NCBI GenBank assembly: GCA_001805645.1
Contig: MHGQ01000014.1
Location: 49,325 to 105,449 of the forward strand
Reading direction: 5' to 3'
Source of the DNA: Omnitrophica WOR_2 bacterium RIFCSPHIGHO2_02_FULL_50_17
GTDB lineage: Bacteria; Omnitrophota; Gorgyraeia; Zapsychrales; Zapsychraceae
Length of the DNA stretch: 56,125 nucleotides
Position numbers and translations under genes: made by a program. The notes below the pieces were generated by a model, which was not told where the DNA came from, ran no database searches, and worked only from the letters and a program-made list of their open reading frames with translations. Shown here piece after piece: positions 1 through 56,125 of the stretch (the first letter of the stretch is position 1; every line of letters begins with the position of its first letter).

Positions 1-1395
1 CACTTCCCCTAGCGCATCCTTCCCCTGGGTTACGGAATGGATGGAGTAATCTAACAATTTCCCGGAGGTCTTGGTAATGGCATCAATGGCCTTGTAGCAG
101 GCGTCCACAGGCCCGTCGCCGGAGGAGCTCTTCTCATAGGTCTTCCCCTTGGATTTTAAGACGATCTCGACAGAGGGTTTCATCCTCGTCCCGCTTCTGG
201 CCGAGAGGCTGACCAGGCTCCAGGTTTTTTGAAAAACCTCGATCTCGTCTTCGACGATAGCAACCAGATCTTCGTCAAAGACCTGCTTTTTCTTGTCCGC
301 CACCCTCTTAAAGCGGTCAAAGGCCTTGTCCAAAGAGGAATCTCTTAACTCTATCCCCAGATGTTTCAACCGCACCTTAAAGGCATGGCGACCGGAGTGC
401 TTGCCCAGGACCAGTCCCGTCCCGACGAAGCCCACGTCTTCGGGACGCATAATCTCATACGTGGAACGCTCCTTTAAGATGCCGTCCTGATGGATGCCGG
501 CCTCATGACGAAAGGCGTTATTGCCGACAATCGCCTTGTTGGGGGCGATGGCAAAGCCCGTGCACTTACTCACCAGACGCGAGATACGGTAAATCTCGGG
601 GGTACGGATATTGGTCGTGCATCCGTACACGTCAAACCGTGTTTTTAAGGCCATGACAATCTCCTCCATCGAGGCATTGCCGGCCCGCTCTCCGATGCCG
701 TTGATGGTGCATTCGATTTGTCTGGCGCCGTTCTTGACAGCCGCCAGCGAATTGGCCACAGCCACCCCCAAATCGTCGTGGCAATGGACAGAGATGACCG
801 CCTTAGGGATATTCGGGACATGGCTGCGGATATCCGCAATAAGCCCGCCGTATTCAGCGGGCATGGCATAACCCACAGTATCGGGGATATTGACTGTTGT
901 GGCGCCGGCCTCAATCACGGCCTCCAGGATGCGGTACAAAAATAACTTTTCGGAGCGCGAGGCATCTTCCGGCGAGAACTCCACATCCTCAACCCTTTGC
1001 CGGGCGTATCTTACCGATTCAACGGCCATCTGCAGAATCTCTTCCTGCGTCTTTTTCAACTTATGCTGCATATGAATCTTGGAGGTGGCTAAAAAGACGT
1101 GGATGCGTTTTCTCCTGGCCGGCTTCAAGGCCTCGCAAGCCGCATCCATATCCTCCTTGAGGGATCGGGCCAGACCGCAGACAATAGATCCCTTGATATG
1201 TTTGGCCACCGATTGGACAGAGTCAAAATCCCCTTTGGAAATCACAGGGAAACCGGCCTCGATGATATCCACCCCTAACCGCTCCAGGCCAAAGGCGATC
1301 TCCAGCTTCTCCCCCTCGTTCATGCTCGCGCCCGGCGCCTGCTCGCCGTCGCGCAGCGTCGTATCAAAAATGAGAACTTTATCGTTTGGGGCCAT
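1..1395 (-). CDS. leuA: 2-isopropylmalate synthase, 3' end cut by window edge
   Basis: Catalyses the first committed step of leucine biosynthesis, condensing acetyl-CoA with 2-oxoisovalerate in the cytoplasm. The ORF track misses it because the stop lies outside the window; I translated it from the ATG at 1395. The HMGL-like TIM barrel begins with [14 protein letters not shown] (about residues 9-22), and the metal-binding HCHDDLGVA lies near residue 205. [13 protein letters not shown] and the GKHSGRHAF segment are also clear. About 465 residues are visible of an expected 500-530, so only the end of the C-terminal leucine-binding regulatory domain is missing. It starts 3 nt after the methyltransferase stop and shares the ilvC promoter, which fits a branched-chain amino acid operon. 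Very sure of family. Isopropylmalate rather than citramalate synthase is inferred from the overall match and the ilvC context. Confidence 0.95.
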
Positions 1396-1398
1396 TTC

Positions 1399-2022
1399 TT
1401 ATCTCACAAAACTCTGCTGTGAACTCTCCTGGAAACATTGAATTTTCTCCCGCGCCGATTTCAGGGAGACATATTCTTCGCCTTTGCCGCATTTGTTCGC
1501 CTGCGAATATATGGGAATGTCGTCCAGATCCGTCCAAGAAATGTGTTTACGTTTAACGCCCTGCAGCCGCAGATTCAAGCCAATCTCATCTGTCTTAACC
1601 GCCACAATCCCGAACGTCTGCACGAATTCCTCAAGCGTTTTCCTGGAATATCCCCATTTATGATTGCCGAAGTACCCTATATAAATCCGGGACTCCCACA
1701 GGTTCTCGCCGAACACGGCATCAACGAAATGATCGTATCCGAATTTGAAATACCGGAAAAGAAGTTTCTTAAAATTCGGGACCTGAACCGTTATCTTCCC
1801 GCCGATCCGCAAAACCCGCGCCCACTCGTAAAAAACGACGTAACGGGCGTATTTGTCAAAGTGCTCCAAAAGATCCTCGGCCAGGATCTCATCAACCGTC
1901 GAATCCTCATAAGGCAGGGGTGTTGTGATATCATGCACCCGATCCGGCTCACAGGCCTCCACCGAATCGATATTGATCCATCCTTCCAGCCTTTTAGTCC
2001 CGCAGCCTAAGTGCAATTTCAT
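1399..2022 (-). CDS. SAM-dependent methyltransferase (class I), unknown substrate
   Basis: Protein of 207 residues opening directly with the class I SAM-binding motif I ([18 protein letters not shown]). An acidic post-I segment and an EDLLEHF-type motif near residue 60 follow, typical of the Methyltransf_11 group. I start it at the ATG at 2022 rather than the track's 2142: that ATG forms an ATGA overlap with the ilvC stop, and motif I then begins at residue 2. The extra 40 residues in the track are out-of-frame ilvC sequence. It is wedged between ilvC and leuA and translationally coupled, yet no methylation step is known in valine/leucine synthesis. Similar small methyltransferases often act on lipids, sugars or small metabolites. 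The substrate cannot be read from the sequence. Confidence 0.85.
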
Positions 2023-3011
2023 TTTTTCATCCAGGACATCATACCGCGCAGCCTCTCGCCGACTTCTTCGACGGAATTCTGCTGGGCCTCGCTGCGATAT
2101 TGATTGAAATGCGGCCTTCCCTTTTTGTTCTCCCGCATCCATTCACGGGCGAATTTGCCGGATTGCACCTCCTTCAGAATTTTTTTCATTTCTTTGCGCG
2201 TGCGCTCGTTGATGATTCTCGGCCCCCGCGTGTAATCGCCGTATTCCGCCGTATCCGAGACGCGCTGGCGCATCCCCTTAATGCCGCCTTCGTAAATCAA
2301 ATCCACAATCAACTTCAACTCATGCAGACATTCGAAATAGGCGATTTCGGGCTGATAGCCGGCCTCCACAAGAGTCTCAAAACCGGCCTTAATCAAAGCG
2401 CTTGTGCCGCCGCACAAGACCGACTGTTCGCCGAATAAATCCGTTTCTGTCTCCTCCTTAAATGTCGTCTCAAGAACGCCGGCCCGCGTGCCGCCGATTC
2501 CCTTGGCGTAGGCCAAGGCATCCTTTAAGGCATGGCCGGAGGCATTTTGATGAATGGCCACAAGACACGGGACACCTCTGCCTTCCTCATACTGGCGGCG
2601 CACAAGCGCCCCGGGCCCTTTGGGCGCAATCATCCAGACATCCACGTCCTGCGGCGGTTTGATCTGGCCGAAGTGGATATTAAATCCGTGCGAGAACGCA
2701 AGGCTTTTCCCTTTTTTGAGATAGCGGCGGATAGACTTTTTGTAAATATCCCCCTGCAGGTGATCCTGCGTCAACATCATAATGACATCGGCCTTTTGGG
2801 CAAGGATGTTGGCCTCCACAGGTTCAAACCCGTCCTTCTTGGCCTGCGCATAATTCGCCCCCCCCTCGCGCTGGGCGACCAATACATTGAGCCCGCTGTC
2901 GCGCAGACTCAACGCCTGACCGCGGCCCTGGATTCCATAGCCAACGATAGCGATCGTCCGCCCTTTATACACGTTTAAATCAGCATCTTTATCATAATAA
3001 ATTTTTGGCAT
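2019..3011 (-). CDS. ilvC: Ketol-acid reductoisomerase (class I)
   Basis: Isomerises and reduces acetolactate or acetohydroxybutyrate in valine, leucine and isoleucine synthesis, using Mg2+ and NAD(P)H. At 330 residues it is a standard class I enzyme. The Rossmann motif GYGIQGRG lies near residues 25-32. APKGPG carries the catalytic lysine, ETDLFGEQ the metal-binding Asp/Glu, and [17 protein letters not shown] the second Glu pair. The track starts at a TTG (3029); I prefer the ATG at 3011 because an AGGAAAGGG Shine-Dalgarno sits about 6 nt before it and homologues begin there. First gene of the ilvC-methyltransferase-leuA unit, with its own promoter at 3065-3093. No leader peptide or T-box is visible in the short leader. 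Confidence 0.97.
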
Positions 3012-3064
3012 CGTTTTCCCTTTCCTCAATAACTCTACGATTTAAAATGAATGAATTGGACATT

Positions 3065-3093
3065 ATTTTATCATAATTGCTGGATTATGTTAA
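3065..3093 (-). promoter_or_regulatory. Sigma70-type promoter for ilvC-methyltransferase-leuA
   Basis: On the minus strand, TTAACA (3093-3088) and an extended -10 TGATAAAAT (hexamer TAAAAT, 3070-3065) are separated by 17 nt. The start would fall near 3058, giving a leader of about 47 nt to the ilvC ATG. The -35 hexamer overlaps the last codons of pfkA. There is no room for a large attenuator or riboswitch. Confidence 0.6.
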
Positions 3094-4056
3094 TATTTTT
3101 ATAAGTCTATAATATTCCTTGACATGCGGATTTTTCCTTGTGCCAGCCTCGGATAGGTCTACGATATGGATCTTGTCTTGTAAAACACCGACCGCCTTCC
3201 CATAGCAGCCCTTAGCCAATAAATCAACCGCAACCGCCCCCAAGCGTGTTGCCAAAATCCGATCCGCCCCCACAGGCGCACCACCTCGCTGAACATGCCC
3301 GAGTACGACAAAACGCGCTTCCAACCCCGTCTTGCGATGGATCGTGGCAGCCACCTCCGGAGCCTTAGCCGCCCCTTCCGCAACCACAATGATCCAACTT
3401 ATCTTTCCTTTTCGGCCACCTTCAAGGATGTGCTGACAAAGCGCATCGTAATCAAAAGAACGTTCGGGGATAAGAACATCTTCCGCTCCCGCGCCGAGCG
3501 CCACTTCCATGGCAATATATCCCGATTGATTGCCCATTACTTCGATAATAAAAATGCGTTCCATGCTGTTGGCCGTATCCCGGATCTTGTCGATCGATTC
3601 AAGTGCCGTATTAACGGCGGTATGACAACCGATTGTTTGATCAGTCCCATGCAGATCATTATCTATCGTACCCGGCAACCCGATCGTTGGGACGCCAAAT
3701 TTCTGATACAATGCCAGGGCGCCACGGTAAGAACCGTCCCCCCCAATCACCACTAACGCGTCAATAGCGTGCCTTTTTATCCTTTCAACGGCAGTTTTCT
3801 GGCCCTCGAGCGTTTTAAATTCTTCGGAACGCGCCGTTTTTAGGATCGTGCCGCCACGATTAATGATGTTGGCGACCGAGCGATGATTCAAAGAAATCAC
3901 CTCATCTTCGATAAGGCCGCGGTATCCGCGCATCACGCCATCAACCAGGAACCCTTGCGAAAGGGCGCATCGTACCACACTGCGGATGGCCGCGTTCATG
4001 CCCGGTCCATCACCACCGGAAGTCAAAACACCGATTTTCTTGATTTTTTTATCCAT
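3085..4056 (-). CDS. pfkA: ATP-type 6-phosphofructokinase
   Basis: Phosphorylates fructose 6-phosphate in glycolysis. From the ATG at 4056 the protein has 323 residues, the usual PfkA length; the track's upstream extension runs through ahcY sequence and is not real. N-terminal TSGGDGPGMNAA, then GGDGSYRGA and PGTIDND (catalytic Asp) are present. Glycine in GGDGS and PGTIDND rather than PKTIDND indicate ATP rather than pyrophosphate as donor. One oddity is that the family MGR motif reads MGNQSGYIA, replacing an arginine that contacts ligands in well-studied PFKs. GHVQRGGAP is intact. No strong Shine-Dalgarno is seen. It follows ahcY by about 80 nt in which I see nothing distinctive. Confidence 0.93.
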   Translation of the reverse strand: MDKKIKKIGVLTSGGDGPGMNAAIRSVVRCALSQGFLVDGVMRGYRGLIEDEVISLNHRSVANIINRGGTILKTARSEEFKTLEGQKTAVERIKRHAIDALVVIGGDGSYRGALALYQKFGVPTIGLPGTIDNDLHGTDQTIGCHTAVNTALESIDKIRDTANSMERIFIIEVMGNQSGYIAMEVALGAGAEDVLIPERSFDYDALCQHILEGGRKGKISWIIVVAEGAAKAPEVAATIHRKTGLEARFVVLGHVQRGGAPVGADRILATRLGAVAVDLLAKGCYGKAVGVLQDKIHIVDLSEAGTRKNPHVKEYYRLIKILT

Positions 4057-4135
4057 TAATGAAATATCGTCATGCCAGAACATCCGACACCGCGGCCGAT
4101 ATGACCCGGCGACCTTGTAATGGATGACTTTAAAA

Positions 4136-5551
4136 TTAATACCGATAATGTTCGGACTTATAGGGCCCCTCGGCGGGGACGCCGATGTAATCGGCTTGCT
4201 TGCGCGTGAGTTTGGTAAGTTTCGCGCCGAGAAGATCCAAATGTAATCGGGCGACTTCCTCATCAAGCTTTGGAGGGAGACGGTAAACTCCGACTTTATA
4301 TATATTCTGCCAGAGCTCAAGCTGCGCCAAGGTCTGATTGGTGAAAGAATTGCTCATCACAAACGAGGGATGCCCTGTGGCACAGCCCAGATTGACCAGC
4401 CGCCCCTCCGCCAGGACAATAATGGAACGTCCGTCAGGAAAACGATATTCGTCTACCTGCGGTTTGATGTTGACTTTGCGAATCCCAGTCATTTTTTCTA
4501 ATTCCGTCACCTGGATTTCGTTGTCAAAGTGCCCGATATTGCACACGATGGTTTTATCCTTCATCCGCCTCATGTGCTCCAGCGTAATCACCTCGCAATT
4601 GCCTGTGGCCGTCACATAAATATTGCCTTCATTCAAAGTCTCCTCAAGAGTCTTTACTTCATAACCTTCCATAGCCGCCTGAAGGGCGCAGATAGGGTCA
4701 ATTTCCGTGATGATAACACGTGCCCCGTAGCTGCGCATCGAATGGGCGCATCCCTTGCCCACATCCCCATAGCCGCAGACAACGACTATTTTACCGGCCA
4801 GCATAATATCCGTTGCCCTCTTGATACCGTCCGCCAGAGACTCCCGGCATCCGTAAAGATTATCAAATTTAGATTTGGTCACCGAGTCATTCACATTAAA
4901 GGCCGGAAATAATAACCGGTTTTCTCTCATCATCTGATAAAGCCTATGAACGCCGGTTGTGGTCTCCTCCGAGACGCCGCGGATTTCTTTGACAGCCTTG
5001 TGCCATCTCTGCGGATCCTCCGAAAGCGTTTCTTTTAAACAGGCATACAACTCAACCTCGTCTTGTGTCTGGGTTTTCATATTCAGGAGCGAAGGATTTT
5101 TCTCGGCCTCATATCCTTTATGGATCATCAGGGTGGCATCCCCGCCGTCATCCACAATAAGATTGGGCCCCTTTCCCTCGGGGAAAGACAAGGCCTTTTG
5201 GGTGCACCACCAATACTCCTTAAGGGTTTCCCCCTTCCAGGCAAAGACGGGAATACCCAGATCCGCTATGGCCGCGGCCGCATGGTCCTGCGTTGAAAAA
5301 ATATTGCAGCTGGCCCAGCGAACATCCGCGCCTAAGGCCTGCAAGGTCTTAATGAGGACGGCTGTCTGAATGGTCATGTGCAGGGAGCCGCTGATCCTTG
5401 CCCCTTGAAGCGGCCGCTGCCCTTTGTATTTTTTTTGGATAGCCATCAAACCCGGCATTTCCGCCTCAGCGAGCTCAATCTCTTTATGCCCCCAGGCGGC
5501 TAAAGACAGGTCTTTCACTTTGTAGTCATGAAATGCCGCTGCTTTCACCAT
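4136..5551 (-). CDS. ahcY: S-adenosylhomocysteine hydrolase
   Basis: Reversibly splits S-adenosylhomocysteine, the by-product of SAM-dependent methylation, into adenosine and homocysteine. The 471-residue protein shows the [14 protein letters not shown] substrate segment, the NAD-binding [11 protein letters not shown], the GHFDNE segment and the C-terminal KSEHYRY that completes a neighbouring subunit's cofactor site. The start is set at the ATG at 5551 because of GGAGAAAAAGAG just upstream; the track's longer version runs into metK. It begins 14 nt after the metK stop, so SAM synthesis and SAH removal are co-expressed. Confidence 0.97.
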
Positions 5552-5565
5552 CTCTTTTTCTCCAA

Positions 5566-6729
5566 TTATGCCGAGGCCATGACCTCTTTCTTCAATATCT
5601 CCGCCTTTGAGACCTTCTCCCAAGAGAATTCTTCCCGTCCAAAATGTCCATACACCGCTGTTTTTTGATAGATCGGCTTGAGAAGATCCAGCTCCTTGAT
5701 AATACCCTTGGGAGTAAGGTCAAAATGCTTGCGGGCAAGTTCCACAAGATCCTGCTCCGGCACCCTTCCTGTTCCGAAAGTATCAATCATGACGCTGATT
5801 GGTTCTGCCCGGCCAATCGCATAGCTTAATTGGATCCAGCATTTCCGGGCGAGCTTTGCCGCCACGATATTTTTGGCAACATGACGGGCCATATAGGTGG
5901 CCGACCGGTCGACCTTGGTGGGGTCCTTGCCGGAGAATGCCCCGCCGCCGTGGGAGACAACGCCGCCGTAGGTGTCGACAATGATTTTGCGCCCCGTCAT
6001 CCCCGTATCGGACTGCGGCCCGCCGACGACAAACTTTCCTGTCTCATTAACATAATACTTGGTCCGGCCGTCTGCCAGATTGCCTACAATGGGGCCGGCG
6101 ATGGTCTCGATGATCTCTCTCTTGGCCTTCTCCGTAATCCGCTTACCAGTCTCATCCAGGATATCCTCGGTATGCTGGCAGGCCAGAACAACCGTATCTA
6201 CCCGCAAAGGCCGTCCATCTTCGTATTCGACAGTGACCTGGCTCTTACAGTCAGGCCCCAGATAATTCAAAATCTTCTTCTTGCGCACCTCTTCGATACG
6301 CTGCACCAGCCGGTGGGCCAGCATAATCGACAGAGGCATCAGTTCAGGGGTCTCGTCACAGGCGTAACCGATCATAATCCCCTGGTCACCGGCCCCGCCC
6401 GTATCCACCCCTTGGGCGATATCCGGAGATTGCCCCACAATCGCATTTAAAACAGCGCACGTCGAGGAGTTGAAGCCGTATTTATGATCCGTATATCCTA
6501 TATCCGTCAGGACACGGCGGACCAGCTTTTGGACATCCACATAGGTTGTTGTCGTGATTTCACCGCCGACCACGACAAGGCCTGTCGTGATAAACGTCTC
6601 ACAGGCCACGCGTCCTTTAGTGTCCGCGGCCAAAACACAATCCAGTACCGCATCCGAGATCTGGTCGCACACCTTATCCGGATGACCGCATCCTACAGAT
6701 TCTGATGTAATAAAATACCTTCCTTTCAC
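5566..6729 (-). CDS. metK: S-adenosylmethionine synthetase
   Basis: Makes SAM from ATP and methionine. [24 protein letters not shown] at the N terminus, [12 protein letters not shown], the phosphate-binding [17 protein letters not shown] and GRAEPISV are all present; 387 residues is the normal length. The track begins at a TTG (6735). I favour the GTG at 6729 because AAGGAAGG then sits 6 nt upstream, whereas it would abut the TTG. It lies 28 nt after the nucleotidyltransferase and immediately before ahcY. The upstream gap is too short for a SAM riboswitch. Confidence 0.97.
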
Positions 6730-6757
6730 TTTCAACCTTCCTTTCTTTTGTCAACCT

Positions 6758-7498
6758 TCAGCTTGGAAATTTTTCCTGGGCTTGTTTGTAGGTCTCGACA
6801 CTCCCGATATCATACCATTTTCCCGTAAATTGAAAACCGTAAACATTTTTACGTTTATGGAGCCACCAGATATAATCCCCGGCCGCATCGGATGTCCCTG
6901 ACTCTGCCAGATAATCGGCAATGAAACCAAGCGATTTTCTGGGGAAGAAATACAGACACATGGCCACAAGGGTGGATGTAGGCTGAGCGGGTTTCTCCTC
7001 AAACGAAATCACTCTTCCTTGGGCATCCAGGACAACCACGCCGAATTTCCTGGCCTCTTCCCTGTCCCCGAGATCATAAAGTCCGATCGTCACCGACGGG
7101 ACCTTCTTTAAGGCAAATCCTATATACGCATCCAGGTCGTAGTCAAACAGATTATCGCTGCCGATAACCAGCATATCGTCATCGACCGTCCGCTTTTTCA
7201 GCACAAAATCAATGTCTCCGATAGAACCCAGACGGTCCTCAGGCGTGTTCGTCCCGTCATTGATGACATGAATAGGATGCGGATACGCCGTTTGCCGCTC
7301 TGCCCAGTCCTGAAAGGCCGCATAAAATTTATTATTGGTTACCAGAATCACTTCATCGAGGTCAGGAAGCGCTGCAACCTTCTCGAGGATATAATTAACA
7401 AGCGGCTTGGCCTTAATCTCCAACAAGGCCTTCGGGGTGTCCTTCACCAGAGAATAGAGCCGTGTCCCGTAACCGGCGGCTAGTATCAGGGCCTTCAT
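6758..7498 (-). CDS. NDP-sugar nucleotidyltransferase, RmlA-like
   Basis: A 246-residue protein with the nucleotidyltransferase signature LILAAGYGTRLYSLVKDTPK at the N terminus, a metal-binding GSDNLFDYD segment near residue 108, FEEKPAQPTS, and a C-terminal GKWYDIGSVETY. This is a GT-A fold enzyme activating a sugar 1-phosphate with NTP. Residues match the glucose-1-phosphate thymidylyl/uridylyl group, but the nucleotide and sugar cannot be fixed from sequence. The start is moved from the track's 7516 to the ATG at 7498, giving a 1-nt gap after Enzyme I with AGCGGGGCAGTTAGG upstream. Coupling to the PTS/YvcK genes suggests a role in envelope precursor supply (inference). Confidence 0.85.
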   Translation of the reverse strand: MKALILAAGYGTRLYSLVKDTPKALLEIKAKPLVNYILEKVAALPDLDEVILVTNNKFYAAFQDWAERQTAYPHPIHVINDGTNTPEDRLGSIGDIDFVLKKRTVDDDMLVIGSDNLFDYDLDAYIGFALKKVPSVTIGLYDLGDREEARKFGVVVLDAQGRVISFEEKPAQPTSTLVAMCLYFFPRKSLGFIADYLAESGTSDAAGDYIWWLHKRKNVYGFQFTGKWYDIGSVETYKQAQEKFPS

Positions 7499-7499
7499 C

Positions 7500-9266
7500 C
7501 TAACTGCCCCGCTCATTGCCGATGATGTGCGGCGCCCATTCGTTTAACCGCGCCTTACTGAGCTCTTCCACCTCATCGCCGGTTGACAGCTTCATCACGT
7601 CTTCCGCCAGTTTCTGGGCATCCGTCCAGCGGACACTGCGGATAAGCTTCTTGATCTGCAGAATATTCAAAGGGGACATGCTGAATTCATCTAAGTTCAA
7701 TCCCAGCAGGATAACGGCCAAAACAGGCTCGCTGCACATCTCGCCGCACAATCCTACTTTAATATTCGCATGATGGGCCGCCTCAATTGTATTTTTGATT
7801 AGCCGTAAAATAGACGGATGCCCCGGCTCGTATAAATGAGCCGTTTGTTCGTTGACCCGGTCAACCGCCAGGGTATATTGAATCAGGTCATTGGTCCCAA
7901 TGCTAAAAAAAGCCGCCTCCTTGGCCAACAGATCCGCCGTCATGGCCGCCGAGGGTGTCTCCACCATAATCCCGATGGGAATATTCTCATTAAAGGCAAT
8001 GTTTTGCTCCCTTAATTTGTTTTTGACTTCATTCAGGATCGCATTGGCCTGACGCAGTTCGCCGGGGCCTGTAATCATCGGATACATCAGGCGAATGTTC
8101 CCGTGGCCCGAGGCCCTGAGAATAGCCCTCAGTTGTGTCTTGAAGATATCGGGCCGCGCAAAACAGAACCGGATCGCCCTCCACCCTAAAAAGGGATACA
8201 TCTCCCGAGGGATTTGAAGGCTCGAAATAAATTTATCTCCCCCCAGATCCAGTGTGCGGATCGTCACAGGGAAAGGGGCCATCGCCTCCGCCACCCGTTT
8301 ATACGCCTCGAACTGCTCCTCTTCGGAAGGAAGATCCACGCGGTTCATATAAAAGTATTCGGTGCGGTAGAGACCGATGCCGCTTGCCCCATGCTTTTGA
8401 ACCGACGGCATCTCCTCGGGCAATTCCAAGTTCGCCAGAATCTCCACCTTTCTTCCGTCCAAGGTTTCACAGGGCAGGTCCTTGATTTCCTGGTATTGAT
8501 CCCGGAACGCCAAGATACGGCTTTGCTCATTGCGATAAAGCATCTTTGTTTCTTCGGTGGGATTAATAACGACCAGCCCTTTTCGGCCGTCGACAATAAC
8601 ATGATCCTGATTATTAATGCGCAACGTCGCGTCTTTGAGGCTGACCACCGCAGGGACGCCTAGGGATTTTGCCATAATCGCCGTGTGCGAAGTCCTCCCC
8701 CCGATATCCGTGACGAACGCCAGGATGTTTTTATTGTACATGCTGGCCGTATCCGATGGGGAAAGATCGTGGCTGACGATAACGATCTCCTCGCTTAAAT
8801 GATCGAGCTCGTGGAGCTTGTTTTCATCCATGAGGTTCTTCAAGATGCGGCGTCCCACATCGTTGATGTCGCCGACCCTCTCCCTTAAGTATTCATCTTC
8901 GATATTGGAAAACATCTTGATATATTTCTTCAAGACCTCGAAGAATATATACTCGGCGGACAATTTCTCCTCTTTAATCCGTTTGATCACTTCCTCAATC
9001 AGAGTCCGATCCTCGAGGACCAGAAGATGGGCGTCAAAAATCTGCGCATGAATGCCCTGGAAATCGGTGGACATCTTTTTCTGGATATCTAAGATTTCCT
9101 CCCGTGTTTTTATCAGGGCCTCCTCAAAACGGGCAATCTCGATAGGGATTTCTTTTTCCATAATCGCCCGCGGCGGAACGATAAACTCCTGCTTGTCCAG
9201 AATAAAAGCAAGGCCCAAGGCAATCCCCGCTGCCGCCGGTATCCCTTTTAAGATGATCTCTTTCAT
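7500..9266 (-). CDS. ptsI: PTS Enzyme I (PEP-protein phosphotransferase)
   Basis: Transfers phosphate from phosphoenolpyruvate to HPr. The 588-residue protein has an N-terminal HPr-binding domain, the phosphohistidine loop [17 protein letters not shown] near residues 187-203, and a PEP-binding barrel with [39 protein letters not shown] and the catalytic-cysteine segment [10 protein letters not shown]. It lacks the N-terminal GAF domain of nitrogen-type Enzyme I (PtsP). The start codon overlaps the ptsH stop as ATGA. No EIIB or EIIC gene lies nearby, so a regulatory phosphorelay with the upstream EIIA is likelier than sugar import by a local permease. Confidence 0.95.
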
Positions 9267-9532
9267 CCCATATCCTCTTTCGTCAATAAATTAGACAATT
9301 CCTCCAAAACCTCAGGGGCATCCTCCCCTTCCGCTTCAATCGTGATTTTGCTGTTTTTTTCGGCCCCCAGGGTCAATATCCCCATGATGGATTTCCCGTT
9401 GACCCGCTCGGTCCCTTTTTGCACGATGATATGGGAATTATATTTTGAAACGATTTGGACGAACATGGCGGCCGGGCGGGCATGAAGTCCTTGTCTATTT
9501 TTTATCACAATTGCCTTTTCGATCTTAGTCAT
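9263..9532 (-). CDS. ptsH: HPr phosphocarrier protein
   Basis: 89-residue HPr. The Enzyme I phosphorylation site is the histidine of [14 protein letters not shown], at the family's usual position 16 or so. A regulatory serine is placed in [14 protein letters not shown] as in HPr proteins phosphorylated by HPr kinase, although no hprK is in this window. It overlaps ptsI by 4 nt and lies 40 nt after yvcK. Confidence 0.95.
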
Positions 9533-9572
9533 AAAAAGACAGAACCAACCTCTGTCCGTCGTAAGTTCTGAT

Positions 9573-10814
9573 TTATCGCCGAACCACCCTGTGCGACTCG
9601 ATGAGCTTGATCAACGCCTGATTTAATTTTTGGGAATCATGACGCACATAGTCCGTGACTCCCAACAAATCTGCCGCCACCACCTTATATCCCATTTCCT
9701 TAATTCCTTCGATATCCGGCTTAACTGGAAATGAGGCCTCTTCCTTATAACGGCTTAAGGCCTCCGGCGGCGCCTCGGCAACATTAATCAGGCAGGCATC
9801 AATAACGTCCCTTTGGGAATGCTCCATCAGGGCCTTCACATGATCACTGGCCGAATAATTATCCGTCTCCCCGTGCTGGGTCATGACGTTGCAGACATAA
9901 ATCTTAAATGCCTGGGATTTGGCAATCGCCTCGCTCATCCCCGGTATGATCAGATTCGGTATGACACTCGTATATAAACTGCCCGGGCCTAAGATAATCA
10001 CATCCGCCTCCTCAATAGCATCGATGGCGTCTTGCGTGGGATGAGCCTCTTGTCCCGTAAGACAGACCCTCTTGATGCGCGAATGGGGACTCGGTATTCT
10101 GGCCTCCCCTTCGGTCCGTGTCCCATCCATATATTCTGCCGCCAGGTGGACATTACTGACGGTAGAGGGGACAACCTTACCGCGGATCGCCAGAACCTTA
10201 CTGGTCTCTTTGACAGCCCGCTCAAAGTCCCCCTGGGTTAACTGAACCATGGCGGTTAAGAAAAGATTCCCAAAATTATGCCCTTTAAGCTGTGAATCCT
10301 GCGAGAATCGAAACTGAAAAAGTTCACCCATCAACGCCGGCGCATCGGCCAAGGCCACCAGACAATTCCGGATATCTCCGGGGGCCACAATATTAAACTC
10401 CTCCCTTAGGCGCCCCGAGGAACCGCCGCTATCTGCGACAGTCACAATGGCAGTAATATTGGCTGTATATTCCTTCAGGCCAAAAATCAAGTGAGAAAGA
10501 CCGTGTCCGCCGCCGATCACAACAATTTTGGGCCCGCGCTCCAAATACCGTTTCTGGTAAAGGATATTCACAAGATCCCGTTCCCCTTTGGGAAGAAACA
10601 GCGTCAAAAGAGACACAATCATCTTCCCCATGCCCATCACGATCAGGACCATCCCGCAGAGAATCCATACGATCCCGATCATAGTGACGAAGGTATCGGG
10701 TTCGGCTGTCCAAACGGCCCCAGCGCCAACAATCACGACCCCCAGCAAGGAAGTCAATAGCCAGCGTTTGACCTTCATGCCGGGATACAACCATTTAAAA
10801 GGATTTATTGGCAT
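9573..10814 (-). CDS. yvcK: YvcK/CofD-family gluconeogenesis factor, membrane-anchored
   Basis: A 413-residue member of the YvcK family, which binds UDP-sugars and is needed for cell shape and growth on gluconeogenic carbon in Bacillus (family knowledge). The nucleotide-binding start GPKIVVIGGGHGLSHLIFGL lies near residue 95, followed by VADSGGSSGRLREEF, PGDIRNCLVAL, GHNFGNLFLTA and GPGSLYTSVIPNL. Before it are two strongly hydrophobic stretches (about residues 17-37 and 42-75) after a WLYPGMKVKRW segment, so the enzyme domain should be tethered to the inner membrane on the cytoplasmic side. It sits 2 nt after the EIIA gene and 40 nt before ptsH, and is probably co-regulated with the PTS. Confidence 0.9.
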   Translation of the reverse strand: MPINPFKWLYPGMKVKRWLLTSLLGVVIVGAGAVWTAEPDTFVTMIGIVWILCGMVLIVMGMGKMIVSLLTLFLPKGERDLVNILYQKRYLERGPKIVVIGGGHGLSHLIFGLKEYTANITAIVTVADSGGSSGRLREEFNIVAPGDIRNCLVALADAPALMGELFQFRFSQDSQLKGHNFGNLFLTAMVQLTQGDFERAVKETSKVLAIRGKVVPSTVSNVHLAAEYMDGTRTEGEARIPSPHSRIKRVCLTGQEAHPTQDAIDAIEEADVIILGPGSLYTSVIPNLIIPGMSEAIAKSQAFKIYVCNVMTQHGETDNYSASDHVKALMEHSQRDVIDACLINVAEAPPEALSRYKEEASFPVKPDIEGIKEMGYKVVAADLLGVTDYVRHDSQKLNQALIKLIESHRVVRR

Positions 10815-10816
10815 GC

Positions 10817-11293
10817 CTAAACTTTGGATAATCGAACGTCTTCTTGCTGGATAATCTGCAACATGGATTTTTCATCCTTGACGGATTTCAAACCATCTCG
10901 GATATATTTGTCTTTTAAGAGACGGGAGATGCGTGCTAAGGCCTTCAGATGAGGACCGGCGGAATCGATGGGGGCCAGCAACAAGAAAAATATATAGGCG
11001 GGTTCGCCGTCCAGGGAATCGAAATTGATGCCGGACTTGCTTATGCCTAAACAGCCAACCAACTTTTTAACACAATCGCATTTCCCGTGAGGAATAGCGA
11101 TTCCTTGTCCGATAGCCGTTGAGCCGAGGGCCTCGCGCGCCATAAGAACTTCCAAAACCTTGTTGCGGTGTTTCTTCTCAACGGCCCCAGCATTGATAAG
11201 AAGACCCACCAACTCCTCTATGACCTCTTTTTTAGTCGTGTTTCTGAGATCAGAAGAAACCGCTTTGGAACAAAGGAAATCACCGATTCTCAT
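10817..11293 (-). CDS. PTS EIIA domain protein, fructose/nitrogen type
   Basis: 158-residue single-domain EIIA (PTS_EIIA_2 family). The phosphorylatable histidine is in GIAIPHGKCD near residue 69, preceded by EALGSTAIGQ. The single-domain form resembles PtsN (EIIA-Ntr), a regulatory phosphoacceptor, rather than a transport subunit. The start is an ATG at 11293 with AGGAG 7-8 nt upstream. It is the first gene of the EIIA-yvcK-ptsH-ptsI-nucleotidyltransferase run. Promoter not identified; a palindromic spacer lies upstream. Confidence 0.9.
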   Translation of the reverse strand: MRIGDFLCSKAVSSDLRNTTKKEVIEELVGLLINAGAVEKKHRNKVLEVLMAREALGSTAIGQGIAIPHGKCDCVKKLVGCLGISKSGINFDSLDGEPAYIFFLLLAPIDSAGPHLKALARISRLLKDKYIRDGLKSVKDEKSMLQIIQQEDVRLSKV

Positions 11294-11312
11294 GGGATGC
11301 TCCTCTCAAAAG

Positions 11313-11343
11313 TTCGATCCTAAGCTTATCGAAGGGCTTTAGG
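11313..11343. repeat. Small palindromic intergenic element
   Basis: TTCGAT...ATCGAA gives a 6-bp inverted repeat (11313-11333), and CCTAAGC pairs with GCTTTAGG just beyond it, so two overlapping hairpins can form. The core CCTAAGCTTATCGAAGG resembles the CCTGAGC..TCGAAGG class of dispersed palindromes seen in many uncultured-bacterium genomes. It lies between the EIIA gene and tRNA-Gly. Only one copy is in this window. Confidence 0.45.
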
Positions 11344-11380
11344 ATAACTCTGCATCAATGTTCAGGATTAAAAATCTCAA

Positions 11381-11454
11381 AGCGGCGGATGGGGTTCGAA
11401 CCCACGACATCCACCTTGGCAAGGTGGCATTCTAGCCAACTGAATTACCGCCGC
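11381..11454 (-). tRNA. tRNA-Gly (anticodon GCC)
   Basis: The minus strand folds into a cloverleaf. The acceptor GCGGCGG pairs with CCGCCGC with discriminator U; the anticodon loop is CTTGCCAAG and the T-arm GTGGGTTCGAACCCC. The CCA end is not encoded, since TTTG follows, unlike the two neighbouring tRNA genes. Confidence 0.96.
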
Positions 11455-11577
11455 ATCAGTTACGGAGTATTTTCTTCGATCCCTCGTGGTGAATCATGGA
11501 TGTAAACCACTCAGGTCTCGCTCTCTAAAGTCCCGACACCAAGCGAAGTTCAAACACAAAAATTTTTGAACGAAGCC

Positions 11578-11662
11578 TGGTGGGCGAGAGAGGGGTCGAA
11601 CCTCCACCCCTTTCGGGACAGGATCCTAAGTCCTGCGCGTCTGCCAGTTCCGCCACTCGCCC
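11578..11662 (-). tRNA. tRNA-Leu (anticodon UAG), CCA encoded
   Basis: Class II tRNA with a long variable arm (GTCCCGAAAGGGG region). The acceptor GGGCGAG pairs with CTCGCCC, followed by ACCA in the DNA. The anticodon stem CAGGA/TCCTG encloses CTTAGGA, giving UAG. Downstream on the minus strand, GTTCAAA...TTTGAAC can form a weak AT-rich hairpin. The 123 nt to the tRNA-Gly gene hold no ORF. Confidence 0.96.
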
Positions 11663-11774
11663 GCGATGGGACGCTGTCCGCCCAATTCCTCTCTCTTTTT
11701 AAAAATCCTTCAGGCTGCCACGAGGTTTAACCCCGAAGGCAGAACCCCACGGACACTTTAGGAAATCTTATAAT

Positions 11775-11850
11775 TGGTGACCCACCCGCGACTCGAACGC
11801 GGCACACCTGCCTTAAAAGGGCAGTGCTCTACCAGATGAGCTAGTGGGTC
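11775..11850 (-). tRNA. tRNA-Lys (anticodon UUU), CCA encoded
   Basis: The acceptor GACCCAC pairs with GTGGGTC followed by ACCA. The anticodon stem CTGCC/GGCAG encloses CTTTTAA; the T-arm is CGCGTTCGAGTCGCG. It lies 45 nt after frr. The 112-nt spacer to tRNA-Leu contains an imperfect inverted repeat (CCGTGGGGTT with AACCTCGTGG, using wobble pairs) but no gene. Confidence 0.96.
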
Positions 11851-11895
11851 GTTTTTATTTTTCAGAAAATTTTAAAAGAACAGGGCGGATCACGC

Positions 11896-12453
11896 CTACG
11901 CCGTCAAGGCCTTATTTTTTTCTTCTAGGATTTTGTCAATTTCCCTGATGTATCTATCCGTCAGCTTTTGTATCTCATCCTGCGATTTAAAACTTTCGTC
12001 CTCAGAGATTGTCTTCTCGTTCTGCATCTTCTTTATTTTCTCATTGGCATCGCGTCTTATCGTCCGCAATGACACCCGCGCCTTTTCCGCCATATCCTTG
12101 ACAACCTTTTTAAGTTCTTGTCTGCGCTCCTCAGAAAGAGCTGGGATGTTTAAACGGACAATCTTACCATCATTGGAAGGCAGCGCTCCCAGGCTGGAGT
12201 TGGAAATCGCCTTCTCCAGCTCAGGAATCACGCTGACATCCCACGGCTGAATGAGAACGGTGCGGGGATCCGGGATGCTGATCGAGGCCAACTGCTTGAC
12301 GAGAGTAAGCGTCCCGAAATAATCCACATGCAGCCCCTCAATGAGACCAGGATGGGCGCGGCCGGTACGCACCTCACTGAATTCCCTCTGGGCAGATTCA
12401 ATCGATTTCTTCATTTTGGTTTCTGTGTCATGTAACAATTCCCTGTTTGCCAT
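11896..12453 (-). CDS. frr: Ribosome recycling factor
   Basis: Splits post-termination ribosomes together with EF-G. From the ATG at 12453 the protein has 185 residues, matching E. coli Frr exactly. SEVRTGRAHPGLIEGLHVDYFG and the central PWDVSVIPELEKAI are diagnostic; the C-terminal helices are rich in Lys/Glu as expected. The track's ATG at 12459 is 1 nt from the GGGGGC Shine-Dalgarno, while 12453 is about 7 nt away, so the latter is chosen. Last gene of the rpsB-tsf-pyrH-frr operon. Confidence 0.97.
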   Translation of the reverse strand: MANRELLHDTETKMKKSIESAQREFSEVRTGRAHPGLIEGLHVDYFGTLTLVKQLASISIPDPRTVLIQPWDVSVIPELEKAISNSSLGALPSNDGKIVRLNIPALSEERRQELKKVVKDMAEKARVSLRTIRRDANEKIKKMQNEKTISEDESFKSQDEIQKLTDRYIREIDKILEEKNKALTA

Positions 12454-12467
12454 TTTCATGCCCCCGT

Positions 12468-13190
12468 TTATTGGACGACTGTCCCGATTTTCTCCCCTAA
12501 AACAACCCTTTTAATATTTCCATCCTCAAGAAGGTTGAAGACAACAATGGGCAGATTATGATCCATGCACATACTGATGGCCGTCGCATCCATGACCTTA
12601 AGCTTTCTCTTAAGGACATCGATAAATTTCAACTTTTTGTACTTCTTGGCCGATTGTTCCTGAACAGGATCTGCCGAATACACGCCGTCGACCTTGGTCG
12701 CTTTCAAGATCACCTCAGCGTTGATCTCCTTGGCGCGCAGGGCCGCAGCCGTATCCGTCGTAAAATACGGATTCCCCGTCCCTGCCACAAAAATAACCAC
12801 ACGGTTTTTCTCAAGATGCCGCATGGCCCGACGGCGGATGTAAGGTTCGGCAATGGCCGCCATCTGGATGGCAGTCATAACTCTGGTCGGGATACTGATC
12901 TGTTCGAGGGCGTTCTGGAGGGCAAGACCGTTGAGGACCGTGGCCAGCATCCCCATATAATCCGCAACGGACTGATCCAGGCCAAATCGTTTGGACTCGA
13001 CATGCCCTCGGAAGATATTACCACCCCCGACCACAATGGCCACCTCCACACCGAGGTCGCACACTTCTTTGATCTGGGCGGCAAATGAGGCGCATGTCTC
13101 AGCATCAATGCCGTGCTGCTTTCCTCCCAACAAGGCCTCACCGCTTAATTTAAGGAGGACCCTTTTATAGATGGGCTTTTTTTTAATCAA
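12468..13190 (-). CDS. pyrH: UMP kinase, TTG start inside tsf
   Basis: Phosphorylates UMP to [18 protein letters not shown] at the N terminus, [27 protein letters not shown] and VDGVYSADP mark the bacterial hexameric UMP kinase of the amino acid kinase fold. No ATG is available near the conserved start. The TTG at 13190 has AAGG about 8 nt upstream and gives 240 residues (E. coli has 241), so the gene begins 8 nt inside tsf. The longer track form reads tsf sequence out of frame. Translational coupling to tsf is implied. Confidence 0.95.
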
Positions 13191-13713
13191 TTTCGCTGAC
13201 CTTGTATCTGACAAAACGGCCAATAAATATATTTTCGCCGATGCTGGCAATAAGGGCATTCAGGCAATCGTGAACAGTTCTCTGCTGATCTTTCACAAAG
13301 GGCTGATCGAGAAGACAAACAGCCTTGACAAAGGCTTCAGGATCCGGCTGCTCCTTTAAAATCTCAACGGGGATATCTTCTCTCTTTATATATTTAGGAC
13401 TAATGGCCGCGATATGCATGGCAATATCTTTGGTGAATTGACAGAATTTGTCGCTTCTGGCCACAAAATCTGTCTCGCAATTAACCTCAAGCAAAACCCC
13501 GATTTTGTTGCCAAGATGAACATAAGATTCGACACGGCCCTCTTTGGCGACGCGGTTCCCCTTCTTAACGGCCAATTCAAGACCTCTTTTTCGCAGGACA
13601 TCCTTGGCCATATCGATATTCCCCTTGGCCTCCTCCAATGCCTTTTTGCATTCAATGACCCCGCAGGAGGTCATCTCACGCAATTCTCTAATCATTTCCA
13701 CGGTGATTTCCAT
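13183..13713 (-). CDS. tsf: Elongation factor Ts, short form
   Basis: Guanine nucleotide exchange factor for EF-Tu. The UBA-like N terminus ([25 protein letters not shown]) and the exchange motif [12 protein letters not shown] are clear. At 176 residues it is even shorter than the approximately 196-residue Thermus-type short EF-Ts and far shorter than the 280-residue E. coli protein, implying one core subdomain. ATG at 13713 with AAGGAT upstream. Follows rpsB after an unusually long 187-nt spacer. Confidence 0.96.
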
Positions 13714-13795
13714 ATCAAATCCTTTCCAAGGTCGAAGAGTGCATAGTTTATTCTTTTGAATACCTCGCCCCCCATTGATGGGACGGGGTTACCAC

Positions 13796-13885
13796 GTAAA
13801 GTGGCTTTACGCCACTCCCCCAAGGAATGGAGCCTAACGCGAATACCCCGATGGCTTGCTTGCCCGTCTGGCAGGCGGGCATCGG
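13796..13885. repeat. Palindromic spacer between rpsB and tsf
   Basis: Two stacked inverted repeats lie inside an operon. AGTGGC-TTTAC-GCCACT (13800-13816) competes with GTAAAG-TGG-CTTTAC. Then CCGATG...CATCGG (13848-13885) encloses GCCCGTCTG/CAGGCGGGC. The second shares GGCAGGCGGGC with the palindrome inside batD (21453-21469). The short ORF in the track here (13692-13904) is just this element read through. Confidence 0.55.
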
Positions 13886-13900
13886 AGAGTGTGGAAAGCT

Positions 13901-14701
13901 TCATTTCTGGACAGTTGAGGCGGTTGTTGAAGATTCCTCAGGGGCGGCCGGCGCGGCCTCTGTCAGCACAGATTCTGTCTTTTCCGTCTTCTTCTTGATG
14001 GCCTCGCTGGTCAAGTATTCTTTTCTACCTTCAACGATACTCTCGGCAATCAACGAGGCAATAAAATGGATCGATTTGAGGGCGTCGTCATTGCCGGGAA
14101 TAGGGTAATCCACGACTTCCGGATCGCAGTTTGTATCCACAATCGCTATGATGGGAATTTTGAGTTTCCGGGCTTCCCGCACGGCAATCTCCTCCCTCTT
14201 GGGATCGACAATAATTATGACATCGGGAGGCTGGATCATCTCACGAATACCGCTCAAGTTACGCACCAATTTTTCTCTCTCCTTGGTAAGACGAGCGGTT
14301 TCTTTTTTCTTTAAATTCTCCCAAACAGAGGCGTCTTCGCTCATGCGCTCAATTTCCTTAAGGCGGCTGATGGACTTCTTGATGGTCTGGAAATTGGTCA
14401 AAAGCCCGCCTAACCAGCGGTTATTGACATAAAACATCTCTGTTTTCTTGGCCTGCTCCTCAACCGTCGTTTGAGCCTGTTTTTTTGTCCCGACAAAGAG
14501 CGCCCTGCCGCCTTTAGAGGCGACATCGCGCGCAAAATCCCTGGCGCGGTTAAGACATTCAACGGTTTTCTCGAGATCGATGATATAGATGCCGCTTCTT
14601 TGCCCAAAGATATATTTCTTCATCTTGGGACACCAGCGTTTCGTTTGATGACCAAAATGCACACCGGCTTCCAGCAATTTCTTAATCAGATCTTCAACCA
14701 T
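13901..14701 (-). CDS. rpsB: 30S ribosomal protein S2
   Basis: 266-residue S2. The conserved N terminus LLEAGVHFGHQTKRWCPKMKKYIFG, NNRWLGGLLTNF and the C-terminal PDVIIIVDPKREEIAVREA...IVDTNCDPEVVDYPIPGNDDA are all present. The last 35 residues are an Ala/Thr/Ser/Glu-rich tail that is variable in the family. ATG at 14701 preceded by ATGGAGGCAGG, a very strong Shine-Dalgarno. First gene of the operon, with a 170-180-nt leader. Confidence 0.98.
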   Translation of the reverse strand: MVEDLIKKLLEAGVHFGHQTKRWCPKMKKYIFGQRSGIYIIDLEKTVECLNRARDFARDVASKGGRALFVGTKKQAQTTVEEQAKKTEMFYVNNRWLGGLLTNFQTIKKSISRLKEIERMSEDASVWENLKKKETARLTKEREKLVRNLSGIREMIQPPDVIIIVDPKREEIAVREARKLKIPIIAIVDTNCDPEVVDYPIPGNDDALKSIHFIASLIAESIVEGRKEYLTSEAIKKKTEKTESVLTEAAPAAPEESSTTASTVQK

Positions 14702-14750
14702 CCTGCCTCCATTGTTTGTGGTTCAATATTATACTTCATTAATCTTAAAG

Positions 14751-14788
14751 CAGCACCAATGAGGTACCCTCAAATAACGTTGGCGCCG
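14751..14788 (-). promoter_or_regulatory. Structured 5' leader hairpin of the rpsB mRNA
   Basis: On the transcript, CGGCGCCAA pairs with TTGGTGCTG over 9 bp including G-U wobbles. The enclosed sequence contains the perfect small hairpin TGAGG-GTA-CCTCA. The structure lies 50 nt before rpsB, between the mapped promoter and the Shine-Dalgarno. S2 is known to autoregulate rpsB through leader RNAs in several phyla; a similar role here is inferred. Confidence 0.45.
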
Positions 14789-14886
14789 TCAATGTCCCTA
14801 CCCTTCGCAGAGGACAAGACATTCACGGAATAACTCCGCATAATATTGTTGTTAATATATTGAATTTAACCCGAATTTTGCGTGAT

Positions 14887-14915
14887 AGTATACCCAATAA
14901 TACCCTTCTTTGCAA
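14887..14915 (-). promoter_or_regulatory. Sigma70-type promoter of rpsB-tsf-pyrH-frr
   Basis: On the minus strand TTGCAA (14915-14910), 17 nt, then TATACT (14892-14887). It lies in the gap between the end of msbA and rpsB, giving a start near 14880 and a long untranslated leader. A second TATAAT-like hexamer closer to rpsB lacks a convincing -35. Confidence 0.7.
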
Positions 14916-14950
14916 CTATTTCTTTGCAACCTGGCCAACCCATCGTCCTT

Positions 14951-16744
14951 TTATGTCTTAAACTGCATCGTATGCAATTTCTCATAGAGAGGGCACGTCT
15001 TTAAAAGCTCCTCATGGCGCCCCATGCCGACAATCCGGCCTGCCTCCAGAACCACAATTTTGTCCGCCTTCTTCACGGTAGATAACCGATGGGCAATGGC
15101 CACGACGGTGCGGCCCTGCATGAGTTTATCAAGGGCATCCTGAACGAATTTTTCCGATTCGGAGTCCAGTTGCGAGGTGGCCTCATCCAGAATCAAAATC
15201 GGAGGGTTTTTCAGGATAGCGCGGGCAATGGCGAGACGCTGTTTTTCCCCGCCGGAGAGACGAAAACCGCGATCCCCGATGAGGGTGTCATACCCTAACG
15301 GCATCTTCTCGATAAAGGGGTGCGCAAATGCCCTTTCAGCGGCTTCCCGGATTTCCCCAAGAGCGGCCTCGTGGCAGCCGTAGGCAATATTCGCCTTAAC
15401 GGTATCATTGAATAGAATGGTCTCCTGCAGAACGATACCGATTTGCTGCCGCAGCGACAGGAAAGTAACGCCGCGCAAATCGATCCCGTCGATTCTCACC
15501 GCTCCGCGGGCAGGATCATAGAAACGAGGAATTAAATTCGCGAGCGTGGTTTTTCCCGCGCCGGTCGGCCCGACGATAGCGACGATCTCGCCTTTTTTGA
15601 TCTCAAGATTGATATCGTTAAGGACGACACCTGCCTCCCCGCCATACTGAAAATCCACATGTTCAATTCTAACCGCCTCTTTCATCTCCCCCAGCGTGGC
15701 TGCTCCTGCTTTTTCCCTGACCGTGGGCTGGGCGTCCAATATATCATAAATGCGTTCATTAGCCGCCAGGGCCTGCTGAATAAGGGCATGGACATTGCCT
15801 ATTTTTTTGATGGGGCTGATCATCGACATGATGGAGCCGAAGAACAGGATAAAGACGCCGAAGGAAAGCCCTCCCTGCATCACGGTCTGTCCCATCCACA
15901 GGATAACGGCCACCCCGCAGACGGCCCCGAAAATTTCTGTTAAAGGGGCGATAGCCATAATCCGCTTAATCGACTTCATTCGCAACTTGTAATAATCGTG
16001 ATTTCTCTGCCGAAACCTGTTGATCTCGTATTGTTCCGTGCAAAATGCCTTCACCACCTTCACCCCGGAGATCGTCTCCAGCAGCAACGTGTTGATATCC
16101 GCCATTTTTTCCTGGGTCCCTTTAGAGATTTTGTGAAGACGCCTCCCGATAGAGGCCATAGGGATCCCAATCAGAGGAAAAACAACGAAGATAATAAAAG
16201 CCGCCTTAGGATAGATGGAAAAGGCGATCACGACAAACATGGCAATGACAAAAGTCTGACGAAAAAAATCCGTCAGGCCGTAGGAGACGGCATTCTCCAC
16301 CACATTGACGTCGTGGGTAATGCGCGAGATCAATTCCCCTGTCCGCTTGTAGCTGAAATAATCCAGAGACAACCCCTGAATCTTGGCATATAACTGGTAA
16401 CGAATATCCCGCATCACCCTTTGAGAGACATCGCTCATCAGGTATTGGTACCCAAAGACGAAAAGGTGTTTCACCACAAGAGCCGCAACGACAACGGCAG
16501 GGAACATCCAAAACAATGTCTGGGGATCGATAGCATTCAACTTCTCAATGACGTCCGTTACGAAGGCGGGGAGTTTGTTGGGAACAACAATTTTTTTATT
16601 ACTAAAAATGCGGTCGGTCATGGGCACAAGAAGGGACAGCTGGAATCCCTCAAACAGGCTGGCAATAAACATTGTGGCGACCGCCGCGATAAAAAGACGG
16701 CCATGCCCTTTAAGAAATTTTAGGAGTCTTAAGTAATCTTTCAT
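14951..16744 (-). CDS. msbA: MsbA-type lipid flippase, ABC exporter
   Basis: 597-residue half-transporter: an N-terminal six-helix exporter domain (about residues 1-320) fused to an ATPase domain. Walker A is GPTGAGKTT, followed by a Q-loop (VLQETILF), signature LSGGEKQR, Walker B ILILDEATS with catalytic Glu, and switch His in AIAHRLST. Length and architecture match MsbA, which flips lipid A-core across the inner membrane. The neighbouring lpxB, transcribed divergently, supports that substrate, although general multidrug exporters of this class look alike. ATG at 16744. Confidence 0.85.
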   Translation of the reverse strand: MKDYLRLLKFLKGHGRLFIAAVATMFIASLFEGFQLSLLVPMTDRIFSNKKIVVPNKLPAFVTDVIEKLNAIDPQTLFWMFPAVVVAALVVKHLFVFGYQYLMSDVSQRVMRDIRYQLYAKIQGLSLDYFSYKRTGELISRITHDVNVVENAVSYGLTDFFRQTFVIAMFVVIAFSIYPKAAFIIFVVFPLIGIPMASIGRRLHKISKGTQEKMADINTLLLETISGVKVVKAFCTEQYEINRFRQRNHDYYKLRMKSIKRIMAIAPLTEIFGAVCGVAVILWMGQTVMQGGLSFGVFILFFGSIMSMISPIKKIGNVHALIQQALAANERIYDILDAQPTVREKAGAATLGEMKEAVRIEHVDFQYGGEAGVVLNDINLEIKKGEIVAIVGPTGAGKTTLANLIPRFYDPARGAVRIDGIDLRGVTFLSLRQQIGIVLQETILFNDTVKANIAYGCHEAALGEIREAAERAFAHPFIEKMPLGYDTLIGDRGFRLSGGEKQRLAIARAILKNPPILILDEATSQLDSESEKFVQDALDKLMQGRTVVAIAHRLSTVKKADKIVVLEAGRIVGMGRHEELLKTCPLYEKLHTMQFKT

Positions 16745-16754
16745 AACCTTTTCT

Positions 16755-16760
16755 ATTATA
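16755..16760 (-). promoter_or_regulatory. Candidate -10 box of msbA, very close to the start codon
   Basis: A perfect TATAAT on the minus strand ends only 10 nt before the msbA ATG, so initiation would leave 3-4 nt of leader. No good -35 is seen at 16-18 nt. If used, the AAAAGG before the ATG would not be in the transcript. Confidence 0.4.
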
Positions 16761-16833
16761 ATAGGTTACCACCCCAACGAAATGCGGGTGTTCCCAGAAA
16801 AAGTCGACATGAGTGGTGATATTACCATACCGA

Positions 16834-16862
16834 TTGACTTTTGTCGAGGCATTTGTTATGCT
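16834..16862 (+). promoter_or_regulatory. Sigma70-type promoter of the oxidoreductase-lpxB pair
   Basis: TTGACT (16834-16839), 17-nt spacer, TATGCT (16857-16862). The ATG of the oxidoreductase is at 16873, only 10 nt after the -10 box, so a near-leaderless transcript is predicted. Consistent with that, no Shine-Dalgarno precedes the ATG. Confidence 0.65.
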
Positions 16863-16872
16863 GATATTCCTT

Positions 16873-17811
16873 ATGAGAAAAATTAAGGTTGCCATTGTCG
16901 GAATCGGCCATCTGGGTTCCAAACACCTTAAAGTCTATCACGAACTGAGAGATCGGGCGGAAATCATCGGCATCTGCGATATCAAGCGGGAACGCACCTT
17001 GAAGCTGGCCGATCACTACAAAGTCCCTTTCTGCGAAGATTACCGTAAACTGGCAGGGAAAATCGAGGCGGTCAATATCTGCGTCCCGACCGAGTCCCAT
17101 CACCCTATCGCCAAGTTTTTCCTGAACGCCCATATCCACACCTTTATCGAGAAGCCCATCACAACAACTGTTGAGCAGGCCGAGGAGCTCGACCAGCTTG
17201 CCCGAGAAAATCGATTGAAATTGCAGGTCGGCCATGTGGAACGTTTTAACGCCGGCTTTCAATCGATCAAACATTTTGCGTGCAATCCCCTTTTTATTGA
17301 GTGCCACCGTCTCAACCAGTTCCCTAACCGCTCCCTCGATATCGGCGTTGTCATGGACTTAATGATCCACGACATTGATATCGTCCTGGGGCTTGTCCAG
17401 TCCCCCCTTAAAGATATCCAGGCGACCGGCATCCCTGTCCTCACTCCCTTGGAGGACATTGCCAGCGTGCGCCTCACTTTTGAAAACGGCTGCGTGTGCA
17501 ATTTAACTGCCAGCCGCATCTCGGATGATGTGATGCGTAAAATCCGCCTCTTCCAGAAAGACGCCTACATTTCCCTCGACTACGTCAAACAGGAGGCTTA
17601 TATCTACAAAAAACATGAACAGCAGATCCTCAAACACAGCCTTCCTATCGAAAAAGAAGAACCTCTCAAAAAAGAGATCGAACACTTCCTCGAATGTATT
17701 CAGGAGGATAAGACCCCTCTCATCTCCGGGCACGAGGCCAAAGAGGCCCTGAGGGTGGCTTTGCAAATCACAGAAAAAATATGGGAGAGTCCAAGAAACA
17801 TCTTATTCTAG
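16873..17811 (+). CDS. Gfo/Idh/MocA-family oxidoreductase linked to lpxB
   Basis: 312-residue NAD(P)-dependent dehydrogenase of sugars. The Rossmann start is KVAIVGIGHLGSKHL, the family EKP motif occurs in HTFIEKPITTT, and GHVERFNAGF and VMDLMIHDIDIVLGL follow, the latter with the conserved catalytic-histidine region. I start it at the ATG at 16873; the track adds 20 residues upstream that overlap the promoter. A paralogue of this family, GnnA, oxidises UDP-GlcNAc at C3 so that lipid A can carry amide-linked acyl chains. Direct coupling to lpxB makes that a reasonable guess, but no GnnB aminotransferase is visible here. Confidence 0.88.
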   Translation: MRKIKVAIVGIGHLGSKHLKVYHELRDRAEIIGICDIKRERTLKLADHYKVPFCEDYRKLAGKIEAVNICVPTESHHPIAKFFLNAHIHTFIEKPITTTVEQAEELDQLARENRLKLQVGHVERFNAGFQSIKHFACNPLFIECHRLNQFPNRSLDIGVVMDLMIHDIDIVLGLVQSPLKDIQATGIPVLTPLEDIASVRLTFENGCVCNLTASRISDDVMRKIRLFQKDAYISLDYVKQEAYIYKKHEQQILKHSLPIEKEEPLKKEIEHFLECIQEDKTPLISGHEAKEALRVALQITEKIWESPRNILF

Positions 17812-18926
17812 TTGCCGGCGAGGCCTCCGGCGACATGCATGCGGCCCATCTGGTAAAGGAGCTGAAACACCTGGACCCCTCTCTTGCCTTTTCCGGACTT
17901 GGCGGCCCCCAAATGCAGGAAAACGGCGTTGAGATCTATAAAGATTTAACCCGTATGGCGGTCGTGGGATTTATCGAAGTGCTCCAACATTATCGGGAAA
18001 TCCGAGAGGCATTTCATTTGATCCTCACGAAGGCCTGTGAAATCATGCCTGCCGCCGTCATCCTTGTGGATTATCCCGGCTTCAACTTAGCTTTAGCCCG
18101 CGAGTTGAAAAAACGAAATATCAAGGTCATCTACTATATCAGCCCGCAGGTCTGGGCGTGGGGAGAAAAGCGGGTTTATAAAATTCAGCGATACGTCGAC
18201 AGGATGCTCGTCCTTTTTCAATTTGAGAAGGACTTCTATACCCGCTTCGGCATCCATGTCGATTTTGTCGGGCATCCCCTCCTAGATACCGTTCAGGTGA
18301 CCCAGTCTAAAGAGGCCTTCCTCCGAAGCCATGGGTTACAAACAGAGAAGCTGACCGTCGGCCTTCTGCCCGGCTCGCGCGAGAAAGAGGTGGAACACCT
18401 TCTTCCCGTCATGCTGGAGGCGGCCGATATCTTGGCAGGAAAATTCCCTCATATACAATTTCTTATCCTTAATGCCCCCACCATCAAAAAATCATTGATA
18501 GAAAAATTCTGCCGACGGTCTCCCTGCCGGCCCCTCATCATCGGGGGAGAGACGTATGACGGCATCCATGCCTGCGATGTCTGTATCGTGGCCTCAGGGA
18601 CCGCCACCCTCGAGACAGCTATTCTTAAAAAACCGATGGTGGTTGTTTACAAAACCTCTTTTCTGACGTGGCTTCTGGCCAAATGCCTTGTTAAGATCCC
18701 GGATATCGGGCTGGTCAATGTGGTGGCAGGGAAAAGGATTGTCCCGGAATGCGTGCAATTTCAGGCCACCGGCCCTAAAATTGCTGAAGAATTAGAGAAT
18801 ATTTTTACGAATGAGATTAGGATTGCGGAAATGAAAGCGGAATTTGATAAAGTGAAGAGCGTCCTGGGAAGCGGCGGCTCAAGCCGCAGGGCCGCTCACA
18901 AAATCATCGAGAGCGTTAGGACCTAA
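17781..18926 (+). CDS. lpxB: Lipid-A-disaccharide synthase
   Basis: Joins UDP-diacylglucosamine and lipid X into the tetraacyl disaccharide of lipid A at the inner face of the cytoplasmic membrane. The 381-residue protein has the family start LILVAGEASGDMHAAHLV, GLGGPQM, VLVDYPGFNLALA, YYISPQVWAWGEKRV and the nucleotide-binding LLPGSREKEVEHLLPVM. SGTATLETAI and P-MVVVYK complete the C-terminal domain. It overlaps the upstream oxidoreductase by 31 nt, so the two are tightly coupled. Firm evidence of a diderm cell envelope. Confidence 0.97.
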   Translation: MGESKKHLILVAGEASGDMHAAHLVKELKHLDPSLAFSGLGGPQMQENGVEIYKDLTRMAVVGFIEVLQHYREIREAFHLILTKACEIMPAAVILVDYPGFNLALARELKKRNIKVIYYISPQVWAWGEKRVYKIQRYVDRMLVLFQFEKDFYTRFGIHVDFVGHPLLDTVQVTQSKEAFLRSHGLQTEKLTVGLLPGSREKEVEHLLPVMLEAADILAGKFPHIQFLILNAPTIKKSLIEKFCRRSPCRPLIIGGETYDGIHACDVCIVASGTATLETAILKKPMVVVYKTSFLTWLLAKCLVKIPDIGLVNVVAGKRIVPECVQFQATGPKIAEELENIFTNEIRIAEMKAEFDKVKSVLGSGGSSRRAAHKIIESVRT

Positions 18927-19201
18927 GTGTCCAATCCGTCTTCTGGTAGGTATAAAATCGGTTCCGTTATCGCACCCGCCTTCTTTTCCGCCTCTTTGAA
19001 GAGCTTGCTTTGGGAATACTTCATGGCGTTCTGGATGTCATCCCACTCCAACAGAAGCGTTATCTCGTTCGGGTCCTCGGTATTACGGAAAATCTTGCAG
19101 CTCCGTTCCCCGCTGGCCTTCCGGATGGCGTAGGCAGCATTAAAAATCTTCTTCCATGCCCGATAATCCTTGACTTTTTGCTGTACGATCATTAAAGGCA
19201 T
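18923..19201 (-). CDS. Dimeric alpha/beta-barrel protein, ABM/cyclase-like
   Basis: 92-residue protein with the pattern of the antibiotic-biosynthesis-monooxygenase-like ferredoxin fold: an N-terminal strand MPLMIVQQKVKDYRAWKKIF, a middle strand NEITLLLEWDD, and a helix NAMKYSQSKLFKEAEKKAG. No catalytic residues can be assigned; members range from monooxygenases to ligand-binding or structural proteins. AGGAGGAG 4-5 nt before the ATG is the strongest Shine-Dalgarno in the area. It converges on lpxB, the two stops overlapping by 4 nt, and follows batE by 46 nt in which I see nothing. Confidence 0.7.
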   Translation of the reverse strand: MPLMIVQQKVKDYRAWKKIFNAAYAIRKASGERSCKIFRNTEDPNEITLLLEWDDIQNAMKYSQSKLFKEAEKKAGAITEPILYLPEDGLDT

Positions 19202-19247
19202 TTCACTCCTCCTGTATTAAAATTCCCCTGAATACCTTAGCACACAT

Positions 19248-20033
19248 TTAAATATACTCAAAGACTTTTTGCGGCACCCATCCCATCTTGCCGTCTTCCC
19301 GCCTGATTTTCGCCCAAGCCTCTTGCGTTTTGAGAATCTTTATCTTTGTGCCGGCCTTCACAGAAAAGTACGTTGTCGCCTCATCTCTGGGCTCAAACTT
19401 GGCCTCGCTGTTTGCCACAGCAACAGCTGAATTCCGCCGGGATTCCATCTTAACAACAGAACCGAATAGATAGAAAATCAGGAAAACGGATAAAGCGCCT
19501 AGAATACTCCTTCTTATCCTCCGCGATCCCCTCAGGTAAAGAGAGGCCAAATGCACGACGGCGATAAGGAAACTTAACCCGGCGCTGATAAGAATCATCT
19601 CATCCAGAGTGTAAAAGAGAACATGACTCGCCATCATTTTTCGAAAAAAATTGAGTTCGCCTCTCCTCCGGTCGGCACCGGCCTGCGCCAGCGCATAATA
19701 ATAGTTGAAATTCAAGTCGCTGTCTCTGGGGATAAGACGCCGGGCGCGCTCATAATTCAGGATGGCCCGCCCGTAATCTTTCTTCCTGAAATAACTATTT
19801 CCTAAATTATAGTAAAGCGTGCCGCTTTCCCTTCCGCCCTTTAGGATTTCCTCATATTCTTTGATAGCCCGGTCGTAATCCCCCTCCTTGTAAGCCAGCC
19901 CCCCTGAGACAAATTGAGACATGGCCTCCTCAACGGAAATAAGGCTGCTCTCCGCCGCTGATAGAACCCCTCCCCCCGGCCCGAGGGGCACCGCTAGAAT
20001 AAACAGAAACAGCATCATTTTAAGCCATCTCAT
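19248..20033 (-). CDS. BatE-like protein: TPR plus SH3 domain
   Basis: 261 residues: signal peptide (about 1-26), two or three TPR motifs (SGGLAYKEGDYDRAIKEYEE; LYYNLGNSYFRKKDYGRAI), two transmembrane segments (about 140-190), and a C-terminal bacterial SH3 domain ending in GWVPQKVFEYI. This is the usual BatE arrangement at the end of Bat operons. The start codon overlaps the batD stop as ATGA. Bat proteins are linked to oxygen tolerance in Bacteroides and to envelope stress; mechanism unknown. Confidence 0.8.
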   Translation of the reverse strand: MRWLKMMLFLFILAVPLGPGGGVLSAAESSLISVEEAMSQFVSGGLAYKEGDYDRAIKEYEEILKGGRESGTLYYNLGNSYFRKKDYGRAILNYERARRLIPRDSDLNFNYYYALAQAGADRRRGELNFFRKMMASHVLFYTLDEMILISAGLSFLIAVVHLASLYLRGSRRIRRSILGALSVFLIFYLFGSVVKMESRRNSAVAVANSEAKFEPRDEATTYFSVKAGTKIKILKTQEAWAKIRREDGKMGWVPQKVFEYI

Positions 20034-21880
20034 CTTAAATGCCTTTCCAGATAATCGATAATTTTTTGCACGCGTTCGTAGCTCCCGCTCATGGCCGTTT
20101 CATCCAGCGCCGCCGGCGCATAGCGCACGGCATCACATTCTTCGAAGATGTGTTTCAGCTCTTCCAGGACAGCGGGCTCGATACATCCGGATAACCGCGG
20201 CTGCACGGTTGCAAAGGTCACGGCCCCTGAGGAAAGATGCAGTTTATTCCCCAGATACTGCTGCAGCGTCTTGAAAAGGGCGGTATAAAACTCTCCCTTT
20301 TGGTTCAAGGCCTTCAGGCGCGCGGCCTGCCTTAGGCCTTTGCCGGCCTCTTTAGGGGCCAACAGACGTCTGGCATACACGACATCGGTTTCCATCTTGT
20401 GCGTCCTTTGATAAAACGCATAAAGCGCTATCCACACCCCCACGCCGATGACAATCACCGTATAAAACCGGCTGTCATGACAAACATGCCTGCCCATCAG
20501 ATAAAATGTGCCTGGGCTGTCTTTAATGAAAATAATGTCCTGACCCACGACTTCCGGTTCCACAATGTCCAGTTGTTTCTCTCCTCCGACGATCTTTAAT
20601 CCCTCCCTGTCTTCGGCCTTGCGGACACGAATCGGAAAAGGCCCGCGGCTGATCGTCTGATATTTCTTAAGGCCCGGGTCAAAATAGAAAAATTCGATCG
20701 CGGGAATATCCTTGATCTCAGAAGAGTTAGGGATCACAACCTGTTCGAGCGTCTTGGCCTGCTCCTCCTCCTTCACTTGCGGATCGTAAATCTTAAACCC
20801 CTGGAGGCTGCTCAAAGCCGGCAATTGAACCGCCTTTAAATTGCCGTCGCCATGGACGTTCATTCTTAAAGTAATCGGATCGCCGGCATTGACCTCCAGC
20901 GGACTGGCAGAGACATCAAAGTTAAACTGTCCCACAGCCCCTGAAAAATTCTGCGGCTTGCCTTCCTCCGGCAGCGGCAGCACATGCAGGACAGCTTCTT
21001 GCGAGCGCAAAGTAACCGGCCTCTTTTCCTGGCGGTCAAAGAACGCATCGAAAAAGTCATCGTCAAAAATACTGCTTGGTCCCCGTACCCCGGGAGATCC
21101 CCTGGAAGAGGTGCGGACAATAATATTGCATTCTAAGTTTACCGGCCCCAGCGTCAAGTCTCCCGTGCGGGTCGGATAAACGGCCATATTAAATTCAACC
21201 ACCTGATACCGGACGCCCTGCATAATCTGCTGATACTGCTTCGGCCTGTCCAACTTTCCCACGTCAATTCCGATTTGTTTTAATTCGGGGAAATGAATGT
21301 CCGTTACGGTTAAGTCCGTTACATACAGAATAACCCGCACAGGCACTTTTTGATAAAGATAAATTTCCTTTTGTGGAACCTCCAATACTAGAAATATTTT
21401 ATCTTCCAGACGGGATGTCTCTGGCTGGGCCGGCGACGGAGCGGGTGCCGTGCCTGCCGGCAGGCGGGCGGACGTATCCGTGACCTCAATCTCAAGAGGA
21501 TCGGTTGTATAGGTCTTACCGGAGACATGGATGGCAACGGAGGGAATCGTGAGCCTTCCCGTCTTGAGGGGAAATAAGGAATAGACGAACGACTTTGAGC
21601 TCGAATAACGGCCGTTGACGATGGACACCCGCGTTGTCGGCCCGAGATAACGGATATCAAAATTATCGATCTCTGTGAGCGGGAGGGAGACAATTTCCTG
21701 CGTTCCTTCAAGGGTGAAAGTAAGCTGGATTGTCGAGCCGAGACCCACGCTCTTACGGTCAACCTCGGCGTAAAAGCCGATATCCTGAGCTCCCCCCGCC
21801 CTTAAAAGGAGAAACCAAAACCCGAGGCCAATCCAAAATATTTTTCTATATTGCCCAACGAATAATGCCTTTACTCTCAT
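20030..21880 (-). CDS. BatD-like protein, oxygen-tolerance family
   Basis: 616 residues: N-terminal signal or anchor (about 10-30), then repeated beta-sandwich domains typical of BatD (IGFYAEVDRKSVGLGSTIQLTFTLEG; GKLDRPKQYQQIMQGVRYQ; NFDVSASPLEVNAGDPITLRM), a transmembrane helix near residue 480 and a cytoplasmic helical tail. The Pro/Ala-rich linker near residues 137-155 is encoded by a GC-rich palindrome that looks inserted. It sits between batC and batE and should be exposed to the periplasm. Confidence 0.82.
   Translation of the reverse strand: MRVKALFVGQYRKIFWIGLGFWFLLLRAGGAQDIGFYAEVDRKSVGLGSTIQLTFTLEGTQEIVSLPLTEIDNFDIRYLGPTTRVSIVNGRYSSSKSFVYSLFPLKTGRLTIPSVAIHVSGKTYTTDPLEIEVTDTSARLPAGTAPAPSPAQPETSRLEDKIFLVLEVPQKEIYLYQKVPVRVILYVTDLTVTDIHFPELKQIGIDVGKLDRPKQYQQIMQGVRYQVVEFNMAVYPTRTGDLTLGPVNLECNIIVRTSSRGSPGVRGPSSIFDDDFFDAFFDRQEKRPVTLRSQEAVLHVLPLPEEGKPQNFSGAVGQFNFDVSASPLEVNAGDPITLRMNVHGDGNLKAVQLPALSSLQGFKIYDPQVKEEEQAKTLEQVVIPNSSEIKDIPAIEFFYFDPGLKKYQTISRGPFPIRVRKAEDREGLKIVGGEKQLDIVEPEVVGQDIIFIKDSPGTFYLMGRHVCHDSRFYTVIVIGVGVWIALYAFYQRTHKMETDVVYARRLLAPKEAGKGLRQAARLKALNQKGEFYTALFKTLQQYLGNKLHLSSGAVTFATVQPRLSGCIEPAVLEELKHIFEECDAVRYAPAALDETAMSGSYERVQKIIDYLERHLR
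21453..21464. repeat. GC-rich palindrome inside batD
   Basis: CCTGCCGGCAGG is a perfect 12-bp palindrome, followed by CGGGCGG. It shares GGCAGGCGGGC with the rpsB-tsf spacer. It encodes part of a low-complexity Ala/Pro linker, so insertion there would be tolerated. Confidence 0.5.
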
Positions 21881-21886
21881 ATCCGT

Positions 21887-22810
21887 CTACCAGTCTTTAA
21901 GAACAGGCGCTGTGTCTCTTTTTCCCTGAAGAATATTTAAAAGACCTTGAGGTTCTTCCCTCTGCCCATAACCTTCCAGCAGCATCTCGGCCTCCTGTTG
22001 CGTCATCTCCTGCGCATTTCCGGCCCGGGGGGATTGTCCTTCCTGATGTCCACCCTGCGGTTGACTCTGAGGCTGACGCTGTGTCCGCTCATCAGATTCT
22101 GTTGACGGTTGATCCTGCCTGTCTTGTGCAGGCATTCCTTGTTCCGACTCCTGCTGACCTTGCTGCTGTTGGCCTTGGGTTTGTTGCTCCCGTTGGGCTT
22201 CTTGTCCCTCTGGGCCCTGCGACTCGGATTCGGCGGAACGTTCTTGTTTGTTCTCCTCTTTCGGGGGCTCCTGACGCTGCTGATTCTGCCGAGACTGTTT
22301 CTGCTTCTCCAGCAATCGCTCCAGTTCTTTCCCGACGAAATCGTGGTTATACCGCGCATCCTCATCGTTTTTGTTCACGGACAGCGCATTTTCGTACTGC
22401 TTCAATGCCTTTTGAAGCGAGGCAATCGCAAAAAAAATGTCCTTATCCTCTTTAGCTATGCCGGCCATGTAAAAGGCGTTGCCCAGATTATAATGCGCCT
22501 TCTCTTTTAAATCGTCATCCTCGCTTAAAAGGGCCTTCTGCAGATGTTCAATCGCGCGTTCATATTCATCCTGTTTATAAACGGCCGTCCCCATATTAAA
22601 GTGAATAATATCCGACTCAGGATTTTTTTGAAGGGCTTCCTGATACTTTTCGAGGGAATGTTCAAAATCACCTTTCTTATAAAGACGGTTGCCCTCGGCA
22701 ACGGCCATTCTCTGTGAGGCGGCATACGCCTCTGTAGAGAAAAGCGGCGTAAGTAAAAAAACTCCGCCCCCCACAAGGAGCATTATCTTGTTTTTCGGGT
22801 CGTTAACCAT
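21887..22810 (-). CDS. BatC-like TPR protein with Gln-rich tail
   Basis: 307 residues: signal peptide (KNKIMLLVGGGVFLL...AYA), three or four TPRs (about 33-165) with EGNRLYKKGDFEHSLEKYQEAL and KAHYNLGNAFYMAG, then a roughly 100-residue Gln/Glu/Pro-rich low-complexity tract ending in a short conserved LLEGYGQREEPQGLLN motif. That tail and motif are typical of BatC. The ATG at 22810 lies 28 nt inside batB. An alternative ATG at 22783 overlaps the batB stop as TAATG but would shorten the charged start of the signal peptide. Confidence 0.8.
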   Translation of the reverse strand: MVNDPKNKIMLLVGGGVFLLTPLFSTEAYAASQRMAVAEGNRLYKKGDFEHSLEKYQEALQKNPESDIIHFNMGTAVYKQDEYERAIEHLQKALLSEDDDLKEKAHYNLGNAFYMAGIAKEDKDIFFAIASLQKALKQYENALSVNKNDEDARYNHDFVGKELERLLEKQKQSRQNQQRQEPPKEENKQERSAESESQGPEGQEAQREQQTQGQQQQGQQESEQGMPAQDRQDQPSTESDERTQRQPQSQPQGGHQEGQSPRAGNAQEMTQQEAEMLLEGYGQREEPQGLLNILQGKRDTAPVLKDW

Positions 22811-23784
22811 GTCTCTGCAAAAAGCAAAAGAAATGCCATCGCCAAAGGAATCTGGAACCGGTCATAATAACGCTTTTCCTTCCGGCCTTCGATCTCCCGG
22901 CGCTCCAGCCTGGCCAATTCCTGCCCATAAATCAAATCCAAACCGAACGCCGCACCGCTGGCGCGGACATAAACCCCTCCCGTCGAAAGCGCAATCTCCT
23001 GAAGGAGTTTCTCATTGAGACGGGATTTGACAAAATTGCCCTCACGGTCTTTCAAAAATTCGGCCTCCCCGCTCTCAGAAGCGAATTGAATCAATTCCCC
23101 GTCTTGAGTGCCGATGCCGATACAATATATTTTGATTCCCATTTCTTTGGCCTTCCGCGCCTGGACCAAGGGATCGCCCTCAAGATTATCGCCGTCGGTG
23201 ATCATCACAATGACCTTATATTTATTAAGCACATGATCGTAGCCCCGCAGGGCCTCGGCAATAGCCCGCGATAAGTTGGTCCCCCCCCGAGGCACCGTCT
23301 CCACATTCAGGTCATTTAAGCTTAACAGAAATCCCCCATAATCCACCGTCAAGGGACAAATCATAAAGGCGTCGCCCGCGAAGGCGATGAGTCCGATGCG
23401 ATCCCCTTTTAATTTTTTAATGAGATCTTGGACAGCCAGTTTGGTGCGTTCCAGACGGTTGGGCTTCACATCCTGGGTCAGCATGCTCTTGGAGGTATCC
23501 ACAGCAACCAGGATATCCAAGCCCTGGCGCTTGATCTCCTCCCACTTGAATCCCCATTGAGGCCGCGCGAGGCCCAGAACAGAAAACGCCAAGACCCCCG
23601 TCAGCATAATATATTTCCCCGCCAGCCGTGCCCGGCGAAAGAACGGGACAATAGCATTCCAAAGGTGTTCCTGGGAAAACCGGTGTAAAATTTTTTTGTG
23701 ATACGCGATCCTCCCGTAAAGGAATACCCCCAGGATCAAGACACCCCACAATAAATGCAGCAGGAAAGGCTGCGCAAAACGCAT
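22783..23784 (-). CDS. BatB-like VWA-domain membrane protein
   Basis: 333 residues: two N-terminal transmembrane segments (about 8-25 and 55-72), a von Willebrand A domain with intact MIDAS (DTSKSM near residue 93, a central threonine in RGGTNLSRA, ITDGDN), and a C-terminal transmembrane helix. Paired with BatA, it forms the VWA pair of Bat operons. It lies 1 nt after the batA stop and overlaps batC. Confidence 0.85.
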   Translation of the reverse strand: MRFAQPFLLHLLWGVLILGVFLYGRIAYHKKILHRFSQEHLWNAIVPFFRRARLAGKYIMLTGVLAFSVLGLARPQWGFKWEEIKRQGLDILVAVDTSKSMLTQDVKPNRLERTKLAVQDLIKKLKGDRIGLIAFAGDAFMICPLTVDYGGFLLSLNDLNVETVPRGGTNLSRAIAEALRGYDHVLNKYKVIVMITDGDNLEGDPLVQARKAKEMGIKIYCIGIGTQDGELIQFASESGEAEFLKDREGNFVKSRLNEKLLQEIALSTGGVYVRASGAAFGLDLIYGQELARLERREIEGRKEKRYYDRFQIPLAMAFLLLFAETWLTTRKTR

Positions 23785-23785
23785 A

Positions 23786-24781
23786 TCATGGCACCTGAAA
23801 GAATAATGTCTGCGACAAAAGGATCTGGGCCAAGAGAATCCCTAAAGCCGCGAGAAGCACCCTGTCGAAGAGCTCCTCATATTCAAAATAACCGTGTTCC
23901 TCAATCTCTGTCTTCTCCAGGGCATCGATCTCCCTGTAAATCTGGCGCAACGACTCTGTATCGGTTGCCCGGAAATATTTCCCCGCCGTCACAGCAGCTA
24001 TTTTTTGCAGCGTCTCTTCATCCAAATCAATCTGGACCCTTTGATAGACTTTCCGTCCGTAGAAGTCCTGGACAGGAAAAGGCACAAGGCCTTTGGTACC
24101 GGCGCCGATGGTATAAATCTTGACCCCTAAAGCCTGGGCGACACGGGCCGCCGCAAGAGGATCGATCTCCCCTGCGTTATTCATCCCGTCCGTCAGGAGA
24201 ATAATAATCTTGCTCTTGGCCTCGCTTTTTTTCAAGCGGGCCAAAGACGAGGCGACGGCCGAACCGACCGCGGTCCCATCTTTGATGATCCCGAGGCTTA
24301 TAGGTCTTAAGTTGGCCGTCAGCCACGCGTAATCGGTGGTCAAGGGGCACACGGTATACGCCAAAGCCGCAAAAGTCACAAGCCCTATCTTATCGTGTTG
24401 GCGCTGTGCGATAAAGTCCTCAACCACATTTTTCACAATCTCCAGGCGGTTGACACGCTTACTGCCGATGGTAAAATCCTCTGCGGCCATACTTCCCGAG
24501 GAATCAATCGCCAGGATAATGTCGATGCCTTCCGTCTTATGAACCGCTTCCTTCAGCACAGAGCGCGGGCCGGCCAAGGCTATCAAAAACAAAACAAGGA
24601 CAATTCCCCGCAGGACATTCGGCACATGGCGAAACTTGACCTTCCATGAGACGGGAAGCGAGTCCACTAAACTCACCGAAGAAAAACGGACAGCGGCTTC
24701 TTTGCGTCTCTTCCTCAAGAAATACAAGATCCCTAAGGTAACAGGAATCAAAAAAAGAACCCCGAAATCCTTAAATACCAT
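23786..24781 (-). CDS. BatA-like VWA-domain membrane protein
   Basis: 331 residues with the same plan as BatB: transmembrane helices near 8-22 and 58-72, a VWA domain with MIDAS DSSGSM, the DGTAVGSAV threonine and LTDGMNN, then a C-terminal helix (RVLLAALGILLAQILLSQTLFF). The MIDAS should bind a divalent metal. It overlaps the preceding DUF4381 gene by 11 nt. Confidence 0.85.
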   Translation of the reverse strand: MVFKDFGVLFLIPVTLGILYFLRKRRKEAAVRFSSVSLVDSLPVSWKVKFRHVPNVLRGIVLVLFLIALAGPRSVLKEAVHKTEGIDIILAIDSSGSMAAEDFTIGSKRVNRLEIVKNVVEDFIAQRQHDKIGLVTFAALAYTVCPLTTDYAWLTANLRPISLGIIKDGTAVGSAVASSLARLKKSEAKSKIIILLTDGMNNAGEIDPLAAARVAQALGVKIYTIGAGTKGLVPFPVQDFYGRKVYQRVQIDLDEETLQKIAAVTAGKYFRATDTESLRQIYREIDALEKTEIEEHGYFEYEELFDRVLLAALGILLAQILLSQTLFFQVP

Positions 24782-25379
24782 GGCCTCTTCCTGTCATGCT
24801 TTCCACTTCCTTCTTCGTCTCATCAATAAGGCGCCTGGCCAATTGGGTATTCTTGTGCGCCTCCTCGATTCCCGGCCGATGGCGGGCGAATTTGACCATA
24901 TCGCAACAGACAAGGAATTCCCGCAGGACACCCCTTTGCATATCCGTCAACACCGGGGAGTCTTGAAGGGACACGAGGAATTCTTCTGTCGTCATCTCGG
25001 GCGCCCTGATGTTAAACTGCGCCTCGAAATAACGGCGCACAATATCCGACAACCGGCGGTAATACTCCTCCATTTTCCCTTGCGCCAGAAGGGGGCTTTT
25101 CGCCAGGGCCTCCAATTGCTCGCATGCCTCTTCCCAGGGAGTCTTCAATACCGTCTTCGGGGGCGGCTCTTTCTTGGTTTTCATCCATTGGCGGTACACA
25201 AAGAATATAAGACAAAAGATAACGCACAGCCCTAAAAAGACCAATAGAGGCGCGGGGTTGGCCGGTAAGGCAACAGGCGGCCTGACATCCCGGATATCCT
25301 CGGATCCTTGCGCCGCCCTCCCAGCCAGAAGGCACCCACTCCCTAAATATATCCCAAGCCCCTTCAGGAAACATCTCAT
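24771..25379 (-). CDS. DUF4381-like membrane protein of the Bat operon
   Basis: 202 residues: a signal or first helix (1-20), a Pro-rich stretch, one transmembrane helix (APLLVFLGLCVIFCLIFFVYRQW, about 43-65) and a cytoplasmic helical domain (EEYYRRLSDIVRRYFEAQFNIRAPEMTTEEFL). Proteins of this sort regularly sit between the DUF58 and BatA genes. Function unknown. Start overlaps the DUF58 stop as ATGA. Confidence 0.75.
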   Translation of the reverse strand: MRCFLKGLGIYLGSGCLLAGRAAQGSEDIRDVRPPVALPANPAPLLVFLGLCVIFCLIFFVYRQWMKTKKEPPPKTVLKTPWEEACEQLEALAKSPLLAQGKMEEYYRRLSDIVRRYFEAQFNIRAPEMTTEEFLVSLQDSPVLTDMQRGVLREFLVCCDMVKFARHRPGIEEAHKNTQLARRLIDETKKEVESMTGRGHGI

Positions 25380-26293
25380 GACCGCGCCCTTCGCCTTCGG
25401 CGTTTGAGAAAAAATTTTACCAAGGCATCGGCATAGGGAAGAGAGGTGTGAATATCGATGTGATCCATGCCGATGGCATTAAAAAGCTGTCCGCGTTTTT
25501 TAAGACGCTCTCTATTAAGCGTTTGATATTGAACCCGCAGCTCTCTGCTGGAGGAATCCACATACACCCGCTCTCCCGTCTCGGCATCTTCCAGAAGAAT
25601 CATCCCGCAATCGGGCATCTCACTCTCCCGGAGATCGTTTAAAGTAACGGCAATCATGTCATGGCGTTTATTCGCGATGGATAAGGCCTTTTTAAGCCGT
25701 TCCCGCGCATGATTCTGCCCTCTTGAATCGGCATGTTCCAGGAAATCCGAGACGAGGAAGGCAATCGTCTTTCGGGTCGTAACCTTGCTGAGGTATCCCA
25801 GGGCGCCCACAATGTCGGTAGTATGCCCCTGCGGCTGATAATAAAGCGCCTCGCGAATGATGCGCAAGACATGCTGTAGGCCTTTGCGCGGGGGGATAAA
25901 CTTTTCTATTCTGTCCGTAAAGACAATCAGCCCAACTCTATCGTTATTGCGGATGGCGGAAAAGGCCAGTGTTGCGGCCACCTCGGTCGCGAGCTGGCTC
26001 TTCAACATATTCACCGAGGCAAAACGGCACGAGGAAGAAAGATCAACTAGAATCATAACGGTGAGCTCCCGTTCCTCGACGTATTTCTTGACGTGCGGCT
26101 TTCCGGTGCGGGCCGTGACATTCCAGTCGATGGTGCGGATATCATCGCCGATCTGGTATTCCCGCACCTCGTCAAACTCAATGCCCCGCCCCTTAAAGAC
26201 GCTGTGATACTGGCCGGCAAAGACATCCGTCACCAAACGGGACGTTGTGATCTCGATGCGCCTGACTTTTTGAAAAAGCTCTTTGGGAATCAT
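25376..26293 (-). CDS. DUF58 family protein
   Basis: 305 residues. The DUF58 signature RGIEFDEVREYQIGDDIRTIDWNVTARTGKPHVKKYVEERE is near the N terminus, followed by a VWA-like core with a degenerate MIDAS (DLSSS) and a basic C terminus (FFLKRRRRRARS). DUF58 proteins are almost always co-encoded with MoxR ATPases and are thought to be their adaptors or substrates. It is 6 nt after moxR. Confidence 0.9.
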   Translation of the reverse strand: MIPKELFQKVRRIEITTSRLVTDVFAGQYHSVFKGRGIEFDEVREYQIGDDIRTIDWNVTARTGKPHVKKYVEERELTVMILVDLSSSCRFASVNMLKSQLATEVAATLAFSAIRNNDRVGLIVFTDRIEKFIPPRKGLQHVLRIIREALYYQPQGHTTDIVGALGYLSKVTTRKTIAFLVSDFLEHADSRGQNHARERLKKALSIANKRHDMIAVTLNDLRESEMPDCGMILLEDAETGERVYVDSSSRELRVQYQTLNRERLKKRGQLFNAIGMDHIDIHTSLPYADALVKFFLKRRRRRARS

Positions 26294-26299
26294 CGCGGG

Positions 26300-27295
26300 T
26301 TACGGCACTTCGACCTCATCGAAAATAGCCTTAATGAGATCCTCCGAGGTTTTTTCTTCGGCCTCGGCCTCGTAACTGATGATCACGCGATGGCGCAGGA
26401 CGTCCATGCCGATGGACTTGACATCCTGCGGCGTGACGTAGCCGCGCCCTTGCAAGAAGGCATAGGCCTTGGCGGCAAGGGTAAGATAAATACTGGCCCG
26501 GGGCGAGGCCCCGTAATGGATAAGACCTTTAAGTTCGCTCAAACGATAATTCTGGGGACTGCGGGTAGCATCCACGATATCCACGATGTATTTCTGAATT
26601 TTCTCGTCGATATAAATCTCATCGACCACGGAACGGGCGCGCAAGAGATCCTGAGGGGTGATGATGGTCTGAATGCCAATCGCCGGACTTGTGAAAGACA
26701 TCCTCTGCAATATCTTCAATTCCTCGTCTTTGTTGGGATAATCAACCTTGACCTTCAGCATAAAGCGATCGACCTGGGCCTCGGGCAGAGGATACGTCCC
26801 TTCCTGCTCGATGGGGTTTTGGGTCGCCAAAACCAGAAAGGGTTCCTCCAGCCTGAAGGTCTCCTCGCCGATCGTGATCTGCCGCTCCTGCATGGCCTCT
26901 AAGAGGGCGCTCTGGACCTTGGCCGGGGCGCGGTTAATCTCGTCGGCAAGAATGATATTGGCAAAGAGAGGCCCTTTTTTGACCTTAAACTCCCCTGTGC
27001 GCTGGTCATAAATGAGGGTCCCGGTCAAATCCGCCGGCAGCATATCCGGCGTAAACTGCAGGCGCCGGAATTTTGTCTGAATCGTCGCGGAGATGGTCTT
27101 GACGGCTGTCGTTTTGGCAAGACCCGGGACGCCTTCCAAAAGGATATGGCCGTTGGCCAAAAGCCCTACCAGGAGCCGTTCCAGGAGATCCCTCTGCCCC
27201 ACGATAACCTTTTGGGTCTCCAATAAAATCCCATCGATAAAACTGCTCTCCTTTTTAACCTTTTCGTTAATGGCGGTGATGTCTGAATGGGTCAT
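26300..27295 (-). CDS. MoxR-family AAA+ ATPase
   Basis: 331 residues: Walker A GVPGLAKTTAVKTI (near residue 56), Walker B ILADEINRAP, sensor 1 ATQNPIEQEGTYPLPEAQVDRF, and a C-terminal lid with GASPRASIYLTLAAKAYA. MoxR ATPases act as chaperones that activate or assemble VWA-domain partners, here BatA/BatB. GGAGGAAGAGC lies directly before the ATG. A 37-nt gap separates it from the upstream phosphorylase-like gene. Confidence 0.93.
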   Translation of the reverse strand: MTHSDITAINEKVKKESSFIDGILLETQKVIVGQRDLLERLLVGLLANGHILLEGVPGLAKTTAVKTISATIQTKFRRLQFTPDMLPADLTGTLIYDQRTGEFKVKKGPLFANIILADEINRAPAKVQSALLEAMQERQITIGEETFRLEEPFLVLATQNPIEQEGTYPLPEAQVDRFMLKVKVDYPNKDEELKILQRMSFTSPAIGIQTIITPQDLLRARSVVDEIYIDEKIQKYIVDIVDATRSPQNYRLSELKGLIHYGASPRASIYLTLAAKAYAFLQGRGYVTPQDVKSIGMDVLRHRVIISYEAEAEEKTSEDLIKAIFDEVEVP

Positions 27296-27332
27296 GCTCT
27301 TCCTCCGTTATCTTAAACAAAATAGAATTGAC

Positions 27333-30300
27333 CTATTCGAAATAAACGTCGATGCGCCGGACTTTTTTATCCCGGATATCCGATGCGTACGGCGCAGGTA
27401 TCGTTGCCGAAGAAATAACCACAGCCTGCGCGCAACCCGGATAAGTCAGGCGGACCTCGCGGATGCGCGTCCTATAGGTATCCCGACGTTTCGGATTATG
27501 GTAAACAACGAGAATCCATCCCAAGAAATTAAAGGCATAAACGTTGGCAGGCAGCGGGATTTTCTCCGTCCCGTCGGATGCGCGGAAATCATCGAGCGTT
27601 GAGGCCTTCGTGGTAAACAGCCAGCCTGCCAGGATGGGCTTTAAGGTTAGGCTCAACCCCTCAGAGGAGCTAAATGTAAAGGGATTTTTCCCCGTATTCA
27701 TATGAAGCCATATGCTTAAAAATTCGGCCGTGCTCCCCGACAGGCGGGCCACAAACCCCTGGCCATGCAGGGCGCTGTCCTCATGGATACTGCTGACCAA
27801 AAAGGAGGAATTCTCCAAGATGCTTCGGCCGTACTGCTGCGGCTTAAGAAAAGGAATGAACACGTGGCGGAAATTCTCGTAGAACTCGTCATATAATCCG
27901 CCCCTGAGGAGCTCCAGCATCAGTTTATATTCCATATGAAGCCAGATAGAACCGTTCTCCAGCCAGCCGGGAGGGAAAATACGCGTGCGTCCGATCTCCT
28001 CGGTCTCTTGAGACAAATCGGCATTGACCCGGTACATCTTTAATTTTTTATCATAAAGCCCGGTTCGCCGCAGCTTTTGATAGAGAGCGCGCGCCGCTTG
28101 AGGGCCTTCCGCCATCCGCAGGGCATGCACATAGCCCTCCAGAAAAGGCGGCAGGGTATGCCTTTCGAACTCCAACGGCCACACATGACCGCTGGGTTTC
28201 CCGCCGTCCTCCAGCTTTTCGTAACGGCCAACCTCATAATAAAAATAGGTCGCCAAGAACCCTTCTGCCTCATGGGCCGAAACAATGGCCTTTTCCGTCT
28301 TAGCAATAACAAGATCCAGAAAATCTTTAATCTCGGCAACGGAGAATTCTCTTTCGCTTCCGTCGATGCCAAGACGGATTTGATGACGATAATGTTCTTT
28401 CAAATCGTTCGATTTAAACCAATACCCTGAAGGATCGCATTCCAGAGAAAGCACTTGACGTAACTTCACGATAAAATCCGCTAACTCCTCGAAAATTCCT
28501 ACACGGTCGTTGTCGTTAAGGGCAAGCCGGCTGAAGGCCTTAAGGAGAAATCGACTCATCCGTTTGATCTCAAAGGTCTCGCTCACAGAAGACCCCAAAA
28601 GCCCGGGGAGACCATTGAGGGCATCGTACCAGTTGGGTTTGTCCGCCTCCATCTCGACTCCTATGCCGCCGGGATCCAGCGAAGCAATCTTATTGGCGAT
28701 AAGACACAGCAGTTTACAGACAAGATGCGTATGGTAAACCCCGCCTTCCCCTTTCTGAGTACGCAGGAGATTCCCCCGTTCCGTCATCTTATGACTGTGC
28801 GGGTCTTTGGCCACGGATTTATATTGCCGCACCCCCTGGGCCGTGAGGATGTAGCGCTGGGTGCGCGGCACGATATAATGAGTATTCTGGTAAAAATGAA
28901 ACACCTTCCTTTCCAACAACAGGCCGCGCAGGTCCTCCGGATATAGACCTAAATAACTTTCGATTAAGTCCAGATTGTACGTCCAGTGGTCCGTCCAAAA
29001 TCCCTCGCCGTGCTCGGCGCCCTCCTGGGTGTGGCATATCTCTAAAATGAGCCCCAAAAATTTCGGATGAGAAATCTTTAAAGTAACGGCTTTTCGATCC
29101 AGGTATTCCAGGAGGGTGCCCGGCGAAAAACTCTTCGAGAGAAATTCCTTCAGATGTTCTCGTCCCTCTTGAACGTATTGCTCGAGGATATCGCTTAACC
29201 GCTGATGGTCTGTAACCGTCAGGACCGTGCCCTTGACGATAAGCGGATTATAGCCGTCGGCCTGCAGGAGGTTGAGGAAATTGACCACATGGCTGTCGCG
29301 GACATCCGTATTAAACCACACATCATTACGGCGATTTTGGTTAACATCCCGGTAATTGCCGTTCCCTTGCGAATAAAACGTCGGAGAAACCACGAAGTAA
29401 TTGTAATCCCGTTCCAGGTCCCCGTGTTTACGGCTGTAGACATTGAACGTAACGCCCCCTTCACTTGTCTTCACCGAAACGGGAAGCCCCCCGCGCAGGA
29501 TATTATCCAAAAACGTCTGCGTCGTATATAAATCCAGCTCGCGGCAGGAACTTTGCGTCACGGCAAAATTCCTTATCCCGTCGATAATCGCCTCGTTCCT
29601 TTGGGCCTTACGCTCCACGAAACCGGATTGTCTAACCTGCCGCACAATCCTATTAAGTCTTTGCACATCCCGCGCATAACCAAATAAGGAAATAATCTCC
29701 TTTTCCTGATGCGGCTTTAACGGATAGCGCGCGTAGCTGAAAGCCGAAGGCATGCGATTGCTTGTCTGCTGCAGGGAAGGTCCCTGGAATTTCGGATCGA
29801 GGAACCGGACGGGCGCAACGAAATCCTGGGATGCCCCGAAGATACAGGAAGCCTCCGCAATCGGCTCCAGCAGCTGCGCCCCTTGGGAGTGTGGGTCGAA
29901 ACTGAAGAAAAAATTGCCTTCCTGGATATGCGTCACCTGGGGCGTATCAGCCACCTCAACGTTGAGCTGATAAAACGGCGCCTTCTTTTCTAAATTGCGC
30001 ACCTTCACCCACGCCTCGACGGTGCGGGACATGTTCTTCCCCATCCAGTCCTTTAAACCGTAAGGGACAATGACAGGAAGGCCGTCCATAATCTCAATTG
30101 TATACCTGCGGCGGCCGGTGTTCATGACCCTGACCCGCCGCACAATGGCCGCAAACGGCTCCTCCGGCATCGTAAAATAATTTACGCGCACCTCTAAGCC
30201 CAGATCCTTATTGACCTCCACAAGCGTAAGGTCATGCGCGGAGATTATCAAACGCTGCGTCTTGGCAAAATCAGTCCCTTGTAAATAATTTTGAAAAGGC

Positions 30301-30608
30301 TCCCAATAATATGTCTTTGTGCCTGTTGCGGCCTTGATGAAGGTGCGGAACCCCTGAAGGGCTGTCAAGCGGTAGGATTTATTCGCCGGCTGAAATTCCA
30401 TCATGGCCTTATCTTTGGACTCGATGCCGAAGCCTGCGATACACTGCCCGCGATTCACGTAAAAAACCCACATCGGGATTCCCCACAAGCCGGCGATCCC
30501 AGGGAAAAAGTTGCTGAAGGGTTTACTGAAATTGTAATGATCGATGACAAAACAGCCGTTGTCATCCAGAAAATAATTCACAGATGCCGGTCTATTCATT
30601 CGGCCCAT
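27333..30608 (-). CDS. Large GH94-like phosphorylase/glycoside hydrolase (clan GH-Q type)
   Basis: 1091-residue protein. The N-terminal segment (YFLDDNGCFVIDHY; FFPGIAGLWGIPMWVFYVNRG) matches a set of approximately 1100-residue bacterial proteins usually labelled cellobiose phosphorylase. In the C-terminal half, DKPNWYDALNGLPGLLGSS corresponds by position to the DWND-type catalytic segment of GH94. An N-terminal beta-sandwich plus (alpha/alpha)6 barrel is expected. GH94, GH149 and GH161 all share this plan; the length fits GH161-like beta-glucan phosphorylases, but I cannot choose. No signal peptide is seen, so probably cytoplasmic. The ATG at 30608 overlaps the deacetylase gene; an in-frame ATG at 30599 is an alternative. 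Confidence 0.7.
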   Translation of the reverse strand: MGRMNRPASVNYFLDDNGCFVIDHYNFSKPFSNFFPGIAGLWGIPMWVFYVNRGQCIAGFGIESKDKAMMEFQPANKSYRLTALQGFRTFIKAATGTKTYYWEPFQNYLQGTDFAKTQRLIISAHDLTLVEVNKDLGLEVRVNYFTMPEEPFAAIVRRVRVMNTGRRRYTIEIMDGLPVIVPYGLKDWMGKNMSRTVEAWVKVRNLEKKAPFYQLNVEVADTPQVTHIQEGNFFFSFDPHSQGAQLLEPIAEASCIFGASQDFVAPVRFLDPKFQGPSLQQTSNRMPSAFSYARYPLKPHQEKEIISLFGYARDVQRLNRIVRQVRQSGFVERKAQRNEAIIDGIRNFAVTQSSCRELDLYTTQTFLDNILRGGLPVSVKTSEGGVTFNVYSRKHGDLERDYNYFVVSPTFYSQGNGNYRDVNQNRRNDVWFNTDVRDSHVVNFLNLLQADGYNPLIVKGTVLTVTDHQRLSDILEQYVQEGREHLKEFLSKSFSPGTLLEYLDRKAVTLKISHPKFLGLILEICHTQEGAEHGEGFWTDHWTYNLDLIESYLGLYPEDLRGLLLERKVFHFYQNTHYIVPRTQRYILTAQGVRQYKSVAKDPHSHKMTERGNLLRTQKGEGGVYHTHLVCKLLCLIANKIASLDPGGIGVEMEADKPNWYDALNGLPGLLGSSVSETFEIKRMSRFLLKAFSRLALNDNDRVGIFEELADFIVKLRQVLSLECDPSGYWFKSNDLKEHYRHQIRLGIDGSEREFSVAEIKDFLDLVIAKTEKAIVSAHEAEGFLATYFYYEVGRYEKLEDGGKPSGHVWPLEFERHTLPPFLEGYVHALRMAEGPQAARALYQKLRRTGLYDKKLKMYRVNADLSQETEEIGRTRIFPPGWLENGSIWLHMEYKLMLELLRGGLYDEFYENFRHVFIPFLKPQQYGRSILENSSFLVSSIHEDSALHGQGFVARLSGSTAEFLSIWLHMNTGKNPFTFSSSEGLSLTLKPILAGWLFTTKASTLDDFRASDGTEKIPLPANVYAFNFLGWILVVYHNPKRRDTYRTRIREVRLTYPGCAQAVVISSATIPAPYASDIRDKKVRRIDVYFE

Positions 30609-31455
30609 TTCTTCTTTGCCTTTCCATGGCGCCGCGTATTACTGTTCCGCGAGATAACGCGTGGGGATCTTTCATCTCACGGAATAGATTATAAAACCCC
30701 GTCATCTTCATCCAGAGGTAATCCCGGCGGTTATCCTTATTGCTGAAACGCACGCGCTTGAGTTCAAAGACATCACGGTTTAAGCGGTCATAACCGCGGT
30801 TGGTCGTGCATGCGCCGTCATACCCCGCCCCCCGCACCAATTCCTTGATGCGTTCGGTAAAACCGCCGCCGGGATAAGCAAAATATTTTACAGGGACGCC
30901 CAAAATTTCTTCCAAACGTTTTTTGCTTCCCTGAATTTCTTCAATCTGTTCTTGTTCTGTCAATTCGGGGAGATAAACATGGGTGCGCGTGTGGCTTCCG
31001 ATATCCATGCCGTGGGCCATCATTTCTCTCATCTGAGCGATTGTTAAATACCCCGGCATATCCATCAAATCGGAGGAAACGAATATCGTCGCCGGAAAGC
31101 TGTATTTCTTCAAAACAGGAAAAACGTGCGTGTAATTATCCTCATAACCGTCATCAAAGGTAATAACGACACTTCTGGGCGGGAGATATCTTCCCTCTCG
31201 AATGGCCTGCACCAGCGCATCCAATCTCAGGACGTTAAAACGATGCTTTTTCAAATACGCCATATGCCATTCAAATCTCTGGGGACTGACCGTATCCAGT
31301 TTAAGGGGGCCGGTCTCGGCCACATGATGATACATCATGATGGGAACGACGTATCGAGAGGGAAGCCATAGACAAAAGCCCCCGGCCAGAACAACTAAAA
31401 CCGACACGCCTATAAATATAAATCTTAATGCCCGCTTAAATTTCATGCGAACCAT
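30592..31455 (-). CDS. Membrane-anchored polysaccharide deacetylase (NodB domain)
   Basis: 287 residues: an N-terminal transmembrane anchor (about 10-30), then a CE4/NodB domain with MMYHHV, the catalytic-base and metal motif TFDDGYEDN (about residues 101-109), the metal-binding SHTRTHVYL and the YPGG motif. Expected to remove N- or O-acetyl groups from a polysaccharide in the periplasm or at the surface. The track start (ATG at 31455) and one at 31446 are both possible; neither has a good Shine-Dalgarno. It follows yqeY by 5 nt and overlaps the phosphorylase-like gene. Confidence 0.9.
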   Translation of the reverse strand: MVRMKFKRALRFIFIGVSVLVVLAGGFCLWLPSRYVVPIMMYHHVAETGPLKLDTVSPQRFEWHMAYLKKHRFNVLRLDALVQAIREGRYLPPRSVVITFDDGYEDNYTHVFPVLKKYSFPATIFVSSDLMDMPGYLTIAQMREMMAHGMDIGSHTRTHVYLPELTEQEQIEEIQGSKKRLEEILGVPVKYFAYPGGGFTERIKELVRGAGYDGACTTNRGYDRLNRDVFELKRVRFSNKDNRRDYLWMKMTGFYNLFREMKDPHALSRGTVIRGAMERQRRNGPNE

Positions 31456-31460
31456 ATATC

Positions 31461-31910
31461 TTAAGACGGCGTGAGGACTTTCTGGACCATAGCGCTCACA
31501 AGTTTGTTATCCGCCCTGCCTTGAACCTTCACAAAAAGCGCCTTCATGACCTTGCCCATGTCTTTCATGGACTGCGCGCCCGTCTCGTGAACAGCCTCCT
31601 GCACAAACACCTTTAATTCCTCTTCAGAAATCTCCTGCGGCAGATACCCCTTTAAGACAGCCATTTCCGCCGATTCCTTTTCCACCAAATCCTGCCGCCC
31701 GCCCTGGCCGTAGAGATCGATGGAATCCTGCCTTTGCTTGATCTGCTTTTTAATCACCGCGACGACATCGCCGTCTTCCAGATGATCGGCCCTTTTATCG
31801 ATCCGGACATTCTTTAAATCGGCCCTTAAGAAATTCAGCGTGGATGACCTCACGTGATCCCTGTCCTTCATGGCCTGGACATAATCTTTGGCAATTCTTT
31901 CTTCCAGCAT
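31461..31910 (-). CDS. yqeY: YqeY/GatB-C-terminal-domain protein
   Basis: 149 residues spanning a YqeY family domain throughout: LNFLRADLKNVRID at the N terminus, IKKQIKQRQDSIDLY, LKGYLPQEISEEELK and MGKVMKALFVKVQGRADNKLVS at the C terminus. The domain resembles the tRNA-binding tail of GatB; free YqeY has no agreed function. ATG at 31910 with GGAGAGG upstream, 12 nt after the DUF167 gene. Confidence 0.93.
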   Translation of the reverse strand: MLEERIAKDYVQAMKDRDHVRSSTLNFLRADLKNVRIDKRADHLEDGDVVAVIKKQIKQRQDSIDLYGQGGRQDLVEKESAEMAVLKGYLPQEISEEELKVFVQEAVHETGAQSMKDMGKVMKALFVKVQGRADNKLVSAMVQKVLTPS

Positions 31911-31922
31911 AGCGTCCTCTCC

Positions 31923-32144
31923 TTAAATGTTTTGTATATTAACGATTTTACGCCGTGATTGCAACCCCTTTATAATCTCTATTTGCCCCACACGCACCTT
32001 ATAATGCCGCGCCAACAAATCACAGAGGGCCTTATTGGCTTTGCCATCCACCGCCGGGGCCGTTACATAGACCTTCAGGCCTTCCTCCCCCTCCTGAATG
32101 AGATTCTTTCTTGCACCCGCAACAACTTTCACATCAATTCTCAT
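31923..32144 (-). CDS. DUF167/YggU family protein
   Basis: 73 residues covering a whole DUF167 domain. It has VVAGARKN at the start, LKVYVTAPAVDGKANKALCDLLA in the middle and SRRKIVNI at the end. Function unknown. It is the first gene of a run leading through yqeY to the deacetylase. The 81-nt gap before it (after the PilZ gene) shows no clear promoter or terminator. Confidence 0.88.
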   Translation of the reverse strand: MRIDVKVVAGARKNLIQEGEEGLKVYVTAPAVDGKANKALCDLLARHYKVRVGQIEIIKGLQSRRKIVNIQNI

Positions 32145-32225
32145 TAAAGCAGACCCCGCACAAAAGGATAAAATGCGTTTAAAATCTCGAGGGTGAACAC
32201 GAAAGGAAAAGAACTGCCGAAGGCC

Positions 32226-33395
32226 TCATTTCTGAAAAATAGTAACATCGACTTTGGCTTTCCGAGAAGCGGGAGGTGATGCGGCTGCGGAAGGAATATA
32301 ACCGGATGCGGCTTGATACTGTTCCCTATCGACCCTGACGATCTGGCCGTCCCTAAAAAAATAACCGTTGTTGCCGAGCATCAGGCGTATTCTATCGCGT
32401 TCTTGAAAAGCGGCGATTCTGGCTGTCCAAGTTTCCCGTTTTATCTGGCGTATTCTTGATCGGACATCCCTGATTTTCTGATGATAAAAATCAACCAGGG
32501 CGTTCCCCTCCTGGATACTGTGGACATCCCCGGCATAATCCGTCAATTGATTCTGAAAAACCTTTATCTCGTTGGTCAAATGCACATCTTTTGTCCTTAG
32601 CGCAGGGACAGATTCCATTTCCTGTTTAAGCTGCAGGTTTTCTTGATAGGCCAAGGAAAGCATCGTTTCCGTCTCAGAGAGAACAGTTTTAATGACGCTC
32701 AATTCCTTGGCGGCGGCTGTCAGCATAGCCCGACTCTCCTGGTAGAGCCTTGTAGTTGCCCCTAACTGCCGGCTGACACCGGCCAATCTAAGACTTGTCT
32801 CCTGATAGCGACGCTGATAATTCCTAATCATGGCCGCCTGTTGGACAGATATCCTGAATAATTGGTCATAGGACCGAACAAGATCCCGATAAAGTGCATA
32901 ACTCAAATAGAGCATATACCCTGTCAATACAGTGACGACTATTGTCAGAAAAGTATTGAGATCCCTTTTAAATTTATCCGCGCTGGCAAGCCGAGAGGTG
33001 CCCTTGCGGGTACGGTGGGATAATTTGGCCACTATCGCCTCAGGGGTATCTGCAAACTGTATCCCGCAGAGATACTGATTCTTAAAATAACGCTTCTTCA
33101 TGTGCCAGATCAGCCGGCCGCTCGACGGGATAAAACCGGCATTCTGCAGATTCGCATCAAAGGTAAATATGCTCTGGTCCGTAGGATTGACAGGCGAGTT
33201 GATTTCCAAAAGCATGCCGGAGGTGCTGATATCGCGCACTCGGCCATAACCCAAAAGTTCGCTATCCTTAACACGCCATGATATCCGCTTGTTTTCTCTG
33301 ACACGTACATCTTTACGCTCATCCTGCCTGCCCCCGCCGTCAGCGGAGCAGGCGGCAGACACAGCGCTGGACAAAATTTTAGAACGAATCACCAT
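32226..33395 (-). CDS. PilZ-domain membrane protein with coiled coil
   Basis: 389 residues: a PilZ domain (about 30-125) with the c-di-GMP motifs KRISWR (RxxxR-type) and DISTSG (D/NxSxxG), then one transmembrane helix (about 150-170), a long coiled-coil region (about 175-320) and an Ala/Pro/Ser-rich C terminus. Cyclic-di-GMP binding on the cytoplasmic side could be relayed to the periplasmic coiled coil (inference). The first 25 or so residues are encoded by a GC-rich palindromic repeat and may be an insertion or not translated. A promoter with a perfect palindrome lies just upstream. Confidence 0.8.
   Translation of the reverse strand: MVIRSKILSSAVSAACSADGGGRQDERKDVRVRENKRISWRVKDSELLGYGRVRDISTSGMLLEINSPVNPTDQSIFTFDANLQNAGFIPSSGRLIWHMKKRYFKNQYLCGIQFADTPEAIVAKLSHRTRKGTSRLASADKFKRDLNTFLTIVVTVLTGYMLYLSYALYRDLVRSYDQLFRISVQQAAMIRNYQRRYQETSLRLAGVSRQLGATTRLYQESRAMLTAAAKELSVIKTVLSETETMLSLAYQENLQLKQEMESVPALRTKDVHLTNEIKVFQNQLTDYAGDVHSIQEGNALVDFYHQKIRDVRSRIRQIKRETWTARIAAFQERDRIRLMLGNNGYFFRDGQIVRVDREQYQAASGYIPSAAASPPASRKAKVDVTIFQK
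33326..33353. repeat. GC-rich palindrome at the 5' end of the PilZ gene
   Basis: GCCTGC...GCAGGC arms (33326-33353) enclose CCGC-CGTCA-GCGG. The element falls within the first 25 codons and encodes an unconserved-looking Ala/Gly/Ser run before the PilZ domain. Its GC content stands out against the AT-rich promoter next to it. Confidence 0.5.
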
Positions 33396-33423
33396 AGACT
33401 ATTCATTCCTCCCTCAATCTTTT

Positions 33424-33464
33424 TATACTGATTACAGTATATAAACAAATCAAGGCGAAAACAA
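33424..33464 (-). promoter_or_regulatory. Promoter with overlapping palindromic operator, PilZ gene
   Basis: On the minus strand TTGTTT (33464-33459), 17 nt, TATACT (33441-33436). The -10 is embedded in TATACTG-TAAT-CAGTATA (33424-33441), a perfect inverted repeat with 7-bp arms. A dimeric repressor bound there would block polymerase. No regulator gene is adjacent. Confidence 0.6.
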
Positions 33465-33481
33465 GAAAATTTCGTGAGGAT

Positions 33482-35464
33482 TTAGAAAGGCTGATCCCCC
33501 TTGAAAATGGCATCCAGGATGCCGTTAATGACGGCTTCCTCTGGCCGGACGTCCTTTTCCTGGGAATCTGAAGACGGTTGTCCGGACTCCTGTATCTGAG
33601 AGGGCTCCCCTTGGGCATCGGCATTGGAGGACTCTTCTTCGATATCAAGGGCGCGAAAGATAACCTTTTTCAGCTCTTCCCTGCCTTTACTGCGGATCAC
33701 TTGCCTGCCGACATCCCCCACATCCGGATAAATCCGCAGATCCCTGAACCTGCCCTGATAAGGCATAAGGGGAATATGAATCCGATTGTCCTCGTCCTGG
33801 AGGTACGCAAACTCCTCTACGGCCGTTACCATACCGGCAGATAAATCTTCAAGGATATAGAAATCGGCCTTGAGGACCAGATTCTGAGCGAAATCCATCT
33901 GGCCGTTTGCCGTCATCAGAAATCCATCCGCGCCGAATGCCGCTTTAGGAACAAAAATGGTGTCGTCCTGCATTTTTACCGACAATTCAACCAAATCCAA
34001 AGTCGTCTCTTCTTTTTTCAGGATATCCTTATACCTCTCCGGCAGGTCCGCCTCTATCTGAGACGCCAGATGAGGGATAAAGGATATTTTATCAAGGACA
34101 AACCTCAATAAATTAACATTGCTGAATTTGCCCTCCCGGACCTCAAACGCGCCTTCCCCTTTCCAAGATGCCGTTAGAGATACCGAATCTTCCGGCTCCT
34201 GCCCCTGCCCTTCCCCGCTGAAATCACCGAGGAGCTTCCCTGCCAATATCACCGGCCCGGCCCCCTCCTCCAGCACCGGCATGACCCGGGAAGGAATCAA
34301 CTCCGCCAGTTGAATGTCTTCGATATGAAGATCATAAAAAAATGCCCGTTCTCTTAAATAATCCTCCACACGCCCCTGGCCGGCCACTTTCCCGGCGCCA
34401 TAAAAAAAAGACAGCGTTTTTATATCCAAATCTGATTCCGTCATCTGAAAGGCAACCTGGATGCCTTCAAAAGGTTTTTGCAGCATCTCGACCTTGACTT
34501 TGCCGTCCGTTAACTGCCCCTCGGCGGACAAGTCCAAAAGACCGGTGGGGCCGGCCTTCAACTGAGGAACGGTGACCTGCAATTTCCCCTCCGGATTCCC
34601 TTCCAGCCTTAAGTTTCCCCTCAGGAGGGCATAAAAAGGCGCCTTTCTTATCTGCAGGCGCGCTAAATCCGTCTCGACTTTAAAATCACTCATATGAACC
34701 TGCTGATTATCCAAATCAAGGAATAAATTGCCGCGGCCCCGGATATTGGCCTGATCGGCCCAAACGGAACAGTTGAATCGAAACGCCGACGGTCTCTTCA
34801 AAGACAAATCCGTGATTTGAAAATCAATTCCCTCGACGGGGATAACCCAGGGCGGGTCATATCCTTGGTCCGTAAAAGTCAAGGAACCGTCCTCAATACG
34901 AAACGCTTGAATAAAAAACTCTAAAGGCGCATCTCGCCCGCCCTCCTCTTCCGCCTGAGCCGCATAAACTACGGAGGAAAAAGGGAGATGGAGCCCCACG
35001 GGCATATCCGCCGTACCTTTGGGTTCCGCCCGCGGGGCAGGACTTTTACCGGAAGGCATGGATAATTCCGGCAGATTGATTTTCCCTTCGGCGGTGCGGA
35101 TCAGCTGAAGAGCGGGGCTGCGAATCTCAGCCCGAGAAATATGAATCTTCTTTCTAATAAGAAAATCAAAGATGTTCACATCCAGATAAACAGAGGCGGC
35201 CGTCAAAAAAGGACCTGCGGAGAATGCCGGGTCATCTAAAATGGATACCCCCTGCACATTGAGGATAATGCCTTTATCGGCCGCAATGCCAAGCTGAAGT
35301 CCTTGAATCCGCACCTCCCGTCCCAGCGCGGAGCCTATGTACCGGGCAAGATAAGCACGATACTGATCGATATTATACGTCTTTAAAAAAACGAATGCGG
35401 CTGTTCCCAAAAGGAGAATGAAAACAAAAAAAACAAGAATGACAATCTTGACGGTTTTCTTCAT
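33482..35464 (-). CDS. AsmA-family protein
   Basis: 660 residues: one N-terminal transmembrane helix (about 7-29), then the AsmA start motif ([19 protein letters not shown]) and a long beta-rich region with [35 protein letters not shown]-type repeats. The C-terminal part resembles the AsmA C-terminal domain, followed by an acidic, Ser/Gln-rich tail. AsmA-like proteins are inner-membrane-anchored, span the periplasm and are implicated in phospholipid transport to the outer membrane. Start overlaps the upstream stop as ATGA. Confidence 0.8.
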
Positions 35465-37692
35465 CGGAGTTTGTCTAAAAGCTCCTCAAATTTTTTAATA
35501 TCCGTAAGGGGGAGTTTGCAGGCATGATTTTCGCAGACATAGGCCGTCACCTGCCCCTCCCGGGGGATCTGATCCTTGATAAAAGGGGCCATCGCGACAA
35601 TCTGATTTTTTTCTTTTGCTCCCGTCTCGTGAAGCATGATAACCGCGCGGGGAAGAAAACGAGCGGAGACCGCATCCCTCATGGCCTGAACCCGCTCATC
35701 GCTGCGGAGAGCGGCAATGACGATTTCCTGCGAAGGCCCCTGCGCAAAATCAAAGGCAATCAGCACCTGCGCGTAAGAGCCCGGATTACGCTCAATGGCG
35801 GCGGCAAAGGCTTGAAAAAAACTTTTAAACTTCTCCTCAAGGCCTTTATCCAGCGTTATATGATAAAGCCTCGCCAAATCAAGCGCCGCCACTCCATTGC
35901 CCGAGGCCACAGCCCCGTCATAAACGATTTTCGGCCGGAACAAAAGTTTCTCGGCATCATCGGCCGTAAAATAAAAACCTCCGTCTGTCTCGTCCCAAAA
36001 CAAATGGATCATCTCTTCGGTCAAACGTCGGGCCTGCTTAAGATACACAGCCGAAAACGTGGCCTCATACACATCCAGCAGCCCTTGAATAAAAAAAGCG
36101 TAATCTTCAATTGTTCCCACCCCCCCCGCTTCCCCCTGCCTGTAACGATGCCGTAGACGTCCCTTTTCATCGACAAAGCGTTTAAGAATAAAATCAGCCG
36201 CCCCTTGCGCCGCCTCTTGATAACGGGGCTCATGGAGCACACGCGATCCAAAGGCCAGAGAGGAAATCATAAGTCCGTTCCAGTCAACAAGGATTTTGTC
36301 GTCCAGAAAGGGTCGGGGTCTTCCCTGCCGGTATCGAAACAGCTTCTCCCGGGAGCGTCTTAAGACGGCCTCCACATCGGAAAGGGACTCTTGAAAATAC
36401 GCGGCGGTCTCCTGCAAATCTTTTTCCGTATAAAGAATGTTCTTCCCTTGGAATTCCCCATAGGGATCCGTTTCGGCATTGCCGTCGGGCTTCACGCCAA
36501 AGTAATAATTAAAAATTTCAGCCTCTCTCGCATCCAAGATGCGGACGATTTCCGCCTCTTGCCACAGATAAAATGCCCCTTCCTTCTTCTGAGAAGACTG
36601 AGCAGGATCGAGACTGTCCGCATCTTCAGCGGAATAAAATCCACCGTCCGGAGACTGCATATCCCGTAAAACATAATCTAGAATCTCGCGGGCGATGCGG
36701 GCATAGAGCTCTTTTTTCGTTACCTGATAGGCTTCCAGATATGCCCGGGAGAGCGCGGCCTGGTCATAAAGCATTTTTTCGAAATGAGGGATCCGCCACC
36801 TCCGGTCGGTCGCATACCGGTGAAATCCCCCGCCCAGATGATCGTAGAGGCCGCCTGCGGCCATTTGCTCGAGAGTATGCTCCACCATGGCGAGGGCCTC
36901 TGTGCTGCCATACCTTTGCCCATACCGCAGCAAAAAAGACAGATGATGTCCAGATGGAAACTTGGGGGCCGTCCCAAACCCGCCAAAATGAGAATCATAA
37001 GACATGTTCAATGCGCCAAAACCAGCCTTAAGGACGTCGTCTTTCAATTCCCCTCCCTGAGGTTGTCGGGACGCCTCCTGCCGCAGCACATCCGCTATCG
37101 AATCCCCGGACTGGGCAATCCGGCTGCGCTCGTTCTGCCAGGCATCGTAGACACTGCGCAATATATCCATGAGTCCCGGTGAGCCTCCTTGCGCGTAAAG
37201 AGGAAAATACGTTCCGCCGAAAAACGGTTTGCCCTCCGGCGTCAAAAATACCGTCAGAGGCCATCCGCCCTGGCCTGTCATGGCCATAACCGCCGTCATA
37301 TAGATGTGATCAATATCCGGCCGCTCCTCCCGGTCGACTTTAATAGGGACAAAATAATTATTGATGATTTGAGCCGCTTCCTGATTTTCGAAAGACTCGT
37401 GCTCCATGACATGACACCAATGACAGGTGGAATATCCGACAGACAAAAAGATCGGTTTATCTTCGGCTTTGGCCTTTTCAAAGGCCTCCTTGCCCCATGG
37501 ATACCAGTCCACCGGATTATCGGCATGCTGCAGGAGGTAGGGACTTTTTTCACGGCTCAAACGATTCTGGAACTCGGACCGGGGAGGCATCAGCGGGCCT
37601 TTCGTTTCCTGGTCTTGAGCAAAAAGCGGAAGACAAAAAATAATAAAAAAAAATATATATAAGGATAGATAATATCGCAGAGGACAACTCAC
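35461..37692 (-). CDS. YyaL/DUF255 thioredoxin-domain protein with signal peptide
   Basis: 743 residues. After an N-terminal hydrophobic stretch (about 6-24, ending LFAQ) comes the DUF255 thioredoxin-like domain: [25 protein letters not shown], then the active-site CHWCHVM and [19 protein letters not shown]. The rest is an (alpha/alpha) toroid ([31 protein letters not shown]). Most homologues are cytoplasmic and lack a signal peptide, so export here is unusual. Start is GTG, overlapping the upstream stop as GTGA. Function of the family is unsettled. Confidence 0.88.
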
Positions 37693-38045
37693 GGGATAAT
37701 CAATGTCTCTTCTTTATACCCGGCCTCGCTGCAGACGGCCTTAACACGGATGACATCGCCGGAGGAGGCCTCCATGGGGACATCCTGAACAAGAGTGGTC
37801 GATGTTGTCTGTTTGGCATAAGGAAAATTTTCTATCGGCGCATCATTCTTGTAAACATAAAGCCTGCGGATATGATGCCCCTTTTGATCATGCGTCACAT
37901 GCCCGATCTCGGCATGAAGGACTTTTGTCTGGGAATCGTATTGAAGCTCAATAGTCGCCGGGGGATGCCCCCATGCCAGTCGGCCCGACGGCAAAATCAG
38001 GGCCAAGACAATAAACACCCTCAACCGATCAGGGCATCGGAACAT
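37689..38045 (-). CDS. Small secreted SoxZ/desulfoferrodoxin-like beta-sandwich protein
   Basis: 118 residues: signal peptide (about 1-26, ending AWG), then [42 protein letters not shown] and a C-terminal [20 protein letters not shown]. The pattern of strands, with HV-H..HHI and a late cysteine, recalls small periplasmic proteins with SoxZ or superoxide-reductase-like immunoglobulin folds. The complete metal-ligand set of superoxide reductase is not evident, so function is open. Lies 2 nt after the giant TPR gene, AGGAAA before the ATG. Confidence 0.6.
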
Positions 38046-38047
38046 AG

Positions 38048-41000
38048 CTATTTTCCTGTCTCAATGGTATCCAGGGTCTGGGCCATAATATCTGAACGTG
38101 CAGGAGGCGTCTTTGCATTCGACGCCCATGGCGCCGACGGGGACCGTCGAGATCCCATCGCCGTCTTCCGACGAATCTCGGCAAGATAACTTTCCGTGCG
38201 TTCATAACCGGGACGCAAGCCGTTAATCTCTACGAATAACTCCCATGCCTCTTCGTAAGACCCCTCCTTATATAATTTAACGGCTTTTTTATATGTTTGC
38301 TTGAGTTGAGCCTGGATCGTCTTTTGGATCTCCCGCCGCTTTGCCCGCAATTCTTCCTGCGGACTAAAAAAAGATTGTAAAGGTTTGGGTTGGGGTTGAG
38401 AAGCCTGCCCCCTGGCGGACTCAACGTGTGCCGGTTTTTTCCGCTGTTCATCTCGTTTTTCAACAGGAGCCTCTGCTTTCTCGTCGTCCTTTTTCATTAC
38501 TGACTTTTCAATGCGCCCGGGGCGTTTTGGTCTGCCCAGCTTCTCCTTCATGGACTGCCGCTTTTCTTGGGCCAGCCTCTGGTCAATCTTCTGCAGATAG
38601 TCCTTTGTTGTCTTGTAGCCCGGGATTAACCTGTCCACCTCAATCCATTTCTCCTGTGCCTGAGCCAACTGATTGGCCTCATAAAATCGCAAGGCCTGCT
38701 GAAAGAGCTCCTCGGCTTTTAAACGGAACTGTCGATCAACCCTGTCATCCGTTATAGGGACACGGGCATCCCCTTGGCCAGAATCTTTTTTAGGCTTCCC
38801 TGCCTGTTGTGCGATATCTTCATCGATACGGATCAAATAATTGCGCGTAGCCTTATATCCCGGCAAAAGCGCCTCAACCTCAATAAATTTTTGTTTTGCC
38901 CCCTCGAGATCCAGAGACGTATATCGTCTCGTAGCCTCCGCATATTTCGCCTTCGCTTCTTTTTGCAGACGATGACGGCGATCTTCTTCTTTCTTTTGGA
39001 TGAACACTCGATCCTCCTCGTCCATGCCTTGAACCAGCGCCTCCGACCGGGTAGAGGATAGTTTCTCCTTGGGGGGGGACAACTGCTCCTGGCGCTTCCA
39101 GGCTAATTTTTCTTTCCTCACCTGCCGCGCAAAATCATCCTGCTCCTTCTCAAACTCATGCGTATACTGTTTTCGTATCTCCTCGTTGATCCGCCCTACA
39201 TATCCATCCGTCGATTTATAATGCGGATAGGATTGTTTGATCTTTAAGAATTTCTCCCTCGCCTCAGGATAATATTTATGCTTAAAAAGCAATATCCCCT
39301 CCCTATAAAACGAAGCCGCATCTTTAAAGGAGGCGATGCGCCCGGGGGTCTCTAATCTCTTTGTCTGATCCCTCCGAGAAGGCTGCCGTTCGGTCTGCCT
39401 GCGCTCATTTTTCTCTCGCTTGTATTCTTCCTTTTCAATCACAGAGGCGATATGCGCCAAATATTTCTCCGTCGATCTGTAACCCGGGTAAATCTGCTGA
39501 ATCTCCTGAAAACGCCCTTCAGCCATTTCCAAGAGATGCCCCTTGTAATAGGTTTGAGCCTCTTGATACAGCGAAGCAACGTATTTTTCCAGCCGCGCCT
39601 TTCGATCCTGCTTGATCCGTTCCAGCGTTTCTTTTAATTTGGCCTTTCCTTGCTGGCGGACAACAGCTCTCTGCTTCTCTTCCCTCCCTTGAGAAAGTCT
39701 CTTTTCTTTTAACGGACGCTCATATTCCCGTTTTTGCCGCGCCTTCTGATATTCCTCCTCATTTTTGATATCCACATTGATACGCGCCAGGAATTTATCT
39801 GTGGATTTATAACCCGGCACGGCGTCCGCAATTTTCTTGAAAATTTGTTTGGCCCTTCTAAAATCCCTCTTTTGATAAAAATCCCTCGCCTCATCGTAAA
39901 GCCCCTGTGTCTCAGTCTGAAGCGCCTGCAAGCGTTGCTGCTTTTCATCATGCTCTTGTCTGGTTTCCTTAAAACGAGTTGAGGCCATCTGGCGGTGTTC
40001 CTTCTTAAGACGTCGGCGCTCTTCGCGGGCGATGTCCTCGGCGGTCCGCTCCAGGAATTTTGCCGTCGACCTGTACCCCGAAAGAATCTTCTCGACTTCC
40101 TGAAAATAAAAGCGGGCCTTTTCATAGTCCCCCTTCTCGTAGGACGCCCGTCCCTTCTGATAAATAGTCTCGGCCTCTTCTTTCAAACGGTCCAGATTAA
40201 GCCTTTCGCTTCCTTCAACAGTTTTATGCCATTCCTCCTGTTGTTTTTTACTGGCCAGGGCCTCGGCTTGAAGCCTCTCTTCAAGAGAACGGCGTTCTTC
40301 CTTCTTGATATCCCCTTCGATACGCTCCAGATACTGATTTGTCAACTTGTAATCTGGATAAATGAATGCCACATCTTCAAAACTCGCCTTGGCCTGCTCG
40401 AATTGCCGCGCCTGATACTCCTCAAAAGCCCTTTGGTAAACCGGATCGGCCTGCGCCTGGAGGTCTTCTATGCGCCTTTTCTCGCTTTCTTCAACGGATT
40501 GCCGAAACTGCGCCTCCTCTTCCTGAGGCTCGAATGCCTCCTTTTCAGGCTGACTTTGCGCGAGATCCTCATCCAATTTTTGTTTTTCGCTCCGGCTATC
40601 TTCCTCCAGCATCAGATCGTTGATGATGGATAAATAATTCTCCGTATCCTTATATCCGGCAGAGGCCGCCTTCACCCGCAGGAAGGCCTCCTGGGCCTGC
40701 GTATATTTTTTCTCTTCAAAGAAAGACAGACCGGATTGATACGCCTGTTCAACGCTATCTTCCCCTTTAACGACCACAATCTCTTTCTCTTCAGATGCAG
40801 CACCTCTCAACTGCTCTGAACGCTCAATGATCCCGATAGCCTTCTGCCATAATTTCTGGGCCTCGGTGTAGTTCCCCTCCTCAAAAAGACGAATCGCTTC
40901 CCGATTATAAGCCTCTGCCTTCTCGATCAGCTTATCCCAGGGGACGGTCAGATCCTCGGCGCGCTCCGGCAGAGGCTTCATCTGTTTCTTTTCTTGGGAA

Positions 41001-41107
41001 GGAATCCCTGAATCATCCTCCAATGAGATTTGAGCAAATGCGGGGACAAAAAACAGTAACGCGACAAGGAACGTCTCAAAAAATATCCTGTAAAACTTCA
41101 TTTTCAT
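38048..41107 (-). CDS. Giant exported TPR/coiled-coil repeat protein, nine modules
   Basis: 1019 residues: signal peptide (1-25, ending AFA), a leading TPR-like unit near 68-95, then nine repeats of about 48 residues. Each repeat reads roughly Y-x2-A-x2-F/Y-Y-x5-A-x3-F-x2-I-x5-GYKST-x2-YL-x2-I-x2-I. Each ends in an E/K-rich stretch, and charged linkers of 30-60 residues (Lys/Glu/Arg/Gln) separate most modules and should form helices or coiled coils. The final 35 residues are Ser/Pro/Ala-rich. Not a match to any named family I recognise. The design suggests an extended periplasmic scaffold. It is the first gene before the SoxZ-like, YyaL-like and AsmA genes. Confidence 0.8.
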   Translation of the reverse strand: MKMKFYRIFFETFLVALLFFVPAFAQISLEDDSGIPSQEKKQMKPLPERAEDLTVPWDKLIEKAEAYNREAIRLFEEGNYTEAQKLWQKAIGIIERSEQLRGAASEEKEIVVVKGEDSVEQAYQSGLSFFEEKKYTQAQEAFLRVKAASAGYKDTENYLSIINDLMLEEDSRSEKQKLDEDLAQSQPEKEAFEPQEEEAQFRQSVEESEKRRIEDLQAQADPVYQRAFEEYQARQFEQAKASFEDVAFIYPDYKLTNQYLERIEGDIKKEERRSLEERLQAEALASKKQQEEWHKTVEGSERLNLDRLKEEAETIYQKGRASYEKGDYEKARFYFQEVEKILSGYRSTAKFLERTAEDIAREERRRLKKEHRQMASTRFKETRQEHDEKQQRLQALQTETQGLYDEARDFYQKRDFRRAKQIFKKIADAVPGYKSTDKFLARINVDIKNEEEYQKARQKREYERPLKEKRLSQGREEKQRAVVRQQGKAKLKETLERIKQDRKARLEKYVASLYQEAQTYYKGHLLEMAEGRFQEIQQIYPGYRSTEKYLAHIASVIEKEEYKREKNERRQTERQPSRRDQTKRLETPGRIASFKDAASFYREGILLFKHKYYPEAREKFLKIKQSYPHYKSTDGYVGRINEEIRKQYTHEFEKEQDDFARQVRKEKLAWKRQEQLSPPKEKLSSTRSEALVQGMDEEDRVFIQKKEEDRRHRLQKEAKAKYAEATRRYTSLDLEGAKQKFIEVEALLPGYKATRNYLIRIDEDIAQQAGKPKKDSGQGDARVPITDDRVDRQFRLKAEELFQQALRFYEANQLAQAQEKWIEVDRLIPGYKTTKDYLQKIDQRLAQEKRQSMKEKLGRPKRPGRIEKSVMKKDDEKAEAPVEKRDEQRKKPAHVESARGQASQPQPKPLQSFFSPQEELRAKRREIQKTIQAQLKQTYKKAVKLYKEGSYEEAWELFVEINGLRPGYERTESYLAEIRRKTAMGSRRSPSAPWASNAKTPPARSDIMAQTLDTIETGK

Positions 41108-41258
41108 AAAATATGTTTATCAGTGTTAATAATAATCCTCTTCGAAATATTATAAGTTTATTTTACCATACCCGCTTTCGAGACTTCCAGAGATTTCTGT
41201 AAATATTTTGAAGAAAAATGGCGGGAAAACGAAAATTTCAGAGACGAGGGAAGTGTTT

Positions 41259-42767
41259 TTATTCTTCCAGGTCTTTTTCGGCGAAGACCTCGGCCGTAAA
41301 GATTTCGATTCTTGTTTTAGGATCCTTCCAGGCATCCGCAGGAAGACCGGCCTTTTGTACGCACAATTGAGACAAAAACTCTTCTTTCGTCCAGCCTGTC
41401 TCCGTTGCTACCTGAGGAAGGAAAAGCCCCTGATGCAAGGGCCCTTGGCTGATGATCACCCCATGTTTACCTAAGACAATCTCATCTGTATTCTTAATAA
41501 TGCGGGGCATGGAGAGCACCGAGACCTCCACATCAATCGCATCAAACTCCTGCGGCGTAACCGGCCGGAACCGGGGGTCTTTTGTTGCCGAAGAAATCGC
41601 CATATCCCGCACCGTCAAATACAAAGGGCCGCGTCCGAGGATATTGCCGATACAGCCGCGCAGATGGCCGGCTTTACGAATCGTGACAAACGCCCCCTCT
41701 TCTTTCATCAGACGCGGATCGGTTTCCTCAACAGCAAGGACATTTCCCTTTTGGACATACTCAGAGATCGTATCCTGCGCGATTTTTAAAAGGCGCTTCT
41801 TTTGTCCCGGCGTCAAAGATCCTTCAGACACTTTCTGTTCTTTCCCATAATTCTGTTGCAAAGATTCCCCCGATTCGTCGTCGTAAATAACAATCGAGGC
41901 ATACCCCACGACCCTGTTCTTATCACCTGTCACATCCCCCGAGTTGGCATGACGAAGGACATCAACATGCCTCAACCCTTTTTGTCTGGCGTAAAGTAAC
42001 GCGGCCGTCATCGGGACAACGCCGCACATCTCCATTGTGGTCCTTGACTGACAAGCCTTCCAGATCTCCTCTGCCTTCAACCCCTGCACGGCCTCCAGGG
42101 TGCGTCGATCCATCTGGCGCGCCTTGGCATCATCATGGTAATGAGACAAATCAGTGCTCACGACGATAAGGACGTCTTTGCGGCTGCCAATCACTTTATG
42201 CAAAACTGCCGCGAACTTTTCCAAAAGCTGAAAACCCGGCTGCCCCATAATCACGGGGACAATCTTGAAATTCTTGAAGGCCTTCTGAAGAAACGGAATC
42301 TCAACCTCTAAAGAATGTTCCTGGGCGAAGGCCTGCGGGGCATCATAAAATTTCTCATCCTCGGCCATCAGCTGCCGGGCCAACGGCGTATCCACTTCAA
42401 CGACGCCTAAAGGCGTCTGAAAACCTCCCTCTTCCCAAATGGAGATCCCGTCAAACCCGAAGTAATGACTGGGAGCCAGGATGATAACGGTTTTGTACGG
42501 ATTCTGGCTGGCGGCCTTAAATCCGTACGCCGCCACCCCTCCGGAATACATATAACCGGCATGGGGAGCGACCATGATATCAATGTGTTTATCGAAAGGG
42601 CGGACAGCGGCCTTTTGCATGAACTCGTCGATCTCAGCCGATAATCGTTGAGGATTGGCTGTATAAAACTGGCCGCTCACATTAGGCGACTTGATTCTTT
42701 GATCACCTAGAGCCATGGGAGAACCCCCTATGACCAAAAATGTTAACAGGATAAAAATGCGTCTCAT
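41259..42767 (-). CDS. Exported MEMO-AMMECR1 fusion (AmmeMemoRadiSam proteins B and A)
   Basis: 502 residues: signal peptide (about 1-21, ending ALG), a MEMO1 domain (about 25-300) and an AMMECR1 domain (about 320-495). MEMO metal ligands are conserved: His in APHAGYMYSG, His in APSHYFGFD, and Cys in TTMEMCGVVPM, with STDLSHYHDD between. AMMECR1 is marked by GAFVTIRKAGHLRGCIGN and RDMAISSATKDPRF. In genomes with AmmeMemoRadiSam systems these proteins accompany a radical SAM enzyme, which is not in this window. Fusion plus export is noteworthy because radical SAM chemistry is cytoplasmic. Start overlaps the MauE-like stop as ATGA. Confidence 0.92.
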   Translation of the reverse strand: MRRIFILLTFLVIGGSPMALGDQRIKSPNVSGQFYTANPQRLSAEIDEFMQKAAVRPFDKHIDIMVAPHAGYMYSGGVAAYGFKAASQNPYKTVIILAPSHYFGFDGISIWEEGGFQTPLGVVEVDTPLARQLMAEDEKFYDAPQAFAQEHSLEVEIPFLQKAFKNFKIVPVIMGQPGFQLLEKFAAVLHKVIGSRKDVLIVVSTDLSHYHDDAKARQMDRRTLEAVQGLKAEEIWKACQSRTTMEMCGVVPMTAALLYARQKGLRHVDVLRHANSGDVTGDKNRVVGYASIVIYDDESGESLQQNYGKEQKVSEGSLTPGQKKRLLKIAQDTISEYVQKGNVLAVEETDPRLMKEEGAFVTIRKAGHLRGCIGNILGRGPLYLTVRDMAISSATKDPRFRPVTPQEFDAIDVEVSVLSMPRIIKNTDEIVLGKHGVIISQGPLHQGLFLPQVATETGWTKEEFLSQLCVQKAGLPADAWKDPKTRIEIFTAEVFAEKDLEE

Positions 42768-43234
42768 GGCGCTTCATTTTTAAATAGATACTGATCCAAA
42801 CTGAAACGCTGCGTCTTTTCAATTTTATAATACATCAATCCTGTCAAAATGAAAAGTGCCGTATCAAATACGAGAACGCTGGGGAGCGGAAAGGACATCA
42901 GCCCCCCGAAACAGCCGCACTCCTCAATAGGCAGATGACGCAGGATGGCCTGGGCGACGGCTTCTAAGAACATGACAAGAAGAAACGCAAGACCCAGCAA
43001 ACTCCTATTCAACCAGAGACCGAGGACAAGAAAAATACCGATGAAAAATTCGCACCAGGGAAGGAGATGGGCTGCCATTTCTTCAAGCAGGGGGTTCAAA
43101 AACGCATAACTTTGAATAACATAAAGGAAATTCTGATGGGGACTTATGACCTTTTCAAAACCGGAGGTCATAAAAAGAAGACCTGTGAGGATTCTCAAGA
43201 AAGGATAAATGTTAATGCCCTGCCTCCTGCACAT
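42764..43234 (-). CDS. DoxX/MauE-like four-helix membrane protein
   Basis: About 150-156 residues with four hydrophobic helices and the MauE-type cysteine motif ECGCFGG in the third loop. MauE/DoxX proteins handle electrons or thiols at the membrane; MauE is needed for disulfide formation in methylamine dehydrogenase. The start is uncertain. The ATG at 43234 has no Shine-Dalgarno, whereas an excellent AGGAGG stands 6 nt before an in-frame ATT at 43216 that overlaps the upstream stop (ATTAA). The track's 43270 start is too long. It follows the DsbA-like gene, which supports a thiol-redox role. Confidence 0.82.
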   Translation of the reverse strand: MCRRQGINIYPFLRILTGLLFMTSGFEKVISPHQNFLYVIQSYAFLNPLLEEMAAHLLPWCEFFIGIFLVLGLWLNRSLLGLAFLLVMFLEAVAQAILRHLPIEECGCFGGLMSFPLPSVLVFDTALFILTGLMYYKIEKTQRFSLDQYLFKNEAP

Positions 43235-43853
43235 ATTTATTGAGTTCCGTTCCCAAAGAGGCTGCGCCAACCACCATCTTGCCGTTAATATAGTAGGTAG
43301 GCGTGCTCTTGATGCCTAAGGTATCTCCTTCTTGTCTGTCTTTCTGAATCGACTCTGTGACCGAGGTATCCTTAAGACATTGGCTTAATATCTCGAGGTT
43401 CATATCGACGTCCTGAGCTATCTGTTCAAAGGCCGGCGCGGCATGGGCAAGACGTTTCCAATTTGCCTGACGCTCGATCAGATAATCGTGAAATGGCCAG
43501 AACTTTCCCTGACGGCCGGCGCACTCGGCATACTGGGCAGACAAGAGGCCATATCGATGACTGCTCAAAGGAAAATATTTTAGTTCTAAATAAACCGTTG
43601 GAGGGTGTTCCGTCATAAACTTTTTAATATGGCGCGCGCCTTCCGCACAGGCCGGACATTCAAAGTCGATGAACTCGGTTATATGGACAGGGGCTTTCTT
43701 GTCCCCCTTAACCCTGGCCGAGATATTCGCCTGAACACTCCCTTTTACGAATGCCTTAAGCGATTTAACGCCGAGGACGACAGCCACACTCAAGACAACG
43801 ACGATGATCGTTATTTTAATCTTCGCTGATACCTGGGATCGTTTATCAGCCAT
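43212..43853 (-). CDS. DsbA-like thioredoxin-fold protein
   Basis: 213 residues: a single N-terminal transmembrane anchor (about 11-29), then a DsbA/Thioredoxin_4-type domain with EFIDFECPACAEGARHIKKF (CPAC active site near residue 66), helical insert, and the cis-proline loop KSTPTYYINGKMVVGA. Expected to face the periplasm and oxidise or reduce protein thiols. GGGAGGTTT precedes the ATG. The downstream gene is a MauE-like membrane protein, a plausible redox partner. Confidence 0.9.
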   Translation of the reverse strand: MADKRSQVSAKIKITIIVVVLSVAVVLGVKSLKAFVKGSVQANISARVKGDKKAPVHITEFIDFECPACAEGARHIKKFMTEHPPTVYLELKYFPLSSHRYGLLSAQYAECAGRQGKFWPFHDYLIERQANWKRLAHAAPAFEQIAQDVDMNLEILSQCLKDTSVTESIQKDRQEGDTLGIKSTPTYYINGKMVVGAASLGTELNKYVQEAGH

Positions 43854-43863
43854 AAACCTCCCT

Positions 43864-44241
43864 TTACCTTAGATAAGGTTTAATTTTCCCCATCAATGCC
43901 TCTGCCTTAAAGGGCTTGACGACATAACCGGCCAAATCCGGATTGATCATCTGGGCAATCCTCTTTTGTTCATCCGCCCAGGCCGATGTGACCATGATAA
44001 TGGGAATTGCGGCTAACGCCGGATCCTTACGGGAGAGGTGCATAAACTCTAATCCGTCCATGCGGGGCATCTGCCAATCCAAAAGGATGAGACCAATATC
44101 CCTATACTGCTCACGCAGCATATCCAACCCCTTCTGGCCGTCTTGTGCCTCCAAAATCTCATTCGTGACTTTGGCCTTTTTCAGCAGGGCGGTTAAGAGT
44201 TTACGGTCCATAGGGGAATCATCGACAATCAGAATTTTCAC
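43864..44241 (-). CDS. CheY-like single-domain response regulator
   Basis: 125 residues, receiver domain only: acidic pair VDDSP at the N terminus, phosphoacceptor Asp in LLDWQMPRMDG, conserved Thr/Ser in MVTSAWA and Lys in VVKPFKAEAL. No output domain, so it acts by protein contact. No histidine kinase is nearby. GTG start, overlapping the upstream stop as GTGA. Confidence 0.93.
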   Translation of the reverse strand: MKILIVDDSPMDRKLLTALLKKAKVTNEILEAQDGQKGLDMLREQYRDIGLILLDWQMPRMDGLEFMHLSRKDPALAAIPIIMVTSAWADEQKRIAQMINPDLAGYVVKPFKAEALMGKIKPYLR

Positions 44242-44450
44242 TTCTCATCAATTCTCAAAAAATGATTGAACGCCTTAAACTTCCATATCCAAAGACCAGT
44301 CAGGATAATTAGGGGAATAACAGCAAACTGGACGGCTCTCTTAAAGAGAACCTCTTTTCCAAAGGGAGAATAGATATAGCACATGAGAACAAGCCCCAAC
44401 CCCATATGAATCCAGCGCAACATAATACGTAGCCTGGCCTCGCGCGACAA
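44238..44450 (-). CDS. Small two-helix membrane protein
   Basis: 70 residues with two hydrophobic helices (about 11-28 and 39-56) and a basic cytoplasmic start. No family recognised. It begins with TTG at 44450, supported by AAGGAG 6 nt upstream, and is coupled to the CheY-like gene by a 4-nt overlap. Confidence 0.6.
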   Translation of the reverse strand: MSREARLRIMLRWIHMGLGLVLMCYIYSPFGKEVLFKRAVQFAVIPLIILTGLWIWKFKAFNHFLRIDEK

Positions 44451-44470
44451 TCGCTTCTCCTTGTCACCCC

Positions 44471-44502
44471 TTCGACTATCCCCGCCTTAAAGCGGGGTCG
44501 AA
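44471..44502. repeat. Long inverted repeat between lipoprotein and membrane-protein genes
   Basis: TTCGA-CTAT-CCCCGC-CTTAAA-GCGGGG-TCGAA: nested arms give a strong hairpin on either strand. No T-run follows in the minus direction, so it is not a canonical terminator. It may be a processing or partial-termination site, or a dispersed palindrome. Confidence 0.55.
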
Positions 44503-44527
44503 TGAGTCAAAGAAAGAATAACGTCGA

Positions 44528-44824
44528 CTATTGTTCTCTGAGTTTCAACTCAACACCATGCTTGGGGCAATAGACCACATCCTCCGTGTAGGTCTCACCG
44601 CCTACGGGACAGAACTTCTTCTGCATATGCTCCCCGACGATCATACCGCCGACGGTTCCAACCACACCTCCGATAGCTGCGCCTGCGACATTGTCACCGG
44701 TCTGATGACCGATGATGCCGCCGAGGGTCGCGCCGGCCAACCCGCCGGTAGCGGCTGTCTTTTGGGTCGTGGTGCAACCGGCAACGGTCAATACCATGCC
44801 TAGGATAATCGCGAATTTCTTCAT
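44528..44824 (-). CDS. Glycine-zipper lipoprotein with C-terminal cysteine pair
   Basis: 98 residues: lipoprotein signal with lipobox VAGC (Cys at 17), a glycine zipper (GGLAGATLGGIIGHQTGDNVAGAAIGG, about 28-62) and a C-terminal segment FCPVGGETY...VYCPKHGVEL with two Cys-Pro pairs and a His that could bind metal or form a disulfide. Glycine-zipper lipoproteins (SlyB/Rick_17kDa type) sit in the outer membrane; the cysteine tail is not part of that family as usually seen. GGGAGGACT before the ATG. Confidence 0.85.
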   Translation of the reverse strand: MKKFAIILGMVLTVAGCTTTQKTAATGGLAGATLGGIIGHQTGDNVAGAAIGGVVGTVGGMIVGEHMQKKFCPVGGETYTEDVVYCPKHGVELKLREQ

Positions 44825-44876
44825 AGTCCTCCCACTCCCTTCATCTCTTGAAAATTGTTTATAGAGAATTGACTTT

Positions 44877-44904
44877 ATTCTAACAAAAATTTCTATTTTT
44901 CCAA
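44877..44904 (-). promoter_or_regulatory. Sigma70-type promoter of the lipoprotein gene
   Basis: On the minus strand TTGGAA (44904-44899), 16 nt, TAGAAT (44882-44877), inside the 109-nt AT-rich gap after the LAB_N gene. The leader would be about 45 nt. A second TATAAT lies further upstream near 44910-44920. Confidence 0.5.
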
Positions 44905-44933
44905 TTTGATTATATCTTATTTACCGTGATGAA

Positions 44934-45218
44934 TCAAACCTTCTCCCTCAAGTCTCTGTCCTCCGCTTTCCTCTTTTTAAAAATCAGGCGCAGATTCCGC
45001 CCATAAACGATCAAACCCGTTGTCTGGCCGACAATAAAGACAGGATCCCCGATATGGATGGCATACACAAGAAGGGCTGCTCCGCCCAAGAGACTGAAAT
45101 ACCAGAAGCTCACAGGGACATGGCTCTCCTTCTTCCTCTCCGAGCAAATCCACTGGATAAGAAACCTCGCCCCGAACAACAACTGCCCTGCAAAACCCAC
45201 CCAAAGCCATTTGTTCAT
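44934..45218 (-). CDS. Lipid A biosynthesis N-terminal-domain (LAB_N) membrane protein
   Basis: 94 residues, three hydrophobic helices, with the LAB_N signature GFAGQLLFGARFLIQWICSERKKES near the start, FWYFSLLGGAALLVYAI, and a basic C terminus. LAB_N domains occur alone or fused to LpxB or glycosyltransferases and appear to assist lipid-linked sugar transfer. The start overlaps the GT2 stop (ATGA). Together with the two upstream genes it forms a lipid-A or undecaprenyl sugar module. Confidence 0.9.
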   Translation of the reverse strand: MNKWLWVGFAGQLLFGARFLIQWICSERKKESHVPVSFWYFSLLGGAALLVYAIHIGDPVFIVGQTTGLIVYGRNLRLIFKKRKAEDRDLREKV

Positions 45219-45913
45219 CGCCGCCCCCTTGCTCTTAGAACCCGAAAAAAATCAAGTATGACTTTAAAAATCCTCTTATGGCTGTATTTGGTATGACCAA
45301 ACGAACGCTTACGATGATGCGAAACAATCTCGCCGACCTTACAGCCCTGTAACGAGAGACTTAAAGGGATAAAACGATGCTGTCCCTCCCACCGCAGGGG
45401 AATCTTGCCGACGGATTCTTTCCTATAAGCCCTCAAAGTGCAAGAAACATCATGGATAGTCATCCCCGTCAACCAACGCTGCAAGATATTGCCGACTTTG
45501 GATAGGCCTGCCTTCAAGGGAGTATCCTGGCGGTTTTTACGCCATCCGCAGACGCAATCATAGCCCTCTTTCATCTTTTCCAATATCTGAGGGATATCCG
45601 CCGGATCATTCTGCAGATCCGCATCGAGGGTAATCACGACAGAACCTTGAGCCGCATCCAATCCCTGACGCAGTGCCCGTGTCTGACCGCCTCTTGGGAA
45701 AAGATCGATCACGCGAACCACTTCAGGCAGCTGCCCTTCAAACTTTTTTAAAAGAGCAGGCGAACTATCCGTCGAGCCGTCATTGACAAAGACAATCTCA
45801 TACGCACAGCATAAAGGCGTCATCGCCTGCAGGATCTCACCCCAAAGCGGCTCCAAGGAGCCTTCTTCATTATAGACAGGAATGACAAGGCTGTAATCTT
45901 TTTCTTTAGGCAT
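45215..45913 (-). CDS. GT2 glycosyltransferase, ArnC/DPM1-like
   Basis: 232 residues of GT-A fold: SLVIPVYNEEGSLEPL at the start, VFVNDGSTDSSP, the metal-binding LDADLQNDPADI (DxD-type, about residues 97-108) and the acceptor-side region HRFIPLSLSLQG, KRSFGHTKY. It resembles enzymes that load a sugar on undecaprenyl phosphate, such as ArnC, but lacks the C-terminal transmembrane pair of many of them. Overlaps the ArnT-like gene by 8 nt. Confidence 0.88.
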   Translation of the reverse strand: MPKEKDYSLVIPVYNEEGSLEPLWGEILQAMTPLCCAYEIVFVNDGSTDSSPALLKKFEGQLPEVVRVIDLFPRGGQTRALRQGLDAAQGSVVITLDADLQNDPADIPQILEKMKEGYDCVCGWRKNRQDTPLKAGLSKVGNILQRWLTGMTIHDVSCTLRAYRKESVGKIPLRWEGQHRFIPLSLSLQGCKVGEIVSHHRKRSFGHTKYSHKRIFKVILDFFRVLRARGRR

Positions 45914-47645
45914 GGCGGTCTTTCCTGACCAGTATCAATTTTTCCATAAAATAATCCCGCACCGTCTTCTGATCCCCTTTAAAAAGGGCGATAAAAAATC
46001 CCTTGTCAATATGCATCCGTTTGCGGACAATGTAGCCTTCCTGCACGATGTCAAATGGCCTTATCTCTTCCTCATTCAGATAACGCTTAAAGTCCCTCTC
46101 CGTAATAAGGCAATACACCTTCGGGGACGTCGTAAAAAAGCCAACCAAGCGGCTTTGCGTCTCCTCGTCGCGGCTGGTAGCCACCTTCTCCACCTTCTTT
46201 TCAAAATACACCTGGAACTCTTTTTCATGGATATCATGGCTTCCCACCCCGACGACAAATCCCGGATCCGCCTTTTCCTGAATGACTGCGGCGAATCTCT
46301 GCAGGGCCGCGTGCGCCGTTATCCCGCCCTTGCCCAATAACGAGGATTGGACAAAGATACCCAACAAAAAAATGCCCAGCGTCAATGGGGCCGCCATCGC
46401 CCTCGGACTCTTGAGAACAAGAAAGACCATCCCTGCGTAAAGAACTCCGAAGGGGACAATCCACCAGCGGCTGGCGCCGATAAGGAAAACAAACAAAAAA
46501 CTAAAAGCCAATGTCCCTGCCGTTATAATGAGCGCAATTAAAAATTTCTCCGATAAACGCCATATCTTCCCCGAGACCGCATCCTCTTTCCCCTCACCCA
46601 CAAGAAAAAAACTGAGGAGAATCGCAAAAGGCGTGGTCAGGATAAGCATATAATGGTTGATGACAAAATGCATGCTGCTGAAAAACAAGAAAACAACGCC
46701 AAGCCAAATAGGCAGCCAGCGCTGAAGGCCGTCGAGCCTTTGACGCCATGGCCCGCATCGAGCCAGAAGGATGGCGCAAAAAAACAAAAGACTCCATGGC
46801 GCAAAATAGGAGAGAACCGTCCGTACGTAAAACCCTGTGTGGCTTATAAGTGTCCCCACTTGTCCCCCAAGGACTTGGCCGCTTCCTTGCCCCAGCAATC
46901 GATTCCTCGTCTCCTCAATGAGCATATACTCCGTGTAAGCGCGGCCGTGGGTTGCCATCATATATAGAAACCACGGGCAAATAAAAACGGCCATAATCAA
47001 CAAACCGCGGCCGAATCGCATCGCACGCAAGACATCGCCTTTTCTGTGAAGGAGGGCATAAACAAAGAGAGAGAGAAACGGCACAATGACGGCGGCAGGC
47101 CCTTTGGTCATAAACCCCAGGGCGCAGGAGACAAAAAATAAGATGCTGTATCTTTTCTTTTGAGGATTCTTCGCAAAAAGAATCGCACAATACATCGCCC
47201 CAACAATAAAGAAATTAAGCGGCATATCAGGGACGGCATTCTTGGCATGCCGGAAAAAAAGGGGCGTCGTCGTCAGGATGAGGGCGCTTAAGTGCGCTAT
47301 CCTGCGGCAACGGAAAAGCTCCCGGGCCATGAGCCAGGTGACACAAACGCTCAGACTGCCGAAAAAAGCGGCCACGAATCTGGCAGCGAACCAATTCACG
47401 CCGAAAATCTTGTAGGACAAAAGAATCAGCCAGTAAAAAAGGATGGGTTTCTGGAAGCGATTCTCTTCAAAATAGGTGGGCGAGAAAAAATTTCCCGAGC
47501 GCAGCATCTCCTGCGTACTCTTGTAATAAAAAATCTCGTCGTCGCGGTATTCCAAGCCGTGCATCTCAAGGCTGCGGGTAAAGATCAAAAGGCTAAAAAG
47601 AAATAAAAAAAATGAGATCAATATCTCGCGCGGGAATCGAAACAT
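45906..47645 (-). CDS. ArnT-like GT83 glycosyltransferase, PMT superfamily
   Basis: 579 residues with about 12 transmembrane segments. The first periplasmic loop carries the catalytic acidic motif RDDEIFYY near residue 35, followed by RFQKPILFYWLI and LMARELF; the C-terminal domain is periplasmic. ArnT transfers a sugar from undecaprenyl phosphate to lipid A. With the ArnC-like and LAB_N genes downstream this looks like a complete envelope-sugar transfer pathway, sugar unknown. I use the ATG at 47645, which overlaps the SPOR stop as TGATG, over the track's GTG one codon earlier. Confidence 0.88.
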   Translation of the reverse strand: MFRFPREILISFFLFLFSLLIFTRSLEMHGLEYRDDEIFYYKSTQEMLRSGNFFSPTYFEENRFQKPILFYWLILLSYKIFGVNWFAARFVAAFFGSLSVCVTWLMARELFRCRRIAHLSALILTTTPLFFRHAKNAVPDMPLNFFIVGAMYCAILFAKNPQKKRYSILFFVSCALGFMTKGPAAVIVPFLSLFVYALLHRKGDVLRAMRFGRGLLIMAVFICPWFLYMMATHGRAYTEYMLIEETRNRLLGQGSGQVLGGQVGTLISHTGFYVRTVLSYFAPWSLLFFCAILLARCGPWRQRLDGLQRWLPIWLGVVFLFFSSMHFVINHYMLILTTPFAILLSFFLVGEGKEDAVSGKIWRLSEKFLIALIITAGTLAFSFLFVFLIGASRWWIVPFGVLYAGMVFLVLKSPRAMAAPLTLGIFLLGIFVQSSLLGKGGITAHAALQRFAAVIQEKADPGFVVGVGSHDIHEKEFQVYFEKKVEKVATSRDEETQSRLVGFFTTSPKVYCLITERDFKRYLNEEEIRPFDIVQEGYIVRKRMHIDKGFFIALFKGDQKTVRDYFMEKLILVRKDRHA

Positions 47646-48247
47646 CACGGATTCTGCAAAAGCAGGATGAAGCTGTCTTTGTAATCCTGTTGAATCTTGG
47701 CCAGCAGTTCCGTGGCCTCCTGTTTGGCATTAAATTGGCCGATGTAAACCCGGTACCAGAATCCGCCGCCTTCCCTGGGTTTCGAGCCGATATAAGCGGC
47801 AGAATACCCTTTCTGCTGAATTTGAGTTACGGCCTTTTCAGCCCTCTCTTTATCCTTAAACGAGGCCACCTGGATGGTAAAAAAATTTTTCCCGGATTGA
47901 GGCGCTGGGACAGAAACGGCGACGCTGGGGCCTGAGGGCTTGGCAGAAACCTGCGAGACACTCACAGGAGGCACTGCGCTTAATTTCGGGACAGGGCGTT
48001 GGGAGGGCTCGGGGGCTTTAGACGCGGCAGCCGTTACCTGACCTCGCTCGCTGGTTGTAACATTATTAACAAGACGCGAGAGCGTATTGTCAGCCTCGAT
48101 AAACTCATATTCGATGGCACGCGTCTCTTCCTCGGAGAATATCTCATTCAAAGGCACCGTCTGTTGTCTTCCCTCATAATTAAGGGCGACCAGGATCGTT
48201 ACAATGACCCCCACAATCAAAAACCATATGAGCCACGTATGTTTCAT
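47645..48247 (-). CDS. SPOR-domain membrane protein
   Basis: 200 residues: one N-terminal transmembrane helix (about 5-22), a Pro/Ser/Ala/Val-rich linker (about 65-118) and a C-terminal SPOR domain (FFTIQVASFKDKERAEKAVTQIQQKGYSAAYI...WYRVYIGQF). SPOR domains bind denuded septal peptidoglycan, so a role near the division site or in wall remodelling is likely. Strong GGGAGGGGG Shine-Dalgarno. Confidence 0.88.
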   Translation of the reverse strand: MKHTWLIWFLIVGVIVTILVALNYEGRQQTVPLNEIFSEEETRAIEYEFIEADNTLSRLVNNVTTSERGQVTAAASKAPEPSQRPVPKLSAVPPVSVSQVSAKPSGPSVAVSVPAPQSGKNFFTIQVASFKDKERAEKAVTQIQQKGYSAAYIGSKPREGGGFWYRVYIGQFNAKQEATELLAKIQQDYKDSFILLLQNP

Positions 48248-48272
48248 ATCCCCCTCCCGCTTTTATTAAATT

Positions 48273-49535
48273 TCATTTTTTACGCACATCCTCGTACCAG
48301 CCCAAAGTATGCCCCTTAACCTCAACGAGTAAACCGACTTTGCAGGTGGCCGGTTCAAGGATCAGCACTCCTAAATATCGGTGTTGCATAATAGCATATC
48401 GGCCACCGGGAATCCAGCGAATTTGCTCGATGACAAGGTCCCCTCCCTTATATTGATGCCTGGGCATCTGACTAATGACCGGTTCACGAACGATTTTAAA
48501 TAATCTCTTACGAAACCACCGATTCGGCACAAAATACAAATGCCCTTCCTCGTCAATTCCCAAAGACTGTCCCTTTTGTGAGACTAATGACTCCCTCGGG
48601 ATGGACGGATTGAACGAAAGGCGATCGCCTCCCAAGAAAAGATCAATACCGCGGATATCGAGATTTTCAATAGGAATGGTCGATTGTTCATAAGGAATCT
48701 CTGTAACGAATTCCGGCTGTAAGGCAGCCAAAGAAATGCGAAAGACCCTGACATCGAATGGATACGCATGGACAGAAGTATCCTTGGCCTCATGACGCAA
48801 ATAATAGAGATTCTGGCTGTCTTTATCCCAGTAAAGAGAAGAGATTCGTCGGGTCGGGCTTTGAATAGCCATTTTCTTCCCTTCGACAAGATCATAGACA
48901 TACAACTTGTCTTGTGAGGCATAACGCGACCACCGGGCCATCTCGTAACAAAACTTGCGGCTGTCAGGCGCCCAGTGAATGCCGCTTATGGCACCTTTAA
49001 GTTCTTGCGAGGACTCCATCTCTCCCAGGGAATCGATCAGGGTGATTCGCCCGCTCCCCCGTTCGACAGAATGAAGTTTTTTGGAAGTAGACACTAAGAT
49101 GAATTTGCCGTCCGGCGAGAAATGGTATTCTTTAATTGGATCCTCAGCCTGAAATATATCCTTCTTGTCCTGCCCGTTAATCCTGACGGAACCGAGCGTA
49201 TTCCCGTCGATAAAATAAACCTTGAGGCTGTCCCTCACCCAATGCGTATGAGGCAGGATATCCCCGGGGAACTGAACAACCGGCGCGGGATGACGATAAT
49301 TGACCCAAAAAAGGTACCCTGCCATAGAAAGCATCGAGGCCAATCCCACGGCCACACTATAAAACATAATATTATGAAAAGCTAAAGAGAAAAGCTCCTT
49401 TAGCGAAACTTCTCTAAATTTAAGAGAAATAATGACAAGCAGAAATAATACGCTTGCGGCGCCGGCGACCGAGGAAAACAATTCAAAATGATTGCTGAGA
49501 TACTGAACGACTTCATTAAACCGCTCTTCAAACAT
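48273..49535 (-). CDS. Membrane-anchored TolB-like beta-propeller protein
   Basis: 420 residues: two transmembrane helices (about 22-38 and 55-75), then beta-propeller repeats with the WD40/TolB-like phrase SPDGKFILVSTSKK, APDSRKFCYE and DKDSQNLYYLRH, blades covering about 90-415. No enzymatic motif. Probably a periplasmic interaction platform. No relation to neighbours beyond shared strand; 25 nt before the SPOR gene. Confidence 0.75.
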   Translation of the reverse strand: MFEERFNEVVQYLSNHFELFSSVAGAASVLFLLVIISLKFREVSLKELFSLAFHNIMFYSVAVGLASMLSMAGYLFWVNYRHPAPVVQFPGDILPHTHWVRDSLKVYFIDGNTLGSVRINGQDKKDIFQAEDPIKEYHFSPDGKFILVSTSKKLHSVERGSGRITLIDSLGEMESSQELKGAISGIHWAPDSRKFCYEMARWSRYASQDKLYVYDLVEGKKMAIQSPTRRISSLYWDKDSQNLYYLRHEAKDTSVHAYPFDVRVFRISLAALQPEFVTEIPYEQSTIPIENLDIRGIDLFLGGDRLSFNPSIPRESLVSQKGQSLGIDEEGHLYFVPNRWFRKRLFKIVREPVISQMPRHQYKGGDLVIEQIRWIPGGRYAIMQHRYLGVLILEPATCKVGLLVEVKGHTLGWYEDVRKK

Positions 49536-49609
49536 GCCTTGACCCCCTGTCCTATTTTTCTAGTGCCTTGTCAGACAAATTTCCATAATTTTTTGTAGTA
49601 TTTTTTCAA

Positions 49610-51310
49610 TCATAGACTGCCTTTTAAATCCCGCCGTGTCTTTAAGCTGTAGGCGTCTTCAGGATCAATCTTCAGAATCTCTTCAAGCAATGGGATAGCT
49701 TCCTTGACCTTCCCTTGCTGGCGGTAGATGGTTGCGAGATTTTTCTTCGCCTCGATCAAGCGGGCATCCAGGCGTATGGCCCGTTGGAGGTATTCCTCGG
49801 CCTTACCTAGCCTACCGACGTTAATCAAGTGCGCGGCCAAATTGCTATAGGCCTCCGCCGCGTTGGGGTTGACGGCAAGGGCACGGTAATAATAATCGAC
49901 CGCCGAAGCGCTGTTTCCCAGGGCGCCTTCGATGACCCCCAGATTAATATAAGTCTCCCAATCACGATATGTCCCGCGCAATGTTTTCTCAAACAATACC
50001 TTTGCCTCGGCATAATGGTGTGCCCTTAAATGGGCATAGGCAAGCCACCAAAGAGGAAGCTCCATCCCGGGACTCAAGGAAAGCATGTATCGGCAATATT
50101 TCATTTCATTGGACCAAAGTTTGTTATATTGACGAGAGCTCAATATATAAGAAGCCATCAACGGAAGAACTATAAGAATCGACAGGAGAGAAAATGGCGC
50201 AGCAGAACGGCGGATATTCAAAAGAAACGACGCTGTAAACAAAAAGAACCCTATCGATGCAAAAAACATCCAATGAGTTTCGATGATAAAACCCAAATTA
50301 GGCCTCGAAAAGCAGGCCAGACCCACGGGCAGCAAACCTACCAAAAACCATGAGAACGCCAATGTCTTTTCGTTTCTTTTTCCATAGAGATGCATCATAA
50401 CCAGACAAAGAATGACAAGACCCCCCAAAGCGATATTCCAGAAAAATAAGCTGCTTTTTATGATCGGAGAAGCCCAAATGAGAACAATCTTATCAAAAAA
50501 AATGAGATTGCGGACGTAAAAAAACATCAGATTAGAAAATGTAGCCGTGTAACTGGACAAAGACATATGGAAATGGGGAATATGTGCCAGAGTCCCCGAG
50601 TTGAAGCCGACGTAAGCGCTGCGGAAAATAGCATAGACAATGAGAATCAAGATAAAAGGCATATTAACGACGCATATTTTTCGAAAAGAATAATTTTTAA
50701 GGAAAAACAAAACGCAGGAAAGATAAAGAGGAAACACAACAGCAATTTCATGGCATAATAACGCTATCGAAAACCAAGAAAGGCTCAGGAAATAGGCCGC
50801 GGCTTTCCCGCCCTCTTGTGCCGCAAGGGAATACCGCAGCCCCAAAATGACGGCAAGGACTAAAACGGAATAGCCGGTCGTTGTTATATAATTCACAAGG
50901 ACGCCGTTAATGGGGTGAACACAAAACAACAGGCTTGTAAGAAGCGCCAGCTGCCAACGGTTAAAAAGGCTATTCAACAGTTCATAAAGAACGACCCCGC
51001 AAGCATAAACGAGCAATAAATTGAGCAGGTGATACCCGAAGGGGTCTTTGTTAAATAATAAAAAAGAAAATAAATTCAAGAGATGTGTGACCGGCCTCCA
51101 GTAGACATGATCGGCGGAATTATATTCTGTATCTGATTTCAAAAAAGGCGCTATCTGCAGGAAATGAGGATCTTTTATGGCCCTATTATCGATAATAATA
51201 GGATAATCATCCATAAGGAAGGCATTGGGAAGGGCGTTACTGTATGTCACGAAACATACTAAAAACAAAAAGACGGCGACGAGAAAATTTTTATTCCTAT
51301 TCTGTTGCAC
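49610..51310 (-). CDS. TMTC-like multipass protein with C-terminal TPRs
   Basis: 566 residues: about 10-11 transmembrane helices, first loop with FLMDDYPIIIDN and YWRPVTHLLNL (acidic pair and RPVT of the TMTC/GT105-like set), then four TPRs (about 415-560) including INLGVIEGALGNSASAVDYYYRAL and SNLAAHLINVGRLGKAEEYLQRAI. Eukaryotic relatives are O-mannosyltransferases; the activity of bacterial ones is mostly untested. Start is GTG at 51310, 15 nt after the aconitase gene. Confidence 0.82.
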   Translation of the reverse strand: MQQNRNKNFLVAVFLFLVCFVTYSNALPNAFLMDDYPIIIDNRAIKDPHFLQIAPFLKSDTEYNSADHVYWRPVTHLLNLFSFLLFNKDPFGYHLLNLLLVYACGVVLYELLNSLFNRWQLALLTSLLFCVHPINGVLVNYITTTGYSVLVLAVILGLRYSLAAQEGGKAAAYFLSLSWFSIALLCHEIAVVFPLYLSCVLFFLKNYSFRKICVVNMPFILILIVYAIFRSAYVGFNSGTLAHIPHFHMSLSSYTATFSNLMFFYVRNLIFFDKIVLIWASPIIKSSLFFWNIALGGLVILCLVMMHLYGKRNEKTLAFSWFLVGLLPVGLACFSRPNLGFIIETHWMFFASIGFFLFTASFLLNIRRSAAPFSLLSILIVLPLMASYILSSRQYNKLWSNEMKYCRYMLSLSPGMELPLWWLAYAHLRAHHYAEAKVLFEKTLRGTYRDWETYINLGVIEGALGNSASAVDYYYRALAVNPNAAEAYSNLAAHLINVGRLGKAEEYLQRAIRLDARLIEAKKNLATIYRQQGKVKEAIPLLEEILKIDPEDAYSLKTRRDLKGSL

Positions 51311-51325
51311 AGATTGAATTCACTT

Positions 51326-54022
51326 TCATGCCAATTTGCGTAAAACGCTGGGCAGGATGCCGCTGTTACGGAAATAGTCAATCTCAACCGGCGTATCCAG
51401 GCGGACGGTCGCTGGGAATTCTCTCGCCGGACCCTGCGCCCCCCGCACAATAACCGTGATATCCTGTAAAGCTTTAAGATGTTCGTCGATACCTTGAAAA
51501 TCAAAGACCTCGTCCCCTTGAATGCCTAACGATTCAACCGAATCGCCCGGCTTAAACTCCAAAGGCAGCACACCCATGCCGGCCAGATTGCTTCGGTGGA
51601 TGCGTTCAAAGCTCTGCGCCAATACGACCCGCACGCCCAAAAGCGCGGTTCCCTTCGCAGCCCAGTCACGGCTGGAGCCGGTGCCGTATTCTTTGCCTGC
51701 TAAAACAATCAAGGACGTATTCTCCTTTTTATAACGCATCGCGGCGTCATAGATGTTCATCTTCTCCCCCGTCGGAAAATGGATCGTCCATGAGCCCTCG
51801 GTCCCCGGGGCCAGCAGATTGCGCAGCCGGATATTGGCAAAAGTACCGCGGGTCATCACGCGGTCGTTGCCCCGGCGGGCGCCGTAGCTATTAAAATCCT
51901 GCGGCTTGACGCCCTGGGCCATCAGATATGTGCCGGCCGGACTCTCTGGTGCAAAGGCCCCTGCCGGCGAGATATGGTCGGTTGTAATCGAATCCCCAAC
52001 CACAACCAGGACGCGCGCCTGCCGGATGCCCTGAATCACGCCTCTTTTCCTTCCCATCCCTTCGAAAAACGGCGGCTCCTGAATATAGGTGCTGGCGGGA
52101 TCCCACGCGTAGAGATCAGACTTCTTTGCCTGAATCGTATTCCAATTTTTATTGCCGCTGGTGACATCTTTGTAACGCTTGCGAAAGGCCTGGACCGTGA
52201 CAACCTTGGCAATCACCGCGTTGATTTCTTTCTGTGTCGGCCAAATGTCCTTAAGATAAACATCATGGCCTTGCCTGTCTTGACCGAGGGGCTCTTTAGT
52301 CAAATCAATGTTGACGGTCCCGGCCAAGGCATAAGCCACCGCCAAAGCCGGGCTGGCCAGATAATTGGCCCTCACATGCGGATTGATGCGGCCTTCAAAA
52401 TTACGGTTCCCGCTTAGGACGCTCACAGCGATCAGATCCCCCTCCTGAATAGCCCTCGCCACGGCCTCAGGCAAAGGGCCGCTATTGCCGATACAGGTCG
52501 TACAACCGTAACCGACGATATAAAATTTCAACTTTTCCAAATAAGCCAGCAATTCCGCTGAACGCATATACTCCTCAACCACCTGCGAGCCCGGGGCGAA
52601 ACTCGTCTTGACATAGCTTTTGACCTTAAGGCCTCTGGCCACGGCCTTTTTAGCCAAGAGCCCCGCCCCGATCAAGACGGATGGATTCGAGGTATTCGTA
52701 CAGCTGGTAATGGCCGCAATCACAACCGCCCCATGTCCAATACTGATTCCACCACCGACGGAAGCCTTCTTTTCGAGCATAACCTCATCCAGCCCGAAGC
52801 CCCGCTCCTGAACCGGCTTAACCAGGGCCTCGCCAAAGGTCTGTTTCATTGCCGCCAGCGCCACCCTATCCTGCGGACGCTTAGGCCCGGCAAGGCTCGG
52901 CTCCACGGTCGATAGATCCAATGTCACAGTGTCCGTAAACCGCGGTTCATCCGCCCCGTAGCCATAGAACATCCCCTGCTCCTTCATATAACGCTCGATC
53001 AAATCCACCTGGGCCGGTGAGCGGCCCGTCAGACGGTAATAACGGAGGGCCTCTTCATCGACGGGAAAAAGCCCGATGGTCGCCCCATATTCCGGCGCCA
53101 TATTCGAGAGGGTGGCCCTGTCCGGCAGCGTCAAATATTTGAGGCCGTCACCGTAGAATTCCACAAATTTATCGACAACCCCTTTGCGGCGCAGGATCTG
53201 TGTCACCGTCAAGACAAGGTCGGTGGCCGTCACCCCGTCGTTCAACCGGCCCGTCAATTTCAACCCGATCACCTGGGGCATCAGCATGGAAACAGGTTCC
53301 CCCAGCATCACCGCTTCGGCCTCGATGCCCCCGACTCCCCAGCCGACGATGCCAAGCCCGTTAATCATCGTCGTATGGCTGTCCGTCCCTACCAGGCTGT
53401 CGGGATAGATGACCGACTCTTTGCCGACTTTCTTCCTTAAAACCCCCTGGGCCAGATATTCAAGATTCACCTGATGGACGATTCCCGTCCCCGGCGGCAC
53501 CACGCGGAAATTCCGGAAGGCCTTCTGGCCCCATTTCAAAAAAGTATAACGCTCTTTATTGCGCTTGAATTCCAGCGAAATATTTTGGGCAAACGCCCCC
53601 TTGCTGCCGAAGGCATCGACCTGCACCGAATGATCAATCACCAAGTCGCAAGGCACCTGCGGATTGATTTTCTTTATATCCCCGCCCAGGCGCTTCATGG
53701 CCGAACGCATCGCGGCCAGATCAACGACGCACGGAACACCGGTAAAATCCTGAAGGATCACGCGCCCGGGCTTAAAGGCGATTTCCCTGCCTCCCTGATA
53801 AGCCGGCGACCATTCCAGAAGGGTGCGGATGTCGTTGAAAGTGATCTGATAATTGTCATAATTGCGCAAGGCGCTCTCCAGCAAGATCTTAATCGAAAAC
53901 GGCAGCCCCTGCGGATCCCCTATCCCTCCCTGGGCTAATTGAGCCAGAGAAAAAATCGTGCGGGAACCTGCTTTTGTCTTGAGACGTGTCTTGACATCGT
54001 TAGAATTGAATCTATCGCGCAT
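51326..54022 (-). CDS. acnA: Aconitate hydratase A
   Basis: Isomerises citrate and isocitrate in the TCA cycle. The 898-residue length is normal for AcnA/IRP1 type. [24 protein letters not shown] and the three [4Fe-4S] cysteines (one in [10 protein letters not shown], two in [12 protein letters not shown]) are present, as is the swivel domain with [16 protein letters not shown] and [12 protein letters not shown] at 54022 with GAGGGAG upstream and a near-consensus promoter. It probably co-transcribes the TMTC-like gene. Confidence 0.97.
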
Positions 54023-54072
54023 GGATCGCTCCCTCTTTACAAGTTGAAACTTTACCCTACGGTTAAGAGCGT

Positions 54073-54101
54073 ATTATAAGCAACACCCATCCTTGAGTCA
54101 A
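54073..54101 (-). promoter_or_regulatory. Near-consensus sigma70-type promoter of acnA
   Basis: On the minus strand TTGACT (54101-54096), 17 nt, TATAAT (54078-54073): the best promoter match in the window. Predicted leader is about 44 nt and includes the Shine-Dalgarno. Confidence 0.8.
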
Positions 54102-54112
54102 CCGCGCCGACA

Positions 54113-54865
54113 TCAAACAATCTTTATATAAGAACGGATGATGCCGGCAAGATATTCATAATGGGCCCCTTGCCAATAAACCTTGCGGCAGGACCGGCAC
54201 ATATAAAACCGCGTATAAAACTCTTTCGTCAAGGGCGGCAGTCTATGCATTACCTTATCTTTGGCGACCCTGTGAATCCGGCCGTTACATCTCAGACAAA
54301 CCCGAAACGGCTTGATTCTGCCCGAGAGATTAAACCTTTGAATAATCTCCTTAAGTTGCTTTTTAGGGTCTATGGCCCGAACAAAATATCCGTATCGGAC
54401 GGCCTTATTCTTTAGAATCCCTATATCACGGGTGAGAACCACCCTCCCTGTCCTGCGCGTCGCCGCAACAATCTGCTGATCGGCGATATCCTTCCTATAA
54501 AGGACATCGAAACCCAAGAGCCGCAGATGCCGTGTGAGTTTTCCTAAATGGGCGTCCAGGATAAATCGAGGCCTGGCCGGCGGTTTTGCCTTTAACCGCA
54601 CAATGCGTTTCAGCCGGAGATGACTTGCCTGTGGGTAAACCCTGATGCGCTCATCCCCCTTAATCTGATAGTCAAATCCTACAGATTGGCCGTTGACGAG
54701 GATACAGTCGACCTCCACATGCGGCACGCCCAAAGCCTCGACCGTATCCTTAATAGCCGGTGTCCCCTTGACCGCATACACGAATGTTTTGTGTTTCCGC
54801 TGCGGCGCTAAGAACCTGTTCAATTGCCCATAGAAACGGCAGGTTACAAGGCGCGTGAAAATCAT
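54113..54865 (-). CDS. Mut7-C RNase-domain protein with N-terminal ubiquitin-like domain
   Basis: 250 residues. Positions 1-85 resemble the ubiquitin-like (ThiS-type) Mut7-C N-terminal domain (VDCILVNGQSVGFDYQIKGDERIRVYP). Positions about 97-240 are the Mut7-C PIN-like nuclease: RFILDAHLGKLTRHLRLLGFDVLY, VVLTRDIGIL, then a zinc ribbon with CLRCNGR and MCRSCRKVYW. Acidic residues of the nuclease site (LDAHLG, TRD) are kept. RNA target unknown. A TATAAT sits 7 nt before the ATG and no Shine-Dalgarno is seen, suggesting leaderless expression. Confidence 0.9.
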   Translation of the reverse strand: MIFTRLVTCRFYGQLNRFLAPQRKHKTFVYAVKGTPAIKDTVEALGVPHVEVDCILVNGQSVGFDYQIKGDERIRVYPQASHLRLKRIVRLKAKPPARPRFILDAHLGKLTRHLRLLGFDVLYRKDIADQQIVAATRRTGRVVLTRDIGILKNKAVRYGYFVRAIDPKKQLKEIIQRFNLSGRIKPFRVCLRCNGRIHRVAKDKVMHRLPPLTKEFYTRFYMCRSCRKVYWQGAHYEYLAGIIRSYIKIV

Positions 54866-54872
54866 GGATTTT

Positions 54873-54878
54873 ATTATA
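54873..54878 (-). promoter_or_regulatory. Candidate -10 box of the Mut7-C gene
   Basis: TATAAT on the minus strand with only AAAATCC between it and the ATG. Transcription would begin at or next to the A of the start codon. The -35 region is weak. Confidence 0.45.
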
Positions 54879-54922
54879 TCTCAGTTATTGAAAACCATGA
54901 AAAACGTTTTGAGAAAATGTGC

Positions 54923-54951
54923 TTGAAATTATCAACTCTAACAAGTAGTAT
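54923..54951 (+). promoter_or_regulatory. Sigma70-type promoter of the ferredoxin genes
   Basis: TTGAAA (54923-54928), 17 nt, TAGTAT (54946-54951), in the 143-nt divergent gap with the Mut7-C gene. The leader of about 50 nt ends in AGAGGAGGTTTCCT before the ATG at 55009. Confidence 0.6.
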
Positions 54952-55008
54952 AAATGTTGTTTTTTAAAAACCAAATATCGTCTAACCTACCATCAGAGGA
55001 GGTTTCCT

Positions 55009-55287
55009 ATGTCTCATGTTGTCTGCGAACCTTGCGTCAAGTGCAAGTACACCGACTGTGTCACCGTATGTCCCGTCGACTGCTTCCATGAAGACGCGGA
55101 AATGCTCGTGATTGACCCTGATGTCTGCATCGACTGCGGGGCATGCATCCCCGAGTGTCCTGTCCAGGCCATCTATGTGGAAGAAGATGTCCCGGCACAG
55201 TGGAAGAGTTACGTAGAGCTCAACAAAACGAAATCAAAGACACTGCCTACCCTCACGGAAAAAAAAGAGCCGCTGGCAAAAAAGTAG
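55009..55287 (+). CDS. fdxA: Seven-iron (FdxA-type) ferredoxin
   Basis: 92 residues. The cysteine layout of FdxA ferredoxins is visible: [20 protein letters not shown] followed by [16 protein letters not shown], which supports one [3Fe-4S] and one [4Fe-4S] cluster. [14 protein letters not shown] segment matches the conserved tail of the family, then a Lys-rich end. A soluble electron carrier. Excellent AGGAGG Shine-Dalgarno. Followed after 63 nt by a second ferredoxin gene. Confidence 0.93.
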
Positions 55288-55350
55288 TCTTGATAACAAT
55301 GGCGGATCAGAGGCAGGTTTTTAAGGAAGCAGCATCAACGGAGAATACTC

Positions 55351-55728
55351 TTGACAGCGCCTTACGACCATTACAAGACCATCCCTAACCCGCCGGCAAA
55401 ATTTACCCAGAAGAAAAAAAAGCCGAAGATGGTGGCCGTCGTCGATGAGGATAACTGCACGGGCTGTCAGGCCTGTGTCCCTTTCTGTCCCGTGGATTGC
55501 ATCCGCCCCGTCCCGCCGGAGAAATACGCTATCCCCATTGCGCCGGTGCAAATCCGCTTCAATGAATGTATCGGCTGCTCGGTCTGCGCGCGCGTTTGCT
55601 CGCAACTGACATGGGATGCGATCGAGATGCTTCCCACGGCGGAATTTGAGGCAAAATATAATATCGAGTTAACGGATGCCCTCACCCCTCCTTATGGCCG
55701 GCTCAAGACAGCCGCATCACCTCTCTGA
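55351..55728 (+). CDS. 2[4Fe-4S] ferredoxin
   Basis: 125 residues with two cluster-binding motifs: CTGCQACVPFCPVDC and CIGCSVCARVCSQL. The last motif has CS instead of CP. The N-terminal 25 residues are basic and Pro-rich. Start is TTG at 55351, supported by GGAG 7 nt upstream; ATG at 55429 would remove only the tail. Similar paired ferredoxins serve as electron donors in anaerobes, but no partner oxidoreductase is present here. Confidence 0.88.
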   Translation: MTAPYDHYKTIPNPPAKFTQKKKKPKMVAVVDEDNCTGCQACVPFCPVDCIRPVPPEKYAIPIAPVQIRFNECIGCSVCARVCSQLTWDAIEMLPTAEFEAKYNIELTDALTPPYGRLKTAASPL

Positions 55729-55778
55729 AAAACCTGACGGCTATTCAAATTCAAGAAAGAATCTTTCCCTCAAAACCC

Positions 55779-56041
55779 TTAAAACACATACAGCATAAGA
55801 TAGATCAGCACACCTGTAACAGAAACATAAAGCCATGCCGGCAGAAGTCTGTGTGTGATCCGGGTGTGCTTAGAGAAATCACCGCGGAAGGCAAAATAGA
55901 CAGCGGCTATACAAAAAGGCACAATGAGAACAGCGAGTGGGGTGTGCGTCAAAAGAATAAAGAAATAAACAATCCTTAAGAGGCCTTCCCCCTTGTAGCG
56001 CGTGATGCCGGTCCCGTATAAATGATAAAAAAGGTCACAGC
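55779..56041 (-). pseudogene. DUF420 membrane protein, 5' part lost
   Basis: Not in the ORF track. Reading the minus strand up from the stop at 55779-55781 gives 86 codons ending WLYVSVTGVLIYLMLYVF, with YHLYGTGITRYKGEGLLRIVY and GDFSKHTRITHRLLPAW before it: the C-terminal half of a DUF420 (YozB/CtaM-like) integral membrane protein. The histidines in YH, THT and KH typical of the family are kept. Homology stops at a Cys codon (56039), beyond which the frame meets a stop and sequence turns AT-rich. The N-terminal helices are missing. Related CtaM proteins assist heme-copper oxidase maturation. Confidence 0.75.
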
Positions 56042-56125
56042 TGTCCCATTATAAGTTGAACATAGTCAATTGGTTAGCGTTTTGAGTATTTTGTTTATTG
56101 ATATCAGTTTTCGTAAGTGCTTGCA
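56042..56125. mobile_element. Possible insertion-sequence terminus, running off the window
   Basis: Starts TGTCCCATTATAAGTTGAAC exactly where the DUF420 homology breaks, in a clearly AT-richer tract than the rest of the window. TGT at the tip is common to several IS families. No transposase or second end is in view, and no target duplication can be checked. A contig-end chimera is an alternative. Confidence 0.4.

Follow-up and report, generated by a model that had tools for sequence, protein, structure and literature searches.

What is the repeated unit of the protein encoded at this locus, and could an array of such units form an elongated ruler or scaffold in the periplasm? The stretch of DNA analyzed here (56,125 nucleotides, referred to as the window) comes from Omnitrophica WOR_2 bacterium RIFCSPHIGHO2_02_FULL_50_17. 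The original prediction described nine repeats of about 48 residues that share a GYKST..YL half regarded as foreign to tetratricopeptide repeats (TPRs), seven of them followed by charged linkers, behind a leading TPR-like unit without this half. The open reading frame lies exactly where it was predicted and the nine units were confirmed (Table 1), with a unit length corrected to 49–53 residues, and A20, Y34, and T37 (53 alignment columns) are invariant across all nine units, whereas the GYKST motif varies (DYKLT, HYKST, GYERT). The seven charged linkers follow units 1–6 and 8; unit 7 is followed by a short Gly/Pro/Asp-rich linker and unit 9 by a noncharged tail. The leading TPR is real and was modeled well by AlphaFold2 (AF2; pLDDT of about 92 at residues 61–90 in the full-length, two-row model). 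A family motif, RQxELxxERE, stands before module 9 (EELRAKRRE in the window protein), and the C-terminal tail is modeled as a short helix with low confidence. The protein has no cysteines.

Table 1. Features of the array gene and of its two most informative neighbors, in window positions.
Feature	Position	Strand	Basis or remark
Whole ORF, secreted TPR-module array protein	38048..41107	(-)	1019 aa, ATG start
Putative signal peptide, residues 1–25 (MKMKFYRIFFETFLVALLFFVPAFA followed by Q), no lipobox	41033..41107	(-)	by eye from sequence
Leading TPR, residues 57–107, without GYKST helix	40787..40939	(-)	Pfam; AF2
Module 1, residues 119–171	40595..40753	(-)	unit alignment
Module 2, residues 220–272	40292..40450	(-)	unit alignment
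Linker 2-3, charged helix, spacing 75, one Pro/Gly	40175..40291	(-)	continuous helix residues 256–324 (full-length model)
Module 3, residues 312–364	40016..40174	(-)	unit alignment; AF2
Linker 3-4, charged helix, spacing 71, no Pro/Gly	39911..40015	(-)	continuous helix, both AF2 models
Module 4, residues 400–452	39752..39910	(-)	unit alignment; AF2
Module 5, residues 510–562	39422..39580	(-)	unit alignment; AF2
Module 6, residues 597–649	39161..39319	(-)	unit alignment
Module 7, residues 718–770	38798..38956	(-)	unit alignment
Module 8, residues 798–850	38558..38716	(-)	unit alignment
Module 9, conserved last module, residues 935–987	38147..38305	(-)	unit alignment
Conserved C-terminal tail ARSDIMAQTLDTIETGK, family motif R..I...-LD..E	38051..38101	(-)	family alignment
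AsmA/DUF748-like gene, downstream, most conserved neighbor	33482..35464	(-)	46/51 loci
Memo-AMMECR1 fusion gene, immediately upstream	41259..42767	(-)	nearest recognized upstream neighbor in 12/44 loci

That the array is no chance pattern follows from a match of the protein to Pfam TPR_2 (PF07719) at 1.6e-10, with four of the nine units matching singly, and from clear homologs in 40 of 55 relatives. A search for the module motif in the other proteins of the organism's own 1.92 Mb genome, suggested as a follow-up, gave nothing above noise (next best E = 0.0016).

To identify the unit, a profile of the nine units was compared with the PDB. Columns 1–26/32 match the two helices (A and B) of consensus TPRs, and columns 4–51 align to FKBP52 (1qz2; E = 3.7e-4) and, weakly, to SPAG1 (7bev; E = 0.06), in regions known to be the last TPR plus the capping helix of those domains. 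Based on these alignments, GYKST..YL is the start of an ordinary capping helix, and the case for a non-TPR element with a repeat name of its own falls away. The unit shows the helix-turn-helix of about 34 residues typical of a TPR, with small residues at positions 8 and 20 and large residues at 24 and 27, and AF2 models it as helix-turn-helix-loop-helix. Profile comparison and modeling thus agree on a single TPR plus cap, which upholds the earlier view that the unit is something other than a tandem TPR pair. Each unit is accordingly read, from alignment and model, as one canonical TPR of two helices with a C-terminal capping helix, and it is neither a new fold nor a tandem pair. The direct tandem repeats that define a TPR superhelix are absent: single TPRs are spaced by linkers of 27–89 residues and AF2 separates them. 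Foldseek against the PDB returned TPR proteins as local matches of a modeled three-module stretch and no match at E < 0.001 for that stretch as a whole, and full-length phmmer against the PDB gave weak single-TPR matches to designed proteins only. BamD/YfiO was considered as an identity for the protein and rejected (40.9 bits, compared with an NCBIfam cut-off of 81.4; one TPR only).

Structure models were then used to examine the junctions between units. For modules 3–5 (residues 306–572), modeled from an alignment whose rows were overlapping three-module stretches of this protein, the AF2 model has a mean pLDDT of 89.9 and seven helices. Each module has a short helix B, and helices 43–107 and 131–217 each comprise a cap, a linker, and the next helix A; the pLDDT falls to about 79–80 in linker 4-5. 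The full-length model is poor (pLDDT 61.7), having been built from two rows because L070 was the sole homolog among the loci obtained from the Memo-AMMECR1 alignment scan; a contig scan with the window protein itself gave no matches, the linker peptides being too variable. Even so, this model shows no break in the helices of linkers 2-3 and 3-4, and it does show one at linker 4-5. Linkers 2-3 and 3-4 are the two among the eight junctions of the window protein that contain at most one Pro/Gly; the others contain 2 to 11, and four of these six are out of the phase described later. In the models, modules 2-3-4 look rigidly joined, with helix breakers at the other junctions. A helix continuous between neighboring three-helix repeats, as in spectrin and EzrA, is thus seen in the AF2 model at helix-compatible junctions only, bearing in mind AF2's readiness to model charged stretches as helices. 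Within its family, the window protein is of mixed character and partly hinged, and full phase-locking is a property of the family more than of this protein.

Family-wide, Pro/Gly-free linkers are 53.5% charged and carry opposite-charge pairs at i+3/i+4 (z = 10 to 15; K/R to E at +4 strongest), with no hydrophobic seam at a period of 3.5 or 3.6 residues. These linkers therefore have the features by which single α-helices (SAHs) are recognized, namely, richness in E/K/R, i+3/i+4 charge pairs, and absence of a seam (PMC5347031). Among the linkers of the window protein, only 2-3 and 3-4 show these features well.

If such linkers are continuous helices, their length would set the rotation of one bead relative to the preceding one. 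In 63 proteins from the order to which the organism belongs, with 626 units in all, we took the spacing of two neighboring units as the distance between T37 of the first and A20 of the second. The strongest period between 2.2 and 20 residues was 3.62, one turn of a helix (417 spacings; first seen in 290). Splitting the linkers by helix breakers (Pro/Gly) provided an internal control: R(3.6) was 0.81 for Pro/Gly-free linkers (n = 191), 0.61 for linkers with one Pro/Gly (n = 81), and 0.06 for linkers with two or more (n = 145). Since spacings are inherited, module-linker-module segments were clustered by identity, which gave R = 0.75 (n = 54; Rayleigh 5e-14) at 45% identity and R = 0.73 (n = 17; p = 1e-4) at 40%, and each distinct Pro/Gly-free spacing counted once gave R = 0.45 (n = 25; p = 0.006), all of these p-values being optimistic because spacings are inherited together. 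Each distinct Pro/Gly-rich spacing counted once gave R = 0.01 (n = 64). No period was seen when the two classes of distinct spacings were pooled, the many one-off lengths of breaker-containing linkers swamping it, and the period was also lost when all linkers were clustered together at 40% or 35% identity.

These results bear on one alternative, an ordinary multi-TPR scaffold in which the units stack as a superhelix or fold back and the charged stretches are flexible spacers. All unit-level matches are indeed TPRs, and many junctions of the window protein carry Pro/Gly. On the other hand, the linkers are too long for neighbors to stack directly, AF2 puts the modules apart on long helices, and flexible spacers would not be length-quantized as the helix-compatible linkers are; we consider this scaffold quite unlikely.

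The quantization could also be a relic of common descent, with a few ancestral unit lengths (63, 92, 99, and 128 residues) copied without selection on phase. A few spacings (46, 75, 82, and 111) do dominate and are common to orthologous positions. However, neighboring units in an array are on average only about 33 to 35% identical and the spacing is kept, which indicates that length is conserved while sequence drifts. Moreover, spacings private to families f1 (111) and f7 (46) lie on one phase, and the distinct-value test is positive for linkers without Pro/Gly and flat for those with them. Families f1, f7, and f5 have phases of 0.79, 0.74, and 0.75, though their spacings differ in part; L171 and L170, more distant proteins of the same class, fit the same phase, and the single spacing of L173 is off it. 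We regard descent as an improbable explanation, albeit one to be weighed slightly above the flexible scaffold.

A third possibility is that the rods pair as coiled coils, whose repeats would then dictate the linker lengths. Indels in steps of 7 and 11 residues would suit coiled coils, and an 18-residue (7+11) coiled coil also has a period of 3.6. Against this stand the lower R(3.5) of 0.44, compared with 0.81 for R(3.6), in Pro/Gly-free linkers and the absence of a seam at either period, so that pairing of this kind seems to us hardly probable. The architecture that we prefer, a rod of TPR beads on single-helix struts, is very probable.

The array protein is present in 66 of the 81 genomes of the order (32 of the 38 good ones), and genomes with arrays come mainly from this order and from family f38 of the same class; genomes from the rest of the phylum have one unit or a few each. 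Relatives range from 152 to 2272 aa and from 1 to 22 units, some copies being cut by contig ends. Most of them conserve the last unit, its upstream motif, the C-terminal tail (with an invariant LD), and the N-terminal segment; conservation of the tail was judged from the alignment, as a strict regex misses many members, including the window protein. In other families of the class, the short relatives L172, L173, and L174 have one to three modules together with a helical segment at the N terminus (LK.L...), perhaps the ancestral form of the array.

The AsmA/DUF748-like gene is the most constant neighbor of the array gene (Table 1). A PilZ gene (35 loci) and a DUF255 thioredoxin-like gene (21 loci) are also found downstream, and MauE/DoxX and DsbA-like genes occur upstream. 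Several other genes of the window deserve mention in their own right. The Memo-AMMECR1 protein has a signal-like N terminus and, lying near DsbA-like and MauE/DoxX genes, possibly belongs to a periplasmic redox cluster. A small secreted-looking protein with weak similarity to desulfoferrodoxin (E = 0.05) is encoded at 37689–38045 (-) and adjoins the array gene in the relatives L044, L048, L061, L062, L063, and L068 as well. The 1091-residue protein encoded at 27333–30608 (-) has no Pfam match and is 54 to 67% identical across the order; its sub-cut-off match to GH149 β-1,3-glucan phosphorylase (7.8e-33) possibly marks a new branch. Finally, 19248–27295 (-) holds an apparently complete Bat-type operon (MoxR, DUF58, DUF4381, two VWA, TPR, BatD, and TPR-SH3).

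An outer membrane is very probable for this organism, whose genome has genes for an Omp85 protein and seven secretins, and together with a signal peptide read by eye this points to a periplasmic location. At 1.5 Å per helical residue, the upper bound on extended length is about 81 nm for the window protein and up to about 217 nm for its relatives. A typical periplasm is several times shorter, which means that the protein would run along the envelope, be folded at its hinges, or extend to the outside. Of the elongated periplasmic scaffold or ruler envisaged in the original prediction, the elongated shape and the scaffold-like character are borne out and the envelope is the probable site (signal peptide, diderm genome), whereas a ruler spanning the periplasm is unlikely at these lengths, given also that unit number varies from 1 to 22 at the same locus. 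Conserved ends combined with a variable number of beads suggest a tether or scaffold.

Our best guess is that the protein forms a scaffold in the envelope, next to an AsmA-like lipid transporter. AsmA-like proteins of Escherichia coli have been proposed to carry phospholipids between membranes (PMC8593681), and the suggested link is drawn from gene neighborhood, which is not proof of joint function. The neighborhood could instead point to a secretion system of the exopolysaccharide or pilus type, in which the protein would be a TPR scaffold comparable to the TPR domain of PgaA; the periplasmic TPRs of PgaA are reported to bind polymer (PMC9384988). A polysaccharide deacetylase and the PilZ-domain gene in the conserved neighborhood would fit this idea, as would a protein from a genome of the same class, in which a secretin encoded in a type IV pilus-like operon is fused to four such modules (L170). 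Nevertheless, the conserved neighborhood here has no synthase, secretin, or pilus gene, the seven secretins of the genome are encoded elsewhere and lack modules, and YqeY and the GH149-like gene of this run resemble housekeeping genes, which together make a secretion scaffold improbable. The L170 protein is of interest in itself (L170:4148-6502, genome G270): the four TPR–cap modules follow the barrel domain of the secretin (PF00263; 7.7e-46), the gene adjoins PilB-like ATPase and prepilin-like genes, and its Pro/Gly-free spacings (53, 53) share the helical phase.

The bead fold, helical continuity, spacing quantization, distribution, and gene neighborhood are supported by computation; the periplasmic location, rigidity in vivo, a monomeric state, docking partners, and the link to lipid transport are what we infer. 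In the proposed mechanism, the protein would be a secreted, probably periplasmic rod of three-helix beads (TPR plus cap) joined by long charged single α-helices, the capping helix of each bead running unbroken through the linker to become the next helix A. How far each bead is turned against the preceding one would depend on linker length, and selection would hold the linker at whole helical turns wherever it is a real helix, Pro/Gly junctions acting as hinges. The conserved N- and C-terminal segments would presumably dock to fixed envelope partners, and bead number would set the reach of the rod and its number of binding sites. Most likely, the rod would serve as an extended tether or scaffold that lies along the envelope and acts together with the AsmA-like lipid-transport protein whose gene is just downstream. 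This function is tentative and, taken by itself, rather doubtful; architecture and function taken together are slightly favored. The wider claim, that these are lineage-specific envelope rods holding TPR beads in fixed rotational register on single α-helical struts selected for whole-turn length, with bead number (1–22) free and per-step geometry conserved, in a spectrin-like layout made of different parts, appears to us evenly balanced.

If this is true, selection acts on the helical phase between distant modules, a trait for whose reading linker lengths suffice, and the spacings constitute rare sequence-level evidence that charged linkers act as rigid helices in cells. Such proteins would also provide a natural template for rods with adjustable length and fixed orientation. 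For an uncultured phylum, they add a conserved, length-variable envelope protein whose gene has a constant neighbor of the AsmA lipid-transport type. TPRs, SAHs, spectrin-like shared helices (PMC4243239), and phase-dependent kinase linkers (PMC6798134) are each known; a small literature search of open papers found no array in which capped TPRs sit on phase-locked single helices.

Comparison with these known systems shows what is shared and what differs. Helices A and B and the capping helix of known TPR domains match the window units column by column, but in those domains several repeats form one stacked superhelix that is capped once, at its end, whereas here a cap follows every single repeat and extends into a long helix. 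SAH domains, for example in myosin-6 (PMC5347031), resemble the family linkers in E/K/R richness, i+3/i+4 pairing, and lack of a seam; they usually form one spacer between two domains, whereas here the strut is repeated, with conserved phase, in an array. Spectrin and the bacterial spectrin-like protein EzrA (PMC4243239) likewise have three-helix beads, a helix C that continues as the next helix A, and a variable bead number. Their beads are contiguous bundles of about 100 residues, whereas the units described here have about 50 residues with bare charged helix between them, and no sequence or fold relation to spectrin or EzrA was found, neither being among the best 50 Foldseek PDB matches listed. 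The coiled-coil linkers of sensor histidine kinases (PMC6798134) are, like those of the array, limited in length by helical phase, the step being the seven-residue heptad of a dimer in the kinases and 3.62 residues, with no seam, in the present family.
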